Assembly (NCBI GenBank): GCA_003586115.2
Contig: QVOM02000101.1
Location: 26,518,901-26,582,900 of the forward strand
Reading direction: 5' to 3'
Origin: Salvator merianae
Lineage: Eukaryota; Chordata; Lepidosauria; Squamata; Teiidae
Length of the DNA stretch: 64,000 nt
The notes under the pieces are model-generated. The model was not told the origin of the DNA, searched no databases, and saw only the letters and a program-made list of their open reading frames with translations. The position numbers and the translations under genes were made by a program. Positions within the stretch are counted from its first letter, which is position 1; the number at the start of each line of letters is the position of its first letter. This document shows, in pieces, positions 1-64,000 of the stretch.

Positions 1-728
1 GTTGTTATTTTAAAGCTGTGTTGATTAAAGCAATGGGCCTATAAGATACCATTGATATTGGGTGTTTATTTGGTTTAACTATAGGAATCAGGCTGATTCC
101 TTCCATGTCAGTGGGACATTTCCTGTACTTAGAATGTGAGTTTATAGTTGAGCTAACTGTGGGATGAAAGTCACCTTATATGCCTTATAAAAGGTGGAAG
201 AAAAGCTTTCCGTGCCTGGAGTTTTAATGGATTTTAATTTATTAATCTGGGCTAGGACTTTTAGTTGTTTAATAGGTGTTTTAGTAGTTGGCTATCTTCA
301 TTTGTGAGCTTGTTGACTAATTAATTTGTCATAAAGGTATTATGGACACTGTTACTCATGCATATAGGTTCTGATAAAACTTGGTTGTAATCTGATGTGT
401 TTGAGGTATGAGTAGTATTATCTGGACCACTCAGAGCATATATTGTATTTCTCTGATTTTTTTTTTTTTTTTTGGGGGGGGGAGAAATATTGAAAAATAT
501 CTAGAACTTTTGTTGGTGTGTTGATATGTTCTATATCTTAAATATTGTTGTGCTTTGGCTATTTGCTGAGTGTCAAGCAGTTCTAGCTCTTTTCTAGCTT
601 TTTCCATTTTCTGCAAATTGGCTGCTGATTCATGTGTATTTTCTGTTCCCTTGAGATTTAACTTGACTTTTCCCCCTGTGTTCTTGAATATGCCCCCCAT
701 CCCAGCTCAGTGGGTTTTGGAAATTATG
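1..728. other. AT-rich DNA, nothing recognised
   Basis: No convincing coding region, RNA gene or recognisable repeat. A T-run followed by a G-run lies at about 459-482. Short open frames here lack codon bias or domains. Confidence 0.5.
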
Positions 729-1196
729 ACTGTTTGCACTGTGGCCTAGCAAGTATCAAGCACGCTTGCTAGCTAAGTGCTTCTGTACTTTGTGGAGGTC
801 CAAGTGGCCAGGAGAAAACTACACTTGCTCCTGAGTGCTACTACCTGTGGAACAAAAAATTGTGCTCTACAACCTTACATGAAGGTGATAGTCACCTCCT
901 GGTAAGGTGCATTCACATTTACTTGTACACATGGCAACCAGGCTAGTGCAATAAATCAATTGTGCCTGTGTGCATGCTGTGCAACCCTAGCAGTTGCCAT
1001 GGTAGCAGCCAGATGCTTCCCAGACACTGCCATGATCACGATCATGTATGGCTACTGGCATTCACACTGCAAGTGCTGGTAGTCTGCTTTCACTAAGTAA
1101 CTATGGCCACACAGTGCTGTGTGGTAAATTACTACTTTAGAACAGACTAATTAATCTGTTCTATCATGGTAAGTGTGAAAACACCTTATGCCTCCT
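729..1196 (-). mobile_element. Degenerate inverted-repeat element, 'TTCACACTT' family, copy 1
   Basis: The right edge reads GGTAAGTGTGAAAACACC, and the same end recurs in the opposite orientation near 5937 (TTTTCACACTTAC followed by GACTAATTAGTCTGT). The left edge has GTTTGCACTG. Inside are blocks shared with copies near 3.2, 57.8, 59.0 and 60.5 kb: GCCAGATGCTTCCCAGACA, GATCATG and CATTCACACTGCAAGTGCTGG. There is no coding capacity. The structure suggests an old non-autonomous DNA transposon; I found no clear target duplication, so the superfamily is not assigned and the edges are approximate. Confidence 0.45.
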
Positions 1197-1674
1197 CTTA
1201 GTACAGTTTTTAAAGCTTCTCACAAAGTTATTTTATTCATTTCAGGGGTATTTTTGTTTTGTATATAGTTTTGGATCATTTGTTTTATTGACTGTTTTAT
1301 TTCTTTATTAGTATATCCCCTTCAGTTTGAATTCTCCAGTATGACCAGTCTGTCTTGGCTTGCTCTACATAGCATAACTCATTGAGATGCACAAGACCCT
1401 CTACCATGACAAGACAGTTATCCATGGAGGGGATAATATTATTAATGAAATACTATCATTGATATGCAGGATGTGCTCTTCATTACTGTCCAGATTCTGT
1501 CACATCTTGAAGGTGTAGAGGTTTACATGGGTTTGACACTGGACTCAGGGTAGACAGCATGGGTGATTATGTTGCTGGTGTGCCCAAGAGTGACAGCTTT
1601 TAAGGAACACTTAAACTAGTGATTCACAACCTTGTGTACACATACCCCAGGTATACAAACAAGGACATTTAAGG

Positions 1675-1735
1675 AAAATAAATAAATAAATACATAAATA
1701 AATAATGATGATGACGACGATGATGATGATGGAGA
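1675..1735. repeat. Simple repeats (AAAT)n then (GAT)n
   Basis: An imperfect AAAT/AAAC tract runs directly into ATG/ACG trinucleotide repeats. This is a plain microsatellite, possibly the tail of a decayed LINE. Confidence 0.85.
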
Positions 1736-2899
1736 AATCCCATTGGGCTATTTATTTACAGTTACAACGTTTTGCTAATATGAAGGGTACAATTTATGGA
1801 AATGTGCTGGCAAGGGGTACATAAGTAGAAAAAGGTTGAAAACTACTGTCTTAGGATATGTTGGCAAAGATGAGTGGGAAGTTAGCCAAGAAGTGAGTAG
1901 TGGTGCAGTAGTGGAACACTACTGCCTCTCTGCCCTATGGGCTTCACAGCTTGTGAAGCAGTATACAGTGAATCATGGAACACAGGGGTCATTTCTGTCA
2001 TTCTGTCTCTGCATTCCAAAGGAATCAACCCCTGCCAGTGAAGTCACAGCTGGAGCTCTGCTCAGATTCTCCCAATAGATCTTGTGTGTGCATCTGTGTA
2101 ACTATATTCCATTTCCAGAATACATGTGACTTCTGTTTAATTGCTTCAGTTTGTTTTTGAACTGTGATGTTTGTTCATTTCATATAGTTCTTCTGAATAA
2201 GCTTTGCCCCACCTTCTTCTTCCCAGTACATCTTTGAATATGTATCCATACCCAAAGGGTTCAATTTTCTCTTTCTGTTATTAGCTATATTCCCTCAGGA
2301 AGACTATGTATGGATGTGAGCATGTGTATTCATTACAATTTCCTCTGGTATAGAAAATGCTATGCTTCCAGTATGGGAATAGAAGTTCACAGAGATGTGT
2401 ATGATTTCTGCCTGCAGCTGGGTACAATATACATTCTAGATGTAGTTGGAAAACTGAAGCTGACAGCATTAATCAAAGCCTTAAACTATCCTTGCTCTTT
2501 ATGTAACATGTTTTGAAGTTCTCAAGTTTGATAAATGCTGAAAAGGTTGCAGAATGACAAGTAAATACTATTTTGCCATCTACGTCTTGAAATATATGGG
2601 TGCCTCCAAACTAATGGCTGTGCTTTGAGTTACTATAGTCGCATTTGTTTAAGAAGATGAAGAATGTCCCCCAGCTTTCCTGTTCTAAGAAATATTAATT
2701 GCCTGTATGACGTTGATGAGCACAGAAATATAGGAATATAGAAAATAAAAGGTCAGCAAATAAGCCTCATATATGTCTCAAAGACAACGAGCAGTTAATA
2801 GGTAATGATTTCCTGCAGAGTAAAACGTAACAGGTATCCAGGTATTGTGTACATCCTACTTCCAAGAAACTCAGGAAGGCAGAAACAATTCTCAATTCC
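1736..2899. other. No recognisable feature
   Basis: AT-rich sequence with only short chance open frames. No repeat or gene identified by eye. Confidence 0.5.
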
Positions 2900-3020
2900 T
2901 TTTCATTCTTGCAACAGTCAGGCACTGTTATTATTTTTAGTATGTTTGTTTTATATTGTTTTTATTGCTGAAAACTTTGGGTATAGGCCAGGATAAAAAT
3001 GCAAATAAATAAATAAGATA
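2900..3020 (+). mobile_element. L2/CR1-type LINE 3' tail
   Basis: The stretch ends in GGATAAAAATGCAAATAAATAAATAAG, the kind of 3' tail (a GCAGGATAxAAAT-like word followed by AAAT repeats) seen in the better-preserved L2 copies at 19.05, 22.73 and 39.35 kb. Only the last 100 bases or so are recognisable. Confidence 0.4.
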
Positions 3021-3044
3021 GGTTGAAGTCAGTGGGTGACTTCA

Positions 3045-3460
3045 GGGGTCTTTTGCACCAATCAGCTTAGAATTGTATGATTATACCATTCTAAGCTGGT
3101 CAAAGCCCAGCGATGAGGCAATCATTTGCACTGTGAGTCCTAGAATGGCTCTGTATTGAGCCTTCAGTACTCACAGTGTGAATGCAGCTCCAATCACCAT
3201 GACAGTGGCTGCAGCAACATCCAGTCATTGCCATAGTGATTGGAACATGGCACACAACTGCACAGTTGCAGTTGTGCTGCTGTCTTGCAGTGTTCACATC
3301 TGGAAGAAGGTGCAAACACTACTGACTGGGAGCAATTCTGGCATTTTAGCTGTCCACAACTAGTAGTGTCCAAGCATGGCTGCAGATGCTCCTGGGCTGT
3401 GGACACACTTCACCAGTGAGTGTCCGCTTGTTCACTAACTCATAAGTGTGAACAGACCCC
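3045..3460 (+). mobile_element. Degenerate inverted-repeat element, 'TTCACACTT' family, copy 2
   Basis: The left edge GGGGTCTTTTGCACC and the right edge AAGTGTGAACAGACCCC are imperfect inverted repeats (right end in reverse: GGGGTCTGTTCACACTT). Internally it shares CCATGACAGTGGCTGCAGC with the family copies near 6.47 and 59.03 kb. It is 416 bp long and non-coding. No convincing target duplication was seen, so this is called from its ends and shared internal words only. Confidence 0.5.
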
Positions 3461-3513
3461 ACGTCTTCCATCAGTATTTTATGGCTGATAGGGGAATTTG
3501 GGCTTTACTACCT

Positions 3514-4160
3514 TTGTTGTTGTTGTTCAGCCATTCAATCATGCCCAACTCTTCATGACCCCATGGATTATAACCTACAAGGCCCCTCTGTCCTCCACTG
3601 CCTCTCAAAATCTGCCCAAGCTCATGCTTGTTACTTCCATGACACTATCTATCCATCTCATCCTCTGCCATCCCTTTCTCCTTTTGCCTTCAACCTTTCT
3701 CAGCATCAGAACCTTTTCCAATGAGTCCTGTCTTATCATTATGCGGCCAAAGTATTTGAGCTTCAGTTTCAGCTTCAGCATTTGTTCTTTCAATGAACAG
3801 GCATGATTGATTGTCTTTAGGATTGATCTCCTTGCAGTCCAAGGGACTCTCAAAACTCTTGTCCAGAACCATTTCTTGATAGCATCAATTCTTCAGTACC
3901 TAGTTTTCCTTACAGTCCAACTCTCACAGCCATATGTTACTACTGGAAAATCATAGCTTTGACTTCACAGATCTTTGTCTGCAAGGTGATTTCTATGCTT
4001 TTTAAAATCCTGTCCAGGTTTTCTATAGTTTTCCTGCCATGGCTGCAGCGATATTTGAGAGCTTGAAAATAAAATCTGACACTACTTCCGTCTGTTCCTT
4101 TTCTATTTGACAGGAAGTGATTGGACCTTAGAACTATGTAAAAATCTAATGAATGTCCCA
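3514..4160 (-). mobile_element. RTE-BovB LINE, 3' fragment
   Basis: This reads as the antisense of a BovB LINE 3' end. The plus strand has the characteristic words CATGACCCCATGGATT, TTTTCCAATGAGTC, GGCCAAAGTATTTGAGCTTC, CTCCTTGCAGTCCAAGGGAC and GTCCAACTCTCACAGCCATA. On the minus strand an 82-codon frame (3853-3605) preserves the end of the BovB polymerase, with FGRIM and QRMRWIDSV motifs. The copy is 5'-truncated and broken by frameshifts. BovB is known to be abundant in squamates and to move between vertebrate lineages; this is the strongest single marker of the host group in the window. Confidence 0.85.
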
Positions 4161-4938
4161 TACTGTTGTGTAAATCCAGTTTTTATTTACATTAAACACT
4201 ACCTTTGATATTCAGGGGATGCAGCTATATCCACATTTTGGAACCAGGTTTTCCATATAAGCTGGTGATATTTGTACAACCTTCCACTTTATCTAAATGA
4301 TCATACTGTAAATGTAGTCATGGCTCTATCTCCTTTAAGGAGAAAGGTACTTTTTTTCTCACTAATTTTGTCTGAAATAACTCTTTGACTTTTGTTAAGT
4401 CCTTTTATCTTTTTTTTTTTTTTTTTTTTTTTTTTTGAAAGATGNAATGGCCAAAGTGAATCACAGCCTTTGCCTAAAGACTGGAGAGCAAAGCCAAACC
4501 AAATAAGGGAAGTGGGGACAAGCATATTAATGAGCTAGAGAAGTATCAGAGCAAGGAAAGATGATACCAGTGACAGTTTGTGGACTGGGCCTGTGAGGTC
4601 AGTGTGGAGAAGAGATGTTCTGTTTGGAAGCTTCATGATCCCTCAAAATGATGCTATAACTTGCAGTAGATCAAGACATGATTTGGAGGAGATTTTTTTT
4701 TTTTTTTTAAATCTGATCAAAGCCTCATTGTTCTCCTGCCAGCCTCATGGAATATTCTTCAGATCCCCCCCTCCCCCCCCGGTCTATTTTCTTGTCAAAA
4801 GACATGGGACTTGTATAAGGTAGGAGTAGCAAACCAGGAATAGGAAAATATGCAGAATTTTCAAAATGAATGAATGAATGAATGAATAGTGATGGGCAGC
4901 AACTGTAAAATGGATGCATCGAAAGTAGCAGAAGTATT
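4161..4938. other. AT-rich DNA with T-runs and one ambiguous base
   Basis: No gene seen. A run of 27 T occupies 4410-4436, and an N (unresolved base) sits at 4445, directly after the homopolymer. Short (GAAT)n lies near 4867-4890. Confidence 0.6.
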
Positions 4939-5118
4939 GGGCCTTTCTGCACTTGAACTTATTCCAGATTATATCTCAGAATAGAGATCTGCCATCTGCA
5001 TGCTAGTGCAGACTATGGTAGGCCCTGGGCAAGGCCTTTTATAGTTTTCACTAGCATGTGGATGACTGGTCCCTATTCTGGGATATAATCTGCAATAAGG
5101 CCAAGTGCAGAAAGAGCC
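4939..5118. mobile_element. 180-bp hairpin MITE, copy 1 (TSD ATT)
   Basis: The element begins GGGCCTTTCTGCACTTG and ends CCAAGTGCAGAAAGAGCC. It is an almost complete palindrome whose arms of about 80 bp meet near the middle. It is flanked by ATT at 4936-4938 and ATT at 5119-5121. It has exactly the length of the copies at 6017 and 61733. A 3-bp target duplication is typical of PIF/Harbinger elements, so a Harbinger-derived MITE is the likeliest class, though no autonomous partner is in the window. Confidence 0.8.
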
Positions 5119-5121
5119 ATT

Positions 5122-5935
5122 GTTTTGGTAGATGAATGGTTTGTACTTCACACTAGCTAGTATACAATGGAATTGGTCTGATTCTTTGCAGGATTCTGTC
5201 CTAAAATTGTAAAATAGTACAGCATATTCATATTTTTTGAAATGCACATAAACATATTTTTTGAGATATACATCTGCATTTTCAGTTGCCTGGGGTAGTA
5301 AACTACTTCACACATACTGACGAGACTTAGGCAGTGACCTTCTTGAGCAAAGAAGACAAAAAACAAATCATCAACCTGGATATTTCCTTCCTCCCAATGA
5401 GTTCCTAAGCAGCAGATAAAGCTATGGTAGGCCACGGCTGTTTTCTAGATGGCACAGTGGGTACCTCTGTTCTAGACAATGTCTTGCATGTGTCATATGC
5501 AGATCAAGAGACTAACAAAAGAAAATCAATAACGTCCAGGTCAGATTATATTTTCATCTAACTTTAAATGCTTCCTTGAGTGATTGCCAGTGGTTTTCCA
5601 TTTTGTTTTAAGCAGATTTTGTTTTTCCATAAGTTACTATGCAGAATCAGAATGAGAAGATCTTATTTCAACCTTTGTCCTCCTATTCTATGCAAGAATC
5701 TAAATCAGACCTCTGCTTGAATATTTCTCAAGGAAGGTCCATCACATCTCTAGATGATCAATTCCACTGTAGAGCTTCTGATTTTGTAAGGAAGCTTTTC
5801 CTGATTTCAACAAGCCTGTCTTGTAACATATATAACCTGCATTCCTGGGTCATACAGAATGGGACAGAGACCTTCTTTCCTTGAACATTCTTTGATGCAG
5901 TTGAAGAGTCCTAACGTTGAAGAGTCCTCTCTCTC
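5122..5935. other. No recognisable feature
   Basis: AT-rich sequence without a supported gene or repeat. Confidence 0.5.
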
Positions 5936-6016
5936 AGAACATTTTCACACTTACTATGTTAGCAGAGACTAATTAGTCTGTACTAGAATAGTACTTAACC
6001 ATACAGCATGGACACT

Positions 6017-6196
6017 GGCCCTTTCTGCACTTGGCCTTATACCAGATTATATCCTGGAATAGGGACCTGCCATCTGCATGCTAGTAGGAACTATGACAGG
6101 CCCCACACAGGACCTTCTGTAAACTCCATTATTGTGTGGATAGCAGATCCCTGTTCTGGGATATGTTCCAGAAAAAAGCCAAGTGCAGAAAGGGCC
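6017..6196. mobile_element. 180-bp hairpin MITE, copy 2 (TSD ACT)
   Basis: It runs from GGCCCTTTCTGCACTTGGCC to AAGTGCAGAAAGGGCC, is exactly 180 bp, and is flanked by ACT at 6014-6016 and ACT at 6197-6199. It is palindromic over nearly its whole length. It is inserted inside an older element of the TTCACACTT family. Confidence 0.8.
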
Positions 6197-6284
6197 ACTG
6201 TCTGCACTGTGTGGTTGGAAATGAGTCCTGAAGCTGGCTACTTGCATTCACACCACAGTGTTTACAGGTAGTGTTCACACTGAT

Positions 6285-6690
6285 TGTGCCTGCATGATTG
6301 GCCAATCATGTTAGCACCATCGGGCCTATGTGATTGGGCGATGCAATGCCCCAATTCAGCCTGTGTGGCCCAGTTGGGGCAATCAGGCCACCCCAATCAG
6401 GCCACATGGGCCCATCACACAGGTTGATTGCCTGATCCTGCATGCACACTGTGGAGGCCTGCTGGTCACCATGACAGTGGTCAACTGCTTGTTGGCCACT
6501 GCTGTAGCGATGATTGGGCACACTCCCAGTCAGACCTTGCAAGGTTGGATTGGGCATTGTTCGGCCCAATCTGGCATCTCAGGCCCAATTGGTATATTTC
6601 CGACCTGATTGTGGCATCACACAGGGCCAATTGGGCCTGATTGCCCCATTGCACATGCGTGATTGCATGATTGCTTGATCACAATGTGCG
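6285..6690. repeat. Dense GATTGGGC / GCCCAATC motif block
   Basis: Over about 400 bp the octamer GATTGGGC and its variants and complements (GGCCCAAT, CAATCAGGCC, CCAATTGGGCC) recur more than a dozen times in both orientations, giving local hairpins. It is not a clean tandem repeat. It lies inside the nested element above and may be its internal inverted repeat region. No coding sense is apparent. Confidence 0.55.
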
Positions 6691-7288
6691 ATGGGCACAT
6701 TGAACTGAAGATGGTTGCCACAGTGCAGGTAAGTGTGAATGGGTCCTTACCTGAAGCTCCCTAAGTGTTCCAGGTAAGGCTCCAGACTGCAATTTAGTGC
6801 ATTAGTGGCAGAAGTGTCCAGGAATGGATGAAGTCCACTCCCATTTGCTTCAGCTGTCCTGTGGTGTGAACATACTTGGATACTGTCAAGTGTGAATAGA
6901 CCCTTAGTCTTTTCTTGAGCATCCCTAGATCACACAGGCTCTACTTAAAGTTCAGGGTGCTTGCAGGTGTAACTTCTGGCATCATATCTTCACTCTTGGT
7001 GACCCATTACACTCACTGAGGTGTGCAACTCCAGCTAAGGGCATAAAATAACACTTTTGCAATGAACGTTTTGTCCTTTTCTGTGACAGGCACTGCAGCT
7101 GCCCTGCATCAGCACTAAACATAGAGTAGGTGTTTTTGCCAAGGTATTTGCTTCAGGCACTTCCCATGTCAAAAATGAAAACACTGCTTTTTATACCAAT
7201 GTGGATGCAACTGTTGTCAAGTTATTGCTAATGCCCAGGCATATAACATCAGCTTTCCCATGATCAACTAAGGAAGGTAACCAAAATG

Positions 7289-7332
7289 AGAGGGAGAGAG
7301 AGAGAGAGGGAGAGAGAGGGAGAGAGAGAGAA
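7289..7332. repeat. (GA)n microsatellite
   Basis: Imperfect GA/GGGA tract of about 44 bp. Confidence 0.9.
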
Positions 7333-7899
7333 CCTTTTCTGATTTCACTGCAATGTTTTTTGAAGATTTTCAGCTAAGTGATCTGTTCTAAAGTCTTCCT
7401 TTATGTCAGCACTAAAATGTCTGATTTGTAGTTTCTCAGATGTTTTTCCTTCTTTTTGAAAATAGTGTTAACATTTGTTTTCCTTTATCTTCTGAAATTC
7501 AGCTTTTATGAAAGAAAATGGATAGAGATTTTGATACTTAATCAGGACTTCCTTCTGAAACCTAGGATGAAATTCATCTGGCCAAAGAGACTCATAGGCT
7601 CTAAAGAGGTTTTACCTTTTTTGATACCAGATAGATTGGAGAAAGCCCTTCACACATGCTCCTGAATGAACTTTTGGGACATTAGATTGAAGTCATCCCA
7701 TTTATATGCTGTAGTCTGGTTGCTAATGTCACGTGTTGTATCTATCTATCAAACTAATTATAAAGTGGATTTGTTTTATATCAAATAGAAGTTTGCTTCA
7801 TATTGGTGCTATTACAGAGATGGTCTATTGATTAATGACTGCCTTGCCACGTATTAAGCAGGTGGTATTGTTAGCAAACAAGCTCCAGGTGACCACAAC

Positions 7900-8420
7900 T
7901 TCCAGCATATCTCACATGGGATAAGACAATCTGTCTGGCATCCAGATCCAGAGCCATTTAGGGCTTCATGGGTTAGAACCAACACTATGAATTGAGCCTG
8001 GTACACTATTGGCAGATAATGCAGTACCTGCAGTCATGCATGATTGATTACTCTTGCTGCTGCATTCTTCACTGGCTACAGTCCCAGAGTTGTCTTCAAG
8101 GACAGAATCATGTAGAGTACATTGCAGTAATTTGAGAGATTATTACTGCTTGTACTACTGAAAACAGGTTAGCTCTATCCAAACATGGCTGAAACTAGTG
8201 CACCAGCTGAAGCTGGACGTAACTCGTTGTTGCCAAAGTGCCTTTAGTGTCAGTTTGGAGTCCAGAAGCACACCCAAGTCCCAGATCTTTAACTCCAAGA
8301 ACTGCCCACCTGGAGAAAATCTGTTTTACCCAAATTCAGTTGCAATCTTCTCATATTCATCCACTCCATCACAGAATTGGTCTCCCTTAATGCAAGTCCA
8401 AGAAGGAAAACTAATCAGAT
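7900..8420 (-). mobile_element. L2-type LINE fragment, 3' coding end
   Basis: Read in reverse it contains the L2 landmarks seen in the better copy at 18.3 kb: TTACTGCAATGTACTCTACATG, CCTTGAAGACAACTCTGGGA, GAATGCAGCAGC, AGGCTCAATTCATAGTG and CCCTAAATGGCTC. These encode the tail of the L2 polymerase but are broken by indels. The copy is strongly decayed and truncated at both ends. Confidence 0.6.
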
Positions 8421-9566
8421 TGAAAAGCTGCTTCTAATTCCTAATGTTGACATGGAGCACAGAACTTGCTTCTGGCCTAAATCAAGAGATTTGGACCAGG
8501 ACAGTAGGGACTGTGATGGTAGCAGTATGCACGACGGCTGATGTTTTCAGCCTACCTCTAGAAGCTAAGGACAAAGGCTTGGTGGCCTACAAAGCTGCAG
8601 GCCAGGAGGATTGTTTTGTTGCACCACTGAGGAAAAGGAGAAGTGGTGGGAAACAAGCCTGCAGCTATCTACTTAATGGCTGCTGATCCTGGCCTAATTT
8701 TGGAAGCTGGGAGAGTTATTGTGGCATACTGCAAATGGCCCATTTCTGGTGTCATTTCTGTACTCGGGTCAATCCTATCATCTCTATGGCAGATGGCTGG
8801 ACCAGCACAGAACCGGGAATGATCAGGAGACCCCTTCAAACCAGTTTCCCTTTGAAACACTTCCTAGTACAACTTATGCATTGAGAAGTATTCTAAGGTT
8901 AAGGGCCATGAGGTTACAGCATTCCTTGAGAAGTCAGACCCCTCTAAATAGCAGATTATGCATCCCCTGGCAACAGCCTGCCTCACCCATAAGGACTGTG
9001 CAGAATCTGCCAAACTCTGTGCACTGTGCACGTACGTAGTGTTCAACAATTCCTCCATTTTCTTATGGTATTAATATTGTATTAGCTAAATGCATTATTT
9101 GAAATTATATAGCTTTTGGATGATTTTTGTTGCTAGAAACAAGAATGTCCAGTTATCATAAGATGCACCACATTAAACAAACAAAACAAAACAAAAGGTG
9201 ATAAAATCCATAGATTTTGATCAATATTAAAGATATCGTTTCTTGCTCTGAGTCATTATCAGCTAAGTTATTACATTTCTAAATAAATTCCTAAAGTGTT
9301 ATTAAATTTACACAAATAGTAGCAATAATAGAGATATTTAAATTCTTAAACTGGAAAAGCAAAATGAGCTCAAATGGATACCCCAAGGGAAAAATACAAC
9401 ATATTTTGCTTGTGTAAAAGAGAAGGAAACTGCTTAGCCTCTTCCATAATGAATAATAAAAAAGCTAGACTATTAAACCAACCATTAAACTTCTAAACCA
9501 ATTAGTCAAATAAACATTTGAGTACTTATAGGGAAATGTGTTGCTCTCCTGTAGCATATATAAACC
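8421..9566. other. No recognisable feature
   Basis: No supported gene. The open frame at 8719-9039 has no recognisable domain or clear codon bias. Sequence beyond 9060 is AT-rich. Confidence 0.5.
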
Positions 9567-9567
9567 A

Positions 9568-9626
<59 letters not shown>

Positions 9627-9627
9627 T
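9567..9627. repeat. (AAAG)n microsatellite
   Basis: About 15 near-perfect AAAG units. Confidence 0.95.
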
Positions 9628-9689
9628 CCGAAAGTGACATACAGGTGATAACATATGACAGTTAATACTTCCTTCTTTCCTTAGATCTC

Positions 9690-10170
9690 CTTGTTATGGT
9701 ATGAAAATCACCTTAAGCACCCTGGTTGATGACCTTCTCTGGGAGAAAGACTGGGAGAATGTTATCCTGTTGGTTCTCCTGGATCTCTTGCTGACTTTTG
9801 ATCCCATTGACCATGGTATCCTTCTGGAAAGGCTATAGAGTTTAAGCCACTACATTGTGATGGTTCCACTCCCACTTCCAAGGCTGATAGCAGAGTGGTT
9901 ATGGGAGATTCCTGCTTGACATCCTGGGATTCCCACATCCTGTGGGGTTTCTCAAAGGTCAATATTATCTTCCATGCCTTTTAGTGTCTATATGAAGTCT
10001 GTGAGAGAGGTCATTAGGAGATATGGAGTGATGTGTCATCAATGTGCAGATGACACCTACTCTATCTTTCAGTGTTATCTGAATCAGGAGAGATTATTGA
10101 AATGCTATTATTTAGGAAGCAAGAAAGCTATGCATACTGAAAAGTCCATTTTTGATGGAGTCTGCTGTTT
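9690..10170 (+). mobile_element. L2-type LINE fragment, reverse transcriptase region
   Basis: It aligns by eye with the L2 copy at 21.6-22.1 kb: both carry GGTTGATGACCTTCT / GCTTGATGACCTTTT, TGTTGGTTCTCCTGGATCTC, CTTCTGGAAAGGCTAT and GTCTATATGAAG. A decayed polymerase active-site block survives near 10040-10055 (CADDT in place of the usual YADDT). It stops abruptly where the Vingi-like LINE begins at 10180, so the later insertion probably cut it. Confidence 0.7.
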
Positions 10171-10409
10171 ATATTAAGTAAGTAAGTAAGTTTTAATAAT
10201 GATTAGTCTTTTGACCATATCATACAAAATTAAAAAGTTAAAAGTTAAAAGTGCAGATTAAACAATAAAAGTACTCGATGGTACAGTTGGCTATTACTAT
10301 AACTATACAATAGAACTAAAAGAAGAAGGAGCGTTTTCGCAATAGAGGGTTTATGCCCTTGTTATAGAAGCACGAATTCTGGCCACTTTGTGTATGAAAA
10401 GATCAACCC

Positions 10410-13400
10410 TCATTGTTGTATATTTATTAGTTCCGCCCAGCAGCGAATGAGTTTTTCTTGGTTATTCATATATTGTTTCCCTGATAGAATGGGTTTTAAG
10501 AGAGAATCTCTAATGGTTCCATACATGGGACAATCCAGTAATAAGTGTTCATTATCCTCTATTGCCGAGGAACCACAGATACATGTTCTTAGTGGGAAAG
10601 GTATATTTTCATATCGACCAAATTTCAAGTTGGTGTCTAATTGTTCAAATCGTGCTCTGGTAAAGGCTTTCCGAAGATACCAGGGCATAGAGATATTCAA
10701 ATAGTCCTCTAGCATAAAAAGTTGTTTTGAGGTAGCTAGAAATGGGGTAAAAATAGCTTGAGAGATGGCAGCTAGATCCTTTGTGGCTTCTATGTCCAGG
10801 AGGCGTTGTTTAAGAGCTGTCAAAGATTTGGGTCCCATGGCAGCCAGTATTTGTAAGCAGAGGCCTATCTTTTGAGTGTTTACTGTTAAATTGGTTAGCC
10901 AAGTTGTTTGACCGCTTTTGGCTTGCTCCTCCAAGCAGAGTCGGGGCAGTCTGCCTGGATGCATTTTGTTTAGTTTTAACCAGTAACTGTACTGTCTTGG
11001 TAGAACTTGACATTTTATTGGAGCGAGCCCTAGCTCTGCCCGTACAGCCGCTGATAGCGTGGAATGGCTGACTCCGAGTAGTTGCCTCATATATTTTAGT
11101 TGGAAAGCTTCGGTGCTCTGCATATTAATGCCCCCCCAGATTTCAGCACCGTATAGAAGAATTGGAATAACTTTATGTTTGTAGACCACCAGGGTAGGTC
11201 TAATTGTATCTGGGTAAGTGTGATTTCGGAGTTTGTTTAGCGCAATCGCTGCAGGCGCCGCTTTCTTAAGGGAGTTCTTCATGTGTAAAGCCCACAAGCC
11301 AGTCGAAGTAAAAGTAAGACCTAGATAACAATATGATTTGACCTGTTCAATGCCTTGTCCCTCCAAATGCCATTTAAGAGTTTTCTTAGATTTTCCAAAG
11401 ATTAGTACCTTAGTTTTTTCCTTGTTTATATGTAGAAAATTGTCAGCACAGAATGCATTGAGATGATTCAAGGCTCTCCTTAGTCCCACTGGGGTGGTTG
11501 ACATTAGGACCATGTCATCAGCGTAAAGAAGTAAGTTAGTCGGTCTGTCCAAGACCTTGGGTCTGTGGAGGGTGTCGCTATTTAAGGCCTGTACAACATC
11601 ATTTATGTAAAAGCAGAAGAGGAAAGGTGCCAAAATATATCCTTGGCGTACTCCTGCAGATGTTTTGATCTCGGTCGACAAGGCCCCGCTGGAGCCGAGT
11701 CGGACTTTTAGGGAGGTCTCTGAGTGGAGAGAAATGATCAGCGCCAAGAGTCTAAGGTCGATATTTGTTGTTGCTAGCTTAGACCATAGAAGACTTCGGT
11801 TAATTGAATCGAAGGCGGCTGACAGATCGATAAACGCCGTGTAGAGGTGTCTTCCCTTATTAGAGTACTTGTGGATTAAATGCTGCAACACAAAGCAGTT
11901 GTCTATTGTAGAGCGACCCTGTCGAAAGCCCGCTTGCTCTTCACTGAAAATGTTGTTAAGATTAGCCCAGTGCTCCAGCATGTTCAATAGGAGCTTGGTG
12001 TAGATTTTAGTTGCTATGTCTATTAGGCTTATTGGTCGGTAGTTCTTTGGGTTTGTCTTGTCTCCCTTTTTGTAAATTGGGATGATGATACTCGTGCTCC
12101 AACCCCTGGGCATCTGGCAGGTGTTATTAATGCATGTAAATAGACAAGCAAATAGTTGGGCCCACCAATCTGGATTTTGCTTGAACAGTTCAGCTGGAAG
12201 AAAATCCTCACCAGGAGCTTTGTTATTATTCTGAGCTAGAATAATTGCTTTTACCTCATTGACCTGGACCGGGTCCCACTTTGGTAAGTTTTCCGTGTCT
12301 AGTCTTGGCTCGAGATAGGTGTTATAATCGTTAATCGAGTCTTGGTTAAATAATTCATCAAAAAAGCCTTCCCAATGAGCTGCGGGAATGGGTGTATCTA
12401 ATGCAAAGCGTACCTCTTTCATTTTGTTTGAAACAAGGTGCCAGAAAACCACAGAGTTTTTGTCTTTTGCTGCAAGTTCTAAGTCGGCCCACACTTTCTG
12501 GTTGTAAGAGATCTTTTTCCTTAGAATCAGTTTTTTATATTTTCTCCTTAACATTAGCATGTTGTTATGTATTTCCGGGCTTGGGTTGGATTGTGCCTCT
12601 CTCAGTAATTGCCTTAATTGTTTTCTTGTCTTCAAGCACTCGTTATCGAACCAAGGAGTTGTCCTGGCTTTTGTAGGTCTCCTGGAAGGATTAACTGTTA
12701 GGAAACTTTTTAGATGTGCAGTTAGCTTTGAGTAGGCCTGTATGGCATCCACCACTTGATTGGAATCAGACTTTATAACTTGATATAGTTCTTTGGCTAT
12801 CTCTGATCTAAGAAATTTTTCAATGGAGCCAAGATCTACCGATTGCCACCTCAGTCTTTTGTTATATTGGATCTCAATTTGCTGACCAAATTCTTGGTCT
12901 GCAGGTAAGACCTTTCTCAGATCCGAAGGCATGCATAGGATCGCTGTTAGAGGCTGGTGATCACTGCTGATGTTTGGTATCACTGTAATGCCAGAGAAGA
13001 GTGTTTGGAACTCCTTGGTCACGCAGATATAATCCAACACACTGCTGGATTTAGTTCCATGAAAAGTGTAGGGATAGCGATGACCAGTGCCCTCTCCTCC
13101 TAGGATGTGAAGATGATGTTTGAATAGGAGCTCTGTTAGTTTCAAACCAGCTTTGTTTGTGGTTTTGTCTCTGGAGCACCAATTTGGGACTATCGGGAGG
13201 TCACTGTCCTCAGGTGGTAAGCCGCAGGCCGCAGCCAATTTCTTGGTGGAATCGCCTAGCCTCGCATTGAAGTCTCCTAGCATTATCGTGAGAGCTGAAG
13301 GAAATAGATTACCTATTTCTTCTAGAACCAAGTCCAACACCACCCATGTGTCTTTGGAGTGAAATTTGGAAATGACTGGAGGAATATATATATTTAAGAT

Positions 13401-13772
13401 GATTATAGTCTGATTTAATGGCGCAGCTATTTTTTGCCTGGCTGGGCTTAGTTTTATTATTTGTATGTTTGGATGAGTGGGAAGTGAGTCCATAGAAATG
13501 ACTTCACCTTTCCAACCCAATTCCCCATTGACCATCAGCGCAAGACCCCCACTGGGTCGTCCTCTTTTTGCCATCTTTTGAGCAGATTGATTCCAGACAT
13601 TATATCCAGGTAATTGGGAGCTCTGCTCTGCTGTTAGGAGCCACGTTTCCTGAAGAGCTATTATACTATACTCAGAGAGGAAATCTAAAAATTGGGGATT
13701 CTTAACATTGCGAGACCAGCCGGCTATATTCCAGGATAGAATTTTAATTGGCTGTTTACTTTGGTTGATTAG
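10410..13772 (-). CDS. LINE ORF2: endonuclease and reverse transcriptase
   Basis: This protein would nick target DNA and prime reverse transcription of the element RNA. The frame is open for 1,120 codons from just after the ORF1 stop (TGA at 13775-13773). The first ATG is at 13574, but the conserved endonuclease start lies upstream of it (SWNI and ALQETW motifs, between 13740 and 13620), so translation must begin earlier. Counting from that ATG: endonuclease GDFNAR at 100-105 and SDHQPL at 204-209; reverse transcriptase with AGFRQGRS near 548-555, FIDLSAAFDS at 581-590 and YADD at 684-687; a CxCx9Hx4C knuckle at 998-1015. No internal stop or frameshift was found over 3.36 kb, so this copy is young or recently active. 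ORF2 is in the same frame as the end of ORF1, across UGA-CUA. Confidence 0.9.
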   Translation of the reverse strand, partial: LINQSKQPIKILSWNIAGWSRNVKNPQFLDFLSEYSIIALQETWLLTAEQSSQLPGYNVWNQSAQKMAKRGRPSGGLALMVNGELGWKGEVISMDSLPTHPNIQIIKLSPARQKIAAPLNQTIIILNIYIPPVISKFHSKDTWVVLDLVLEEIGNLFPSALTIMLGDFNARLGDSTKKLAAACGLPPEDSDLPIVPNWCSRDKTTNKAGLKLTELLFKHHLHILGGEGTGHRYPYTFHGTKSSSVLDYICVTKEFQTLFSGITVIPNISSDHQPLTAILCMPSDLRKVLPADQEFGQQIEIQYNKRLRWQSVDLGSIEKFLRSEIAKELYQVIKSDSNQVVDAIQAYSKLTAHLKSFLTVNPSRRPTKARTTPWFDNECLKTRKQLRQLLREAQSNPSPEIHNNMLMLRRKYKKLILRKKISYNQKVWADLELAAKDKNSVVFWHLVSNKMKEVRFALDTPIPAAHWEGFFDELFNQDSINDYNTYLEPRLDTENLPKWDPVQVNEVKAIILAQNNNKAPGEDFLPAELFKQNPDWWAQLFACLFTCINNTCQMPRGWSTSIIIPIYKKGDKTNPKNYRPISLIDIATKIYTKLLLNMLEHWANLNNIFSEEQAGFRQGRSTIDNCFVLQHLIHKYSNKGRHLYTAFIDLSAAFDSINRSLLWSKLATTNIDLRLLALIISLHSETSLKVRLGSSGALSTEIKTSAGVRQGYILAPFLFCFYINDVVQALNSDTLHRPKVLDRPTNLLLYADDMVLMSTTPVGLRRALNHLNAFCADNFLHINKEKTKVLIFGKSKKTLKWHLEGQGIEQVKSYCYLGLTFTSTGLWALHMKNSLKKAAPAAIALNKLRNHTYPDTIRPTLVVYKHKVIPILLYGAEIWGGINMQSTEAFQLKYMRQLLGVSHSTLSAAVRAELGLAPIKCQVLPRQYSYWLKLNKMHPGRLPRLCLEEQAKSGQTTWLTNLTVNTQKIGLCLQILAAMGPKSLTALKQRLLDIEATKDLAAISQAIFTPFLATSKQLFMLEDYLNISMPWYLRKAFTRARFEQLDTNLKFGRYENIPFPLRTCICGSSAIEDNEHLLLDCPMYGTIRDSLLKPILSGKQYMNNQEKLIRCWAELINIQQ

Positions 13773-14246
13773 TCAATCCTGATACGATATTTGGTCATCC
13801 AAAATCCGGCAGACGCAACCATTTCTAGGTAGACTTAAAGGCTCTTTTTGTTGTTGGGAAACCTTTGAAGGGGAGATATGGGAGTCATTTTCCCCTAGTT
13901 CCTCTGCGAATAAATACCGAGCTTTAAGAAAGTCCTGCCCTTGCCAATAGCTGCGTATCTGATTTCTTGGTTCCTTGTTGTGTTCAATAGCGGGTGAATG
14001 GTGATCGCCAGGAGAGACTTGGGCCGGCGGATCCATTTTAGGATTTTGCTTATTGGGAACTTGAATCACCAATGGTTCCAATGTACTTGGCATTGTACTA
14101 ACTATAGATGTTTCTTGAGTAGTCTTAGGAACCTGTTTGTTTGATGGAAAATAGTAAGCTATTTTCTTTTGTGGTTGGTTTTTTTGTGCCCCCTTTTTTC
14201 TCTTTTTCTGGGCTACTGTCTGGTCATGTTGTACGTGTTTGGGTCC
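13773..14246 (-). CDS. LINE ORF1, C-terminal part (after a one-base frame change)
   Basis: The frame continues ORF1 after a shift in a run of six A (plus-strand T run 14247-14252). It starts with a lysine-rich stretch (QKKRKK, QKNQPQKK) and is then polar, with proline, serine and glutamine and no recognised domain. It ends at TGA (13775-13773), which is followed directly by CTA and then by ORF2 in the same frame. A methionine at 14339 opens the same frame but overlaps ORF1 and is unlikely to be the real start. The likeliest reading is one ancestral ORF1 of about 560 residues, split here by a homopolymer indel; a programmed +1 shift is the alternative. Confidence 0.6.
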   Translation of the reverse strand, partial: GPKHVQHDQTVAQKKRKKGAQKNQPQKKIAYYFPSNKQVPKTTQETSIVSTMPSTLEPLVIQVPNKQNPKMDPPAQVSPGDHHSPAIEHNKEPRNQIRSYWQGQDFLKARYLFAEELGENDSHISPSKVSQQQKEPLSLPRNGCVCRILDDQISYQD

Positions 14247-15447
14247 TTTTTTGCACAGAATGTATACCAGGAACACGTATCGCAGGGGAGATAGTTGATA
14301 CACCTTCCTTAAGAAAATGCTTAAGAGAATCGGTGTCATTAATGGGGCGGGTGTGGTCTTTCAGAATTTTTAACAGTTCCTCTAGTCGGTTTAATATTTC
14401 TAGTTTCCCTTCGCAACTGAGTTTCTTGTACGATTTTAAAAGAGAGATTTCTTCATGGCCCCACTCTATTATTGTGGGTTGGGTGTGAGGGAGAGGGATT
14501 GAGTCATTTACTCTAGGGGCTATGATCCTGCCCTGGTTGTAACACATTGGGTCTGGAGGAGGGCATTTTGGGTTTGAATTTCCTGTCATGGTTGCCTCAT
14601 TCCGTTGCGTGAAGGTTGAGCCTACAAGAGCAGTATTTTTGTGCCTTAATGTTTGAGAGAGATCTATCGCTTTAAAAGTTCTCATTATGTTTATAACATA
14701 TCTCTTCCCTAAAAGGCTCCTCACTCTTATCAGCTGTTGCGGAATGTCAGAGCTGTCGAAGGATAGTACAATTCTTTTATAGAATCCAGCATTTGGGAGC
14801 CAGAACATGGAATTCAAATCAATCTGTTTTTCATCCCTATGGAGTAATTGCTTTAGGGACAGAATTAGCCTCCTTTTTGAGTCCCATTTGCCCCAGTTGT
14901 TTTCCTGTCTTGTTATATTTAGGGCAATTTGACACGGGAGGAATTGGAGTGATTGTCTTTTATTAAATAGTTTTACTCGTTCTGTACTCTCTTCCAACCG
15001 GCAATTAATAGCTGTTATAGCTTGTTGGTGGGTTTTTTTCTCCTTTCGCCTCTTAGTTTCCTTTTCATCTCCCAAGGATAGATAGTTCATTTGAGTAGAT
15101 AAGAGCTTGTCCAGCTTGTAACTGGACTCTCTCCAATCCTTTGTAAGGTTGGCTAAACTATTTGAAATTAACTGTAAGGTATCATGCGACAGAAATACTA
15201 GTTTCGACAACAAGTCAAAAGTGGAAGATGGTAAGTCCGAATTTACTGTCTGTTCCTTTCTCTCTGAGATACAACTGTTGCATTTTTCCATTAACGGGGC
15301 AAATCTGTTTGTGGAGGTGAGACTAGATAGAGAGTCCTCTTCCTCCCTTTTAATGGGACTTTTAAGAGGGCTGCGTTCAGTCTTCGGTTGTTTGGCAGCC
15401 TTATCCCTCTGAGGGTCGGAGTTCCTGCGTTTATTTTTCCTCCCCAT
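14224..15447 (-). CDS. LINE ORF1, nucleic-acid-binding protein (N-terminal and central part)
   Basis: A 407-codon frame starting at the first ATG of the element, 116 bp from its 5' end. The N-terminus is very basic (GRKNKRRN, then KQPKTERSPLKSPIKR), like a nuclear localisation and RNA-binding tail. A central stretch of roughly residues 75-150 is rich in leucine and polar residues and could be helical. Around residues 195-255, a segment with hydrophobic strands (YKRIVLSF and YVINIMRTF) resembles an RRM-like fold, as in many LINE ORF1 proteins. ORF1 proteins coat the element RNA; here that is inferred from position and composition. The frame ends at TGA (14226-14224), just after the A6 run. Confidence 0.7.
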   Translation of the reverse strand: MGRKNKRRNSDPQRDKAAKQPKTERSPLKSPIKREEEDSLSSLTSTNRFAPLMEKCNSCISERKEQTVNSDLPSSTFDLLSKLVFLSHDTLQLISNSLANLTKDWRESSYKLDKLLSTQMNYLSLGDEKETKRRKEKKTHQQAITAINCRLEESTERVKLFNKRQSLQFLPCQIALNITRQENNWGKWDSKRRLILSLKQLLHRDEKQIDLNSMFWLPNAGFYKRIVLSFDSSDIPQQLIRVRSLLGKRYVINIMRTFKAIDLSQTLRHKNTALVGSTFTQRNEATMTGNSNPKCPPPDPMCYNQGRIIAPRVNDSIPLPHTQPTIIEWGHEEISLLKSYKKLSCEGKLEILNRLEELLKILKDHTRPINDTDSLKHFLKEGVSTISPAIRVPGIHSVQKRTQTRTT

Positions 15448-15600
15448 AGATAAGTCAATCTCTTATTGTCTTTAGTGCGATAGAAGGAAATAAATTACCC
15501 GAAAGCAGCTGTTCCAGGAGAATAACGACGGAGCTTCCCTTTCAGGCTGTTGCTCTTGCGGCCATATAAAGTATGAAAACTTGAGACACACTATAACCAT

Positions 15601-15662
15601 GATTAGATCCCAGAATAGGGGTCTGCCATCCTCACGCTAGTGCAAACTACAGCAGACCCTTA
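15601..15662. mobile_element. Partial 180-bp-type MITE arm
   Basis: GATCCCAGAATAGGGGTCTGCC and GCTAGTGCAAACTA match the inner part of one arm of the 180-bp MITE. The outer inverted repeat and the second arm are missing. Confidence 0.6.
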
Positions 15663-18270
15663 GTCACTGTAACTGAAAGGTATCCTATACAAATACAGAT
15701 GCATACCATGAAAACTTGTGAAGATTGTGGATCTGCCATATTTGTCTTGAAGCAACTCCAAGATCTTTCCTCTTCCTACTTAGGATATTTAGTTCCTTTA
15801 TCTTTAAAGTGAACTTGCTTCCGATAGAATGTGATGGAAATTATTGTACCACATAGAGCTGTCGTGCAAGGATATTTTAGTGGGAGTATTTTTAAACAGT
15901 GCATTGGAACATACGAATCAAAGAACAGTCTGACATGATGCTAGTATATATATATCAAAAAGGGAAACTTGTGTGGGTTGCTAGTGGAATTCAACAGTTT
16001 TAATGAGTTCAATAAAACAAAAGACAGTGTATAATTGGATGCAGGTGTCCAAAACCAGTTGGACACATTAAGATCTCTTCAAAATATTCCTCCTTTGTGA
16101 AATAAATGAGTTTGAAAGAGCTTGAGGTTCTCAAGGATAGGTCAGGTGCTGCTCCTGTACTTCCTGTCATTTAAAACAAAACAAAACAAAAGCCATTGAT
16201 TAGTCTGGGGGAAAAAGAAAAAGAAAGAAAGAAAAAACAAGGAAAAAACACAAAGAAAAAAAAAAGGAAAAAAAAAGCTCTGGCAAATAGTAACAGTGTG
16301 GACTTACTGGTAAGTTCCAAGAACTCTACAAAAATATCCAAGTCTGATCTTGTGCATGTTCCTTTTGCCCAATCTTGTATTTTCAGTGGAGTGCTACTGT
16401 GATTTATTACACTGGGGGGGGGGGGGAAGGCCATGTCTTCATTTATTCCACTGGTTTCCTCATGGATGGGCTAAGCTACTGCATCTCCATTCATGGCAGC
16501 ATAAGATACCCTGTGAGGTACTCACTGTCCCAGCAAAAGGCACAATTACAGTCCAAAGTACCCTCACTTGAAGGGGGTGATTTTGCATTCTGTGGAAGAA
16601 CATCTCAACTGCTGTGTTTTTTGTTACCTCCAAAATAGAGCTACATGTCCTCTGACATAGCAAATGAGGCACTTCTGCAGGGGTACCTGCCCACAGCCCT
16701 GCTCTGTGTTTGAGTGGAGACACGGTCTTAGCTGCTACTGTGCATGAGTAGGGTCATTGTGTGCATTTTTCACATTCTCTCTATTTACCTGAAGCTACTG
16801 GTCCAAAGTCTTCAGACTGATTGAGCTTGATCAATTAGGATCAAACTTTCAAACAGAGACTGAGCACAGCAAGTCACTATAGTAAATACAAAACAGTGGA
16901 CTATAATCTAGGTTAATTAAGGAAATTTTATTGTCCCATCAATCCCCCATAATTGCTCAGAATGTAATTTAGGACAAGACCCTGTCCTCAAGTTTATCAT
17001 TCTAAAACATGTGCAAACTGAAAAGAGATGCTCCCTATATTTTGCTACCAATGTTTTGAACCGGTCTCACTACAAACCATATAGCTACTCTTGACCATCA
17101 ATGCCAGTTTTCAAGAAGGGTTTTAAAATACAGTCTTCTAGAGGAGAATGGTCTTGTTGCTTTTGGTCACTAGGTCCATAATTTAAGACAAAGAAATGCT
17201 CACATTTCCTGTATGAAATGGGATTGTACAATGAATGGGATGTTCATCAGGGGGATATTTAGAATGAACACGTCTGTGGGAAATATCATTTTTCGTTTTT
17301 CATTCTGTTTCATCATTGTTTTACTGGGGGTACGCAGATAGAGCATGTCAATCTCTCACACCCACCAACAAAATTACTGATTTTCTCTTGTTTCATCAAC
17401 ATGTTTTTAACAGGTTATTTTTGGAAGTATTGGTTTGTAGCTTACGCTCTCAATTTGCCTTGACAAACTCACAAGCTCTGTTTTTAGCCCTTTCACAAGT
17501 CCTGTCGTACTAGAGGGTTGTTTTTTTTTTTGTATTGTAGTAGATCCCCTTTACAAAATGATACCATCTAATGAAGGAACAGTCTTTCAAAACACTTCGT
17601 AAAGTGAGGTGCTTGTACACCAGTGGTTAATAGTCCTCATTAACTTCTTCAATTTGCAATCAGCTTTATACTAAATACTTATGATACCATGGTCTGACAT
17701 TCTCTCTGTTTGTTCAAGTTGTAATAAATAGTACCCAAACTATTACAAAATGTGAAAATGCCAACCTACTGTACGTAAAACAGTTTGCAAGCACTAAACC
17801 AGCACATAAATACTGCTACTGTTTGCCACTGTAGTAATAAGAGCAATAACCAGTATATTCCAACACTCAGAAATACAGTAGAAGGGTAGAACAGAGATTT
17901 ATGCTCATCTTTAATGTTAATATTAACACATGATAAATAGCTTGTTAGAGTTTTCATAACACTGTGTTGAATCAAAAAGGATTGTGCAAGTTGTAAATTG
18001 TTCTTGGTGTTTTGTTGCATTCTTGATAATTGGCTACTACTAACAATACAGTCAGATTTTTGTGGCCTTTCAGAAGGTAATTTGCCGCTGTAGTATTTGA
18101 GATAATGGACTTGCACACATTTCATCACAGAAGGTTATTCAAATTTGATCTTTTTCTCTACAGACCTTTCACCACCAAGCTAGGTAGTGTCCTCAGTGCA
18201 ACAGCGCATTTTGACACAGTGGAGATGTTATCTAGCCTGCAGAAACATATTTTGCAGAGAAAGCATCTGC
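15663..18270. other. AT-rich DNA, no gene recognised
   Basis: Only simple-sequence features: A-rich tracts at 16175-16280 and a G-run near 16412-16425. Open frames over these tracts are low complexity and are not supported as genes. Confidence 0.5.
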
Positions 18271-18284
18271 AGACAAAACATCTG

Positions 18285-19075
18285 TAGAGGCTCCAACTGG
18301 TTTGGCAGCTTCTCCTGTATTTGGACTCTGGGGACCTGGCCACAGTTCTGCATGCCCTGGTAACCTCCCATTTGGATTACTGTAACGCGCTGTACATGGG
18401 GCTACCTTTGAAGATGGTCTGGAAACTGGAGCTGGTGCAGAATGCAGCAGCTTATCTGCTGTTGGGTCAACCAGGCCATGTGCATATCTCACCAGTTCTG
18501 AAAAGTCTTCACGGGCTTCCACTATGTTTCCAGGCTCAATTCAAGGTGTTGACATTGGTCTATAAAGCCCTAAATGGTTTGGGCCCTGCCTACCTGAAGG
18601 AGTGCCTCCACCCATATGTGCCTGCCCTCATGCTGAGGTCACAGGGGAAGTCTCTCCTGGTGGTCCCTTCCCTTGCATTAGTGCAGGGGGTGGGGGGAGG
18701 GGAGGATTTTCTCTGTGGCTGCCCCCAGGTTGTGGAACAGCCTCCCTACTGAGATTCTCCAGGCACCATCCCTGTTTGGGTTTCGGCACCTGGGAAAGAC
18801 CTTTCTCTTTGCCCAGGCATACGATCCTTGACCCTTTGAGAAGCCCCCCTCATTGCTGCTGGACTGCTGTGATTGTTGGGTGAGGGTGGGGTGTGGGGAG
18901 GCATGTAATATTTTTTATAATGTTTTTATACTATTTTTACTATATAGTTTTTATAAGCTTTTTGTATGTTTTATGTTGTTTTATACCTTTTTATGGTATG
19001 CTTTTTACCTCTTTTGTAAGCTGCCTGGGACCCATCAGTATAGGACAGGGTAGAAACTGAAATTAAAGCAAAGTA
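18285..19075 (+). mobile_element. L2-type LINE 3' end with readable polymerase tail
   Basis: The frame 18321-18752 encodes the C-terminus of an L2 polymerase: LDYCNALYMGLPL, LVQNAAAYLL, HISPVLKSLHGLP, FKVLTLVYKALNGLGPAYLK. It then loses the frame in a G-rich stretch at 18682-18702. The 3' UTR ends AGCTGCCTGGGACCCATCAG then ATTAAAGCAAAGTAAAA. This is the best-preserved L2 3' end in the window and served as the reference for calling the others. Confidence 0.8.
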
Positions 19076-20639
19076 AAAGAAGAAGACCAAACTCAGAGTA
19101 CATTCCATGATGAAATGCATATCAAGTATAACATTAAACTAGAAATACTCTTCATAATAACGAGATTGTGCAAATCTGTTTTGGGGTCTGGGAAACAAGT
19201 CATCACTGGATACAAGATATTTTAAATAAGGAACTAATAATTTCAAAATATGTTTCATTTGCTAAAGTGTTGTTGTTTGTACACACTCTGTCATACACAT
19301 ATGGCATAAACTTATCTTTAAATACTTTATAAAACTATAAGTTTCCATATGATAAAGTCTTATTTTAGTTCTATTAGTTTTAGCATTCTGGGAGTACATC
19401 ATTTTCAAAATTTGTTTGGTTTGCTTTTATATCTGTGACAAAGACAAATTGTTGGCTCATTTGCCTTAAACAGAAGCTGTAATGTTTTGTGTCTGTACAA
19501 TCAATCTCATTACAAAAGAAGCACAGGAGCCATAAAGCATAGTATAACCACATGAGAATAAATGTTTTTTTCTTTTCTTTTTCTTTTTATTTGCCTTTCA
19601 TATTGAATAACATTTTGCACAGTGGTAAACACATTCCCTTCCCACTATATTTTTCAATAAAACAAAATACAGACATATTTAAAAAGTATTAATGAAATTT
19701 TATTTTGAATTATTCTTCTTTCTGAAAACTTGAGGAAGGGGCAAAGGTATACAGAGGACTGGTTTTCAGCTTTCTGGTAGACTGCACTAACTATAGTGCA
19801 TTTGATTTTCTGTTTGACTTTTTCATTTCACTGTATTATGGATCTTGAAATTCATCCATGGGGTGGGGAATGATTTTTCAAAATCCTAGAACTTCACAGT
19901 GATAAATTTGGGCTAGTGGGAAGGTGGTCAAGGGAACTGAAAGGAAATATGCCAAGCATCAGAATAGGTAGAATGTTGTAGAAGATTGTACATTGGCTGT
20001 GTCTGCATTTCACAGCCAAGATACCTTCAGTGCCCCTTAGGGCCATCAGTTTTGACTTGGACCCCAAAGCATCTGTTGGAGTCATTAGCAACCTGGGGGC
20101 ACATCAGTGATGCATAAAGGTAAGTGCATGAGGAGCAGCGTGCAAGCTACTACCTCTCACACTGGCAGAGTCCCTCGCTGTGGCAAAGCAAACTGTAGCC
20201 AATTCAAGAGCTTGCTGTGAGCCTGCTGTGCCTGCATGTGGATCTATGAACAGGTGAAGATGTAAGTTCACCTAGGTGTGATGGAATCAGGAGGGAACCC
20301 TAGTGTATCCTGGCCAGGCCACAGCAAGGCTGCTAGGCTAGAGGAGTCTTCCCTAGTTGCCTTTCACACTTAAAGCAACCATAGCTGCATTTCTATATGA
20401 ACCCATCTAAAAACTGACTTACTGAACATAATGGATTATGTACTCATTAGATAAATTGAATTGAAGCACACATGAAGACTAATGGGAAAGTAGATTTAAT
20501 CCCTGAGTGTGTGCTGGGACACTGCCCATCTTATGATAAATGGCAGCAGTTTTAAACAATAATAATTGGCAGTTTAGGAAATGTATTTGACCACTTCACT
20601 AAAAATACGAAACAAGGCAAAAGATTATGTTCCATCTAA
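19076..20639. other. AT-rich DNA, no gene recognised
   Basis: No supported gene. The stretch 20060-20410, with GCCTTTCACACTTAAAGC near its end, may be another decayed member of the TTCACACTT family, but I could not define its edges. Confidence 0.45.
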
Positions 20640-20955
20640 AACATTTTTTTTTCCCCACCCAGAGATCTATGGAATTTATTACCAGAAGGGGTGGCGACAT
20701 CAATCGGCCGGGATAGCTTTAAGAACAGATTTGGGCAGATTCCTGAAGGCCAGGTGTATCAATGGCAACTTGAATGGAAAGACAGGCAGGATGCCTGTAA
20801 AACCATTTGCAGAGAGTCAAGAGCAGGTGCAGGTTTTGCCTTTTATTCTGCTTAAGAATGCCCAGAAGCAATTGGTGGACCACTGTGTGAAACAGAATGC
20901 TGGACTAGATGGGCTGTGGCCTGATCCTGCAAGGTTCCTCTTATGTTCTTAAGTT
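20640..20955 (+). mobile_element. CR1/L3-like LINE 3' fragment
   Basis: It contains GTGTGAAACAGAATGCTGGA followed by CTAGATGGGCTGTGGCCTGATCCTGCAAG, the phrase that marks CR1-like 3' UTRs in amniotes (conserved words TGCTGGACTAGATGG and CTGATCC). There is no coding frame. The assignment rests on these words alone; the upstream edge is approximate. Confidence 0.55.
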
Positions 20956-21499
20956 ATTATGTAATTTCAGAAGGTCAACTCTATATAAATATGGATGCAA
21001 TGCAAGTTCTCATTTCTTTAACATTTGTGCTACTAAATGTTATGTGAACAGCTCTAGAAATGGATTTTTACCTGTGTTTCCAAGTGCACACAGGATTTTT
21101 AAGTACTATTGGTTTAGTTTAACTGGTAACATGTTGGAGTCACACCCAAAAGAGGAGGAAGCACTTGGCTGATCTTAATACAAAGTTTCCTTATTGAAAT
21201 TTTTAAAACATGCAAATGCTTTTTACTTTTGCTGCTTTCTTTGTATTAAAGTTGTATGGATATTAAAACAAAAACAAACAAACAAAAAACACTTCCAATA
21301 TTGGGTGAATTAGTCAAATGTCAACAAGTAACTAATAGCAAGGCACTTTAATAAGAGATAAAGTATAATTGTGACCATGGGAAGGGCACGGGTTTTTACT
21401 TCTAGCAAGAGACAAGGGTTAGCTGTAAATCTAGAAATAAAGTACAAGTATCCCCCTCCTCTTGAAGTCCTTCCTGGATCCAGAAATCTAAACAGCTAT
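20956..21499. other. AT-rich DNA, no gene recognised
   Basis: Only a short AAAC repeat (about 21266-21290) stands out. Confidence 0.5.
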
Positions 21500-22738
21500 G
21501 GCTTGGTGACTGACATATCCTTTCTGAACAAGGTATTGAAGAAGACTGTGGCTGTTTAGCTGCAGGCATGCTTGGAAGAGGCTGATTATCTGGACCCATT
21601 TCAATCTGGCTTGAGACTCAGTTATGGCAGGGAAATAACTTTGGTCACCCTGCTTGATGACCTTTTGGGAGAAAGAGGAAGTGTGATCCTGTTGGTTCTC
21701 CTGGATCTCTTAATAGCTTTTAATCTCATTGACCACGGCAAGCTTCTGGAAAGGCTATGGAGTTTGGGAGTTGGAGGCACTGTGTCATGGTGCTTCTACT
21801 TCTATCCCCATGGTCAATGCCAGAAAGTGTTTGTAGGAGATTCTTGCTCAACATGGGAACAGATCTGTGGGGTTGCTCAGAGGTTGATCTTATTTCCCAT
21901 GATCTTTAATGTCTATATGAAGCCACTGGGAGAAACCATCAGTAAATCTGGAGTGCGGTATCATCCATTTACAGATGATACCCAGCTCTATCTCTCTGTA
22001 TCACCTCAGTCAAGAGAGGTGGTTGAAATGCTTGATAGATCCCTGGAGGCAGTAATGGGGTAGAGGGGGGTCAACAAATTGAAGCTGAATCCAGACAAAA
22101 TGGAAGTGCTGTGAGTCACAGGGTCTCTAGCCCATGAAGCTGGGAGGCACCTGACCTCTTTTGGACTATAATTCCCTGAAAGAGTAAGTTGCAAAATCTG
22201 AATATGGTTTGAAAGCTGCAGATGGTGTTAGAAGGCAGCAACTAGACTGCTGAACAGAACAGCTGGCCAAATGCACATAATGCTAATCTTAAAAAAGCTG
22301 TATTGCTGTCATTTCACTACAGAACACAATTCAAAGTGTTAACTTTAAACTATAAGTTCCTAAATGTTTTTGACGTCAAATATCTGAAGGAACATCTTCT
22401 TCCTGTGCTTTAATATCTGCAGGGACAGTCCTTCTGGTTGTATTATGATCTTTAGTAGTTAAAGGGGTGAGAATTTGGGATACACCCATTTTGGTGGTAG
22501 CCCTCAGACAATGGAATAGCCTGCCCCCTGAGGTGTATCAAACAACTACACTGCATAAGTTCAGGAGTTCACAGAAGAGGCACCTATTTATCTTAGCCTT
22601 TGACTCAGGAAACAACTTCCCCTCCCCACTTTCAGACACTGTTAATGGTTTTGCTGTGTTGATTTTATATTTTTATGCTAGTAACCTGGCTTGACACCTT
22701 TCAGTACAGGGTAGGAGAAGAATGCAAATAAATAAATT
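21500..22738 (+). mobile_element. L2-type LINE, 1.2-kb fragment from reverse transcriptase to 3' end
   Basis: The frame 21572-22063 encodes part of an L2 reverse transcriptase, including VLLDLLIAFNLIDH and a decayed active site TDDTQLYLS (YADDTQLY in intact family members). The rest of the copy is frameshifted and ends with TTTCAGTACAGGGTAGGAG and an AAAT tail at 22727-22737. It shares long words with the copy at 9.69-10.17 kb. Confidence 0.8.
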
Positions 22739-23689
22739 TACTTTTTTCTGCATAACCAAAGCCCTAGAAAGGATAAAAGGTAAAGAATCTTATGATGGAC
22801 TTCTAGGCAGGTTCTGTACTTGTGTGTCATGAGGACCATTCCTGGACCAGAATGGCCATTCCAACCCAGCCTAGCTTTAAGGACAGTGAGTGAAGAATAC
22901 CTTGCTGTCAAATCTGCACACCAGGGAAATTTTGCCAAGCCTAGAAAATGGCTTCAGAGCCTGGTGAAATGTTGGCAGACTCTGGAATGGTCTGGGGACT
23001 GTCCCTGATGGTGATGCAATCAGGAGAAATTCTGATCCATACTGTATTTGAAGAACAGGATTTTTTCTGCACCACCATAGGACCTGGCCCTCTATTGGCA
23101 CATGGTGCCAAGCAGCCCACACATTTCCAGAGTGCAGCTGGACAGTGAGGATCCTACCTTACAGTCCTCAAAATATCTATATTCTTTCTTAACTCCTGAT
23201 TAATTATTGTATGAAACAAGAAGCTTTTAGCTGTCAAAAACAGATACTTGTTCATGACTATAGTATTAATGTATGCTACTTATAAATATTTCAAATGTAT
23301 CAAATGTCTTAACATTTGCATTATTTAAATATATCCTGTACCCCTGTACTAGAACCCTGGAATCTGGACTGTATGGTGCAAGATATCATTTACAACAACT
23401 TGCAGTCATTTCAGAATCTCATTTCAGATAAAAGAACTTGAATCCCTTTGATCTGCTGACTCAAAATCTTCAGCAATGTTTTTTCTGTTAAAAGTTGTTT
23501 TTGCACCACAACTTAATCCTGTCAACGCATTGCAGGAAGGTAACACTTAAACTGTTAAGAATTCACACCTTGAATATTTTTTTTGGATTAATGAAACTTG
23601 TTCATTTGTTTTTGAAAACCTGAATGTTGTCTAACTTCCTTGTTTACTCCTTTTTCTGCCTGACTTGCGGGTAGGTTTCTGGATATCAT
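22739..23689. other. No recognisable feature
   Basis: No supported gene. Open frames at 22877-23148 overlap on both strands and show no domain. Confidence 0.45.
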
Positions 23690-24500
23690 CATCCTTGGTT
23701 TGTCCAGGGTCCATTTAATTGCTGCAAGAACTGGACTCTGGTCTTTGGCTTCCCCAAAAGTCTATTCGATTGCTGCAAGAGCTGAGCTCTGATTTTTGAT
23801 ACTCCAAAGCCCACATCATCTTTAGTACAAGAGCTGAAATGGTCTTTGATCACCTCAAAGTGCACCACATCCTTCCTTCGACTAAAGCTGAACTTTGGTC
23901 CATCTCTGCAAGAGCTGAGTTTTCTATGTGGTGTGTTCCTGGGTTCCAGAGAGCTGTGGGCTGCAATTACTTTGTTGAAATTGCTCTGGAGATTTGAACT
24001 CATTGTCCCCTCCTACAGGCTTACTACCTTGAAGGGATCAAGGTGACTTGATCTCTCCATGTACTGTGGCCACTAGGGGCAAGACTGAACTATGGTTAGG
24101 CATTTAAGCAGACTTGATGTCTTGCAAGACTGAGATCTTCGAGGCAAACAAGACTGATTAACACACTGATTTCCAGGACCCTATACTTCACTTTATTGGT
24201 AGAAAGAGGAGAGAAGTTAGCCAGAGCTCTCATTTTTCTGCCTTCCCTTAAGCTTGTTAGCTTTGAGCTTTGCAAACTTCCTGCTAGTTTGTGTGTCAGT
24301 GTACTTAGTGTGCTTTGGGAGATGATTCAACTTGCTTTATGAAATAGTCCCCTCTCCTTCCACCGCTTTCTCTTTTCAATTCACATTGAACTTTACATCT
24401 CTTCTCTTTATCTCTTTTCGCTTCTCTTTTACTTTTAGAATTATATTTTGGCTAAATAAATCTCTTCCCAAGTGAAAAAGGGAGATTGTGGTTTGGTGCA
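23690..24500 (+). mobile_element. Possible solo LTR or other promoter-bearing repeat
   Basis: The left part repeats a degenerate unit with the word GCTGCAAGAGCTGAG or CAAGAGCTGA (near 23720, 23775, 23829 and 23907), with CTCCAAAG/CCTCAAAG between. The right part has a pyrimidine-rich stretch (24350-24440), a polyadenylation signal (CTAAATAAATCTCTTCCC at about 24452) and then GTGGTTTGGTGCAGTCACCC, a layout like the R-U5 end of an LTR. I could not fix the two ends or a target duplication, so this is a weak call; a structured repeat of another class is equally possible. Confidence 0.3.
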
Positions 24501-27500
24501 GTCACCCAGTTCATTTCAGGGGCATAACTGATGAGGTAGTCTCAGGAACAACCCTTGATTCATGCTGTTGCATAGTAACAAATTGAAGAAAATCCCTACA
24601 CTTTGTCTTGCAAAGCTTATTTTAAGAGATAGTGGATTCACCCCATCTTTCAAAGAAGCATTCACTACACCCTGAACTCACCTGTTGGCATATATTGAGC
24701 TTCCTCATATCAGTGAAGTCTCTTAGTATATTATAGCAAATTTTAAGTCCTGCAGTTTGCATATTATGTAGATTCATTCAGATCAAGTTCCAATTTACAT
24801 ATGATATGTAAATCAAATTCTGTTTGGGGAAATGAAATACTCCCAAATGGTGGCTATATTTCTAGAATAGCTCTTTACCAATCTATGAACAGTACTTTCA
24901 GGCTGGGTACTTTATAACAGTTTCAAAAGCTCCATACACTACACTTCCACTTAATTAATAATTCTTTGGGTATTCTCTTGTGCACATGGCCAAGATGCAG
25001 CTGAATTCTTTTTTTAAAGTATGTAGGCTTGCTGCCTTAATGTGACAATATTCCTCTGTGTTGCTTTTTTTAAAAAAAAAACATTGGTTTCTATTCAACA
25101 ATGCACTGCATGATGCCAGTCTGCCAACTTTGTCCTATATCCCACTACTGACAATAGAAATAGAAAAAAAGGGAACAAATTTGTACCTTCATTACAATGA
25201 ATGAAATGCTTTGTCTACTTCAAATGCTATTTAAATCAATGGGTTAATTTAAATATCTTTTGTTAAAACTGGCTATTAATTCTTCTCCTAGTCCAGTGAT
25301 GACAAGAGCAATCTTGTGCAATTTTGAATTTCTATATGCGTACTATTTGGCCGTTAGTGCTATCATTTATTCACCTGAGATTGAAATTCCTGTCATAGTT
25401 TAAAAGGCACCAACCAACCGTCTTCTGTTAATCATATTACTGGCATGCCCAGTCTAGTTATGCTCAACCAACAGCGCTATCACAAGACATGGAGGGTAGA
25501 GCCTCAGCCTCCAGGTTTTTATGGTTTCTGACAGCCTATAAATCTAATGTCATTCTGTCCTTGATGATGCCAATATCATCTCTTGCTAAGAGTTCCCCTC
25601 CTGCATTTTTCTTTTTTTTTTTTCTTTATATGCCTTCAGACATGGGTATGCCTCCATTCTAACTAGAAACTGAATACAGGTATGGTATGGTAAATGTTTC
25701 AAGGTTTTTACCTAGTAATATTCATGAAAGCATACTAATAATATAATGTTTAATTTAAACAAATTAACATATATTAGGGTAGTTCTATTTATAAGGCTTA
25801 CAGTGCTCACAATTCTAGTCTTGGTACTAATTTGACTATGTATATTCCCTAATAGTTGCCGGGGGGGATGTGCTCCTCTTTTTTACATTTATTTGTATTT
25901 TGTTTTCCATTATACCCCCAATTACTCTGCATTTGTTGTGAGGAAAGAGCTTTAAATTTTGTTTACTCTTGCTTCGCATGGCTGCTGCTGCTATAAGAAC
26001 TAAAGCAGGTTGATCTTGCACTGACAATGGCAACTTCTACACACCTGGCATGTCGTGTCTGAGGGATGTCAGCCCAGGAGTGGTATGAAAAAGTCAACTG
26101 CAGTGCCATTAATCTTCTTCAGACCTGAAGGGTAGAGGCAGACATCACTGACCCAAGTAATGACATCAGCACACAAGGACATGGCATTTTGGGGCTTCTT
26201 CTCCCAGCCTCTACTGGCTAGATCAAGGACAAATAAAGCTAAAGTGATGAAGGTAAAAGACACTTAAAGAGGAACAGGTAATGGCTTTACCTTTGTCTTT
26301 GAAGTCTGGAAAAGTGTGTTAACCATACTAAGACCTTTGGGTAAAGGATAGAATGTAATATTAGCTGTAAACCTCTTGTTTGAAAACTTGCTAAAATTAT
26401 CTTGTAAGGTACAAAAATCAAATTAAAATGTGTTTATGGAAAATGCCAAATTTGACACAGCTTGATACCACTTTAGTGTTAGAACATGAAGGATGTTTCA
26501 CCAATATAAATAGCATAAACCTGTTGCATGAAATTGCTCTTCAGTGATTGAGCTTTGTAAGGACATTATCTTCCCTCTAAACTAAGTAGAATTTTTGCAA
26601 AGCCAACAGATGGAACAACACTTTGTCTTGCCAAGCTGGCTGCAGCAGCAGAGCAAAAGGCAGAGGAAGGAAGGCAGTGCAGCCGGCAGAGAAAGTACGA
26701 AGAAGCTTATAAGTGCTTTTCTGCTTTTTTTAAAAAAAAAGACAATGGAACATGATTGCTGAAAGGAAGCACGTCCTATAGCTTTTTGCGCTGTGTGCAA
26801 TCCAGACGGTTCCTTTCCTGCTAAACTTAAAGTGACAGAAAGAACAGCCTCTCTGTTGAGGCCCAGTCACACCTAGGTTTTAATCCAGCTTCCGTCCACT
26901 TTTGAATGGAAAGAACCCATCAGCAAAGGGACTAATCATTTCCTTGCCACATTGCCTAACTCAAAGGTGGATTTTCTGAGTTAGATGATGCTGAAAGAAA
27001 ATATTTTATTAATTCACTGATGTGTTCTGTGCAGAGCACTGGTACAGAATAGCTGGAATACATTGTTTTAATTTGAAAGGGCTTTCCTTTGACTTGCATT
27101 CCTTTCTGTGACTTACAGCAGCAGCAACTTACACACACACACATGCACCAGACAAGAAAGAGAATAGCTGCATCCACAAAAAACTCTGCAAGACACAAAA
27201 GCACAAACCCTTCTGCTCTCCACTTTCTCAGTCAAGGAAGGAAGGCATTGCATCCACATCTATTAGTCCTCTTCCCCATTGACTGCCCTAATGATTTCTA
27301 AAATTCCTGCAAAAGTTTTTTTCATCAAAAATCAAAAATGGTGGTGCTTTTCCCATGAAAATCAAAAGTAACAATTTTCAATGGTTATGCACAGATTGAG
27401 ATTTATAGCGAAGCCCCCTGTTTGGTTGGTCTGTGTAATTATGCATTTACACATTTGCACAAAACTGTCTTAAACAAACAAAAAAACCAAAACAATGGTG

Positions 27501-28210
27501 TCTGATCTGTGGCCAGGCAGATTCCAATCTATAGGGACATGGTTGGCAAGTGAGGGGAGGGTGCAGAAATAAAAGGTGAGGGGTAGGTCTCTGCCCCCAC
27601 CCTGGCATGCAAAAGCTTGAGTGACAAAAACTGATCCTATCAGAGTGAAGGGAAGGGCACTATGGAGGAGAGGAGTTCAGATGTAAAAGGTGCTGTTTAA
27701 GGAGACTGAGAATGGGAAAAGGAGGGTGGGAGCAGCAAAGCCCAAACTGAGGGCAAACGTTTGAGTGTTAGGTGTGATCGGGGCTGATACATTTTCAATC
27801 TGACTTGCCAAATAACATGGACTACTTTCTTGAAGTGTAACTGTGGTCTAATTCTGTAATTGGTCATAACACAATTTCTTTTATTTTGTCCCAAACTGTA
27901 TAAAGTATTCCAGCTCTGGTACATCAGCTATGTGCATAAGGACATTATAATATTGGCATTTATGTTTTCAGTATCATCTTTTATTATCTCTAACACACTA
28001 CTCACCTCTTTTATGCCTGGTGCACCACTATCCTTGAACTGGTTATGGTTGTACTAAGATTTCTTTCTTGACCCATCACAGTCAGCTTGTATCCCGTTAG
28101 TGTATATGAGTAGGAAATAATTTTAGATCCAATGCGCATCACTTACCCATTCTTAAAATAAACTGAATTTACCATTTTGATGTCCAGTACTGTAGTCTGC
28201 TCTCCATAAT
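24501..28210. other. Long AT-rich stretch without recognised genes or mobile elements
   Basis: Only short T/A runs (25061-25082, 25612-25624) and a short CA tract (27129-27142) stand out. The even composition and the lack of obvious repeats make this the most unique-looking part of the window. I see no splice-framed exon with recognisable protein sequence. Confidence 0.5.
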
Positions 28211-28350
28211 CTCTCTCTCTTTCCCCTTCTCTCTCTCTCTTTCTTCTTCTTCTTCTTCTTCTTCTTCTTCTTCTTCTTCTTCTTCTTCTTCTTCTTCTTC
28301 TTCTTCTTCTTCTTCTACTACTATTACTACTACTACTACTACTACTACTA
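28211..28350. repeat. (CT)n, (TTC)n and (TAC)n compound microsatellite
   Basis: CT-rich sequence leads into about 25 TTC units (about 28238-28315) and then about 10 TAC units. The TTC part is a pure polypurine/polypyrimidine tract. Confidence 0.95.
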
Positions 28351-29149
28351 TTCTGGTGTCCTTTTATTCCATGAATGTTAAATTTACTGAAGAGTCTTTA
28401 TTGAGAAATTTTATCAAAAACTTTTTGAAAATCTAACTAGATAATTTAAGATGATTACTCTTGTCTATATGCTTATTTTCAAAAAAATGTCTAAAAGATT
28501 AGTTAGGACTTTGCCTTACAGAAGTCACACTGGGTATACTTGAGCAAGGCTTGTGCCTGCAAATATTTGATAAGTTTATATTTGATAATAATTTTCTAAA
28601 TCTTCCTTCGAATAATAAGTCTATAACTTATTTCTAAACTCTTTTTTTCCTTTTAATGTTATTTTGAACAAGAGATTTGTGGCAATGCTTACTTGTTCTG
28701 ATATTTCTCTCATAGGACTAAGTGTTCTCTCATCAATGTTTTGCTCTAGTTCCTTACGCAACAGATTAGGGTGGGGGGAATTACATTATTTTATGTTTCC
28801 CAAGCTTATTAGCAACAGGATAAAGAGATGATGATGTGCTTGTTATGACATTTGGGCATTTGCTGCCTTTGCCCTGCTCCCAAATGTATAATAACTGTGG
28901 CTGCTTTTTACTCGGAAGAGAAAGAAGACCTGGACTGGTTGCAACACCTAGGCCTTTGTTCCTTCATGGTCTACCCTTCCCCAAGTTCAGAAACTATGAG
29001 TGAGAAAGTCAAACAAAGAAGGTTAATCAGCAGTAATTCATGGACAGTACTAGAGACATGAAAGAAGAGAAAGAAAAATGATCAAAGTCTTCCTAGATAT
29101 AGAGAAAGAGCAAACAGTACTTCCCTAAGCCCCCCCACCCCGAAGCAGG
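28351..29149. other. No recognisable feature
   Basis: AT-rich sequence; no gene or repeat identified. Confidence 0.5.
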
Positions 29150-29413
29150 AATGCTGATTGTCCTGATGTCAAAATGAAAGCTGTTCCTGCCGGACTGCTG
29201 CTTACTGCTTTGAATGTTATGTTTATTTTTTGTAGCTGTTTACTGTATGTTATGATATACTATTTTGAATATTATTGATTGTATCATTTTAATATTTTGA
29301 AATTATGACTTACGTACATTTTTATATTGCAGTAAGCCACCTTGAGCAATATTGTTTGGAAAGATGGTATACAAATAAATTGAACAAATTGAAAGATGAT
29401 GATGATGATGATA
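29150..29413 (+). mobile_element. LINE (L2/CR1-type) 3' UTR with tail
   Basis: The sequence TAAGCCACCTTGAGCAATAT then GGTATACAAATAAATTG is the usual end of L2/CR1-like 3' UTRs (AGCCxCCTTGAG...ATACAAATAAA). It is followed by a short GAT repeat. No coding part is visible. Confidence 0.6.
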
Positions 29414-29942
29414 ATGTAGAAAAGACTTTTGAGTTCACCTTGATAAAAAAAATAATAAAAAATCCATGATTTTACTGTATCTAGTTTTGCTGTTTTAGAA
29501 TTCCCTCCTTTTCCCTAGATTGATGACTACATTTGATTTTTATCTGTCCCTGAACTTAACAATTTCATCTTTTTTCCTAAGTAGAAACCACCCATGCAGA
29601 ACCATGGCAAAAAAGTGTATCTCTAAATCCATATAAATGATCACTGGTCTTGCTTATAATCCCTAAAGAAATGGAAGAATTAGATAGACAAGATTTCTTT
29701 GTCTTGAATCCCTTCTGGCTAGAGCAGATTATCCTTTAGACCTATTTTGTTGATCCCTATGGAATATGTGGGCCTTGTGCAAGATACATAGTAATTTATT
29801 TCTTAAAGAACCAAAACTTTGTATCCTTTTTCCAGTCAGTTTAAATGCCTTCTTCAGTCCCTGAAGCATTCAGTTCACTTTCTGATTCATACATTGCCAT
29901 TTAATATGCTCTTTTGCTAAGAATGAAGGACACCAGCCTGTG
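29414..29942. other. No recognisable feature
   Basis: AT-rich flank of the gypsy element; nothing supported. Confidence 0.5.
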
Positions 29943-29947
29943 CCCCT

Positions 29948-30407
29948 CATGATGGTGGGGTGCCGTACCTTTAAGAGGTTTAAAGCTGGCTGAGGAAAAA
30001 CCATTACGTTTGGTTGGTGAGCGGGAGGTGGAGACTTGGGGGTTGGTGAGCCGAGAAGAGAGGAGATGAGAGAAGAGAGGAGAGAAGAGAAGAGAGCGGG
30101 AGAGAAGTGTGTGGAGCTGAAGAGACTTGGGAGCAGCTACCAAATGACGAGAGAGAGGAAAAAGACTGTGAAGGAGTGAGACAAAGAAAGAACGGCTGCT
30201 ATTCAAAGGAAAAGGTGAAGAAGAGTGACTGGGTGGATAAACAAATGGGAAAGAAGATAGTTGTAAAGAGTTGTAAAGAGTTTTAGGGTGTAGTTTTACA
30301 CCTTTCTGTTGCAAATATAACCTTTTCACAAAGAAACAGAACTGGCTACAGCATTTCCTTCGGTCTGAGTAATCCTGCATCACATTCATCAAGACGAACC
30401 CGTCACA
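29948..30407 (+). repeat. Gypsy 5' LTR
   Basis: It matches the 3' LTR along its length. The first two bases are CA instead of the TG seen in the right copy, so the 5' TG terminus is mutated; the end is CCCGTCACA. A purine-rich segment (GAGAAGAGAGGAGATGAGAG) fills 30052-30115. No clear TATA box or AATAAA was seen. Confidence 0.9.
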
Positions 30408-30409
30408 AG

Positions 30410-30427
30410 TGGTGGCAGCGGTGGGAT
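30410..30427 (+). promoter_or_regulatory. Primer-binding site, tRNA-Leu type
   Basis: TGGTGGCAGCGGTGGGAT starts two bases after the 5' LTR. It is complementary to CCA plus the 3' acceptor and T-arm end of a vertebrate tRNA-Leu (ATCCCACCGCTGCCA), over 18 bases. Confidence 0.75.
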
Positions 30428-30463
30428 GCAGCTTTGCCCAGATGAGAAGGATGGTTGTAGTGA

Positions 30464-31984
30464 ATGCAAGATAAGACCCCACCCAGGCAGAAGACAAAGG
30501 GAAGTAGACCGCAATTTAAGAGACATGTGTGGGAGGTGGTTTTGAATGTGAGTAGACCAGTAACTGGGGAGGTAGAAAAAAGAGTGGAAGAGGTTGTAAC
30601 TGCTAAAAGCATGTGAGAAGAAGAAGGAGAAGGAAATGTTCGGGAATTAATCCAGTCTCTTCGAGAGATGGTACAGGAGGTACATGAAGCGAGGAAAATG
30701 ACTCAGCAATTGCTGGAGGAAGAAAGGCACAATAGAGTAAGGCAGGAGGAGAAGTGGGCTAGTCAACTGGCGCAACAAGAGGAGGAGGTTAAAAATGTAC
30801 TCAGTAAAGCGTTAGATAGGATGGAACGGCTGGGTGGAAAGAACATGAAAAGTGTGGATATGGATCCAAGTGACACAGAGGATGAGGAAGTCCCCTTAGT
30901 CCCATAACATGATCCTGTTCCTGTCAAGTTGCATCGGATGGGAGAAGATGAGCATCCTGAGGACTATTTTGTTATGTTCGAGTGTGTAGCAGTTTCTAAT
31001 CGGTGGGACAGAAAAACCTGGGTCGCCAGAATCGCTCCCCATTTGTCAGGCAAGGCACTTAGAGCATATGCTAGTCTACCAGAGAGAGTTGTGAGGGATT
31101 ATGAGGCTGTAAAAGCAGCCGTGTTGCAAAGATATGGAGTTACACCAGAATCCTACAGGCAAAGGTTTAGGAATACTCTGTACAGTACCCAGGAGGGAGT
31201 TGATGATTTGTGGGCCAGACTTTATGAGTTAGCATGTAAATGGCTCCAACCTGACAAGAGGACAAGTGAAGAAGTCATAGAAGAGCTTGTTCTAGAAAGG
31301 TTTGTTGAAGAACTGCCAAAACCCCTAAGATTTTGGGTACAGGAGCACACACCTAGAATAGGAAAGCAAGCAGTAGAGCTAGCTGCTAGCTTCCTATCAG
31401 CCCGACAAGCTGAAGAGTTAAGAGAGGGAGGTAGCGACCAAACAGGCTGCAGCTGTAAAACAGGGGATGAAAGGAGGAGGACTTCACTCAGAGTAAGCAC
31501 AGGATTTAAAGGGACAGAGCCTGATAAAATCCCTAGGCCTTTTCAAGAGAAAAAGCTGGACGGGAAAGGCATGACAAACCTATCAAAGCAAAGGAAATGT
31601 TTTCAATGTGGGAAAATAGGACATATAGAGAGGTTTTGTCCACAAGGAAAGACACAAGCCTCTAACTTGGTCTTTAGAAAAGAACCTGAGCTGAAACGTG
31701 GAATGATACCAGTAAGGGTTAATGGGAAGCAGGTGCCAGCTTTGGTTGACACTGGAAGCTTTCGCTCCCTGATACATTCTTCTTTAGTACGAGATGTAAA
31801 AAGAGAAGGTATTGAACAGCTTACTAGTGTGTTTGGACTCACAAAAAGAATTCCATTGGTCACTGTCTGTCTGGAAACGCCTAAAGGACAAAGGAATGTG
31901 ACAATGGGTGTGGTGGAGAGGCTTCCATATGAAGTAGTGTTGGGGATGGATTTAGAGGATAGTAAGCAGTTACTGTTAGACTAG
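30464..31984 (+). pseudogene. Gypsy gag-protease, interrupted by two stops
   Basis: One frame runs from ATG 30464 to TAG 31982-31984, broken by TGA at 30614-30616 and TAA at 30905-30907 (each one C-to-T change from CGA and CAA). After a basic and glutamate-rich, probably coiled-coil N-terminal part, the segment about 30930-31400 (DYFVMFECVAVSNRW, ... GKALRAYASL, ... LVLERFVEELP) resembles a SCAN domain or Gmr1 capsid. A CCHC knuckle (CFQCGKIGHIERFC) is at 31600-31641. The aspartic protease active site DTGS is at 31747-31758, with a later GMDLE near 31945. The closing TAG is in frame with the following integrase frame, so it is either another C-to-T lesion or a natural read-through stop. Confidence 0.8.
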
Positions 31985-33337
31985 CTCTTGACAGACACAG
32001 TAGTAACATCTGAGGATTCGCTGGTAGTTACACGTAGTCAGATGAAGAAGGGAAATATAGAAGAGGAGGAAACTCAGGAAGGAGAGTTCTTGGATGAGTT
32101 GCCAAGACATCCTGACTTAATCCAACCAGAAAGGCATACATTAAGGAAAGAAAAAGAAATAAGGCAAGCAGATAAAGAAAGAGGAGAACCATTAGATTGT
32201 TCCTGGGAGGTTGATATTGGTCCTTTACAGAAAGCAGACCCTACCTTACAGGTATGTTGGCAAGCAGTTATTCCTCAGAATCACAAGAGGAAGGAAGACC
32301 CCATGTTCATAGTTAAAGATGGCATACTCTTTCGTGTGAAACAGGATGTTAGGACTTCTGAAAGAATAGAGCAGATTGTAGTTCCCCAGCAGTTTAGAAC
32401 CAAACTGTTGACTTTAGCTCATGAAAGCCCATTAGCAGGTCATACGGGAAGAGAAAAAACTTTGATGAGGCTACAGGAAAGGTTCTTTTGGCCCCAGATC
32501 ACAAAAGATGTAGCTGAACACTGTAGCTCGTGTCCAGAATGTCAGATGGTTAGGCTAAGAATAAATTGGACGTGGCTCCCTTGCAATCTGTACCTCTTAT
32601 ACCTGTACCTTTTTCAAAGATAGGCATGGACATTATAGGACCCTTACCTAAGAGTGCTAAAGGTTGTCAATATGTGTTAGTAGTTTGTGACTATGCCACA
32701 AAATACCCTGAAGCAGTAGCCATGAGGACTATTACAGCAAAAGCTATTACAGAAGTACTTATGAAGATCTTTGCTCGTGATGGTGTTCCAAATGAGATCT
32801 TAACCGATCAAGGCTCAAATTTCCAGTCTGCTTTGTTAAAGCATCTTTATTCTTTGTTGGGGGTTGTAAGAGTTAGAACTTCCCCTTACCATCCTCAAAC
32901 TGATGGTTTAACAGAACGTATGAACCAAACATTAAAGAATATGTTTAAAAAATATGCAGGACAGGAACCCAAGCATTGGGATGTGTGGTTGCCATATTTG
33001 ATGTTTGCATATAGAGAAATCCCACAAGCTTCAACAGGATTTAGCCCAATTGAGTTATTATATGGAAGAGAGCCTAGAGGAGTCTTAGATATCATTAAAG
33101 AAGGCTGGTCAAAGCAAATACCAAGTTCTAAAAATGTAGTAGAGTACGTAGTAAAGCACAGGGAAATGTTAGGAAAGTTAGCAACAATAGCCCAAGACAA
33201 CGTAAGGAAAGCTCAGGAGAGTCAGAGGTATTATTACAACATTAGAGTCACCATTTGTACCTGGGGAGAAAGTTTTACTCTTGTTACCAGATTCTGATAG
33301 TAAATTGCAGGCCAAGTGACAGGGACCCTATGTTATT
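31985..33337 (+). pseudogene. Gypsy integrase, frameshifted
   Basis: The zinc-binding HHCC module is at about 32418-32545 (HESPLAGHTG ... CSSCPECQ). A frame change follows near 32555-32580. The catalytic core continues in another frame from 32566: first Asp in GMDIIGPL (about 32625), second Asp in TDQGSNFQS (about 32804), Glu in TDGLTERMNQ (about 32910). A second frame change near 33240-33260 and a TGA at 33317-33319 separate the core from the GPY/F module, whose start (QGPYV) lies at about 33320. Integrase inserts the cDNA copy; this one cannot be made intact. Confidence 0.85.
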
Positions 33338-34949
33338 TTGGAGAAGTGTGGTCCAGTAAACTATAAAATCGATTTGGGAAAAGGAAAGCATAAGGTTTAT
33401 CATGTGAATTTGCTAAGGAAGTGGATTGAAAGGAAAGTACCGCAAAAACCAGTCCTCCACACTGAAGAAACTGAGGCAGAGGATATTTGCAATAATTTGA
33501 GGAAAACTCTGAAAGAAGGTATAGACACTTCTCGAATAAATCCTCATCTTACAAAAACCCAAAAAGAGGAATTACAAAAAGTGTTGGAACCATTTCAAAA
33601 TATTTTTACTACAAAGCCAGGAACATGTCCTGTGATTGCACATAAAATAGACACTGGAGACGCCAAAGCCATTCGTCAAAAATTCTACAGAATTCCTCAA
33701 AAAGCAAGGGAGACTATGGAAAAAGAGATACAAAACATGTTAAATCTAGGCGTAATCGAACCATCTAATAGTGACTGGGCATCTCCAATTGTTCTAGTAC
33801 CGAAACCAAATGGGGAAATAAGATTTTGTGTGGACTTGAGACATCTCAACAAAGTAACCAAGTTTGATTGTTATCCGATACCCAGAATGGAAGATATTAT
33901 AGAGCAACTGGGAAATACACAATATTTAACAACTCTAGATTTGTCCAAAGGTTATTGGATAATACCATTAGAAGAGTCTGCAAAGGAAAAAACTGCATTT
34001 TCTACACCTCAAGGACTTTTTCAGTTCACTAAACTACCATTTGGATGTGTGGGTGCTCCAGCGACGTTCCAAAGGCTGATGGACAAAGTGTTACCTGGGA
34101 AAGGACAGTATTGCATCTCATATCTCGATGATATTATCATATATAGTAAAACATGGAAAGAACATGTAGAACATGTATCTGAGGAGGTAAACAAATTGAA
34201 AGAGCTAGGACTCACTATTAATCCTATGAAGTGTAATTTTGCATATCCAGAACTAAAGTATCTTGGGTATATAGTGGGAAATAAGGAGGTAAAACCAGTG
34301 GAGGAAAAAAATAAAAGTTATACAGGAAATACCAATTCCTAAAACCAAGAAGGAAGTTAGAGCATTTCTAGGTTTAGTAGGTTATTATAGTAAATTCATT
34401 CCACATTTTTCTACTAAAGCAAAGGCTTTGACAGACCTTACCAGGAAAACAGAACCAAATAGTGTGTTGGACTTCAGAATGTCAAACAGCTTTTGATGTA
34501 TTGAAAAATGCTTTATGTAACAAACCTGTCCTAAGAGAACCTGATTATGATTTACCATTTGTTTTATATGTTGATGCGAGTGAAGTAGGTCTAGGAGCAG
34601 TTCTCATGCAAGAATTTGAGGATGGGGAACATCCAGTATTGTTTTTGTCTAAAAAATTGTTACCTAGAGAGCAAAAGTATAGTGTCATAGAGAAAGAGGC
34701 ATATGCAGTTATGTGGGCAGTGAAATCACTGAAAGTATACTTATGGGGAAGAAAGTTTATAATTGTTACCGATCACAAACCATTAATATGGCTTGAAAAA
34801 AATGAAAGATACAAACAGTAGACTAACTCGTTGGTATCTTACTCTGCAACCTTACTGCATGGAAATTTGCCATATTGCTGGGAAGGATCAAAAGGTTGCC
34901 GACTTTCTTTCAAGGTATACGGCAGATTCGGAACTGCCTACCTTTTATT
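33338..34949 (+). pseudogene. Gypsy GPY/F tail, reverse transcriptase and RNase H, frameshifted
   Basis: The frame opens in the GPY/F module (VYHVNLLRKW at about 33391-33420), then enters reverse transcriptase: FCVDLRHLNK near 33826, LDLSKGYW near 33937, FTKLPFGCVGAPATFQ near 34027 and the active site YLDDIII near 34120. It is broken by a run of seven A at 34305-34311, returns near 34455, and the RNase H frame 34462-34821 carries FVLYVDASEVGLGAVL, EKEAYAV and VTDHKPL. A second run of seven A (34796-34802) shifts it again before the terminal HIAGKDQKVADFLS segment, which ends at TAG 34949. Both A-run breaks look like slippage indels. Confidence 0.85.
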
Positions 34950-34970
34950 AGGTAGTTCGTTCCTCTTCCC

Positions 34971-34984
34971 TAAGGGGTGGGGAA
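34971..34984 (+). promoter_or_regulatory. Polypurine tract
   Basis: TAAGGGGTGGGGAA lies directly before the 3' LTR, where plus-strand DNA synthesis would start. Confidence 0.7.
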
Positions 34985-35442
34985 TGTGATGGTGGGGTGC
35001 CGTACCTTTAAGAGGTTTAAAGCTGGCTGAGGAAAAACCGTTACGTACGGTTGGTGAGTGGGAGGTGGAGACTTGGGGGTTGGTGAGCCGAGAAGAGAGG
35101 AGATGAGAGAAGAGGAGAGAAGAGAAGAGAGCAGGAGAGAAGAGTGTGGAGCTGAAGAGACTCGGGAGCAGCTACCAAATGACGAGAGAGAGGAAAAAGA
35201 CTGTGAAGGAGTGAGACAAAGAAAGAACGGCTGCTATTCAAAGGAAAAGGTGAAGAAGAGTGACTGGGTGGATAAAGAAATGGGAAAGAAGATAGTTGTA
35301 AAGAGTTGTAAAGAATTTTAGGGCGTAGTTTTACACCTTTCTGTTGCAAATATAACCTTTTCACAAAGAAACAGAACTGGCTACAGCGTTTCCTTCGGTC
35401 TGAGTAATCCTGCATCACATTCATCAAGACGAACCCGTCACA
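34985..35442 (+). repeat. Gypsy 3' LTR
   Basis: It begins TGTGATGG and ends GTCACA, giving the inverted termini TGTGA...TCACA. It is 458 bp. Differences from the 5' LTR are mostly single transitions plus a 2-bp length change in the GA-rich tract. Confidence 0.9.
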
Positions 35443-35447
35443 CCCCT

Positions 35448-37559
35448 TTCCTCATGTTTATTGTATTCCACATATATGACTTTGCATTTGGTTTTTGCAT
35501 CTAAATGATTTTTTTTTCACTTGCATGAAATCATAATTAACTATTAAATTACTATTTAAATCCAGCATTTAGCCACAAGCAGTTAAAAGAAGCAATTTAA
35601 AAATAGCTGAGAGGTGGTAGGTGCCATACACTAGCATTCCTATTCCACCTTAAATTTACATTAAAGATCATAAGATGCAGTTCCAGTGTGGATTTGTTAT
35701 TTTTCTCCTCTTTTCTTCTTCTTTTGTCTTTTCTCCTCTTTTATAGATCTTTAAGAGGTGCCTAAAAGCTGTAAAAGTAGGAGGTTTACAAATAGAAAGA
35801 AACTTTCACATAACTTTTTATTATTGTTGTTGTATTATTTCATGCTTCACTGAATGTAATTAATAACACATTGGTTTATAGTGCCCTCAATGGCTGTTTT
35901 TTAGAAAAAGAAGCTGAAAATTAACACAATACAAAGTCAGATTGAGCAAATTCAATTTGTCAAGTTGTTTCAAATTGAATTTTGGACATATATGAAGATC
36001 TTTTCTCTTCATTCAATTTTTCCTGACTTGGTGATTGTGCCACATGAACTACCATTTTCTACTTATATCTCCACCATAGATTCTAGCATAATTCATCACT
36101 ATGAACTCTTTAAAATAAATTTTATTAGGTCTAAGGTCTCATTTATTTATTCTCTGAGATTCCTACACTGATGTCCTGTGTCCACATGTTATTTGAAAAC
36201 CCTTTTCATGGGTTTTGTTTTGGTTATATACGTTGGTTTAGACAGAATTGTGAAGAAAAAAAAGGGAAAAAAAGATGTTGATGTATCTGGGGAAAAAAAA
36301 GTTGTGTGGTGGTGGTAACAGTTTCATGGTAACTACATAAGTAGAAAAAGACATCTTATTATTACTCTCTAGTTTTTCACTTTGGTTGCCTTTTATGTCA
36401 TTCATCTGATTCTGCAGCCCTCAACCTGTGATCATATCAGAATTGCTAAGCAATTAAGAGTATATGAGTAGCATAGACAGTAATTATGATAAATCACGCA
36501 GGGTTAAGAAACATCAGGAGACTTTAGCCATACCCATCCCATCCAAACAAATCATGCCCATGTTTCAAATTCATTCTTTGATGTTTGCAAAGTTCTGTTG
36601 GCACATCTCTGTCCCAGATTTGTCTGGCATATGATGGAAAGTTTGTGCCTAACCCCATCCAAGCCATTCAGGCCAGGAATGCACTGGGGACAGGCACTTG
36701 TCTTGGTCAAAATTGTAGTTCAGGGGGAGTTTATGATATACTCAAAAAATGGTTCCAGAAGTGGGCTGTTTTCAGAGCCCACAAAACAATATCTCCAGGT
36801 TCTGAGTACTACCATTGGTGGCTGGAATAGATGGCAGTCTGGCAATGCATGGAAAGCTACTTTAAAGTAGTTTTCTTCTGGAATATTTCTGGGTATGGTT
36901 TTCTTTCTTGAGAACATTTCAACTGAAATGCCATTATGGCCAGTGCTGTTCCTTACAAGGTTTTGCCTCCTGGATAGGGTGCTGGGGTGTGGAGCCAACA
37001 TTCTCTGACTCCCAGTTAACACAGTCTTATGGACGATATGGAACTGTCTCTGTGTCTGGGAACTATTGAGGATGAGCAGAACAAGAGGCCCAATCAGAAT
37101 AGAAAGTAGGTTTTGTTTTGTTTTTAAGTTGTGTTCTTATTTCTATTTTGCATTGTTGCACAGTTCAGAGCTCTCGTCTCAGATCTCTGGCAATTAACAA
37201 GTGTGCTGGTATGCATGGTTGGAATGTATGGTTAGTATATAAGTTTTCCTTTGAATGTGTATTTGATTGTTTGAGTGTATTAGGCATAACTGCATCATAA
37301 GAAAACACATTAATAGTGCATTCAGTGCCCAGGACATAGTCATGGGACCATCTGCACTTTAATGGTAGAGTGGGATGAAGAGGTCTGAAAACTTTTCATT
37401 CTGCTCTTATTTGGGTCAATGGCTCTACCACCACTGAGCTGTTCTTGCAGCTGGCCAAGGAGAACTACATGTCTTTTCAGAAGCTTAATCAAATTCAGGA
37501 TATGTGGTAGGAAATCAAAAACAAAACATTGGATGTGCTTCTGAATTCATCACTGAGAT
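35448..37559. other. AT-rich DNA, no gene recognised
   Basis: No supported gene. A-runs at 36256-36300. The part from about 37340 may be the decayed start of the L2 copy that follows. Open frames at 36585-37022 overlap on both strands without domains. Confidence 0.45.
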
Positions 37560-39372
37560 TGCAATGACTGTGGTGGCCAGGAATTCTTACCTCTATCTCT
37601 GACTGGTTCATCAGCTTTGACCTTTTCTGGATAGGGACAGTTTGGCCACATTGATCCATTCTCTGGTAACCTCCAGACTACTGTAATGTGCTGTACATGA
37701 TAGGGATGTGCATGAAATGAATTTTCTCTGTTCGTTTCGCAATGCATCAAAACTTCGTTGCTTCGTTTTCGCACGAAAACGGAAGTCACGAAAATGGCGA
37801 TTTTCGTTTTCGCAGCGAAAATTTTCGAAAACCGGAAGTGGAAAATCAATGAAATAAGTAGCGAAAAACAAACGCCGCATATCCCCCTGCCCTCTCCCTT
37901 CTATATTTGACCGTCCACGTTGCTAATTTAAGGAGTTGCTTCGTTAAAAGTAAAAATTGCACGGAGCTTACTTTTTACCGGTGGCCGGTTTGTAGCAGGA
38001 TTCAAAGCAACGAAGGTACGTTTGGGGTTCCTCACTGCAGCTCGAAAGCAAGTGAAAGCAAGCGAAGGAATTTTTTTCGCTTTGATTTTTTGTCATTTTC
38101 GATGCCTTTTCGACGCTCATGTCTGTGCGCGCATGCGTGCTAACTTCTGTCCCTTTAACTTATTGGCGCAACTTGTCGCTGTCTGCCGTCTGTGCTGATT
38201 GTTTGGGGCACAGAAATTATTACCTCGCCTACAAGGCGGGCACGCTTAGTCAGCGACGCACGAAGCAATTGCCTTCAGCTCAGCGCGTAATTTAGAAGAC
38301 TGGCGGCAGCCGCAGGATGAAATAACTCCCTACTTCTGAGCAGCAGCGAAATGACGCCTCGTCTTGCCCTCCCTCCCTACTTCCGAGCAGCAGCAAAATG
38401 ACGCCTTGTCTTGCCCTCCGTTTCAAAAAGCAGAACTATATACCACCATCAAAGACGTTTTATTAACTCCTAGCCATCTGAGTTTCTCATCCTCATGCGG
38501 TGCGATCGCTGCGAGGCAGGCGAAGAGTTAAAAAAAATACCATCTTTCCTAATGTGATGCATTACAATTTCCACCTCTAGAGGCAGAGACTTGAGGCTAC
38601 GAAGCTACCGAGCTTCTTTGCATCGCAGTTTTCGCAGCAAAAAAAGACGAAAAATAGCTGTTCGCGGTGAGTAGCGAAGGTCACGAAAATTGACGAAAAT
38701 CGCCGTGACTTTCGCTATTCACTTTCGCGATAGAGAGGGCACTTCGCATTCGATGCAAATGTTGCGAAGCAACAAAATTCGTACGAAATTTCGTTGCTTC
38801 GAAATTTCATGCACATCCCTAGTACATTTGGCTGCCCTTGAAGATACTTCAAATCCAGACCTAGTGCAGAATGCAGCAGCATGACTGCTGATGGGAGTTT
38901 CCAGAAGGGCTCACATCAGACTGGTCTTGAAGGAACTGCAACTGTTACCAGTTTGTAAATGAACCCTATTCAAGGTGTTAACACATATATCCTGAGTATC
39001 TGAAGAGGTGCCTTCTCTCAGATAGTCCTGCCTTTAAGATCATAAAGTGAGGGCCTTCTCATAATTCTGTTACCTTCAGAGGTATGAGCGATTGCAGATG
39101 TGAGAAGGTTTTCTTTGTGTGCACCCCTGCCTTTGGAATAACTTCCCAGTGGAAATATGCCATGCACCATTTTATATAGTTTTCAGAACCTGGTTAAAGT
39201 GTACCTCTTCACCCAGGTATATAATGCATAGTTTATTCTGAATATAATCTTGCTAGGGTGGGAAGGTTATGTTTAAATACGTTATAGTATTTTGCATATT
39301 TATCATATGCTGTAACCCACTCTGGACCTTTGGGTGAAGTGCAGGATAGAAAGGTAATAAACAAATGAAAGA
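37560..39372 (+). mobile_element. L2-type LINE 3' end, split by a hAT insertion
   Basis: The left part ends CCAGACTACTGTAATGTGCTGTACATGA and the right part resumes GTACATTTGGCTGCCCTTGAAGA, so together they match the L2 word CTGTACATGGGGCTACCTTTGAAGA at 18.39 kb with one 8-base duplication. Further landmarks are CTAGTGCAGAATGCAGCAGC (38859) and the tail GTGCAGGATAGAAAGGTAAT followed by AAACAAATGAA (39340-39370). The coding part is heavily decayed. Confidence 0.75.
37701..38821 (-). mobile_element. Non-autonomous hAT element (1.12 kb), deletion derivative
   Basis: The termini TAGGGATGTGCATGAAAT and ATTTCATGCACATCCCTA are inverted repeats, flanked by GTACATGA (37693-37700) and GTACATTT (38822-38829), an 8-bp target duplication with two mismatches. 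Its left half matches the reverse of the right end of the 8.57-kb hAT (for example GCTTTGATTTTT, TTTTCGATGCC, CTCATGTCTGTGCG). Its right half matches the reverse of the other's left end (GGCAGCCGCAGGATGAAATAA, ATGACGCCTCGTCTTG). It is therefore an inverted, internally deleted relative with no genes. A 47-bp unit is tandemly duplicated at 38328-38374 and 38375-38421. Confidence 0.85.
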
Positions 39373-39675
39373 TTGAAGGAATGAATAACATGAGGAACAC
39401 AGTGACTGTACCTGGTTTGTTCCTGGGAGTGCTTTAGTGGCAGTCAAGGATAAAACTTGTTACTACTACTACCATGCAGACAAACAGTGGCAGCAAGATT
39501 GGGCCAGGCCCCATTCCTGTGTCTGGATACATGTTGGTTCTATTTCCTGGACTGTAAAGAAATATCCTACATGTGCCCTCAGAAGCAGGGGACTTTTCCC
39601 CCCTGGTGTTCCACTGGCACACATGAAGAAGCTGCTCTTATGTCCACCGAAAACCAAACAAAATGGTGATGATGC

Positions 39676-39752
39676 TGTTATTGTTATTATTGTTATTATT
39701 AGTAGTAGTAACAGAAGTCATTATAGTAGTAGTAGTAGTAGTAAAAGTAGCA
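39676..39752. repeat. (TTA/TAG)n trinucleotide microsatellite
   Basis: Imperfect TTATTG then TAGTAG repeats. Confidence 0.8.
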
Positions 39753-40534
39753 GTATGATTTTACCCTTTCTTCAAACCAGAGATGGCTCAGCAGAAATGG
39801 GGTGTGATGTGATTGCTTTGAACACTCTTAAGTGGTTGAAGTGAGGTCTCTAACCGCATCTTGTGCTGACTGCACTGCTTCAGAGAACGTAGAGATACTT
39901 AATATCAGATAGTTTAAGCAATTGATAATTATCATGGTGATGATGATGACGACTAGTCCAGAATTGTCCTGAGACCTTTGTGGCAGTGTAATAGAAATCT
40001 GACTCTCTGTCTGGTATATCAAATGACATATGGCCAGCTCTTCCTATATGAAAGAATCCTTGACAATCTGACTACAGTACTTTCAACAATGTTCCCTGTG
40101 ATCAGGAACTTGCTTATTTTTAGTAGAGATGTGCAAAGTTTACTTTGACCCTCAAAATATTGATTGAATAGTTTATGCTCAAAGCTGCTTGCATCAGGCT
40201 GAAAATGCAGTTGATTAAATTTAGACAATTTCGATCAAACTGAACCAGATCCCTACTCATAAACATGAACAATTTGATCAAACATTTTGTACTTGCTATG
40301 TTTTTCCCTTGCCCTTGTCCTTGAAATGTTCCCTCTACATGGGAAAATTGATTTTTTTTGTTTGTTTTTGAACAAGTTCAAAACAAAATGCAAACAACTG
40401 TTTGTTTGATAAACAGTTCACTGTCAAGCCAAACAAGCAGGTGTTCAGTTCAGGTTTGAACCAAACTCTCAATTTTTGTTCTCTAATTTTCAGCAATGAA
40501 TATTTTTGAGATTTTATTTAGATAAGGTGCAGAC
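39753..40534. other. AT-rich DNA with a possible decayed hAT end at 40121
   Basis: TAGTAGAGATGTGCAAAG at 40121-40138 resembles the terminal repeat of the hAT elements in this window (TAGGGATGTGCA). The following 350 bp repeats GTTCAAAC/GTTTGAAC-like words but no right end was found. Otherwise nothing supported. Confidence 0.3.
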
Positions 40535-40750
40535 TAGGGGTGTGCACGAAGTTTCGAAGCAACGAAATTTCATACGAATTTCGTTGCTTCGCGACTTTCG
40601 CATCGAATGCGAAGTGGCACCTCTACTACGAATGCGAATGGCGAAAGTCCCGTCCATTTTCGTAAATTTTCGGGACCTTCGCCACTCGCCGCGAACGGCC
40701 GTTTTCATCTTTTTTCGCAGCGAAAACTACGAAGCTACGAAGCACGGTGG
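40535..40750 (+). repeat. hAT left terminal and subterminal repeats
   Basis: After the 16-bp terminal repeat come GTTTCGAAGCAACGAAATTT and repeated TTCG/CGAA words. The palindrome TTTTTCGCAGCGAAAA is at about 40711-40726. Such arrays are the usual transposase-binding sites of hAT elements; binding is inferred. Confidence 0.7.
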
Positions 40751-41474
40751 CTTCGCATTCTACAGACTCTGCCTCTAGGGGTTGGAAATTGTAATGCATC
40801 ACCGTAGGAAAGACTTAGACGACGGGGTTTTTTTTAACTCTTTGCCTGCCTCGCATCGGATCGCATCGCATGAGGATGAGAAAGTCAGATGGCTAGGGCG
40901 TTAATAATATTTGTTTGATGGTGGTATAGTTATACTTTTTGGAACATAGTGCAAGACGACGATGCGTCATTTCGCTGCTTTTCTCAGTTATTTCATCCTG
41001 CGGCTGCCTCCAAATCTTCTAAATTACTCGCTTAGCTGAAGGCAACTGCTTTGACCGTCACTGACTGAGCCCGCCCACCTCGTACAATGAGTAGGACTAG
41101 GCGAGGCGCTTGTGGAAAAAAAATTAACTGAGGTTACTACGAAGTCGCGAGGCAACGAATGACCCGTGGAAATCAAAATGTTGCTGCTGCTGGCTGGCTG
41201 CTAAAGGAAGAAAAGGGAAAGGAGCGAGCTTCAGCGCGAGAGACCGTGAGAGCCGTCTAACGGGGATCATATGAGGTAACTTACTACTAGCTTTGAGAGC
41301 CAGTGAAAGGTGTTTTTTTTTTTGGAAAGCTTTTTGAAAGTGCCTGCCCAGGCAGGGCATACCCACTGATAAGAGGGCATGTTGGGCAAGGAGGTCAGAA
41401 GACCCCAGCTGCCGTGGAGAGGGCGAATCACTAGTGTGATCCTAGGCAGCCAATCCCAGAGCAGGTTTCACAGG

Positions 41475-41507
41475 CCAATAAAACTTCAGTGGGCGGGATC
41501 TATTTAA
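41475..41507 (+). promoter_or_regulatory. Promoter-like motifs before the Myb/SANT-like gene
   Basis: CCAAT at 41475, GTGGGCGGG (GC box) at 41489 and TATTTAA at 41501. The TATA-like word is only 21 bp before the start codon, too close to give a normal leader, so the CCAAT and GC boxes may be the working elements. Confidence 0.4.
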
Positions 41508-41527
41508 TGGTCACCTCGTAGGGAAAA

Positions 41528-43778
41528 ATGGCAACCCGTTATTTGTACTGGCAGCCAGAAGAGATCCAGGCCCTGCTGGAGGCGCTGCTAGCGGCCAATG
41601 GGCCGCGAGAGCGTCTGATGACCTGCACCTGCAGGCAAAATCGAAGCCTCTTCTTAGAGGCATCGAGAAGTCTGCAGGTGCGGGGATTCAGGCGCTCCGT
41701 GGCACAATGCCGTCTAAAATTCAAGGGGCTCAGGGCCGCTTTCTACGGAGCCCTGGAGGCCCATGATGGCTCTCCCCCGCACCAGAAGAGGCCACCTCAC
41801 TACCCCCTCCTCCGACAGCTCTGGGTGGTTGCTGGGAAACCACACTGGAGTCATCGCCACAAGGCCAGTTCAGGTACGGCGTTCCTTCTTGTCATTGAAA
41901 CGCCTCCCTACTGCCCCCTAAAATAAATATGGATTGCCAGATGTGGCCTGACCGCTTGTGCGCATCTGCCACTCTCTTGGCAGTTGGGGCAATGATATAA
42001 TAAGTGTTATTGTTAGCTGCTTCTTGCACTCTTGATTTCAGTGGGAAGGAACTGCTGATTTGTTTGACTGGGACCTTATGCGGGGGGGGGGGAAGGTACA
42101 GAACCATAATGCTGGCTGTAATACATGATGGTCTCACATTAAACATGAACTCCTTATTTCTGCCACATACATGGCTGGATGGCATCAAGTACGGTGGGTG
42201 GGTAACGCTTTCTTATGCAGTTGGCCCAACTGACAACCTCTGAACAGTGTGACATTATTGCTTTCCAGCCGGAGCACGTTCTCCTGAGGAGCAAGAGGAG
42301 GAGGAGGAGCGGCCAGCTGCAGAGCCAGCAGAAGGTACGTTGGTGTTGCCCTTTGGAAGGGATGCTGTGGGGACACTACTAAGAATGAGGGAATAGCAGG
42401 GAACAGGTGGAGGTTTGTGAACCCAGACAAAAATGGGAATTGTCAGGCCGTCAGGTGTTCATTGTGGTTCTTTCCTCTATCCTCCCCCTGAGCAGAACCA
42501 CCCGCAGTGCTGGAAGGAGCCCCAGCCCCAACACACACTGACCCACCAGGCATCCTTCTGCAGGAGGATCCTGCGATGGAGGGCAGCAGCAGGGGCGTTC
42601 ACTGTAACTTTGCTTGCAGGGGGGCTACATGAAGCAGGATACAGCTAGCTTCCTTGGCGGGCGGGCTGCAAGCCTGTCCGAAATGGGGAAGTGGGCCTGA
42701 TTCATTGATCCATTCCATCAGTTCCCTCCCTGCCCTACCCTGCTGCCAATGCTGATCAGGGCAGAAGGTGCACTTCCAGTGACACATCTTGCTGTTGAAT
42801 TGAAATGTTGTTATATTCCTTTCCTCTCTCCTTCTTCCCAGCTGTAGCACTTAGTGTGCCTGGAGCGGCATCCCCCCCCCCACACACAGGAAAGCAGTGA
42901 GTATTGCACCGGCCCTTATTCCCCAGCCGTTTCTGCCCACCCTGCATCACTGCCATTAGGGGACTGGTGTTACTGGCAGCAGATCCCTCTTGCACCAATC
43001 CCCATTGCATCCTGTTGGCTGCTGAGCCACCTGTTCTGCTCTCACTTTACAGGATGCCCAGCAGGAGGCCCATCCTCAGAGGGCTCAGCCCCCTCCACAA
43101 GTGCCCTGCTGATCTGCACAGAGGAGGAGGAGCAACTACCCCGCCCTCCCTGTTGCAATGCGGCCACCCAGACTGCCCAGCTGGAGCATGGGACCCAGAC
43201 CACCTGCCTCGAGGAGGTCCTGGAGTCCCATGCTCGGATGCAGAGGGCAATGGCCACGCACCGTGAGTATCCCTGGTTTTTTTGCTGTTCACACGTTGGT
43301 GTTGCTGTGCAGGGCGAAGTGCGCCCTTGCCTCCTTTGCGTGACTGGGGATGTGTGGAGCATCTGGGCAGATGTGTATCGGTCCTAATTTCCTCCTCTTA
43401 TGTTTCCACAGACCAGCAGTGCAACGCGAGGGCTTCTGCGGTGGAAAGGGGAATGCAGGTTCTGCAGGGGCAGGTGGAGGCTCTGGATGCCCGCCTAAAC
43501 ATGATAGGCAATGCGGTGCTGGAGCTGAGGGATGCTCTCCGGGGGCAGGCTCCCCCGGAGAGGCCCGCAAGGTGAGTGAGGGCCTATGGCCAGAGGCAGT
43601 AGTACCGCGTTGGTAGGGAAGACAGCGGGATAGGGTTCAGCAGGGCAAACAGCTGCAGCAAGTTCCTGGAATGGGCAGCATGCGTGGCGAGTCATTATCT
43701 TCCAGGGCCCTCGAGGGGTTGGAGGAGCCGTTCATCCTATGCTCCTCTGCCAGCAGCTACTGCTGGAATTCAATTTGA
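41528..43778 (+). CDS. Transposon-borne Myb/SANT-like DNA-binding protein, seven exons
   Basis: Proposed exons: 41528-41873, 42269-42334, 42496-42603, 42842-42896, 43053-43262, 43412-43571, 43706-43778. All introns are GT-AG and short (134-395 bp), mostly interrupting codons after the first base. Exon 1 encodes a Myb/SANT-like (trihelix) domain: W8 in YLYWQPEE, LFLEASRSLQVRGFRRS, QCRLKFKGLR, then YPLLRQLW. Exons 2-4 add an acidic run (EEQEEEEE) and a proline-rich linker; exon 5 has TEEEEQLPRPP and ends LESHARMQRAMATH; exon 6 looks like a coiled coil (VLQGQVEALDARL). The frame fits throughout except that exon 4 is one base too long at a C10 run (42872-42881). About 338 residues are expected without that base. 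Its role is probably to bind transposon ends or escort the transposase, as Myb-like proteins do in Harbinger elements; that is inference. The exon 3 donor (ACT|GTAACT) is the weakest junction. Confidence 0.7.
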
Positions 43779-44020
43779 CTGTTGTGCCCTTTCCCTCAAA
43801 TTTCCTGGGAAACCTGCACGATGCCTGATCAGCAATTATTTCCCCCTGCAGGTTCTGAAGTCCTGCCTGGCCTGCCTGCACTGCTGCCGCACATGTAAAT
43901 AGTTTTCTGTATTTGATAAGGTTTTGTTTTACTAATGTTTAAAATTCTGCTGTTCATTGCCCCACCTATCCCTATCCCTAACCCTTTGTACATATACCCC
44001 ACCTGACCATCCCTGAGTCC

Positions 44021-44026
44021 AATAAA
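44021..44026 (+). terminator. Polyadenylation signal of the Myb/SANT-like gene
   Basis: AATAAA, 243 bp after the proposed stop codon, followed by T-rich sequence (TTGTTTTGCTT). Confidence 0.65.
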
Positions 44027-44708
44027 ATTGTTTTGCTTACTTAATCCAGATTCTGTGTACCTGATTCCTTTGGAAAGTCTGAGTGGGAAGTGTAAACTTT
44101 TAAGTGCATGCATTCTGTTTCAAAATCGCACTCTAGTTCGGGTAGGTTTCCGTTCCTCTAGGTTGCCCCTTACCAGACCATGGCAGAACTAAATAGGAAA
44201 TGTGTGGCCTGGTACAAGCTCCAGTTGGGCATGAGACAACCTAGAATAAGAGGATGCCGCTGTAGATTACAGCGGCCAGTAGAAGGTTATGTATTGTAAC
44301 ACATGGTGATGGTGAACTGACAAACTCCCAAGAAAAGACGTTCTTCCAGCTTAAATATAACTCTTACAAGCTGTTGAAGAGTTTGCCAACGGAATTTTTT
44401 GCACATGCCAGTTCAGTTAAACTCCAAAAGAGATATGAGCTGTACCCAAGTAAAAGAGGGAACGGCTTTGTTTGTACATGTGATGGGTTGGACTAGATAG
44501 CCTCATGGTGTCCCCGGGGTCTCAAATACCCCTCTGCTCAGGTAGGGCTGGCTGGGAGGGACTTTTTCATATTGAGGTGATGGTGTGTGTTCTCCACCTC
44601 GGACAAGGCCTCAGACTGGCCTTGGGCGCGGACCCTGATGGGTTCTGCTGGCCCAGGGACACAGAGCGTAACCTGTACCTAGTACCCATGTCATCATTGG
44701 CCTGGCGT

Positions 44709-44710
<2 letters not shown>

Positions 44711-44740
<30 letters not shown>
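44711..44740. repeat. (TG)n microsatellite
   Basis: Fifteen TG units. Confidence 0.95.
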
Positions 44741-44742
<2 letters not shown>

Positions 44743-45081
44743 TGAGTTTGCGTCACGGTGCGTGTGTGTCTGCATGCATACGTGCCTGAGCGTGACACAG
44801 ACACGGAGAAAGAGATTGCTCCGACAAACTGAAATATAGACAGTTAGAAAGCAAATGTTTTTTACCCCTTAATAAAGTCCCTACTCAGCTTCCCCTACTA
44901 TTCAATACACTGTGTTTCTGCCCCTTACTTTGTGGCTCTCCTTATCTACAGTTTCCTGCTGGTTTGGTGCTTAATTATTCTTCTGGTCCTGTTGGGGGTT
45001 ATTGGGCCACCTAGTTCTTCTCATTTTTGTCCCGGCTGCCTATGGTGCTGCAGTGTTGGGATGGAGTGATCCATGGTCTGG

Positions 45082-47649
45082 TCACTCATCCCCCAAAGGC
45101 AGCTCGGGAAAACCCAGCAGGGGCAGGTTGGCCTTTAGGAAGACGAGCTGCTGCACAAGTTCGCCGCCCGTGCGAGAGCGATGAGATGTCAACACATCAC
45201 CAGCCATGGAGAACACCCTCTCGCTCTGCACGGATGTCGGTGGAGCTGACAGGTACCTCCGGGCAACAGCTTCCAAATCCGGCCAGATTTGGCGATGCTT
45301 CGCCCAAAACTCGGATGGCACCGTGTCCACGTCTGCCGCTTCCCCTGAAAGATACTGCAGAACGGACTGCTCAGCACTATCAACGGAAGCTGGCCTCTGC
45401 CGTCTCGTGGGAAGGTCAGTGAGTCCAAAAATGTCAGACTCTGTGTCGTCTGGGCACTCAGCATGACCTGCCTGTGAAACCACGCTGCTGGGCTGACCGC
45501 TACCACTAGGACCAGGGGAACTTCCGCCACTGGAAGCGGGGGACGCACTGCTAGCAGGCGCTCCTCCACTGTGCCCTGCCTGGCCCCCCAATCTCTCTGT
45601 TTGGACTCTCCTCACTGCCTGGACCAGGCGATCTCTCCACCGAGGGAGCTGATCCTCTGGGACAGCTGCCTCCCGAACCCTTGGGTCCAGAAGGCTGGCC
45701 AAAATGGAGGCAGGCTTCTGTCGCAAGGGCTCAATCAGCCTCCTCTCTACCCCAGCCTGCAGCTGACTCGCCAAGGCCCGTCCAGCCTCAGTGTTCAGCT
45801 GCGGCCGAAGCCCAGCAAGGCGTTTGCCCAAGGCAATCGCACCTGTCAGCGCAACGCTCAGCATTGCTGTCTCAGAACTCATTTTCCTCGTCAGCTGATC
45901 GAAGAACCGGAGAACCTTGACAGCATCCGTGATGGTGTGCCAGTCCTCCAGGGAGAGACTGCACTCCTCCACGTTATGCCTCATCGCGAGCGTGTGAAGG
46001 GCGGGCTCCTGCTCTAGAAGGCGCTGGAGCAGGAGGTAGGTGGAGTTCCACCGGGTGGGAACGTCAGTGGGGATCTGATGTTCCGGCCGTTGCCGCTCCC
46101 TCTGGGCCTCTCTGAGCAGCCTCTGCATGCTAACACTCCTGTGCAAATGGGAAGCCATCCTGCGGCACTTCTCCACAAGGGCTCCCATAGATGCGGTGGC
46201 GGAAGCTGCAGCGGGGCCCACACTCCTGGACCCAGGCCCAGGGAGTCCAAGAGCGTCCCTCATGACCAGGTGGAGAGTGTGAGACATACAGGTGACGCTC
46301 ACAAACCCCGCCAGGCCGGCTGCCTTAACTATGTTCCTACCATTGTCCGTGACCATGAAGCCATGGCAAAGGGTCGGTTCATGGCTCAACCAACCGTTCA
46401 CCTGACGCTCCATGGCCTCAGACAGGTGTTCGGCAGTGTGGCTCGTGTCAAACTCCTCCACATGCAGCAAGGCCCAAAGGGGCTTAACTGCCTGTGAGGG
46501 AGCTTGAGAAGGCGCAGCAGCACTGGCCGAAACACCACCCTCTCTTTCCTCCCCCCACCAGTGCGCAGTGAGGGAGAGGAAGGAGCCATGCATTCCTGTG
46601 CCGCTGGTCCACAGATCGGCAGTGAAATGCACGACTGGGCAGGGATGGATGGCAGTGCGTGCCATCCTTACCTGCACCGCCTCCCTGCACGCCTCGTACA
46701 GGGAGGGCATCACGCTCCTGCTGAACGTGGTGCGTGAGGGTATTTTGTAGTCTGGGGCGAGCTCCTGGATCACCCGGCGGAAGCCGATGTTCTCCACCAC
46801 GGCGAGTGGCTGATCATCGAGGGCGATCATCTCCGCAATGAGCCGAGTCAAACGAGATCTACCTCGACGATCAGCCCAGGAGCCCCCAGCCTTCCGCAAC
46901 CACTGCTCGGGTAGCTGTGTCTGCCGGGTGGCTGACACAGCACTGCTACTCCCAGGCACGCGTGGCCTACTGCTGTCATCAGGGGGCAGAACGGTAGGGT
47001 GCCGACTCCTCAGGTGGGTCCACAACGCAGTGGTGCCAAGACGCCGGATGTTCTGCCCCCTGCTGACCCGTGCCTTGCAGTGCTTGCAGGCAGCGTAGGT
47101 TGGAGCATCAGGGCAGAGCTCAAAATGACTCCACACTACGCTGCCCTCTGGGCTAACATGACGTGCCCGCTTCGCTGCTGGAGATGGTTCTGCTGCTGCT
47201 GGCTCCTCCTGGGGACCAGAACCATCCCCCCCCCCAGCCCGGGGCCGAGAAGGACCAGGGCGAGGCTCCCGCTCCTCCTCGGTCTCGGGCTGCGAGGTCG
47301 CACTGGAACCCGGGACAGGTGGGGGAGGCCCAGCTGCCATGGCAGCTGGAGCCGTCTCCACCACCCCCCCCTCTTCCCTTGCTGGAGGAACCTGCAATTC
47401 CTCAGCGTGAAGGAGGGAGCTATGCGCCTCTGCTGAGGAAGACAATCCAGCATCAGGCTCAGGCCCAGCTTCCCGTTGGGGAGAGTCTAGCCTGCGCGCT
47501 GCACGGACTGTATGTCTGGTGGCAGGGACTTGGGGAGTAGGCCCCTCAGATGCCTGCCTGCCACGGCCAGCAGCATCAACTCTCCCTTCCCCCCTACGTA
47601 CTAGGAATCTAGCCATTCCTCTACCTCTATTGCCCTTCTTCCCAGCCAT
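45082..47649 (-). CDS. hAT transposase with BED zinc finger (855 residues)
   Basis: Cuts and pastes the element. The first about 165 residues are a disordered arginine- and proline-rich tail. A BED zinc finger spans about 171-217 (Cys188, Cys191, His212, His217). The catalytic core follows: first Asp345 in HFTADLWTSG, second Asp435 in MVTDNGRN, the CxxH motif Cys454/His457 in CMSHTLH, conserved Trp534 in PTRWNST, and the Glu at 810 in SVQSERVFS. The hAT dimerisation region covers about 775-850 (FWAKHRQIWPDLEAVARRYL onwards). A serine- and glycine-rich insert lies at 688-730. Length and motifs match the Ac-like branch that gave rise to the ZBED genes of vertebrates. The frame has no lesion, so the protein could be active. 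Confidence 0.93.
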   Translation of the reverse strand: MAGKKGNRGRGMARFLVRRGEGRVDAAGRGRQASEGPTPQVPATRHTVRAARRLDSPQREAGPEPDAGLSSSAEAHSSLLHAEELQVPPAREEGGVVETAPAAMAAGPPPPVPGSSATSQPETEEEREPRPGPSRPRAGGGDGSGPQEEPAAAEPSPAAKRARHVSPEGSVVWSHFELCPDAPTYAACKHCKARVSRGQNIRRLGTTALWTHLRSRHPTVLPPDDSSRPRVPGSSSAVSATRQTQLPEQWLRKAGGSWADRRGRSRLTRLIAEMIALDDQPLAVVENIGFRRVIQELAPDYKIPSRTTFSRSVMPSLYEACREAVQVRMARTAIHPCPVVHFTADLWTSGTGMHGSFLSLTAHWWGEEREGGVSASAAAPSQAPSQAVKPLWALLHVEEFDTSHTAEHLSEAMERQVNGWLSHEPTLCHGFMVTDNGRNIVKAAGLAGFVSVTCMSHTLHLVMRDALGLPGPGSRSVGPAAASATASMGALVEKCRRMASHLHRSVSMQRLLREAQRERQRPEHQIPTDVPTRWNSTYLLLQRLLEQEPALHTLAMRHNVEECSLSLEDWHTITDAVKVLRFFDQLTRKMSSETAMLSVALTGAIALGKRLAGLRPQLNTEAGRALASQLQAGVERRLIEPLRQKPASILASLLDPRVREAAVPEDQLPRWRDRLVQAVRRVQTERLGGQAGHSGGAPASSASPASSGGSSPGPSGSGQPSSVVSQAGHAECPDDTESDIFGLTDLPTRRQRPASVDSAEQSVLQYLSGEAADVDTVPSEFWAKHRQIWPDLEAVARRYLSAPPTSVQSERVFSMAGDVLTSHRSRTGGELVQQLVFLKANLPLLGFPELPLGDE

Positions 47650-47698
47650 CTATGTGTTATTATATTACTTTTACAGAGAGCCCTAAGTCCCTATAGCC

Positions 47699-48244
47699 CT
47701 GGCAGGGGTGAGGTGGGGGCTGGAGCCGTGAAGGCTCCGGGTAGCCTAGGAGAAATTGGTGTGGGGGGTGCCTGTTTATTTGGGATGTGTGTCACCCAGC
47801 AGAATGCTATGGCACTGCTGTGAGACACACACAAACCTGGGTGAACCGAATTACCCCAGAGAAGCAGCAGACTTACTTTGGGGGAGCCTTATTAGAATTT
47901 ATTTGGTGGGTGGGTGGGGATGAAAGCAGCAATATTGTCTGTGGGGGCAAGGTTAACTAATACAGAGGGAGGGGGAGATGGTTTTGGGGACCCTGCACTA
48001 GCAGCCCTACCTGCCTTGACCTAAGCGTTAGCCTAGCCTAACCGTAATCCTAACCTAAACCCACTAGAAGTCCCTATTTAGGGGAAGATAAGAACTACTG
48101 TGCCTATGTGCACACACACGCCTAACTCTGAGACCCTGGCACTCACAGTCTGCTGTCCCCTTCCTTTCCCCCCCACTCCACTATCCCCTCAGCCACAAAG
48201 TAATACGAAAGCAAGGGGTGGTGGAGGAAGAAAATGGATATTAC
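47699..48244 (-). other. Predicted 5' UTR intron of the hAT transposase gene
   Basis: On the minus strand the donor CTTCAG|GTAATA ends exon 1 at 48245, and the acceptor CACCTCACCCCTGCCAG|GG starts exon 2 at 47698. The spliced leader (about 48447-48245 plus 47698-47650) has no ATG before the start at 47649, which supports the model. Confidence 0.5.
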
Positions 48245-48471
48245 CTGAAGAGCAATAAAAGAAAGATAAGGCAGAAGGGAAGGAAGGGAGGGATGAGAGA
48301 GAGAGAACCACCCCACCACGGGAAGCACAGGGTCGGAAGAGAGAGAGAATGAGAGATCGAATCCCGGTGTCTCGTCTCCTCCTTCAGTCGCACAGCAGGT
48401 CAATCAGCTAAGAGTCAGCTAGCTCCGATCGTCACGGAAATAAAAAAGGCTTAACGGCTCATCGGGAGCCG

Positions 48472-48480
48472 CTTTTATAA
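48472..48480 (-). promoter_or_regulatory. TATA box of the hAT transposase gene
   Basis: TTATAAAAG on the minus strand, about 830 bp before the transposase start and 625 bp inside the right end. It would start transcription near 48447. Confidence 0.6.
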
Positions 48481-48699
48481 GGTGCTATGGACCCACCCAC
48501 TTCAATCACAAAAACCTTTTGTTTCCATGGCAACAGCAGGTAATTGCAAAAATAAACAGAGCGCCAACACCCCAGGTGGGAAAATTTGAAATCGAAGCGC
48601 CAATCAGGAGAAAGCAAGCCAATAGGTAATTTCCTTGCCCCAATCGATCGGCAGCCAGCGACGAGTGCCATAGTTAAAGGGACAAAACATGGCGCGCTT

Positions 48700-49104
48700 G
48701 CACGCACAGACATGAGTGTCGAAATGGCATCGAAAATGGCGAAAAATCAAAGCGAAAACACCACCTTCTGCTTTCGCTTGCTTTCGCTTGCTTTCGCCTC
48801 TCTGGCATATTAGCGAAATTATAGCATTCATTTCCTTCCACGCAACCTCGCGATCGAAAGTGAGGAAACGTAGCTTCGTGGCTTTGAATGTTCCAACAAA
48901 CCAGCCACCGGTTAGAAGTAAGTTTCTCAATACTTATTCCCTTATTTTAGAAGGAGCGTACCCCCCCCCGGTTTTTGCGAAGATTTTCGCAGCGAAAACG
49001 AAAGTCTACATTTTCGTCATTAATGTTTTCGCGCGAAAACGAAGCTACGGTGCTTCGAAGCTTTGCGAAACGAAAACAAAAAAATGCTTTCGTGCACATC
49101 CCTA
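48700..49104 (-). repeat. hAT right subterminal and terminal repeats
   Basis: Dense GCTTTCGCTT and CGAAA words, the palindrome TTTTCGCAGCGAAAA at about 48984-48998, TTTTCGCGCGAAAAC near 49026, and the terminal TTCGTGCACATCCCTA. The layout mirrors the left end and the 1.1-kb derivative. Confidence 0.75.
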
Positions 49105-49112
49105 GTGCAGAC

Positions 49113-50579
49113 AAAATAAGTTTGTCTCCTTTTTCTCTGTACCATGGCTACCTCAAAAACTCACAAAATAGAACTATTGGGGCAGTGGGGAAAACACAAA
49201 GATTCTAATTAGAACTTTGTCTCTTGCCTCCACCCCACTGATTTCAATTCATAAGCTTCCATTCATGTTTCCATTTCAGACTAGGGCTTCTTGCAATTGC
49301 TTTTGTTTAAGAGAGTGGATAGCTGCAAGTATACTGTAGTGAATTATGTTGTTAACAATGACAGCAGAACAAGTAGTTTGGCTCAGAGTGAAATCATTCA
49401 TCCCTGGTTGTGACTGCACTCAATGTCCTATACTGATATTTTAAATCCATATAATTTCAAGTCATTCCATGCTTGAGAGATATGAACCTCTTATGTTTCA
49501 ACATGTCCTCACATTTTGCCTGTTTTGTGATTCTCTTAGAGGCAAACAACCCCTTCTCCATTTCCTTTCCAAACAATTTCAGATATAATTAACTTTAATT
49601 GTTGTTATTGTTTCCTGCTTCTCATCCATTTATAAATGGCAGTATCCAATTTTACAAAACATATGTTCCTAACATTCTGATACAACAGTAAAAAGGGGTT
49701 AAAACAAAGAACCATTTGTGCTAGGGGCATGAGAGAGAAACAGAGAGAGAAAGAGAGAGAAAGAAAGGACTTTCAAAAACACATGATCATTTTATTTGTT
49801 TTGCTGGTAACTGAACTGCAGCACTATTCACTGATATTTAACTCTTCTTGCCACCCATGAAAGTTAATGGTAGTTGTACTTTACTTCAGAAGCAAGAGGA
49901 ACATGATGAATTAGGAGAAAGAAGAAGCTAATACATAATAAAACAGCTGGAATGTATGCATTTAGTTGATGATTCTTTCCTAAAAAATGCATTGTGCCTT
50001 CCTAATTTGTTAATGTATATCGTTGAACAATAAAGACATGATACATCTTCTCCCACGTTCATATCTCACAAGGGAGCCATTTGATCCACAGTGAGAGGCA
50101 CGAATGACTCTCCCACTGAAAGTAATAGCTCGTTGGGACATTATGAAACAATTACCACAAGCTGCATCACAATGTCCATTGAGGATTGGGAATCTTCATG
50201 ATTACTGGTGCTCTGAACTTACACATGTTATAGATTCCTCCCCCCCCCAAAAAAAAAAGTGGAGTGCAGGTCTAACCTAAACATATTGATGAACTAAGCA
50301 GTTATGTCAGGTATGATCTATGAGAGATGGGTGGCAGAGGGAATGATGAGCATGGAACATGCACATAGTTTTCCTGTTATCTGGCACATTATTTATAAGA
50401 GCATTTTAATTACCAAGAACTTATGAATAATATACATTATAATGATAATACAGGGCCAAGAAGCATTGGGACTATTTGTGGCCCAGCCATATGTCTCCTA
50501 TCCAAACAAGTTTTTACGCTCATATTTCAAATTCAGTCATTGGTGTTTGTAAAACTATGTTGCTATGTCCCCCTTCCAG
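49113..50579. other. AT-rich DNA, no gene recognised
   Basis: Short GA-rich tract at 49733-49767. No supported gene. Confidence 0.5.
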
Positions 50580-51210
50580 CTTCATCTGACTTTGAAGGTT
50601 ATGTGCAACTAGGGCAAAATGTGGCAGGCAGATTGTTGAGTGAACCACCTTGCTGTGCACATATTAAACCTTTCTTAAGTAACTGCATTGGTTGTCAATT
50701 AGCTACTGAGTCAGATTCAAGCTTTTCTCTTTGGCATACGGGATCCTTAACAACTTGGGGCCAACTTACTTGGCAGACCACCTCTGTCAATACAGACCTG
50801 CAAGACTATTAACATATTCAGTGGAGTCTTGCTGTGGACACCATGAATTGCTGAATGTCATCGTATGACTACCCACAGTCGGCCTTCTCTGTTATGGTAC
50901 CCAGCCTCTGGAATAGTCCCTCCTCTGATATTCATAGGGTACCTATACTTCTGCTTTTTATTTATTTATTTATTTATTTATTTGACTTATATGCTGCCCC
51001 TCTCCGAATTTATGCACCAATTGACAATCTATCTTTTTACCCAGGCTTTTCCACAGTGAAAGTTTTCCTCCATCTTTGATTTCAATCATGTTTTTATATA
51101 ACTATTATGATTTTAGTTTTTTTTTTTAACCTTTCCATGTTTTGCAAACCACTTGGAAATTATAATTTAATGGAAAGCTGCATATAAATATTATAAATAA
51201 ATAAATAAAT
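50580..51210 (+). mobile_element. L2/CR1-type LINE 3' end, with an AAAT tail
   Basis: Landmarks include CACAGTCGGCCTTCTCTGT, GTACCCAGCCTCTGGAATAG (polymerase tail region) and a 3' end GAAAGCTGCATATAAATATT followed by AAATAAATAAAT. A (TTTA)n block with GACTTATATGCTGCCCCTCT at 50958-51002 looks like the end of a second, oppositely oriented LINE nested in it. Confidence 0.6.
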
Positions 51211-51287
51211 GTCTAAGTAAAATTTTTTCACCATCTCTGGCTATCACATCTTGAATATTCCATTCACTTTCACAACTTGTTTGCTTT

Positions 51288-51337
51288 GATATAGATATAA
51301 ATAGATATAGATATAGACATAGATATAGATATATAAA
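51288..51337. repeat. (TATAGA)n microsatellite
   Basis: Imperfect hexamer repeat of about 50 bp. Confidence 0.9.
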
Positions 51338-52809
51338 GAAAGCCAGGGGTCTCCACAATCATCATCATGATGCCAGTGGACATTAGCACTGAAATGGTGG
51401 TGCATGGATGGTGGGGCACTTATGTGCTACAATGAAACAGAGGACTATGCTAGAGGGCCATCCAAGTCAGACTGACCTCTACTGAGGAATAAGCCAAATT
51501 GTGTCCAAAGCCCATGAACAATAGTGAGACCCAGAAAAAAAGAAATCTATAATGGCTGGATTGTTGCCCAAGTCAACAAGGACTGTGTCAGGTGTCTGAG
51601 TACCTATAAACCATATGATAAATGGGATACCTGGCTGAGGATCTTCAACTGAATAGCCAGGGCTGAACACTGCAGGACTTCTGAAAGGACAATTTGATAT
51701 CCAAAAAAATACAGTTGCAGGAAATTTAGAAATTATGATCTGTTATTTCAAATCAAAATAATCTAAAACAATTTAATGCAAATACCTGAAAAGAATGTAT
51801 GGAATTTTGTAAGAAAAAACATCGACTCAAAAATCATCAAAGAAAGTCAAACCAGCACTACTTCATAATGAGAAGCCAAGCCTTTACCAATATAAAACTG
51901 GAGGATTTCAGCACAACATCCAATCTGAACAAGAGTTATCAAAATTTCTAGGTAGCACGTAGAAAAGCAGCAACAAGGGAACAAATAGCAGCTTCAGTTA
52001 TACATGAACAAAGGGCAGATAGGTTTTTTTTTTTTTTTTTTTTTTTTGCAGTAATCATAAAGCACCTTTATGGTGCTTTGAATGCTTTGATTCTCAGGAA
52101 AAGTGTAGTATCTGCACAGACACCACGCTCTTCCCCCATCATGGCAGCAAAGATGCTGTTATAGCACTTAAATCACACTTCCCTTGTGGCAACAACCATG
52201 ATTCCCTTACTGCTGGCATTCCTTACAAACCTCCCCTATCAAGACCAAAGACTGATCTTTAATCTTTACAATGGGATGAAGACAACACAATTTTGCATTA
52301 AAAATAGCACTATAAACATAGCACTATGCTTTAATGAGAAGGGGAAAGATGTAACACTTCTCTGTAGTTGCCACTGTTTGCCTCAGTTCATCACACTCAT
52401 TGAAAACAGGAGATCAGGCTAAGGGTTTTGCCCAAAATTCAATGATGTGTAGACAGATGCAAAGAATTCATGCAGCTTCTTTTTTCTCCATATAAAATAT
52501 CTTTGGGTTCTTTAGCCTGTTACTCATGATCATTGTAATTTGCTCCTCATTTTTGCACACTGACTCTTTGCATTTATTTTGCCAAAGTTTGCATTCCCTT
52601 TTGTTTTCATTATTAGGACAAGACTTCCACTTTCTGAAGGATATTTTCCTAACCCTAATACACCTAACTGAACTACTGCAATGTGTTCTACTTGAAAATG
52701 TCATTTTCCTTGAAAATTACAAGGAAACTACAAGTGATCTAAAACACAGGAGGTTGTGTAGTTTGTAATGGTTAAAAATATGACCATGTAGCACCACAGG
52801 CTTCATGTC
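51338..52809. other. No recognisable feature
   Basis: A T-run at 52026-52048 is the only standout. Open frames at 52186-52768 show no domains. Confidence 0.5.
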
Positions 52810-53200
52810 TGTTTGTCAATATAGTTCAAAGTGTTAGTAATAATTTCTAAAGCCCTTTAAGGGCTAACATTAATCTACCATCAAGACTAGCTATCCCGTT
52901 CAAATAGGACCTGACGCATGAGGAGCGCATTTTTGCAAATCCCTGGCCCACATTTAATAAAAAAAGAAGTCAGAGCAAGGAAAAGAGCTTTTTCAGCTGC
53001 AACCCCTGCACAGTGGAATATGTTACCATCTAACTTACAGGTGATAATGCCATTATCACATTTTAAGAAACAAGTTAAGACCCACCCCTTCTATCTAGTC
53101 TACCTGTCTACCATTGTTCTGTTTTTACTTTGCATCTCTGTTTTTTCCCCTCCTCCTTCTCTTATTGATTTTATTGACAACACAAGTTAACTATACAGGC
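52810..53200 (+). mobile_element. CR1/L2-like LINE 3' coding end
   Basis: The frame 52918-53190 carries RAFSAATPAQWNMLPSNL and FKKQVKTHPFYL, the typical last segment of CR1/L2 polymerases (R-F-S-x-A-x-P-x-x-W-N-x-L-P then F-K-K-x-L-K-T-H-L-F). The upstream word AAAGCCCTTTAAGGGCTAAC fits the same region. The 3' tail is missing. Confidence 0.6.
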
Positions 53201-56200
53201 CTTTTCTTCTTATTTGCATATGAACATCAGTATACAGCATCTCTCTGTACTTTTTTGACCTTTGCTATTTTCCCAGGTTTGTATGGCCTTAAATACTCAT
53301 TTTAATTCCCTATTTCTACTGCTCTCCCTTTAGAACATACATAAACCTTATCAACCTTAAGCAATGACTGTTTCTGAACCAGATACTCTTCCATTTCTCT
53401 TGGCTCTCCCTCTGCTGCAATTTTAAAAGCTACTCTGCCACTTCTGATTCTAAACATTTGCAATTTGGTGCCATTTTGGTCCAAGTGGAGCTCACCCCTT
53501 CTATATAGGTGCAGCTTTTCCAAATAATGCTTTTCAATGTATCACAAAGGAGACCCACCTCCAACGCAGTCGCATCCGTGCATTGAGATATTTCAGCTGT
53601 GCCAGCTTAGCTGGTTCTGCATGTGGAATAGGAAGCATTTTAGAAAATGCTTCATTTGAAGTTCTGGTTTTTAGTTTTTTGTCTAGTAAACTAAACTTAG
53701 CTTCTGGTACCTCCTAACTACATTTATGGATGCCAGTAGTGCACCACAACTGCTGTCTACTTTTTAGTATTACCTAGCAGTTTATTTAAAATAGGGAGAG
53801 CTTTCTTTTTGCTCAAATTGTTGCCTACCTTCTCTGACTCTCTAATTCTCCATAACAAAGAACTGTCACCATAAGGGCCCCATTAACCTTCCATTCTGCA
53901 TTTCTTAGATGCTTGAAGTGATCTACATTGGCCTCAAGGGATCAAATTAATTCCCCGAGTGCCAATACAGTACATCTCTAAACCCATGCCAGCTTCCTAC
54001 TTACATATCTATTTAGAAGACCTAACAACACATGCATGCCACTGTCAAACTTCTCCCGTTTGTGAGCTCTCTCAGTAGCTTGTCTCTTTCAAATGATACA
54101 GACTGAGATTGCACTTCCTATTATAGAATGTGGCTCCACCCACTAAATATTTTCCTGAGGAATGAGTCAGCTGCAGCTGCAAAATCTTCTTCCTGAGATC
54201 TTCTGCTCTAATATGCTCACACTCAGGCACAAAACACAGCCTTTAAGAAACTGCCAAACACCATATCCAAAAGTGTTTGGAGGGAGTAAGCACAACAGAT
54301 TACCAGTTACTACAGAATACTGGCTTTGGTACATATTCAAGTCCTGAAATCCTTGCTTAATTAAAATATGCCCCCACATAGAAGAAGTGCTACAGTCTTG
54401 CTTAGCCATATGTTGTGTGTATACAATGCCAGCAAACAAGCCCCAAATGTAGGTTTTGCCTCATTTAGAGTTGGCCAAACACTGTTTTAGAAATAGAAAT
54501 GGCTGTAATCTATGGTTGTTTGAACAATCACCTTGCCTGGATCAGTTTAACTATTCTGCAACCAGCTTGTTCTGAAACTGGCATAAGAGGAGCCATCCAA
54601 ATCATGCCTTATTTCAGAATATCCAGATATAGCAGAATAAGTAAGAGACATCTGAATACAGCCTTAGTCTGGACTACAGGTAAATGCAGAAAGTGCTGCA
54701 GAAATCTTTATGAAAGAGGTATAGATTCAGTTCAAAAAATGTACGTATATTTTTATATATTTTAATCCAGTCATTCATACATAACTTCAAGAGACTTTAT
54801 GGATTAGATCTTTCCATCCTTCCTCATGTTTAATTACTTTAATTCTTCCAAATATATCTTGCTTGAAGGCATTCCTCCAATGTGTTCTTTGCCAGTCTCA
54901 CTTTCCAGTTCCACCTACCACATCTAACATTACTGTGTTCTCCAGTGTGTTTCATCAATGACATGACCACATTGATATCAATATTGATACATATTTACTT
55001 TGTGCATTCACTTGCTTCAGGCTTTAACTGAGTGCAACTTTGTCAGATAGATGAAAATGAAGACCAAGTCTTTGGTTCTGGTCATGTAGTGTTCAGCATC
55101 AATGTGGGATGACTACAGAAGTGGAATTGACCTTGCCCACTTCTGTACATTCTTTGTTACAGTGTGCTGAGATGTGTTATACTGTAAGGCCTTTTGTCTT
55201 CATGACACTGCAAACTTCTAGGCAGGATGTGCATAGGAAAAAAAAAAAAGAAAAAGGTGCAGGAGCTCACTCCAATGGGTGACTGCTTAAAATTGATCCC
55301 CCAGACATTCCCTAGTGACAGATCAATTCAGATGCTCATATGCATGTGTCACTGAGCAGCTGGGCTGTTCTACCTGGTAAATGGAGCTACTGGAAATGCC
55401 TCCAAAAATGGGCCACTTTGTGGCACCCAGCTAAAAGATTCCCAGCCAGAAACTGGGGAGGCTGGGCACTTTCATTCCCAGCCTTGGAATTTGGACTATG
55501 GTAGGTTGCCACAATATGGATCACCCTTGTCCTGGATCACCATTGGCCACTCTTGGAACAGTTTGGTCAATCTGTGCAATCATTGACCCAGCAAGGTGCA
55601 GGATGATATACACCATGCAGAAATAGCCCTAGTTTCCACATATAAATGCCCCTCACTATAGGAATAATTAACTAGGAAATTTGGTTTATAACAAGTTTTT
55701 TTTTTTTTTTTTTTTTAATTATTAGTCTCATAGAGAGGGCAAATATAGTTAAATCCCTTCTCCAAGTCTGCTTCAAACCTAGAAATTATCACCCCATCCC
55801 AGAGGCTAAGTGCATAGTTTTTAAAAGCATTTCTGCTAAATGCAAAGAGCTACACAGCATCACATCTGATCTGATTGCTTATTGCATCTAGCTGCTTTTG
55901 AATTTAAGAAACTGGAGTTTGCTGTGAAAGGATCTGAAATCTAGATTTAATTCTCTTCATGCACTGTCTTTTAGTCCTATGGCCACATACAAGCTATTTA
56001 CACTATTTCTCTGCCGATATGCTCTTTTTTGGACTTTTCATTCCTAGGTTTGACTGAACAACAATATTTCTGTTTCCTTTTGTCCTTTTTAGAAAGATTT
56101 TAATTAGCATTTTCCCTGTAATGTATGGGAAGATGTTCCCTTTGCTCCCTTCTCCAGATATCATATTCTTCTCTCTGATATACTCAGTTCTTTTCAGCTC

Positions 56201-57604
56201 TTATATAGGGCAAAGCTGGGGAAAAAAGACCTTAATGTCTGTTAATACTCCATCAAATAAACTCCCCCCCCCCCCAAGATTTCATTGCATGAGAAACCTA
56301 GATCTGCACGCTGACCCCTAAGGGAAAGGATGGAACTAATTTTGCCATGTAAAGTATGTACAGTATATACTAAAAGAGTTCAAGGGGTTAATCTTTTCAT
56401 TCTACAGGTTGTTTTGAGAGACTAAAGACTGCAAATTGGCTCTGATCATCTGGGCATTCATTTTTTGTCCTACTTGCTTAAATCTGTACATTTGTGTTAA
56501 ATGTATCATGAATCCACAATCAAGAGAAATGAGTCTGTAAAAGTAAGACCAACTTTCCATTCTCTAGCAAGTTCATTTTTAATGTGGAAAATCTAATTTT
56601 CATATTTTTGTTCCTCATCCTCAATCTTGAAAACCAGCCCAGACAATTCTGATATCTTTGTGTAATGATGAATGAACCATATTTCTCTTTACTTGTATTT
56701 CTGACTGGAGGCAATTTTAGAAGTTATGTTATACTATATGTCAGGAGAAATTTGTACTTTGTGGAGGCTCTTGTGCAATATATATGAAAAAAAGAAAAAT
56801 GTGTGCCCTAACCCAGCCAATAAATTCTTTAACTGATGTGACATTTCTATGTGGGCATGATATATCTCAAAACTAGTTCAGTATAGTATTTCTTGGTTTT
56901 GCCTGTGCCTGCATTGCTAACATATATAAGATATATAAGCAAATCCTGCATCAGTGATGTCATTACCATTGAACATTTAGGACAAAATCCAGGTTTCCAA
57001 GAGCCCCTGTACCAAGGATTAATGTACCTAAGGATAGAGACCAAATGGCCTAACACACTACTTGCCTAATTCTCAGTCTTAAACCATGATGTTTAGCAGA
57101 AGGAAGTTTGCATTCTCTTTCAAATAAAGCAATAGAAAACAAACACATAGCACATCCTTCCAACATGCACTGATCAAAAGAGCCACCTTCAGGAAGATGA
57201 ATGACAGATCACATAATAAGTGTTTATAAGCTAGCAATTTTGAAAGAAACCTTTCATTCAGCAAGCTGGGGAGAGTTGTGATGTGGATCTGATAAAGCCC
57301 AGTTTATAGGAATAATAATGCCCTGAATCACCACCTTGCTATTTCCTACATAAACTGTCATTCACCTGAACCTGTTTGCTCTTGAGGGAGCAAGTGTATT
57401 AAAGACACATTTCCCCCCCAATTTTTCTGCATTTTGGAGATTAGATTATAAGGAAAGGCAGTTCACCATTTAAAGTTTGTTTTTTTTCCCAAACAATGGT
57501 GCAAAACATCCATTTTTTCTTGTTGCTGAGAAGCTGCTCTAAGAAGTAGGGAAGTTACTAACCCTCATTTCCTAAAGCACAGATCCTGTGCCATACTCTG
57601 TCTT
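53201..57604. other. Long stretch without recognised gene
   Basis: T-runs at 55696-55718 and short A-runs only. The minus-strand frame 53523-53302 reads like protein (HLYRRGELHLDQNGTKLQ) but I cannot assign it and it has no intact context. 55250-55640 may be a decayed repeat, ending GCAGAAATAGCCCTA. Confidence 0.45.
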
Positions 57605-58126
57605 TAAGGTATTTGGGGCTTTCACACTTTGCACTGCGGAATGTTCACCAGGAAACATTCCAGGGTGGAATAGACCTTGCAGTGTAGACACCGTCTGCAC
57701 TGTGAGGTCTTAGAATAGAATGCCAGCAGAATACCAGCATTTGTGATGCAAATGTTGGTATTCTGCTTGTGGTCTATGGCATGACAGCAGCCAGGAAGCT
57801 TCTGATTTCTGCCATGACAAACAATGTCACGGATCATGCAGGTGCAGTCATGCCACACTACATAATCACACAGGCAGAATCAAGCAATTGCACAGGTGCA
57901 GGCACAGCTGCACTATATTGCACAGCTGTGCATTTGCACCCAGAAGCTGGTGCAAATACACTGTACCAGGAACAGTCCAGCTGCTACCAGTACAGCTCTG
58001 GAACACAATTTTGTGTTCCACAGCTAGCAGTGATCAGGAGCCACTGGAGTGTAGAATGCAAAGTGCAGAGGCACTTGACTAGTGAGCACTCCTGATGCTC
58101 ATTAGCTTCAAGTGCAAACAGGTCCT
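57605..58126 (+). mobile_element. Degenerate inverted-repeat element, 'TTCACACTT' family, copy 3
   Basis: It runs from GGGGCTTTCACACTTTGCAC to CAAGTGCAAACAGGTCCT. It contains the family blocks AATACCAGCATTTG, GCAAATGTTGGTATTCTGC, CAGCCAGGAAGCTTCTG, ACAATGTCACGGATCATGC, and a palindrome GGAACACAATTTTGTGTTCC. It is non-coding. Confidence 0.55.
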
Positions 58127-58872
58127 TTGTCTCCTTTCAGTGACTAGGCAGAAAGTGTGTTGCATGGATGGTGAACATCTGTTGACATTACCCTAAGTCA
58201 GCTAGCTCCATTCTATTAATAAGCAATGGGAACTATTAATCAAAAGAAAAAAAAATCCTAATCACAAGACTCAGAGAGGGCAGGATCTTTTGAACCAGGT
58301 TTTAAAAACATAAAATCAACCAAAATAACAACAGCAACAAACAAGCAGCACAAAAAAGTCATCAGGAAAAAAAATCATCAAAAATTAAAATGAATAACTT
58401 TATGAAAACACTAGCAAAGAAAAACAACAACACAGTGTAATATAAAACTTCTGAATATAAGTTTCACTGCAGAGCTAGCTATGCATTGTACCAAGCTTTA
58501 AAAGCACTGAAAAGTTTCATCAGGGTTTTTCTTAGTAATGAAAAGTCAAATAAGAACAATTTTGACAAATCAAGAAAAAAAAAAAAAAAGAAAGTTATAG
58601 CAAGATAAAAATCTATTCCTAACCACTAAAAGGCAGACCCTAAACTATCAGAAAATGTTCACACAGATATTCTCACACCCTCCTAAGTGTGGTGTAGATA
58701 AAATTTCTGTCCAAGGAAGCTTACAAGTTTAGCAAAGCTCCTTCAATGCAAATAGGCAAATGTTTAAAAAACAGAACACCACAGGAAAAGTTTATTAAAA
58801 AGTTCTTGAAGCTGCAAAGCTCAGTAAGAGCATTCTTCAGCCACAGCAGCAAAGTTTCCTTAGCAGCGGGCC
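58127..58872. other. AT-rich DNA, no gene recognised
   Basis: A-rich tracts (58375, 58577); nothing supported. Confidence 0.5.
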
Positions 58873-59988
58873 TCTTCACACTTGCTGCCTTAAAACAGGA
58901 TTTGTTCTAAGGTGGAATAGAACCCAGAGATGGATACTGTCTGCATTGTGGGGCCCTAAAATGAAACACGATCAGGATACCATCATTCACACAGTGAGTG
59001 CTGGAATCTAGCTCCAGATTCTTGCCATGAGAGTGGCTGGGAAGCATCTGGCCACACCCATGGTGACTGACAATGTCAGATATCATGCAGGCATGTACAG
59101 CCACACTCACACAATATTGCAGGCACAGCTGTGGCATGCCACACAGCCCTGCATGCACATCCGGAATCAGGTGCGAACACACTTTACCCGGAGCAGTTTA
59201 GATGCTCTTGGCCAAGTTGTGGAGCACAATGTAGTGCTCCACAGGTGGGAGCAATTTGGAGCAGCTGGTGACTGTTCCTGATAACATAGGCTGCTGCAAG
59301 GTGCAGATATACTTTACTTTAATTTCGATTTATATCCCGCCCTATACCGAGGGGTCCCAGGGTGGCTTACAAAAACACAGCAACAAATTGCAATAAAAAC
59401 ATTATAAAACATCTTAAAAACATACAAAAAGTTTATAGAACTTATAAAACTATTACAATAAAAACCATAAAAACCATTATAAAAACTTTATAAAATATTC
59501 AAAGGCCCCCACCACAAAACCACCCTCACCCAACAAAACAACAGTCCGGAAGCAATGAGGGGAGTTTCTCAAAGGGTCAAGGTCCATATGCCTGGGCAAA
59601 GAGGAAGGTCTTTACCAGGCGCCGAAACCCGAACAGGGATGGCGCCTGGTGAATCTCAGTAGGGAGGCTGTTCCACAACCTGGGGGCAGCCACAGAGAAA
59701 ATCCTCACCCTCACCCCCCCCCCACTAATGCAGGGGAAGGGATCACCAGGAGGGACTCCCCCTGTGACCTCAGCGTGCGGGCAGGCACATATGGGTGGAG
59801 GCGCTCCTTCAGGTAGGCAGAACCCAAACCATTTAGGGCTTTATAGACCAAAGTCAACACTTTGAATTGAGCCTGGAAACGTATTGGAAGCCAGTGAAGA
59901 CTTTTCAGGACTGGCGAGATATGCGCACGATATACTTGCCTAATCAGCATCTGTAAGTTCACTAGGCATTAAGTGCAAAAAGACCCAC
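58873..59988 (+). mobile_element. Degenerate inverted-repeat element, 'TTCACACTT' family, copy 4, split by L2
   Basis: It begins GGGCCTCTTCACACTTGC and ends TTAAGTGCAAAAAGACCC. Family blocks include GTGGCTGGGAAGCATCTGG, ACAATGTCAGATATCATGC and GGAGCACAATGTAGTGCTCC (the palindrome also seen in copy 3). An L2 insertion (59315-59928) splits it; without that the element is about 500 bp, like copy 3. Confidence 0.6.
59315..59928 (-). mobile_element. L2-type LINE, 5'-truncated insertion with target duplication
   Basis: It is flanked by GATATACTT at 59306-59314 and GATATACTT at 59929-59937. In reverse it holds the L2 polymerase tail (HISPVLKSLHWLP, FKVLTLVYKALNGLGSAYLK; 59920-59711) and the 3' UTR ending GCCCTATACCGAGGGG in plus-strand sense near 59340. 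It resembles the copy at 18.3-19.1 kb closely. It inserted into a TTCACACTT-family element, so it is younger than that element. Confidence 0.85.
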
Positions 59989-60119
59989 AGAGAGACTGCT
60001 CCAGAAAACAAGCAGCTCTACTGGTATGGCAAAGTTCAAAGCTGTTGTGAGGTAGGATTTTCAAAATGCAACAATGATACAAAGACAAAAACAGTGACTT
60101 ATGTTGAAATACAAGCAGG

Positions 60120-60640
60120 ATACCAGCATTTGCAGTCCAAATGCTGGTATTCTGCTCCTGAACTTCACCGTCACTGTCAGAAACACTTCGGACCGTTTCA
60201 TACTAGTCCAGCACAGGACCTAGCCCTCTTCTGCACTCTGATGTGAACTAGACAAGCCACATCCATCCACACTGGACAGAACATACCTCATTCTACTGGC
60301 AGTCCAGGGACCACTGGAACATAACAGAAAGGCATGCAGAAAGGTCCATGACACCTTGTTCTGGTTTAGCAGAACTGGGAGCAGCTGGACTTCTCTGGGT
60401 ACAGTGTGTTTGCAGCTGCTTCTGAGTCTGAACACTGGGTGGTGTGGAACAGCTGCAGCTACTACACCATCATGTAGCATGCCTGCATCTGTGCCTGCAC
60501 CATCACACAACAATGCCATAGCATTGGGCAGAAGCTTCCATGGCACAGGTTTCCAGCAAAATGACAGCATTCATACTGCAAATGCTGGTATCCTGTTGCT
60601 GGTCTGTTCTATGGCTTAGCAGTGTGAACAGTCACCACCG
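60120..60640 (-). mobile_element. Degenerate inverted-repeat element, 'TTCACACTT' family, copy 5
   Basis: The right edge GGTCTGTTCTATGGCTTAGCAGTGTGAACAG and the internal words GCAAATGCTGGTATCCTG (60575) and GATACCAGCATTTGCAG (60120) link it to copies 3 and 4. The middle, read in reverse (CCATGGAAGCTTCTG, GGTGCAGGCACAG), matches copy 3. Edges are approximate. Confidence 0.5.
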
Positions 60641-61729
60641 TAGAGCAGGATAATTGTCTGTTGGATGGCGGAAAAATTAACAGGCCCATATAATTTAAGA
60701 CAGAAGCAAAAGGCCTTGACTTGGTATCTTAAAACAAAGCTTTACTGATAGAACAGAAAGATCATAATGTGACCAGCCACTCAATGAAGGTTAGAACTGG
60801 GGCTAGTGGTTTGAGGTTCAGTTAGAACTAGTTTATCCATGAGACAGTTCAGTTCAAACAGGACCAATCTGCAAAAAAACCAGAAACAAAAAGGTTCATT
60901 CATGCCTATAGATTTCTTGTTTGCACTAGTGTTTTCTTATGCCTTAATGTGGAAAGCTGCACTACATTTGCCTTTCCATCTCCCTTATGGGGTACAAAGC
61001 AGTAGTTCCCAAAGCAAGTTTGCTTATCATTGTATATCCCACCTCCCACCCTGGTTTGCCTTCTATTTCCAATTATAATGTCTTTTCTTCTGCTCACTCT
61101 ATTTGGGCTCTTGTGTTCCCCTATTTTCATTTAATGGGGAGAAGGTCTACATGGACTTCCCTTTCTTTTGCTTTCTTTCCCTCATACACTGGGAGAGAGA
61201 GGAGCAGCATAAGATAGGTGGAGAGGAAAGCACCTCTTTCAGTGGACCAAGGACAGAAGCAGGTGGGGATGCAAAAAATAGTCATTAAGCATGCATTTTT
61301 TTTGTGCCTCTATGTGAACTAGCCTGACGATTATGGCCACAGACTTCAGGAGACGGAAACATGAGGTAAACAACTGTGGTGTAAACTGGCTCTTAGTGGT
61401 GTCATCTGAGTGCTAATCCATACAATCTGTAATTAATGAGACCTTCCACCCAGGACCAAGGTTTATTGTACACCAGCTGCTTACCCTCCCATTGGTTTAT
61501 GCTCTCACACTTGCCTGCTCACTTTTCCATCCAGTCACTTTCAGAATCTCCAGAAGATTTGAAAGCAAATTAGCAGATGGCCAAGCAAGTAACACCTGAA
61601 TAGTTGAATGAGATTTTGCAATACAGTAAGGGGCCATTTAATGTAAATTTGGCTAGCATGATTTCAATATTATATGATTTACTAATTGAGACTTGGCCTG
61701 GCTCCATATTAAACATTTCCTGGCCCCGT
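60641..61729. other. No recognisable feature
   Basis: No supported gene or repeat. Confidence 0.5.
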
Positions 61730-61732
61730 CTA

Positions 61733-61912
61733 GGCCCTTTCTGCACTTGGCCTTTTTGTTGATTATATCTCAGAATAGGGACCTGCTATCCACCTGCTAG
61801 TGCAAACTATGAAAGGTCTTGCCCAGGGCCTACCATAGTCTGCACTAGCATGCAGATGGCAGATCCCTATTCTGAGATATAATCTGGAATAAGGCCAAGT
61901 GCAGAAAGGGCC
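61733..61912. mobile_element. 180-bp hairpin MITE, copy 3 (TSD CTA)
   Basis: It runs from GGCCCTTTCTGCACTTGGCC to GGCCAAGTGCAGAAAGGGCC, is exactly 180 bp, flanked by CTA at 61730-61732 and CTA at 61913-61915. This is the best-preserved copy: the two arms pair almost fully (GCCCAGGGCCTACCATAGTC opposite GACTATGxxAGGxCxTGGGC-like sequence). Confidence 0.85.
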
Positions 61913-61915
61913 CTA

Positions 61916-64000
61916 AACACTTTCCTGCTGCCAAGGACAGAGCTTAAGGCTGCAGCATGTTGAAACCTTCTTCCTGGTGCAGTAGTAGCCATTTTTCCAC
62001 TTGTCTTTTGCTAATGAGGAAGGTGCTTGGAATGGCTCTTTTTTTTTTTTTTCAAAATGAGTTCTGAGTGTATATTTTGGGTATGTGTGTTTGGTGAATT
62101 TTGTCTGTTTGGTGAGTTTGGTGAGTTTTGATTGTGTTGGGGTAGTTTTAAGTAAGTTTTAAATGCTTTCCTCTTTCCGTTTCCATTTTCCATTTTTATT
62201 TGCATACTGCTTTTCCCCCAAAAACTGAACTGAACTAAACTGAAATAAAATAAAATGCCCAGCTGATAGAAAATAATACATTATGCATTGCTATATATAA
62301 TAAATGATACTTACACAGAATAGCAAATAATGCATTTTAAAATTGTGCACACATATGTAAAATGTTGGGCAATTTGAGGTGTGGAGTAGAGTGTAGAGCA
62401 GAGTGGGTCATTGGAGTGTGTGTTTTGAAAGTATTGAGTGCTTTCTGTGAGTTTTGGTCAAGGTTTGGCTGGCTTTCGAATGCTTTTGCTTAAGTTCTGT
62501 CTAGTGGTTGAATGACTGGGTTCCTGAGTGACTGCAGTGTTGGATGTGCAGAGTGCTTTTTGGGTGTGTGCAGGTGTGCAGACGTGTGTCTTTTTGTGCA
62601 TAACGTTTTTACTGTGTAAAATTTTTGCTGTGTGCAGCATTTTTGTTGCAGAGAGTTCACACACAAACACACTGGCAAATATGACATTGCAGACATTGGA
62701 ATAGTGGCCACCTTCTAACATCATCAAAGTTTTTTTACATATATTTCCTTCAATCAGTAGACATTCACCCTATGCATGTTTGATCTCACCCTGGGACTTT
62801 TAACATAGGTAGGATCCACACTGCAGATCCTGTGAAAGCTTGAAGGGTGCTTAGACTGCATGACTCCCATCCATTGAGTCACCATCCCACCATAGTGGGT
62901 GGATAATGCAATCAGAGTTGCTTTTCATGCAGGAAATGCTACTCTGATGGCACTTTCTACTCTTCTCCCTTACCATCATCATCATGTAAATGGACAATGA
63001 TGGCTCTTCCATAATATCTGCTTTGCAATTCACATAGGTCTATTTTGGAAGATGACTTTTGGGGCTACTTCCTGCACCTTCTAAGCCAGGGTCACATTTC
63101 AGAGCCAGAGAACTAAAGTTCCCCAGCTTTGATGTTAATGTGTCTGGAAGCACAGAGTCATGCTAAAACATGTTTTTTATTTCCAGAACTCGAGCAAATA
63201 TAATCTTTCAAATGGTGGAATCCACTATCGTGCTGATTTTTTCCATAATATTAGCACAAGGAGCTTTTGATAGAGAGTGCAGCCTCTTACAGCTAGATTC
63301 TTCTAAGTAGACCTTTGTCTATTAATGTGCTTTAAGATAAGTATATGGTGTGTACTTTTCCTCATTTGTTTAGATTAGAGTACTGAAGAAATTCTGTATA
63401 AACATTGGCTAAGCCTTAATGATGTTTAATACAACTGTGACATTTTTGCAAGGACTTTCCCTTGGCTTTTGTTCAAGTTGTCAAAGTAAAAGTAAAAATT
63501 GATAACCTTGCCATATGGAACTATTAAGTCTTGGAGAAATATATAATTGTAATTACTGTGCAGAAGACAGTTATGTTAATTAGCATAGATTTGCTTCTAC
63601 TCAAAAGAAAAAAGCAAAAACAAAAACAAGAAAAGCTTTTTGAAATTCACAGGAGTCATCAATTTTCAGGGGAAAAAAAACTTTCTGAATTCTAGGAATC
63701 TGAGTCAGTTGATGGTTGTGGTAAGTTTTTCATAACTCTGTATATGCATTGATACTACAAAATATAAATATAAATTATTGAGTTAAAATTATTGCTCACA
63801 GATATAATTTTGTTTCTATTTTAGGACACAGAGTTCTCCTAATATGCATAAGGCAAAGTTTCATGTTCTTGAGAAGATGTTTCTCAAAAATACAAGTACT
63901 TTTATAGATTCATTTATACATTTTCTATATCACTATTTATCACCAGATTTATTTGTTACTTTCTCCTTTGTCTTTGCTGAGCAGGATTCAGCCAATAGGT
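61916..64000. other. AT-rich DNA, no gene recognised
   Basis: A T-run at 62039-62052 and TTTGGTGA-type repeats near 62088-62135. The stretch 63380-63640 is free of recognisable repeats and rich in TAATTA-like words, but there is no direct evidence of function. Confidence 0.45.

Follow-up and report, generated by a model that had tools for sequence, protein, structure and literature searches.

The window, a stretch of 64,000 nucleotides of the Salvator merianae genome, contains a complete, recently active hAT transposon of 8570 bp (positions 40535-49104) that carries, in addition to its transposase gene, a gene for a DNA-binding protein of the Myb type. Its features are listed in Table 1. A preliminary description of the same DNA had reported matching 16-bp termini, a perfect 8-bp duplication, an unbroken BED/hAT transposase and, convergent to it, a multi-exon gene with a Myb/SANT-like first exon, and all four were borne out, as detailed below.

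Table 1 Positions of the element, its two genes and a related derivative in the window
Feature	Position	Strand	Basis
Old related deletion derivative, same kind of ends	37701..38821	-	terminus and piece matches
Left target-site duplication, GTGCAGAC	40527..40534	.	direct comparison of flanks
Left terminal inverted repeat, TAGGGGTGTGCACGAA	40535..40550	+	terminus match
Left subterminal region rich in CGAAGC / GCGAAA / TGCGAA words	40551..40864	.	hexamer counts
Myb exon 1: start codon (41528) and Myb_DNA-bind_4 (PF13837) domain	41528..41873	+	Pfam, splice model
Myb exon 2 (acidic linker)	42269..42334	+	splice model
Myb exon 3	43053..43262	+	splice model
Myb exon 4 (tail)	43412..43571	+	splice model
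Myb exon 5: stop (43856-43858), then 3'UTR	43852..44045	+	splice model; 3' end 44045 assigned by us
hAT transposase, 855 aa, single open frame	45082..47649	-	ORF and Pfam
Right subterminal region rich in CGAAAA / GCGAAA / CGAAGC words	48775..49088	.	hexamer counts
Right terminal inverted repeat (TAGGGATGTGCACGAA on the minus strand)	49089..49104	-	terminus match
Right target-site duplication, GTGCAGAC	49105..49112	.	direct comparison of flanks

Structure of the element and its two genes

The element has the features of a hAT transposon: an 8-bp target-site duplication, here without any mismatch between the two sides, short terminal inverted repeats, and a transposase with a dimerisation domain and a BED finger. 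The repeats begin with TAGGG and are identical at 15 of their 16 positions. When the window was searched for the terminus with up to three mismatches, five matches were obtained against 0.48 expected from shuffling: both ends of the element, both ends of a relative close by, and a weak site with three mismatches. This relative is the deletion derivative of Table 1, which lacks the interior; its pieces show 75-84% identity to the element's two ends, and its flanks are GTACATGA/GTACATTT. No second set of the family's ends was seen between the termini of the element in the window. The subterminal words were identified by comparing hexamer counts in the two 330-bp ends with those in the interior, and we regard the left ones as candidate protein-binding sites.

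The transposase frame is uninterrupted and matches zf-BED (PF02892, E = 7.2e-11, residues 170-218) and Dimer_Tnp_hAT (PF05699, E = 2.2e-13, residues 772-842) in Pfam. Among PDB sequences it matches Hermes (E = 1.8e-12), to which its VTDNG (residue 433 on) and SER (residue 809 on) stretches align. We presume that the catalytic residues are the D in TADLW (residue 343 on), the D in VTDNG and the E in SER. As for transposases of other kinds, the Pfam search of the element returned no domains other than hAT-type ones, apart from DUF772 below the threshold, and no Harbinger-type DDE transposase, which we take to correspond to DDE_Tnp_4. The protein search found 11 relatives of the transposase in all. 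Closest were five ZBED4-like proteins of the lizard Hemicordylus capensis (45-52% identity), followed by proteins of Anolis, Eublepharis and a bat. These ZBED4-like relatives share the BED finger and the C-terminal dimerisation domain, whereas the element described here adds a convergent, intron-bearing Myb gene. Two other transposases, C900 and C1602, are nearer to the Hemicordylus one.

The five predicted exons of the Myb gene are joined through four GT-AG introns and encode a predicted protein of 262 aa with a Myb_DNA-bind_4 domain; an AATAAA lies at 44021-44026, in the 3'UTR. The domain scores above the cut-off of 27 bits both in exon 1 (36.9 bits, E = 5.1e-9) and in the spliced protein (35.3 bits, E = 1.6e-8), and PF13837 matches four of four Myb proteins of the family at E <= 1 (best 2.2e-9). 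The exon 4 tail gave only sub-threshold matches, to coiled-coil families. Exon 1 found nothing better than E = 0.33 among PDB sequences, the first being the plant GT-1 trihelix, and its single-sequence fold had a mean pLDDT of 42.5 and was set aside. Two further candidate exons were dropped. Both versions of the model that contain 42842-42896 throw the later exons out of frame, while 42496-42603, which alone is 108 bp long and in phase, could be an alternative exon.

In a search of 5.8 billion proteins that requires shared 5-residue words, no relative of the Myb protein was found at E <= 0.001 with one query (3261 candidates), nor at E <= 1 with four queries (7994 candidates). Relatives of the transposase were found, and the pairing of this Myb gene with a hAT transposase is thus seen in one genome only. 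No source for the Myb gene came to light.

Copies of the element in the genome

Full-length copies (1-8570) with 97-100% identity are present in at least 15 places of the genome, the window included (17 of 7066 candidates scored), and the structure is therefore not a product of chance. Both ends are present in 15 of the 16 other copies that were fetched. The alignment of young sequences comprises the window and 15 copies, with L023 left out, as its left end lies beyond the fetched stretch. The preliminary description had expected many copies with the same ends and both genes if the two belong together. Indeed, within this one genome all 15 other two-ended copies carry both genes, some of them broken, and have their own target-site duplications, which are perfect over 8 bp in 14 and match at 7 of 8 positions in one. 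The transposase is open in 13 of the 16 young sequences. The five-exon Myb model is open in 14 and broken in two, and all eight of its splice dinucleotides are intact in 15, the exception being L022, in which a splice acceptor is lost.

Searches with each gene separately gave the same picture. Myb exon 1 has at least 150 matches in the genome, all 150 of those scored being 89-100% identical (969 candidates), and 127 of these 150 contain no stop, as counted from the list. Conversely, 53 full-length copies of the transposase were scored, of 6832 candidates. A convergent Myb exon 1 is listed 3.2-5.0 kb away in 47 of them; in the remaining six, Myb exons are present in four and assembly gaps (N) occupy that region in two. 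Myb exons are thus at the expected place in 51 of the 53 copies and hidden by gaps in two, so that the copies lacking the plus-strand gene, which were to be expected of a captured or nested passenger, did not turn up. In L024, an apparent replacement proved to be an assembly gap.

The association extends beyond young copies. L025 (8835 bp) is about 83% identical to the element in its two main aligned blocks, that is, about 17% diverged, and retains the ends, a perfect target-site duplication (TTCCTAAC) and both genes. In L028, the flanks do not match each other. All four Myb introns retain GT/AG in L025, L027 and L028, and the indels in the Myb coding sequence have lengths divisible by three in L025 and in L028; some gaps in the L025 transposase have lengths that are not. 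The Myb frame is broken in four of the five less similar copies, by stops in L025, L026 and L031 and by a frameshift in L027. A single pair of hAT ends encloses both genes, which are mobilised as a unit and are still found side by side in a diverged copy.

Selection on the two genes

For Myb exon 1, the pN/pS of the five less similar copies against the window is 0.21-0.49, with a pooled value of 0.32 from comparisons that share the window branch and are not independent; the simulated neutral means are 0.74-0.81. The rearranged L026 was used for exon 1 only, and L027 was left out of the whole-gene values on account of its frameshifts. In like-for-like comparisons, the whole Myb gene gave 0.43 between the window and L025 (P 0.004-0.012) and 0.66 between the window and L028 (P 0.15-0.35). 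Exon 1 alone gave 0.32 (P 0.008-0.024) and 0.49 (P 0.13-0.21), respectively, and exons 2-5 gave 0.50 (P 0.03-0.11) and 0.72 (P 0.24-0.52). As judged from these substitutions, exon 1 is under purifying selection, the evidence of constraint resting on exon 1 and L025, and exons 2-5, including the tail, appear to be under no clear constraint. The transposase frame is under constraint, with a pN/pS of 0.57 for L025 and 0.46 for L028. Among the 16 young sequences, the Myb coding sequence has one indel, in frame, against 6.9 expected (P 0.008), an expectation drawn from a non-coding control rate that includes homopolymers and a short repeat. Oddly, divergence is faster in exons 3-4 and the 3'UTR of the Myb gene than in its introns.

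Taken together, the co-occurrence of the genes in the copies, the diverged L025, the selection on exon 1 and the scarcity of indels indicate that the Myb gene belongs to the element as its second resident gene and is not a nested insertion. We are confident that two genes, the Myb gene included, are resident in this hAT family, as had been proposed, the evidence coming from one genome.

Possible roles of the Myb protein and relation to known systems

The transposase, with its BED finger and dimerisation domain, would cut and paste the element. The Myb/SANT-like protein would then be an accessory DNA-binding factor, acting most likely on the CGAAGC/GCGAAA-type words near the ends, although the BED finger of the transposase itself might just as well bind these words. 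It might help the transposase to find the ends or to assemble on them, or it might raise the nuclear level of the transposase, and its tail may serve for self-association or for binding the transposase. The chances of such a direct helper role in transposition seem to us about even. Taken whole, the reading of an autonomous-looking two-gene hAT family with the Myb protein as an accessory transposition factor is one that we favor by a little.

Alternatively, the Myb gene may be resident and useful as a transcription regulator or anti-silencing factor on the element's own promoters, and not as a cut-and-paste partner, a role comparable in kind to that of the accessory proteins of some plant transposons. 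A DNA-binding domain followed by an acidic linker could suit transcription regulation, a transposase with its own BED finger may need no help in targeting, and co-retention and constraint are explained equally well. We consider this possible but unlikely.

It is quite unlikely that a host Myb/SANT gene was captured, introns included, between hAT ends and amplified without use to the element. Possible donors abound, as PF13837 scores above its cut-off in at least 150 places of the genome, and capture has a published precedent in the fungal hATs with a captured histone H3, as far as the available text of PMC6710886 describes them. The lack of clear constraint in exons 2-5, the fast change of exons 3-4 and the broken frames of four of the five less similar copies would also suit a passenger. 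However, the Myb gene is present in every readable full-length copy and in the diverged one, the pooled exon 1 ratio is well below the neutral means, and indels are scarce, those in L025 and L028 being in frame with the splice sites kept. Finally, a Myb gene of another transposon or of the host that landed by chance inside a single hAT copy is rejected as highly improbable, since its one attraction is the unusual combination and the 15 other two-ended copies have the same internal structure at different sites with duplications of their own, and no second set of the family's ends was seen around the Myb gene in the window.

The layout of a transposase plus a Myb gene is otherwise known from PIF/Harbinger elements, with which the family shares an additional gene, encoding a Myb/SANT-domain protein. 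In the available portions of PMC4482050, PMC9710019 and PMC9179366, however, the PIF/Harbinger, Nuwa and Pangu groups of the PHIS superfamily have another transposase family and typically 3-bp target-site duplications, whereas the element described here has hAT Pfam domains and 8-bp duplications. According to a passage of PMC9710019, PIF elements are distinguished among DNA transposons by the second gene, and the role of its protein was called open in 2015 in a passage of PMC4482050. Full-text literature searches, with Repbase and Dfam outside their scope, returned no hAT with a Myb gene. As portrayed in extracts of the two sources, fungal hAT7 with a TET/JBP dioxygenase (PMC12730594) and the fungal hATs with histone H3 (PMC6710886) likewise combine a hAT with a second protein-coding sequence. 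Their cargo is an enzyme gene and an intronless histone copy, respectively, the latter inactivated in Pseudocercospora fijiensis and possibly functional in Pyrenophora tritici-repentis; here, in an animal, it is a gene with predicted splicing that encodes a DNA-binding protein.

The convergent evolution of a helper DNA-binding protein, suggested in the preliminary description, would fit these data, the convergence being deduced from the element's lack of Harbinger features. If a hAT does keep a DNA-binding gene, more than one superfamily would have given rise to the transposase-plus-Myb design, and the young open copies offer a direct experimental system for the purpose of the second protein. 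More tentatively, and with somewhat less than even probability, the element may be an independent PIF/Harbinger-like design in a hAT, with the Myb/SANT protein required for or targeting transposition. In addition, those parts of the Myb gene that enter the mature mRNA (exons 3-4 with the 3'UTR, synonymous sites included) would be changing faster than the introns, as in a sequence-level arms race with mechanisms that silence the spliced message, or through exchange with the cDNA of other subfamilies.

Another locus with a Myb frame, of 177 aa, showed no family transposase within 4.5 kb, and its Myb protein is only 30% identical. A frame of this length recurs in 18 of the 150 PF13837 places listed.

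One mobile unit with two genes

The matching 16-bp termini, perfect 8-bp duplication, unbroken BED/hAT transposase and convergent multi-exon gene with a Myb domain in its first exon, all proposed in the preliminary description, were recovered, the last as a predicted five-exon model (Table). The predicted protein, obtained by joining these exons, is 262 aa long; exon 1 encodes a Myb_DNA-bind_4 domain, an acidic linker comes next, and matches of the tail to coiled-coil families were all below threshold. An AATAAA is found downstream of the stop codon.

Table. Features of the hAT element and of other elements in the window
Feature	Position	Strand	Description
LINE	10410-15462	minus	a pair of long ORFs (1120 and 412 aa; by eye)
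Gypsy-type LTR pieces	30908-34342	plus	integrase frame before reverse transcriptase frame (ORF list, by eye), an order we take to be Gmr1-like
Old deletion derivative	37701-38821	minus	~1.1 kb, same kind of ends, 1.7 kb from the element; internal 47-bp tandem; flanking 8-mers agree 6/8
Terminal inverted repeats	ends of 40535-49104		16 bp, 1 base different between them (15/16 identical)
Target-site duplication	flanks 40535-49104		8 bp, perfect, GTGCAGAC
Myb gene, predicted exons	41528-41873, 42269-42334, 43053-43262, 43412-43571, 43852-43858	plus	convergent to the transposase
Fast-changing stretch of the Myb gene	43053-44045		synonymous sites share in the excess
hAT transposase	45082-47649	minus	one open frame, 855 aa; BED finger and hAT dimerisation domain

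The full-length 8570-bp sequence was found at 97-100% identity in at least 15 places of its own 2.05-Gb genome, the window counted, which is a lower bound as 17 of 7066 candidates were scored. Both ends were present in 15 of the 16 other copies examined, with an 8-bp duplication that was perfect in 14 of these and 7/8 in one. Because the 15 two-ended copies differ from the window copy by only 0.3-2.0%, the family moved recently. Of the 16 young sequences (these copies and that of the window), 13 have an open transposase, 14 an open Myb frame, and 15 a full set of intact splice dinucleotides.

Copy comparison argues against the Myb gene being a nested insertion. A protein search of the genome placed Myb exon 1 at 150/150 scored places with 89-100% identity (a lower bound, 150 of 969 candidates being scored), and the transposase search, in which 53 of 6832 candidates were scored, gave at least 53 copies of full length; 47 of these had a listed exon 1 in convergent position, 3.2-5.0 kb off. 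For the remaining six, the region expected to hold the Myb gene was read directly: one retains later Myb exons and an exon 1 interrupted by a stop, with an internal duplication; one has lost exon 1 by deletion and kept the later exons; two keep the later exons, the upstream part being a gap or outside the examined stretch; and two are masked by runs of N. Myb exons thus accompany 51 of the 53 scored transposase copies, and none of the 53 (two masked by N) demonstrably lacks the gene. The element is one mobile unit with two genes.

We also examined four loci, L025-L028, from among those whose Myb gene is least similar. L025 is an 8835-bp element, ~83% identical to the window element in two main blocks. 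It has kept the family's ends and both genes and is flanked by the duplication TTCCTAAC. Its transposase pieces are 67-78% identical to the window transposase, the alignment showing no stop over 826 codons but two gaps whose lengths are not divisible by three; its Myb gene has a stop in exon 3. In L028, the entire five-exon Myb frame is open and every splice site is kept; the 8 bases flanking its two ends do not match. L026 and L027 contain both genes, broken or rearranged. Since diverged copies have both genes, the pairing of transposase and Myb gene predates the recent burst.

Possible roles of the Myb protein

By analogy with the hAT family, the transposase would cut and paste the element. 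In excerpts of PMC9179366 and PMC9710019, the Myb-like protein of Harbinger elements is reported to contact both the transposon ends and the transposase and to carry the latter into the nucleus; by the same token, the most likely reading here is that the Myb protein would bind the end words CGAAGC, GCGAAA and TGCGAA and help the transposase. The two 330-bp ends together hold 9, 12 and 8 occurrences of these words, the 7.9-kb interior 5, 3 and 0. However, the element's own transposase already has a BED finger, so that the Harbinger arrangement is unlikely to be simply repeated here; the BED domains of Hermes bind the transposon end (excerpt of PMC10368747). The Myb protein could instead act on transcription or counter silencing, a serious alternative to a helper function; it is also possible that the Myb gene is an idle passenger.

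Selection and divergence in the two genes

Within the young sequences, Myb had a pN/pS of 0.61 and the transposase one of 0.65, both near the simulated neutral 0.75-0.85. Indels gave 46 non-coding events in 5264 columns, a control that contains homopolymers and a short repeat; at that rate, 22 were expected in the transposase and 0 observed (P = 2e-10), and 6.9 were expected in the Myb coding sequence and 1 (3 bp) observed (P = 0.008).

For Myb exon 1, pN/pS between the window and less similar copies was 0.31 (L025), 0.24 (L026), 0.38 (L027), 0.49 (L028) and 0.21 (L031). The pooled value was 0.32, and 0/400 neutral simulations were that low in each of four mutation settings; the five comparisons have the window branch in common and are not independent. 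In single-copy tests, with observed and simulated values compared like for like, exon 1 gave P = 0.008-0.024 for L025 (0.32) and 0.13-0.21 for L028 (0.49), and the whole gene gave 0.43 (P = 0.004-0.012) and 0.66 (P = 0.15-0.35), respectively. No clear constraint was seen on the tail (exons 2-5) in these two comparisons (L025, 0.50, P = 0.03-0.11; L028, 0.72, P = 0.24-0.52). With transposase values of 0.57 (L025) and 0.46 (L028), constraint on the Myb DNA-binding exon is about that on the transposase, pN/pS being lower in L025 and similar in L028.

In the Myb gene, divergence is higher in exons 3-4 and the 3'UTR than in the introns. This holds for each of the six pairs that the window, L025, L027 and L028 form, from 45/351 vs 128/1490 in the weakest (L025-L027, P = 0.019) to 78/361 vs 84/1513 in the strongest (window-L028, P = 1.6e-18). 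Outside exon 1, dS was 0.31 (window-L028), 0.26 (window-L025) and 0.21 (L025-L028); exon 1 dS was 0.12-0.19, and introns differ by ~0.04-0.12. With CpG sites removed, the young family gave 0.0123 for Myb exons and 0.0185 for the UTR vs 0.003-0.005 for introns and 0.005 for the transposase, the exon of which lacks the pattern. Protein selection alone cannot account for faster change at synonymous sites and in the UTR. The pattern would fit either selection for escape from spliced-message silencing or sequence exchange with spliced cDNA from other subfamilies.

Relatives of the two genes

None of the papers listed in full-text searches of open-access literature describes a hAT element with a Myb gene; a description in Repbase only or in a subscription journal is possible. 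Fungal hATs with cargo also have a second coding sequence, but it encodes a TET/JBP dioxygenase in hAT7 (excerpt of PMC12730594) or a captured histone H3 (excerpt of PMC6710886) instead of a Myb protein.

By sequence, the nearest solved relatives of the transposase are Hermes transposase entries (1.8e-12). A search of 5.8 billion proteins (11 matches, 7993 candidates scored) gave, as nearest among the matches listed, five ZBED4-like proteins of the lizard Hemicordylus capensis with 45-52% identity, which would point to a lizard or other squamate as host of the element. In the precomputed domains of two lizard ZBED4-like proteins (P0001 and P0008), a hAT transposase is joined to a SCAN domain (PF02023). 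Genome-wide, at least 150 Myb_DNA-bind_4 matches lie above the cut-off, and 18 of those listed fall in open frames of equal length, 177 aa (e.g. L036:1994-2527), possibly another mobile Myb gene.
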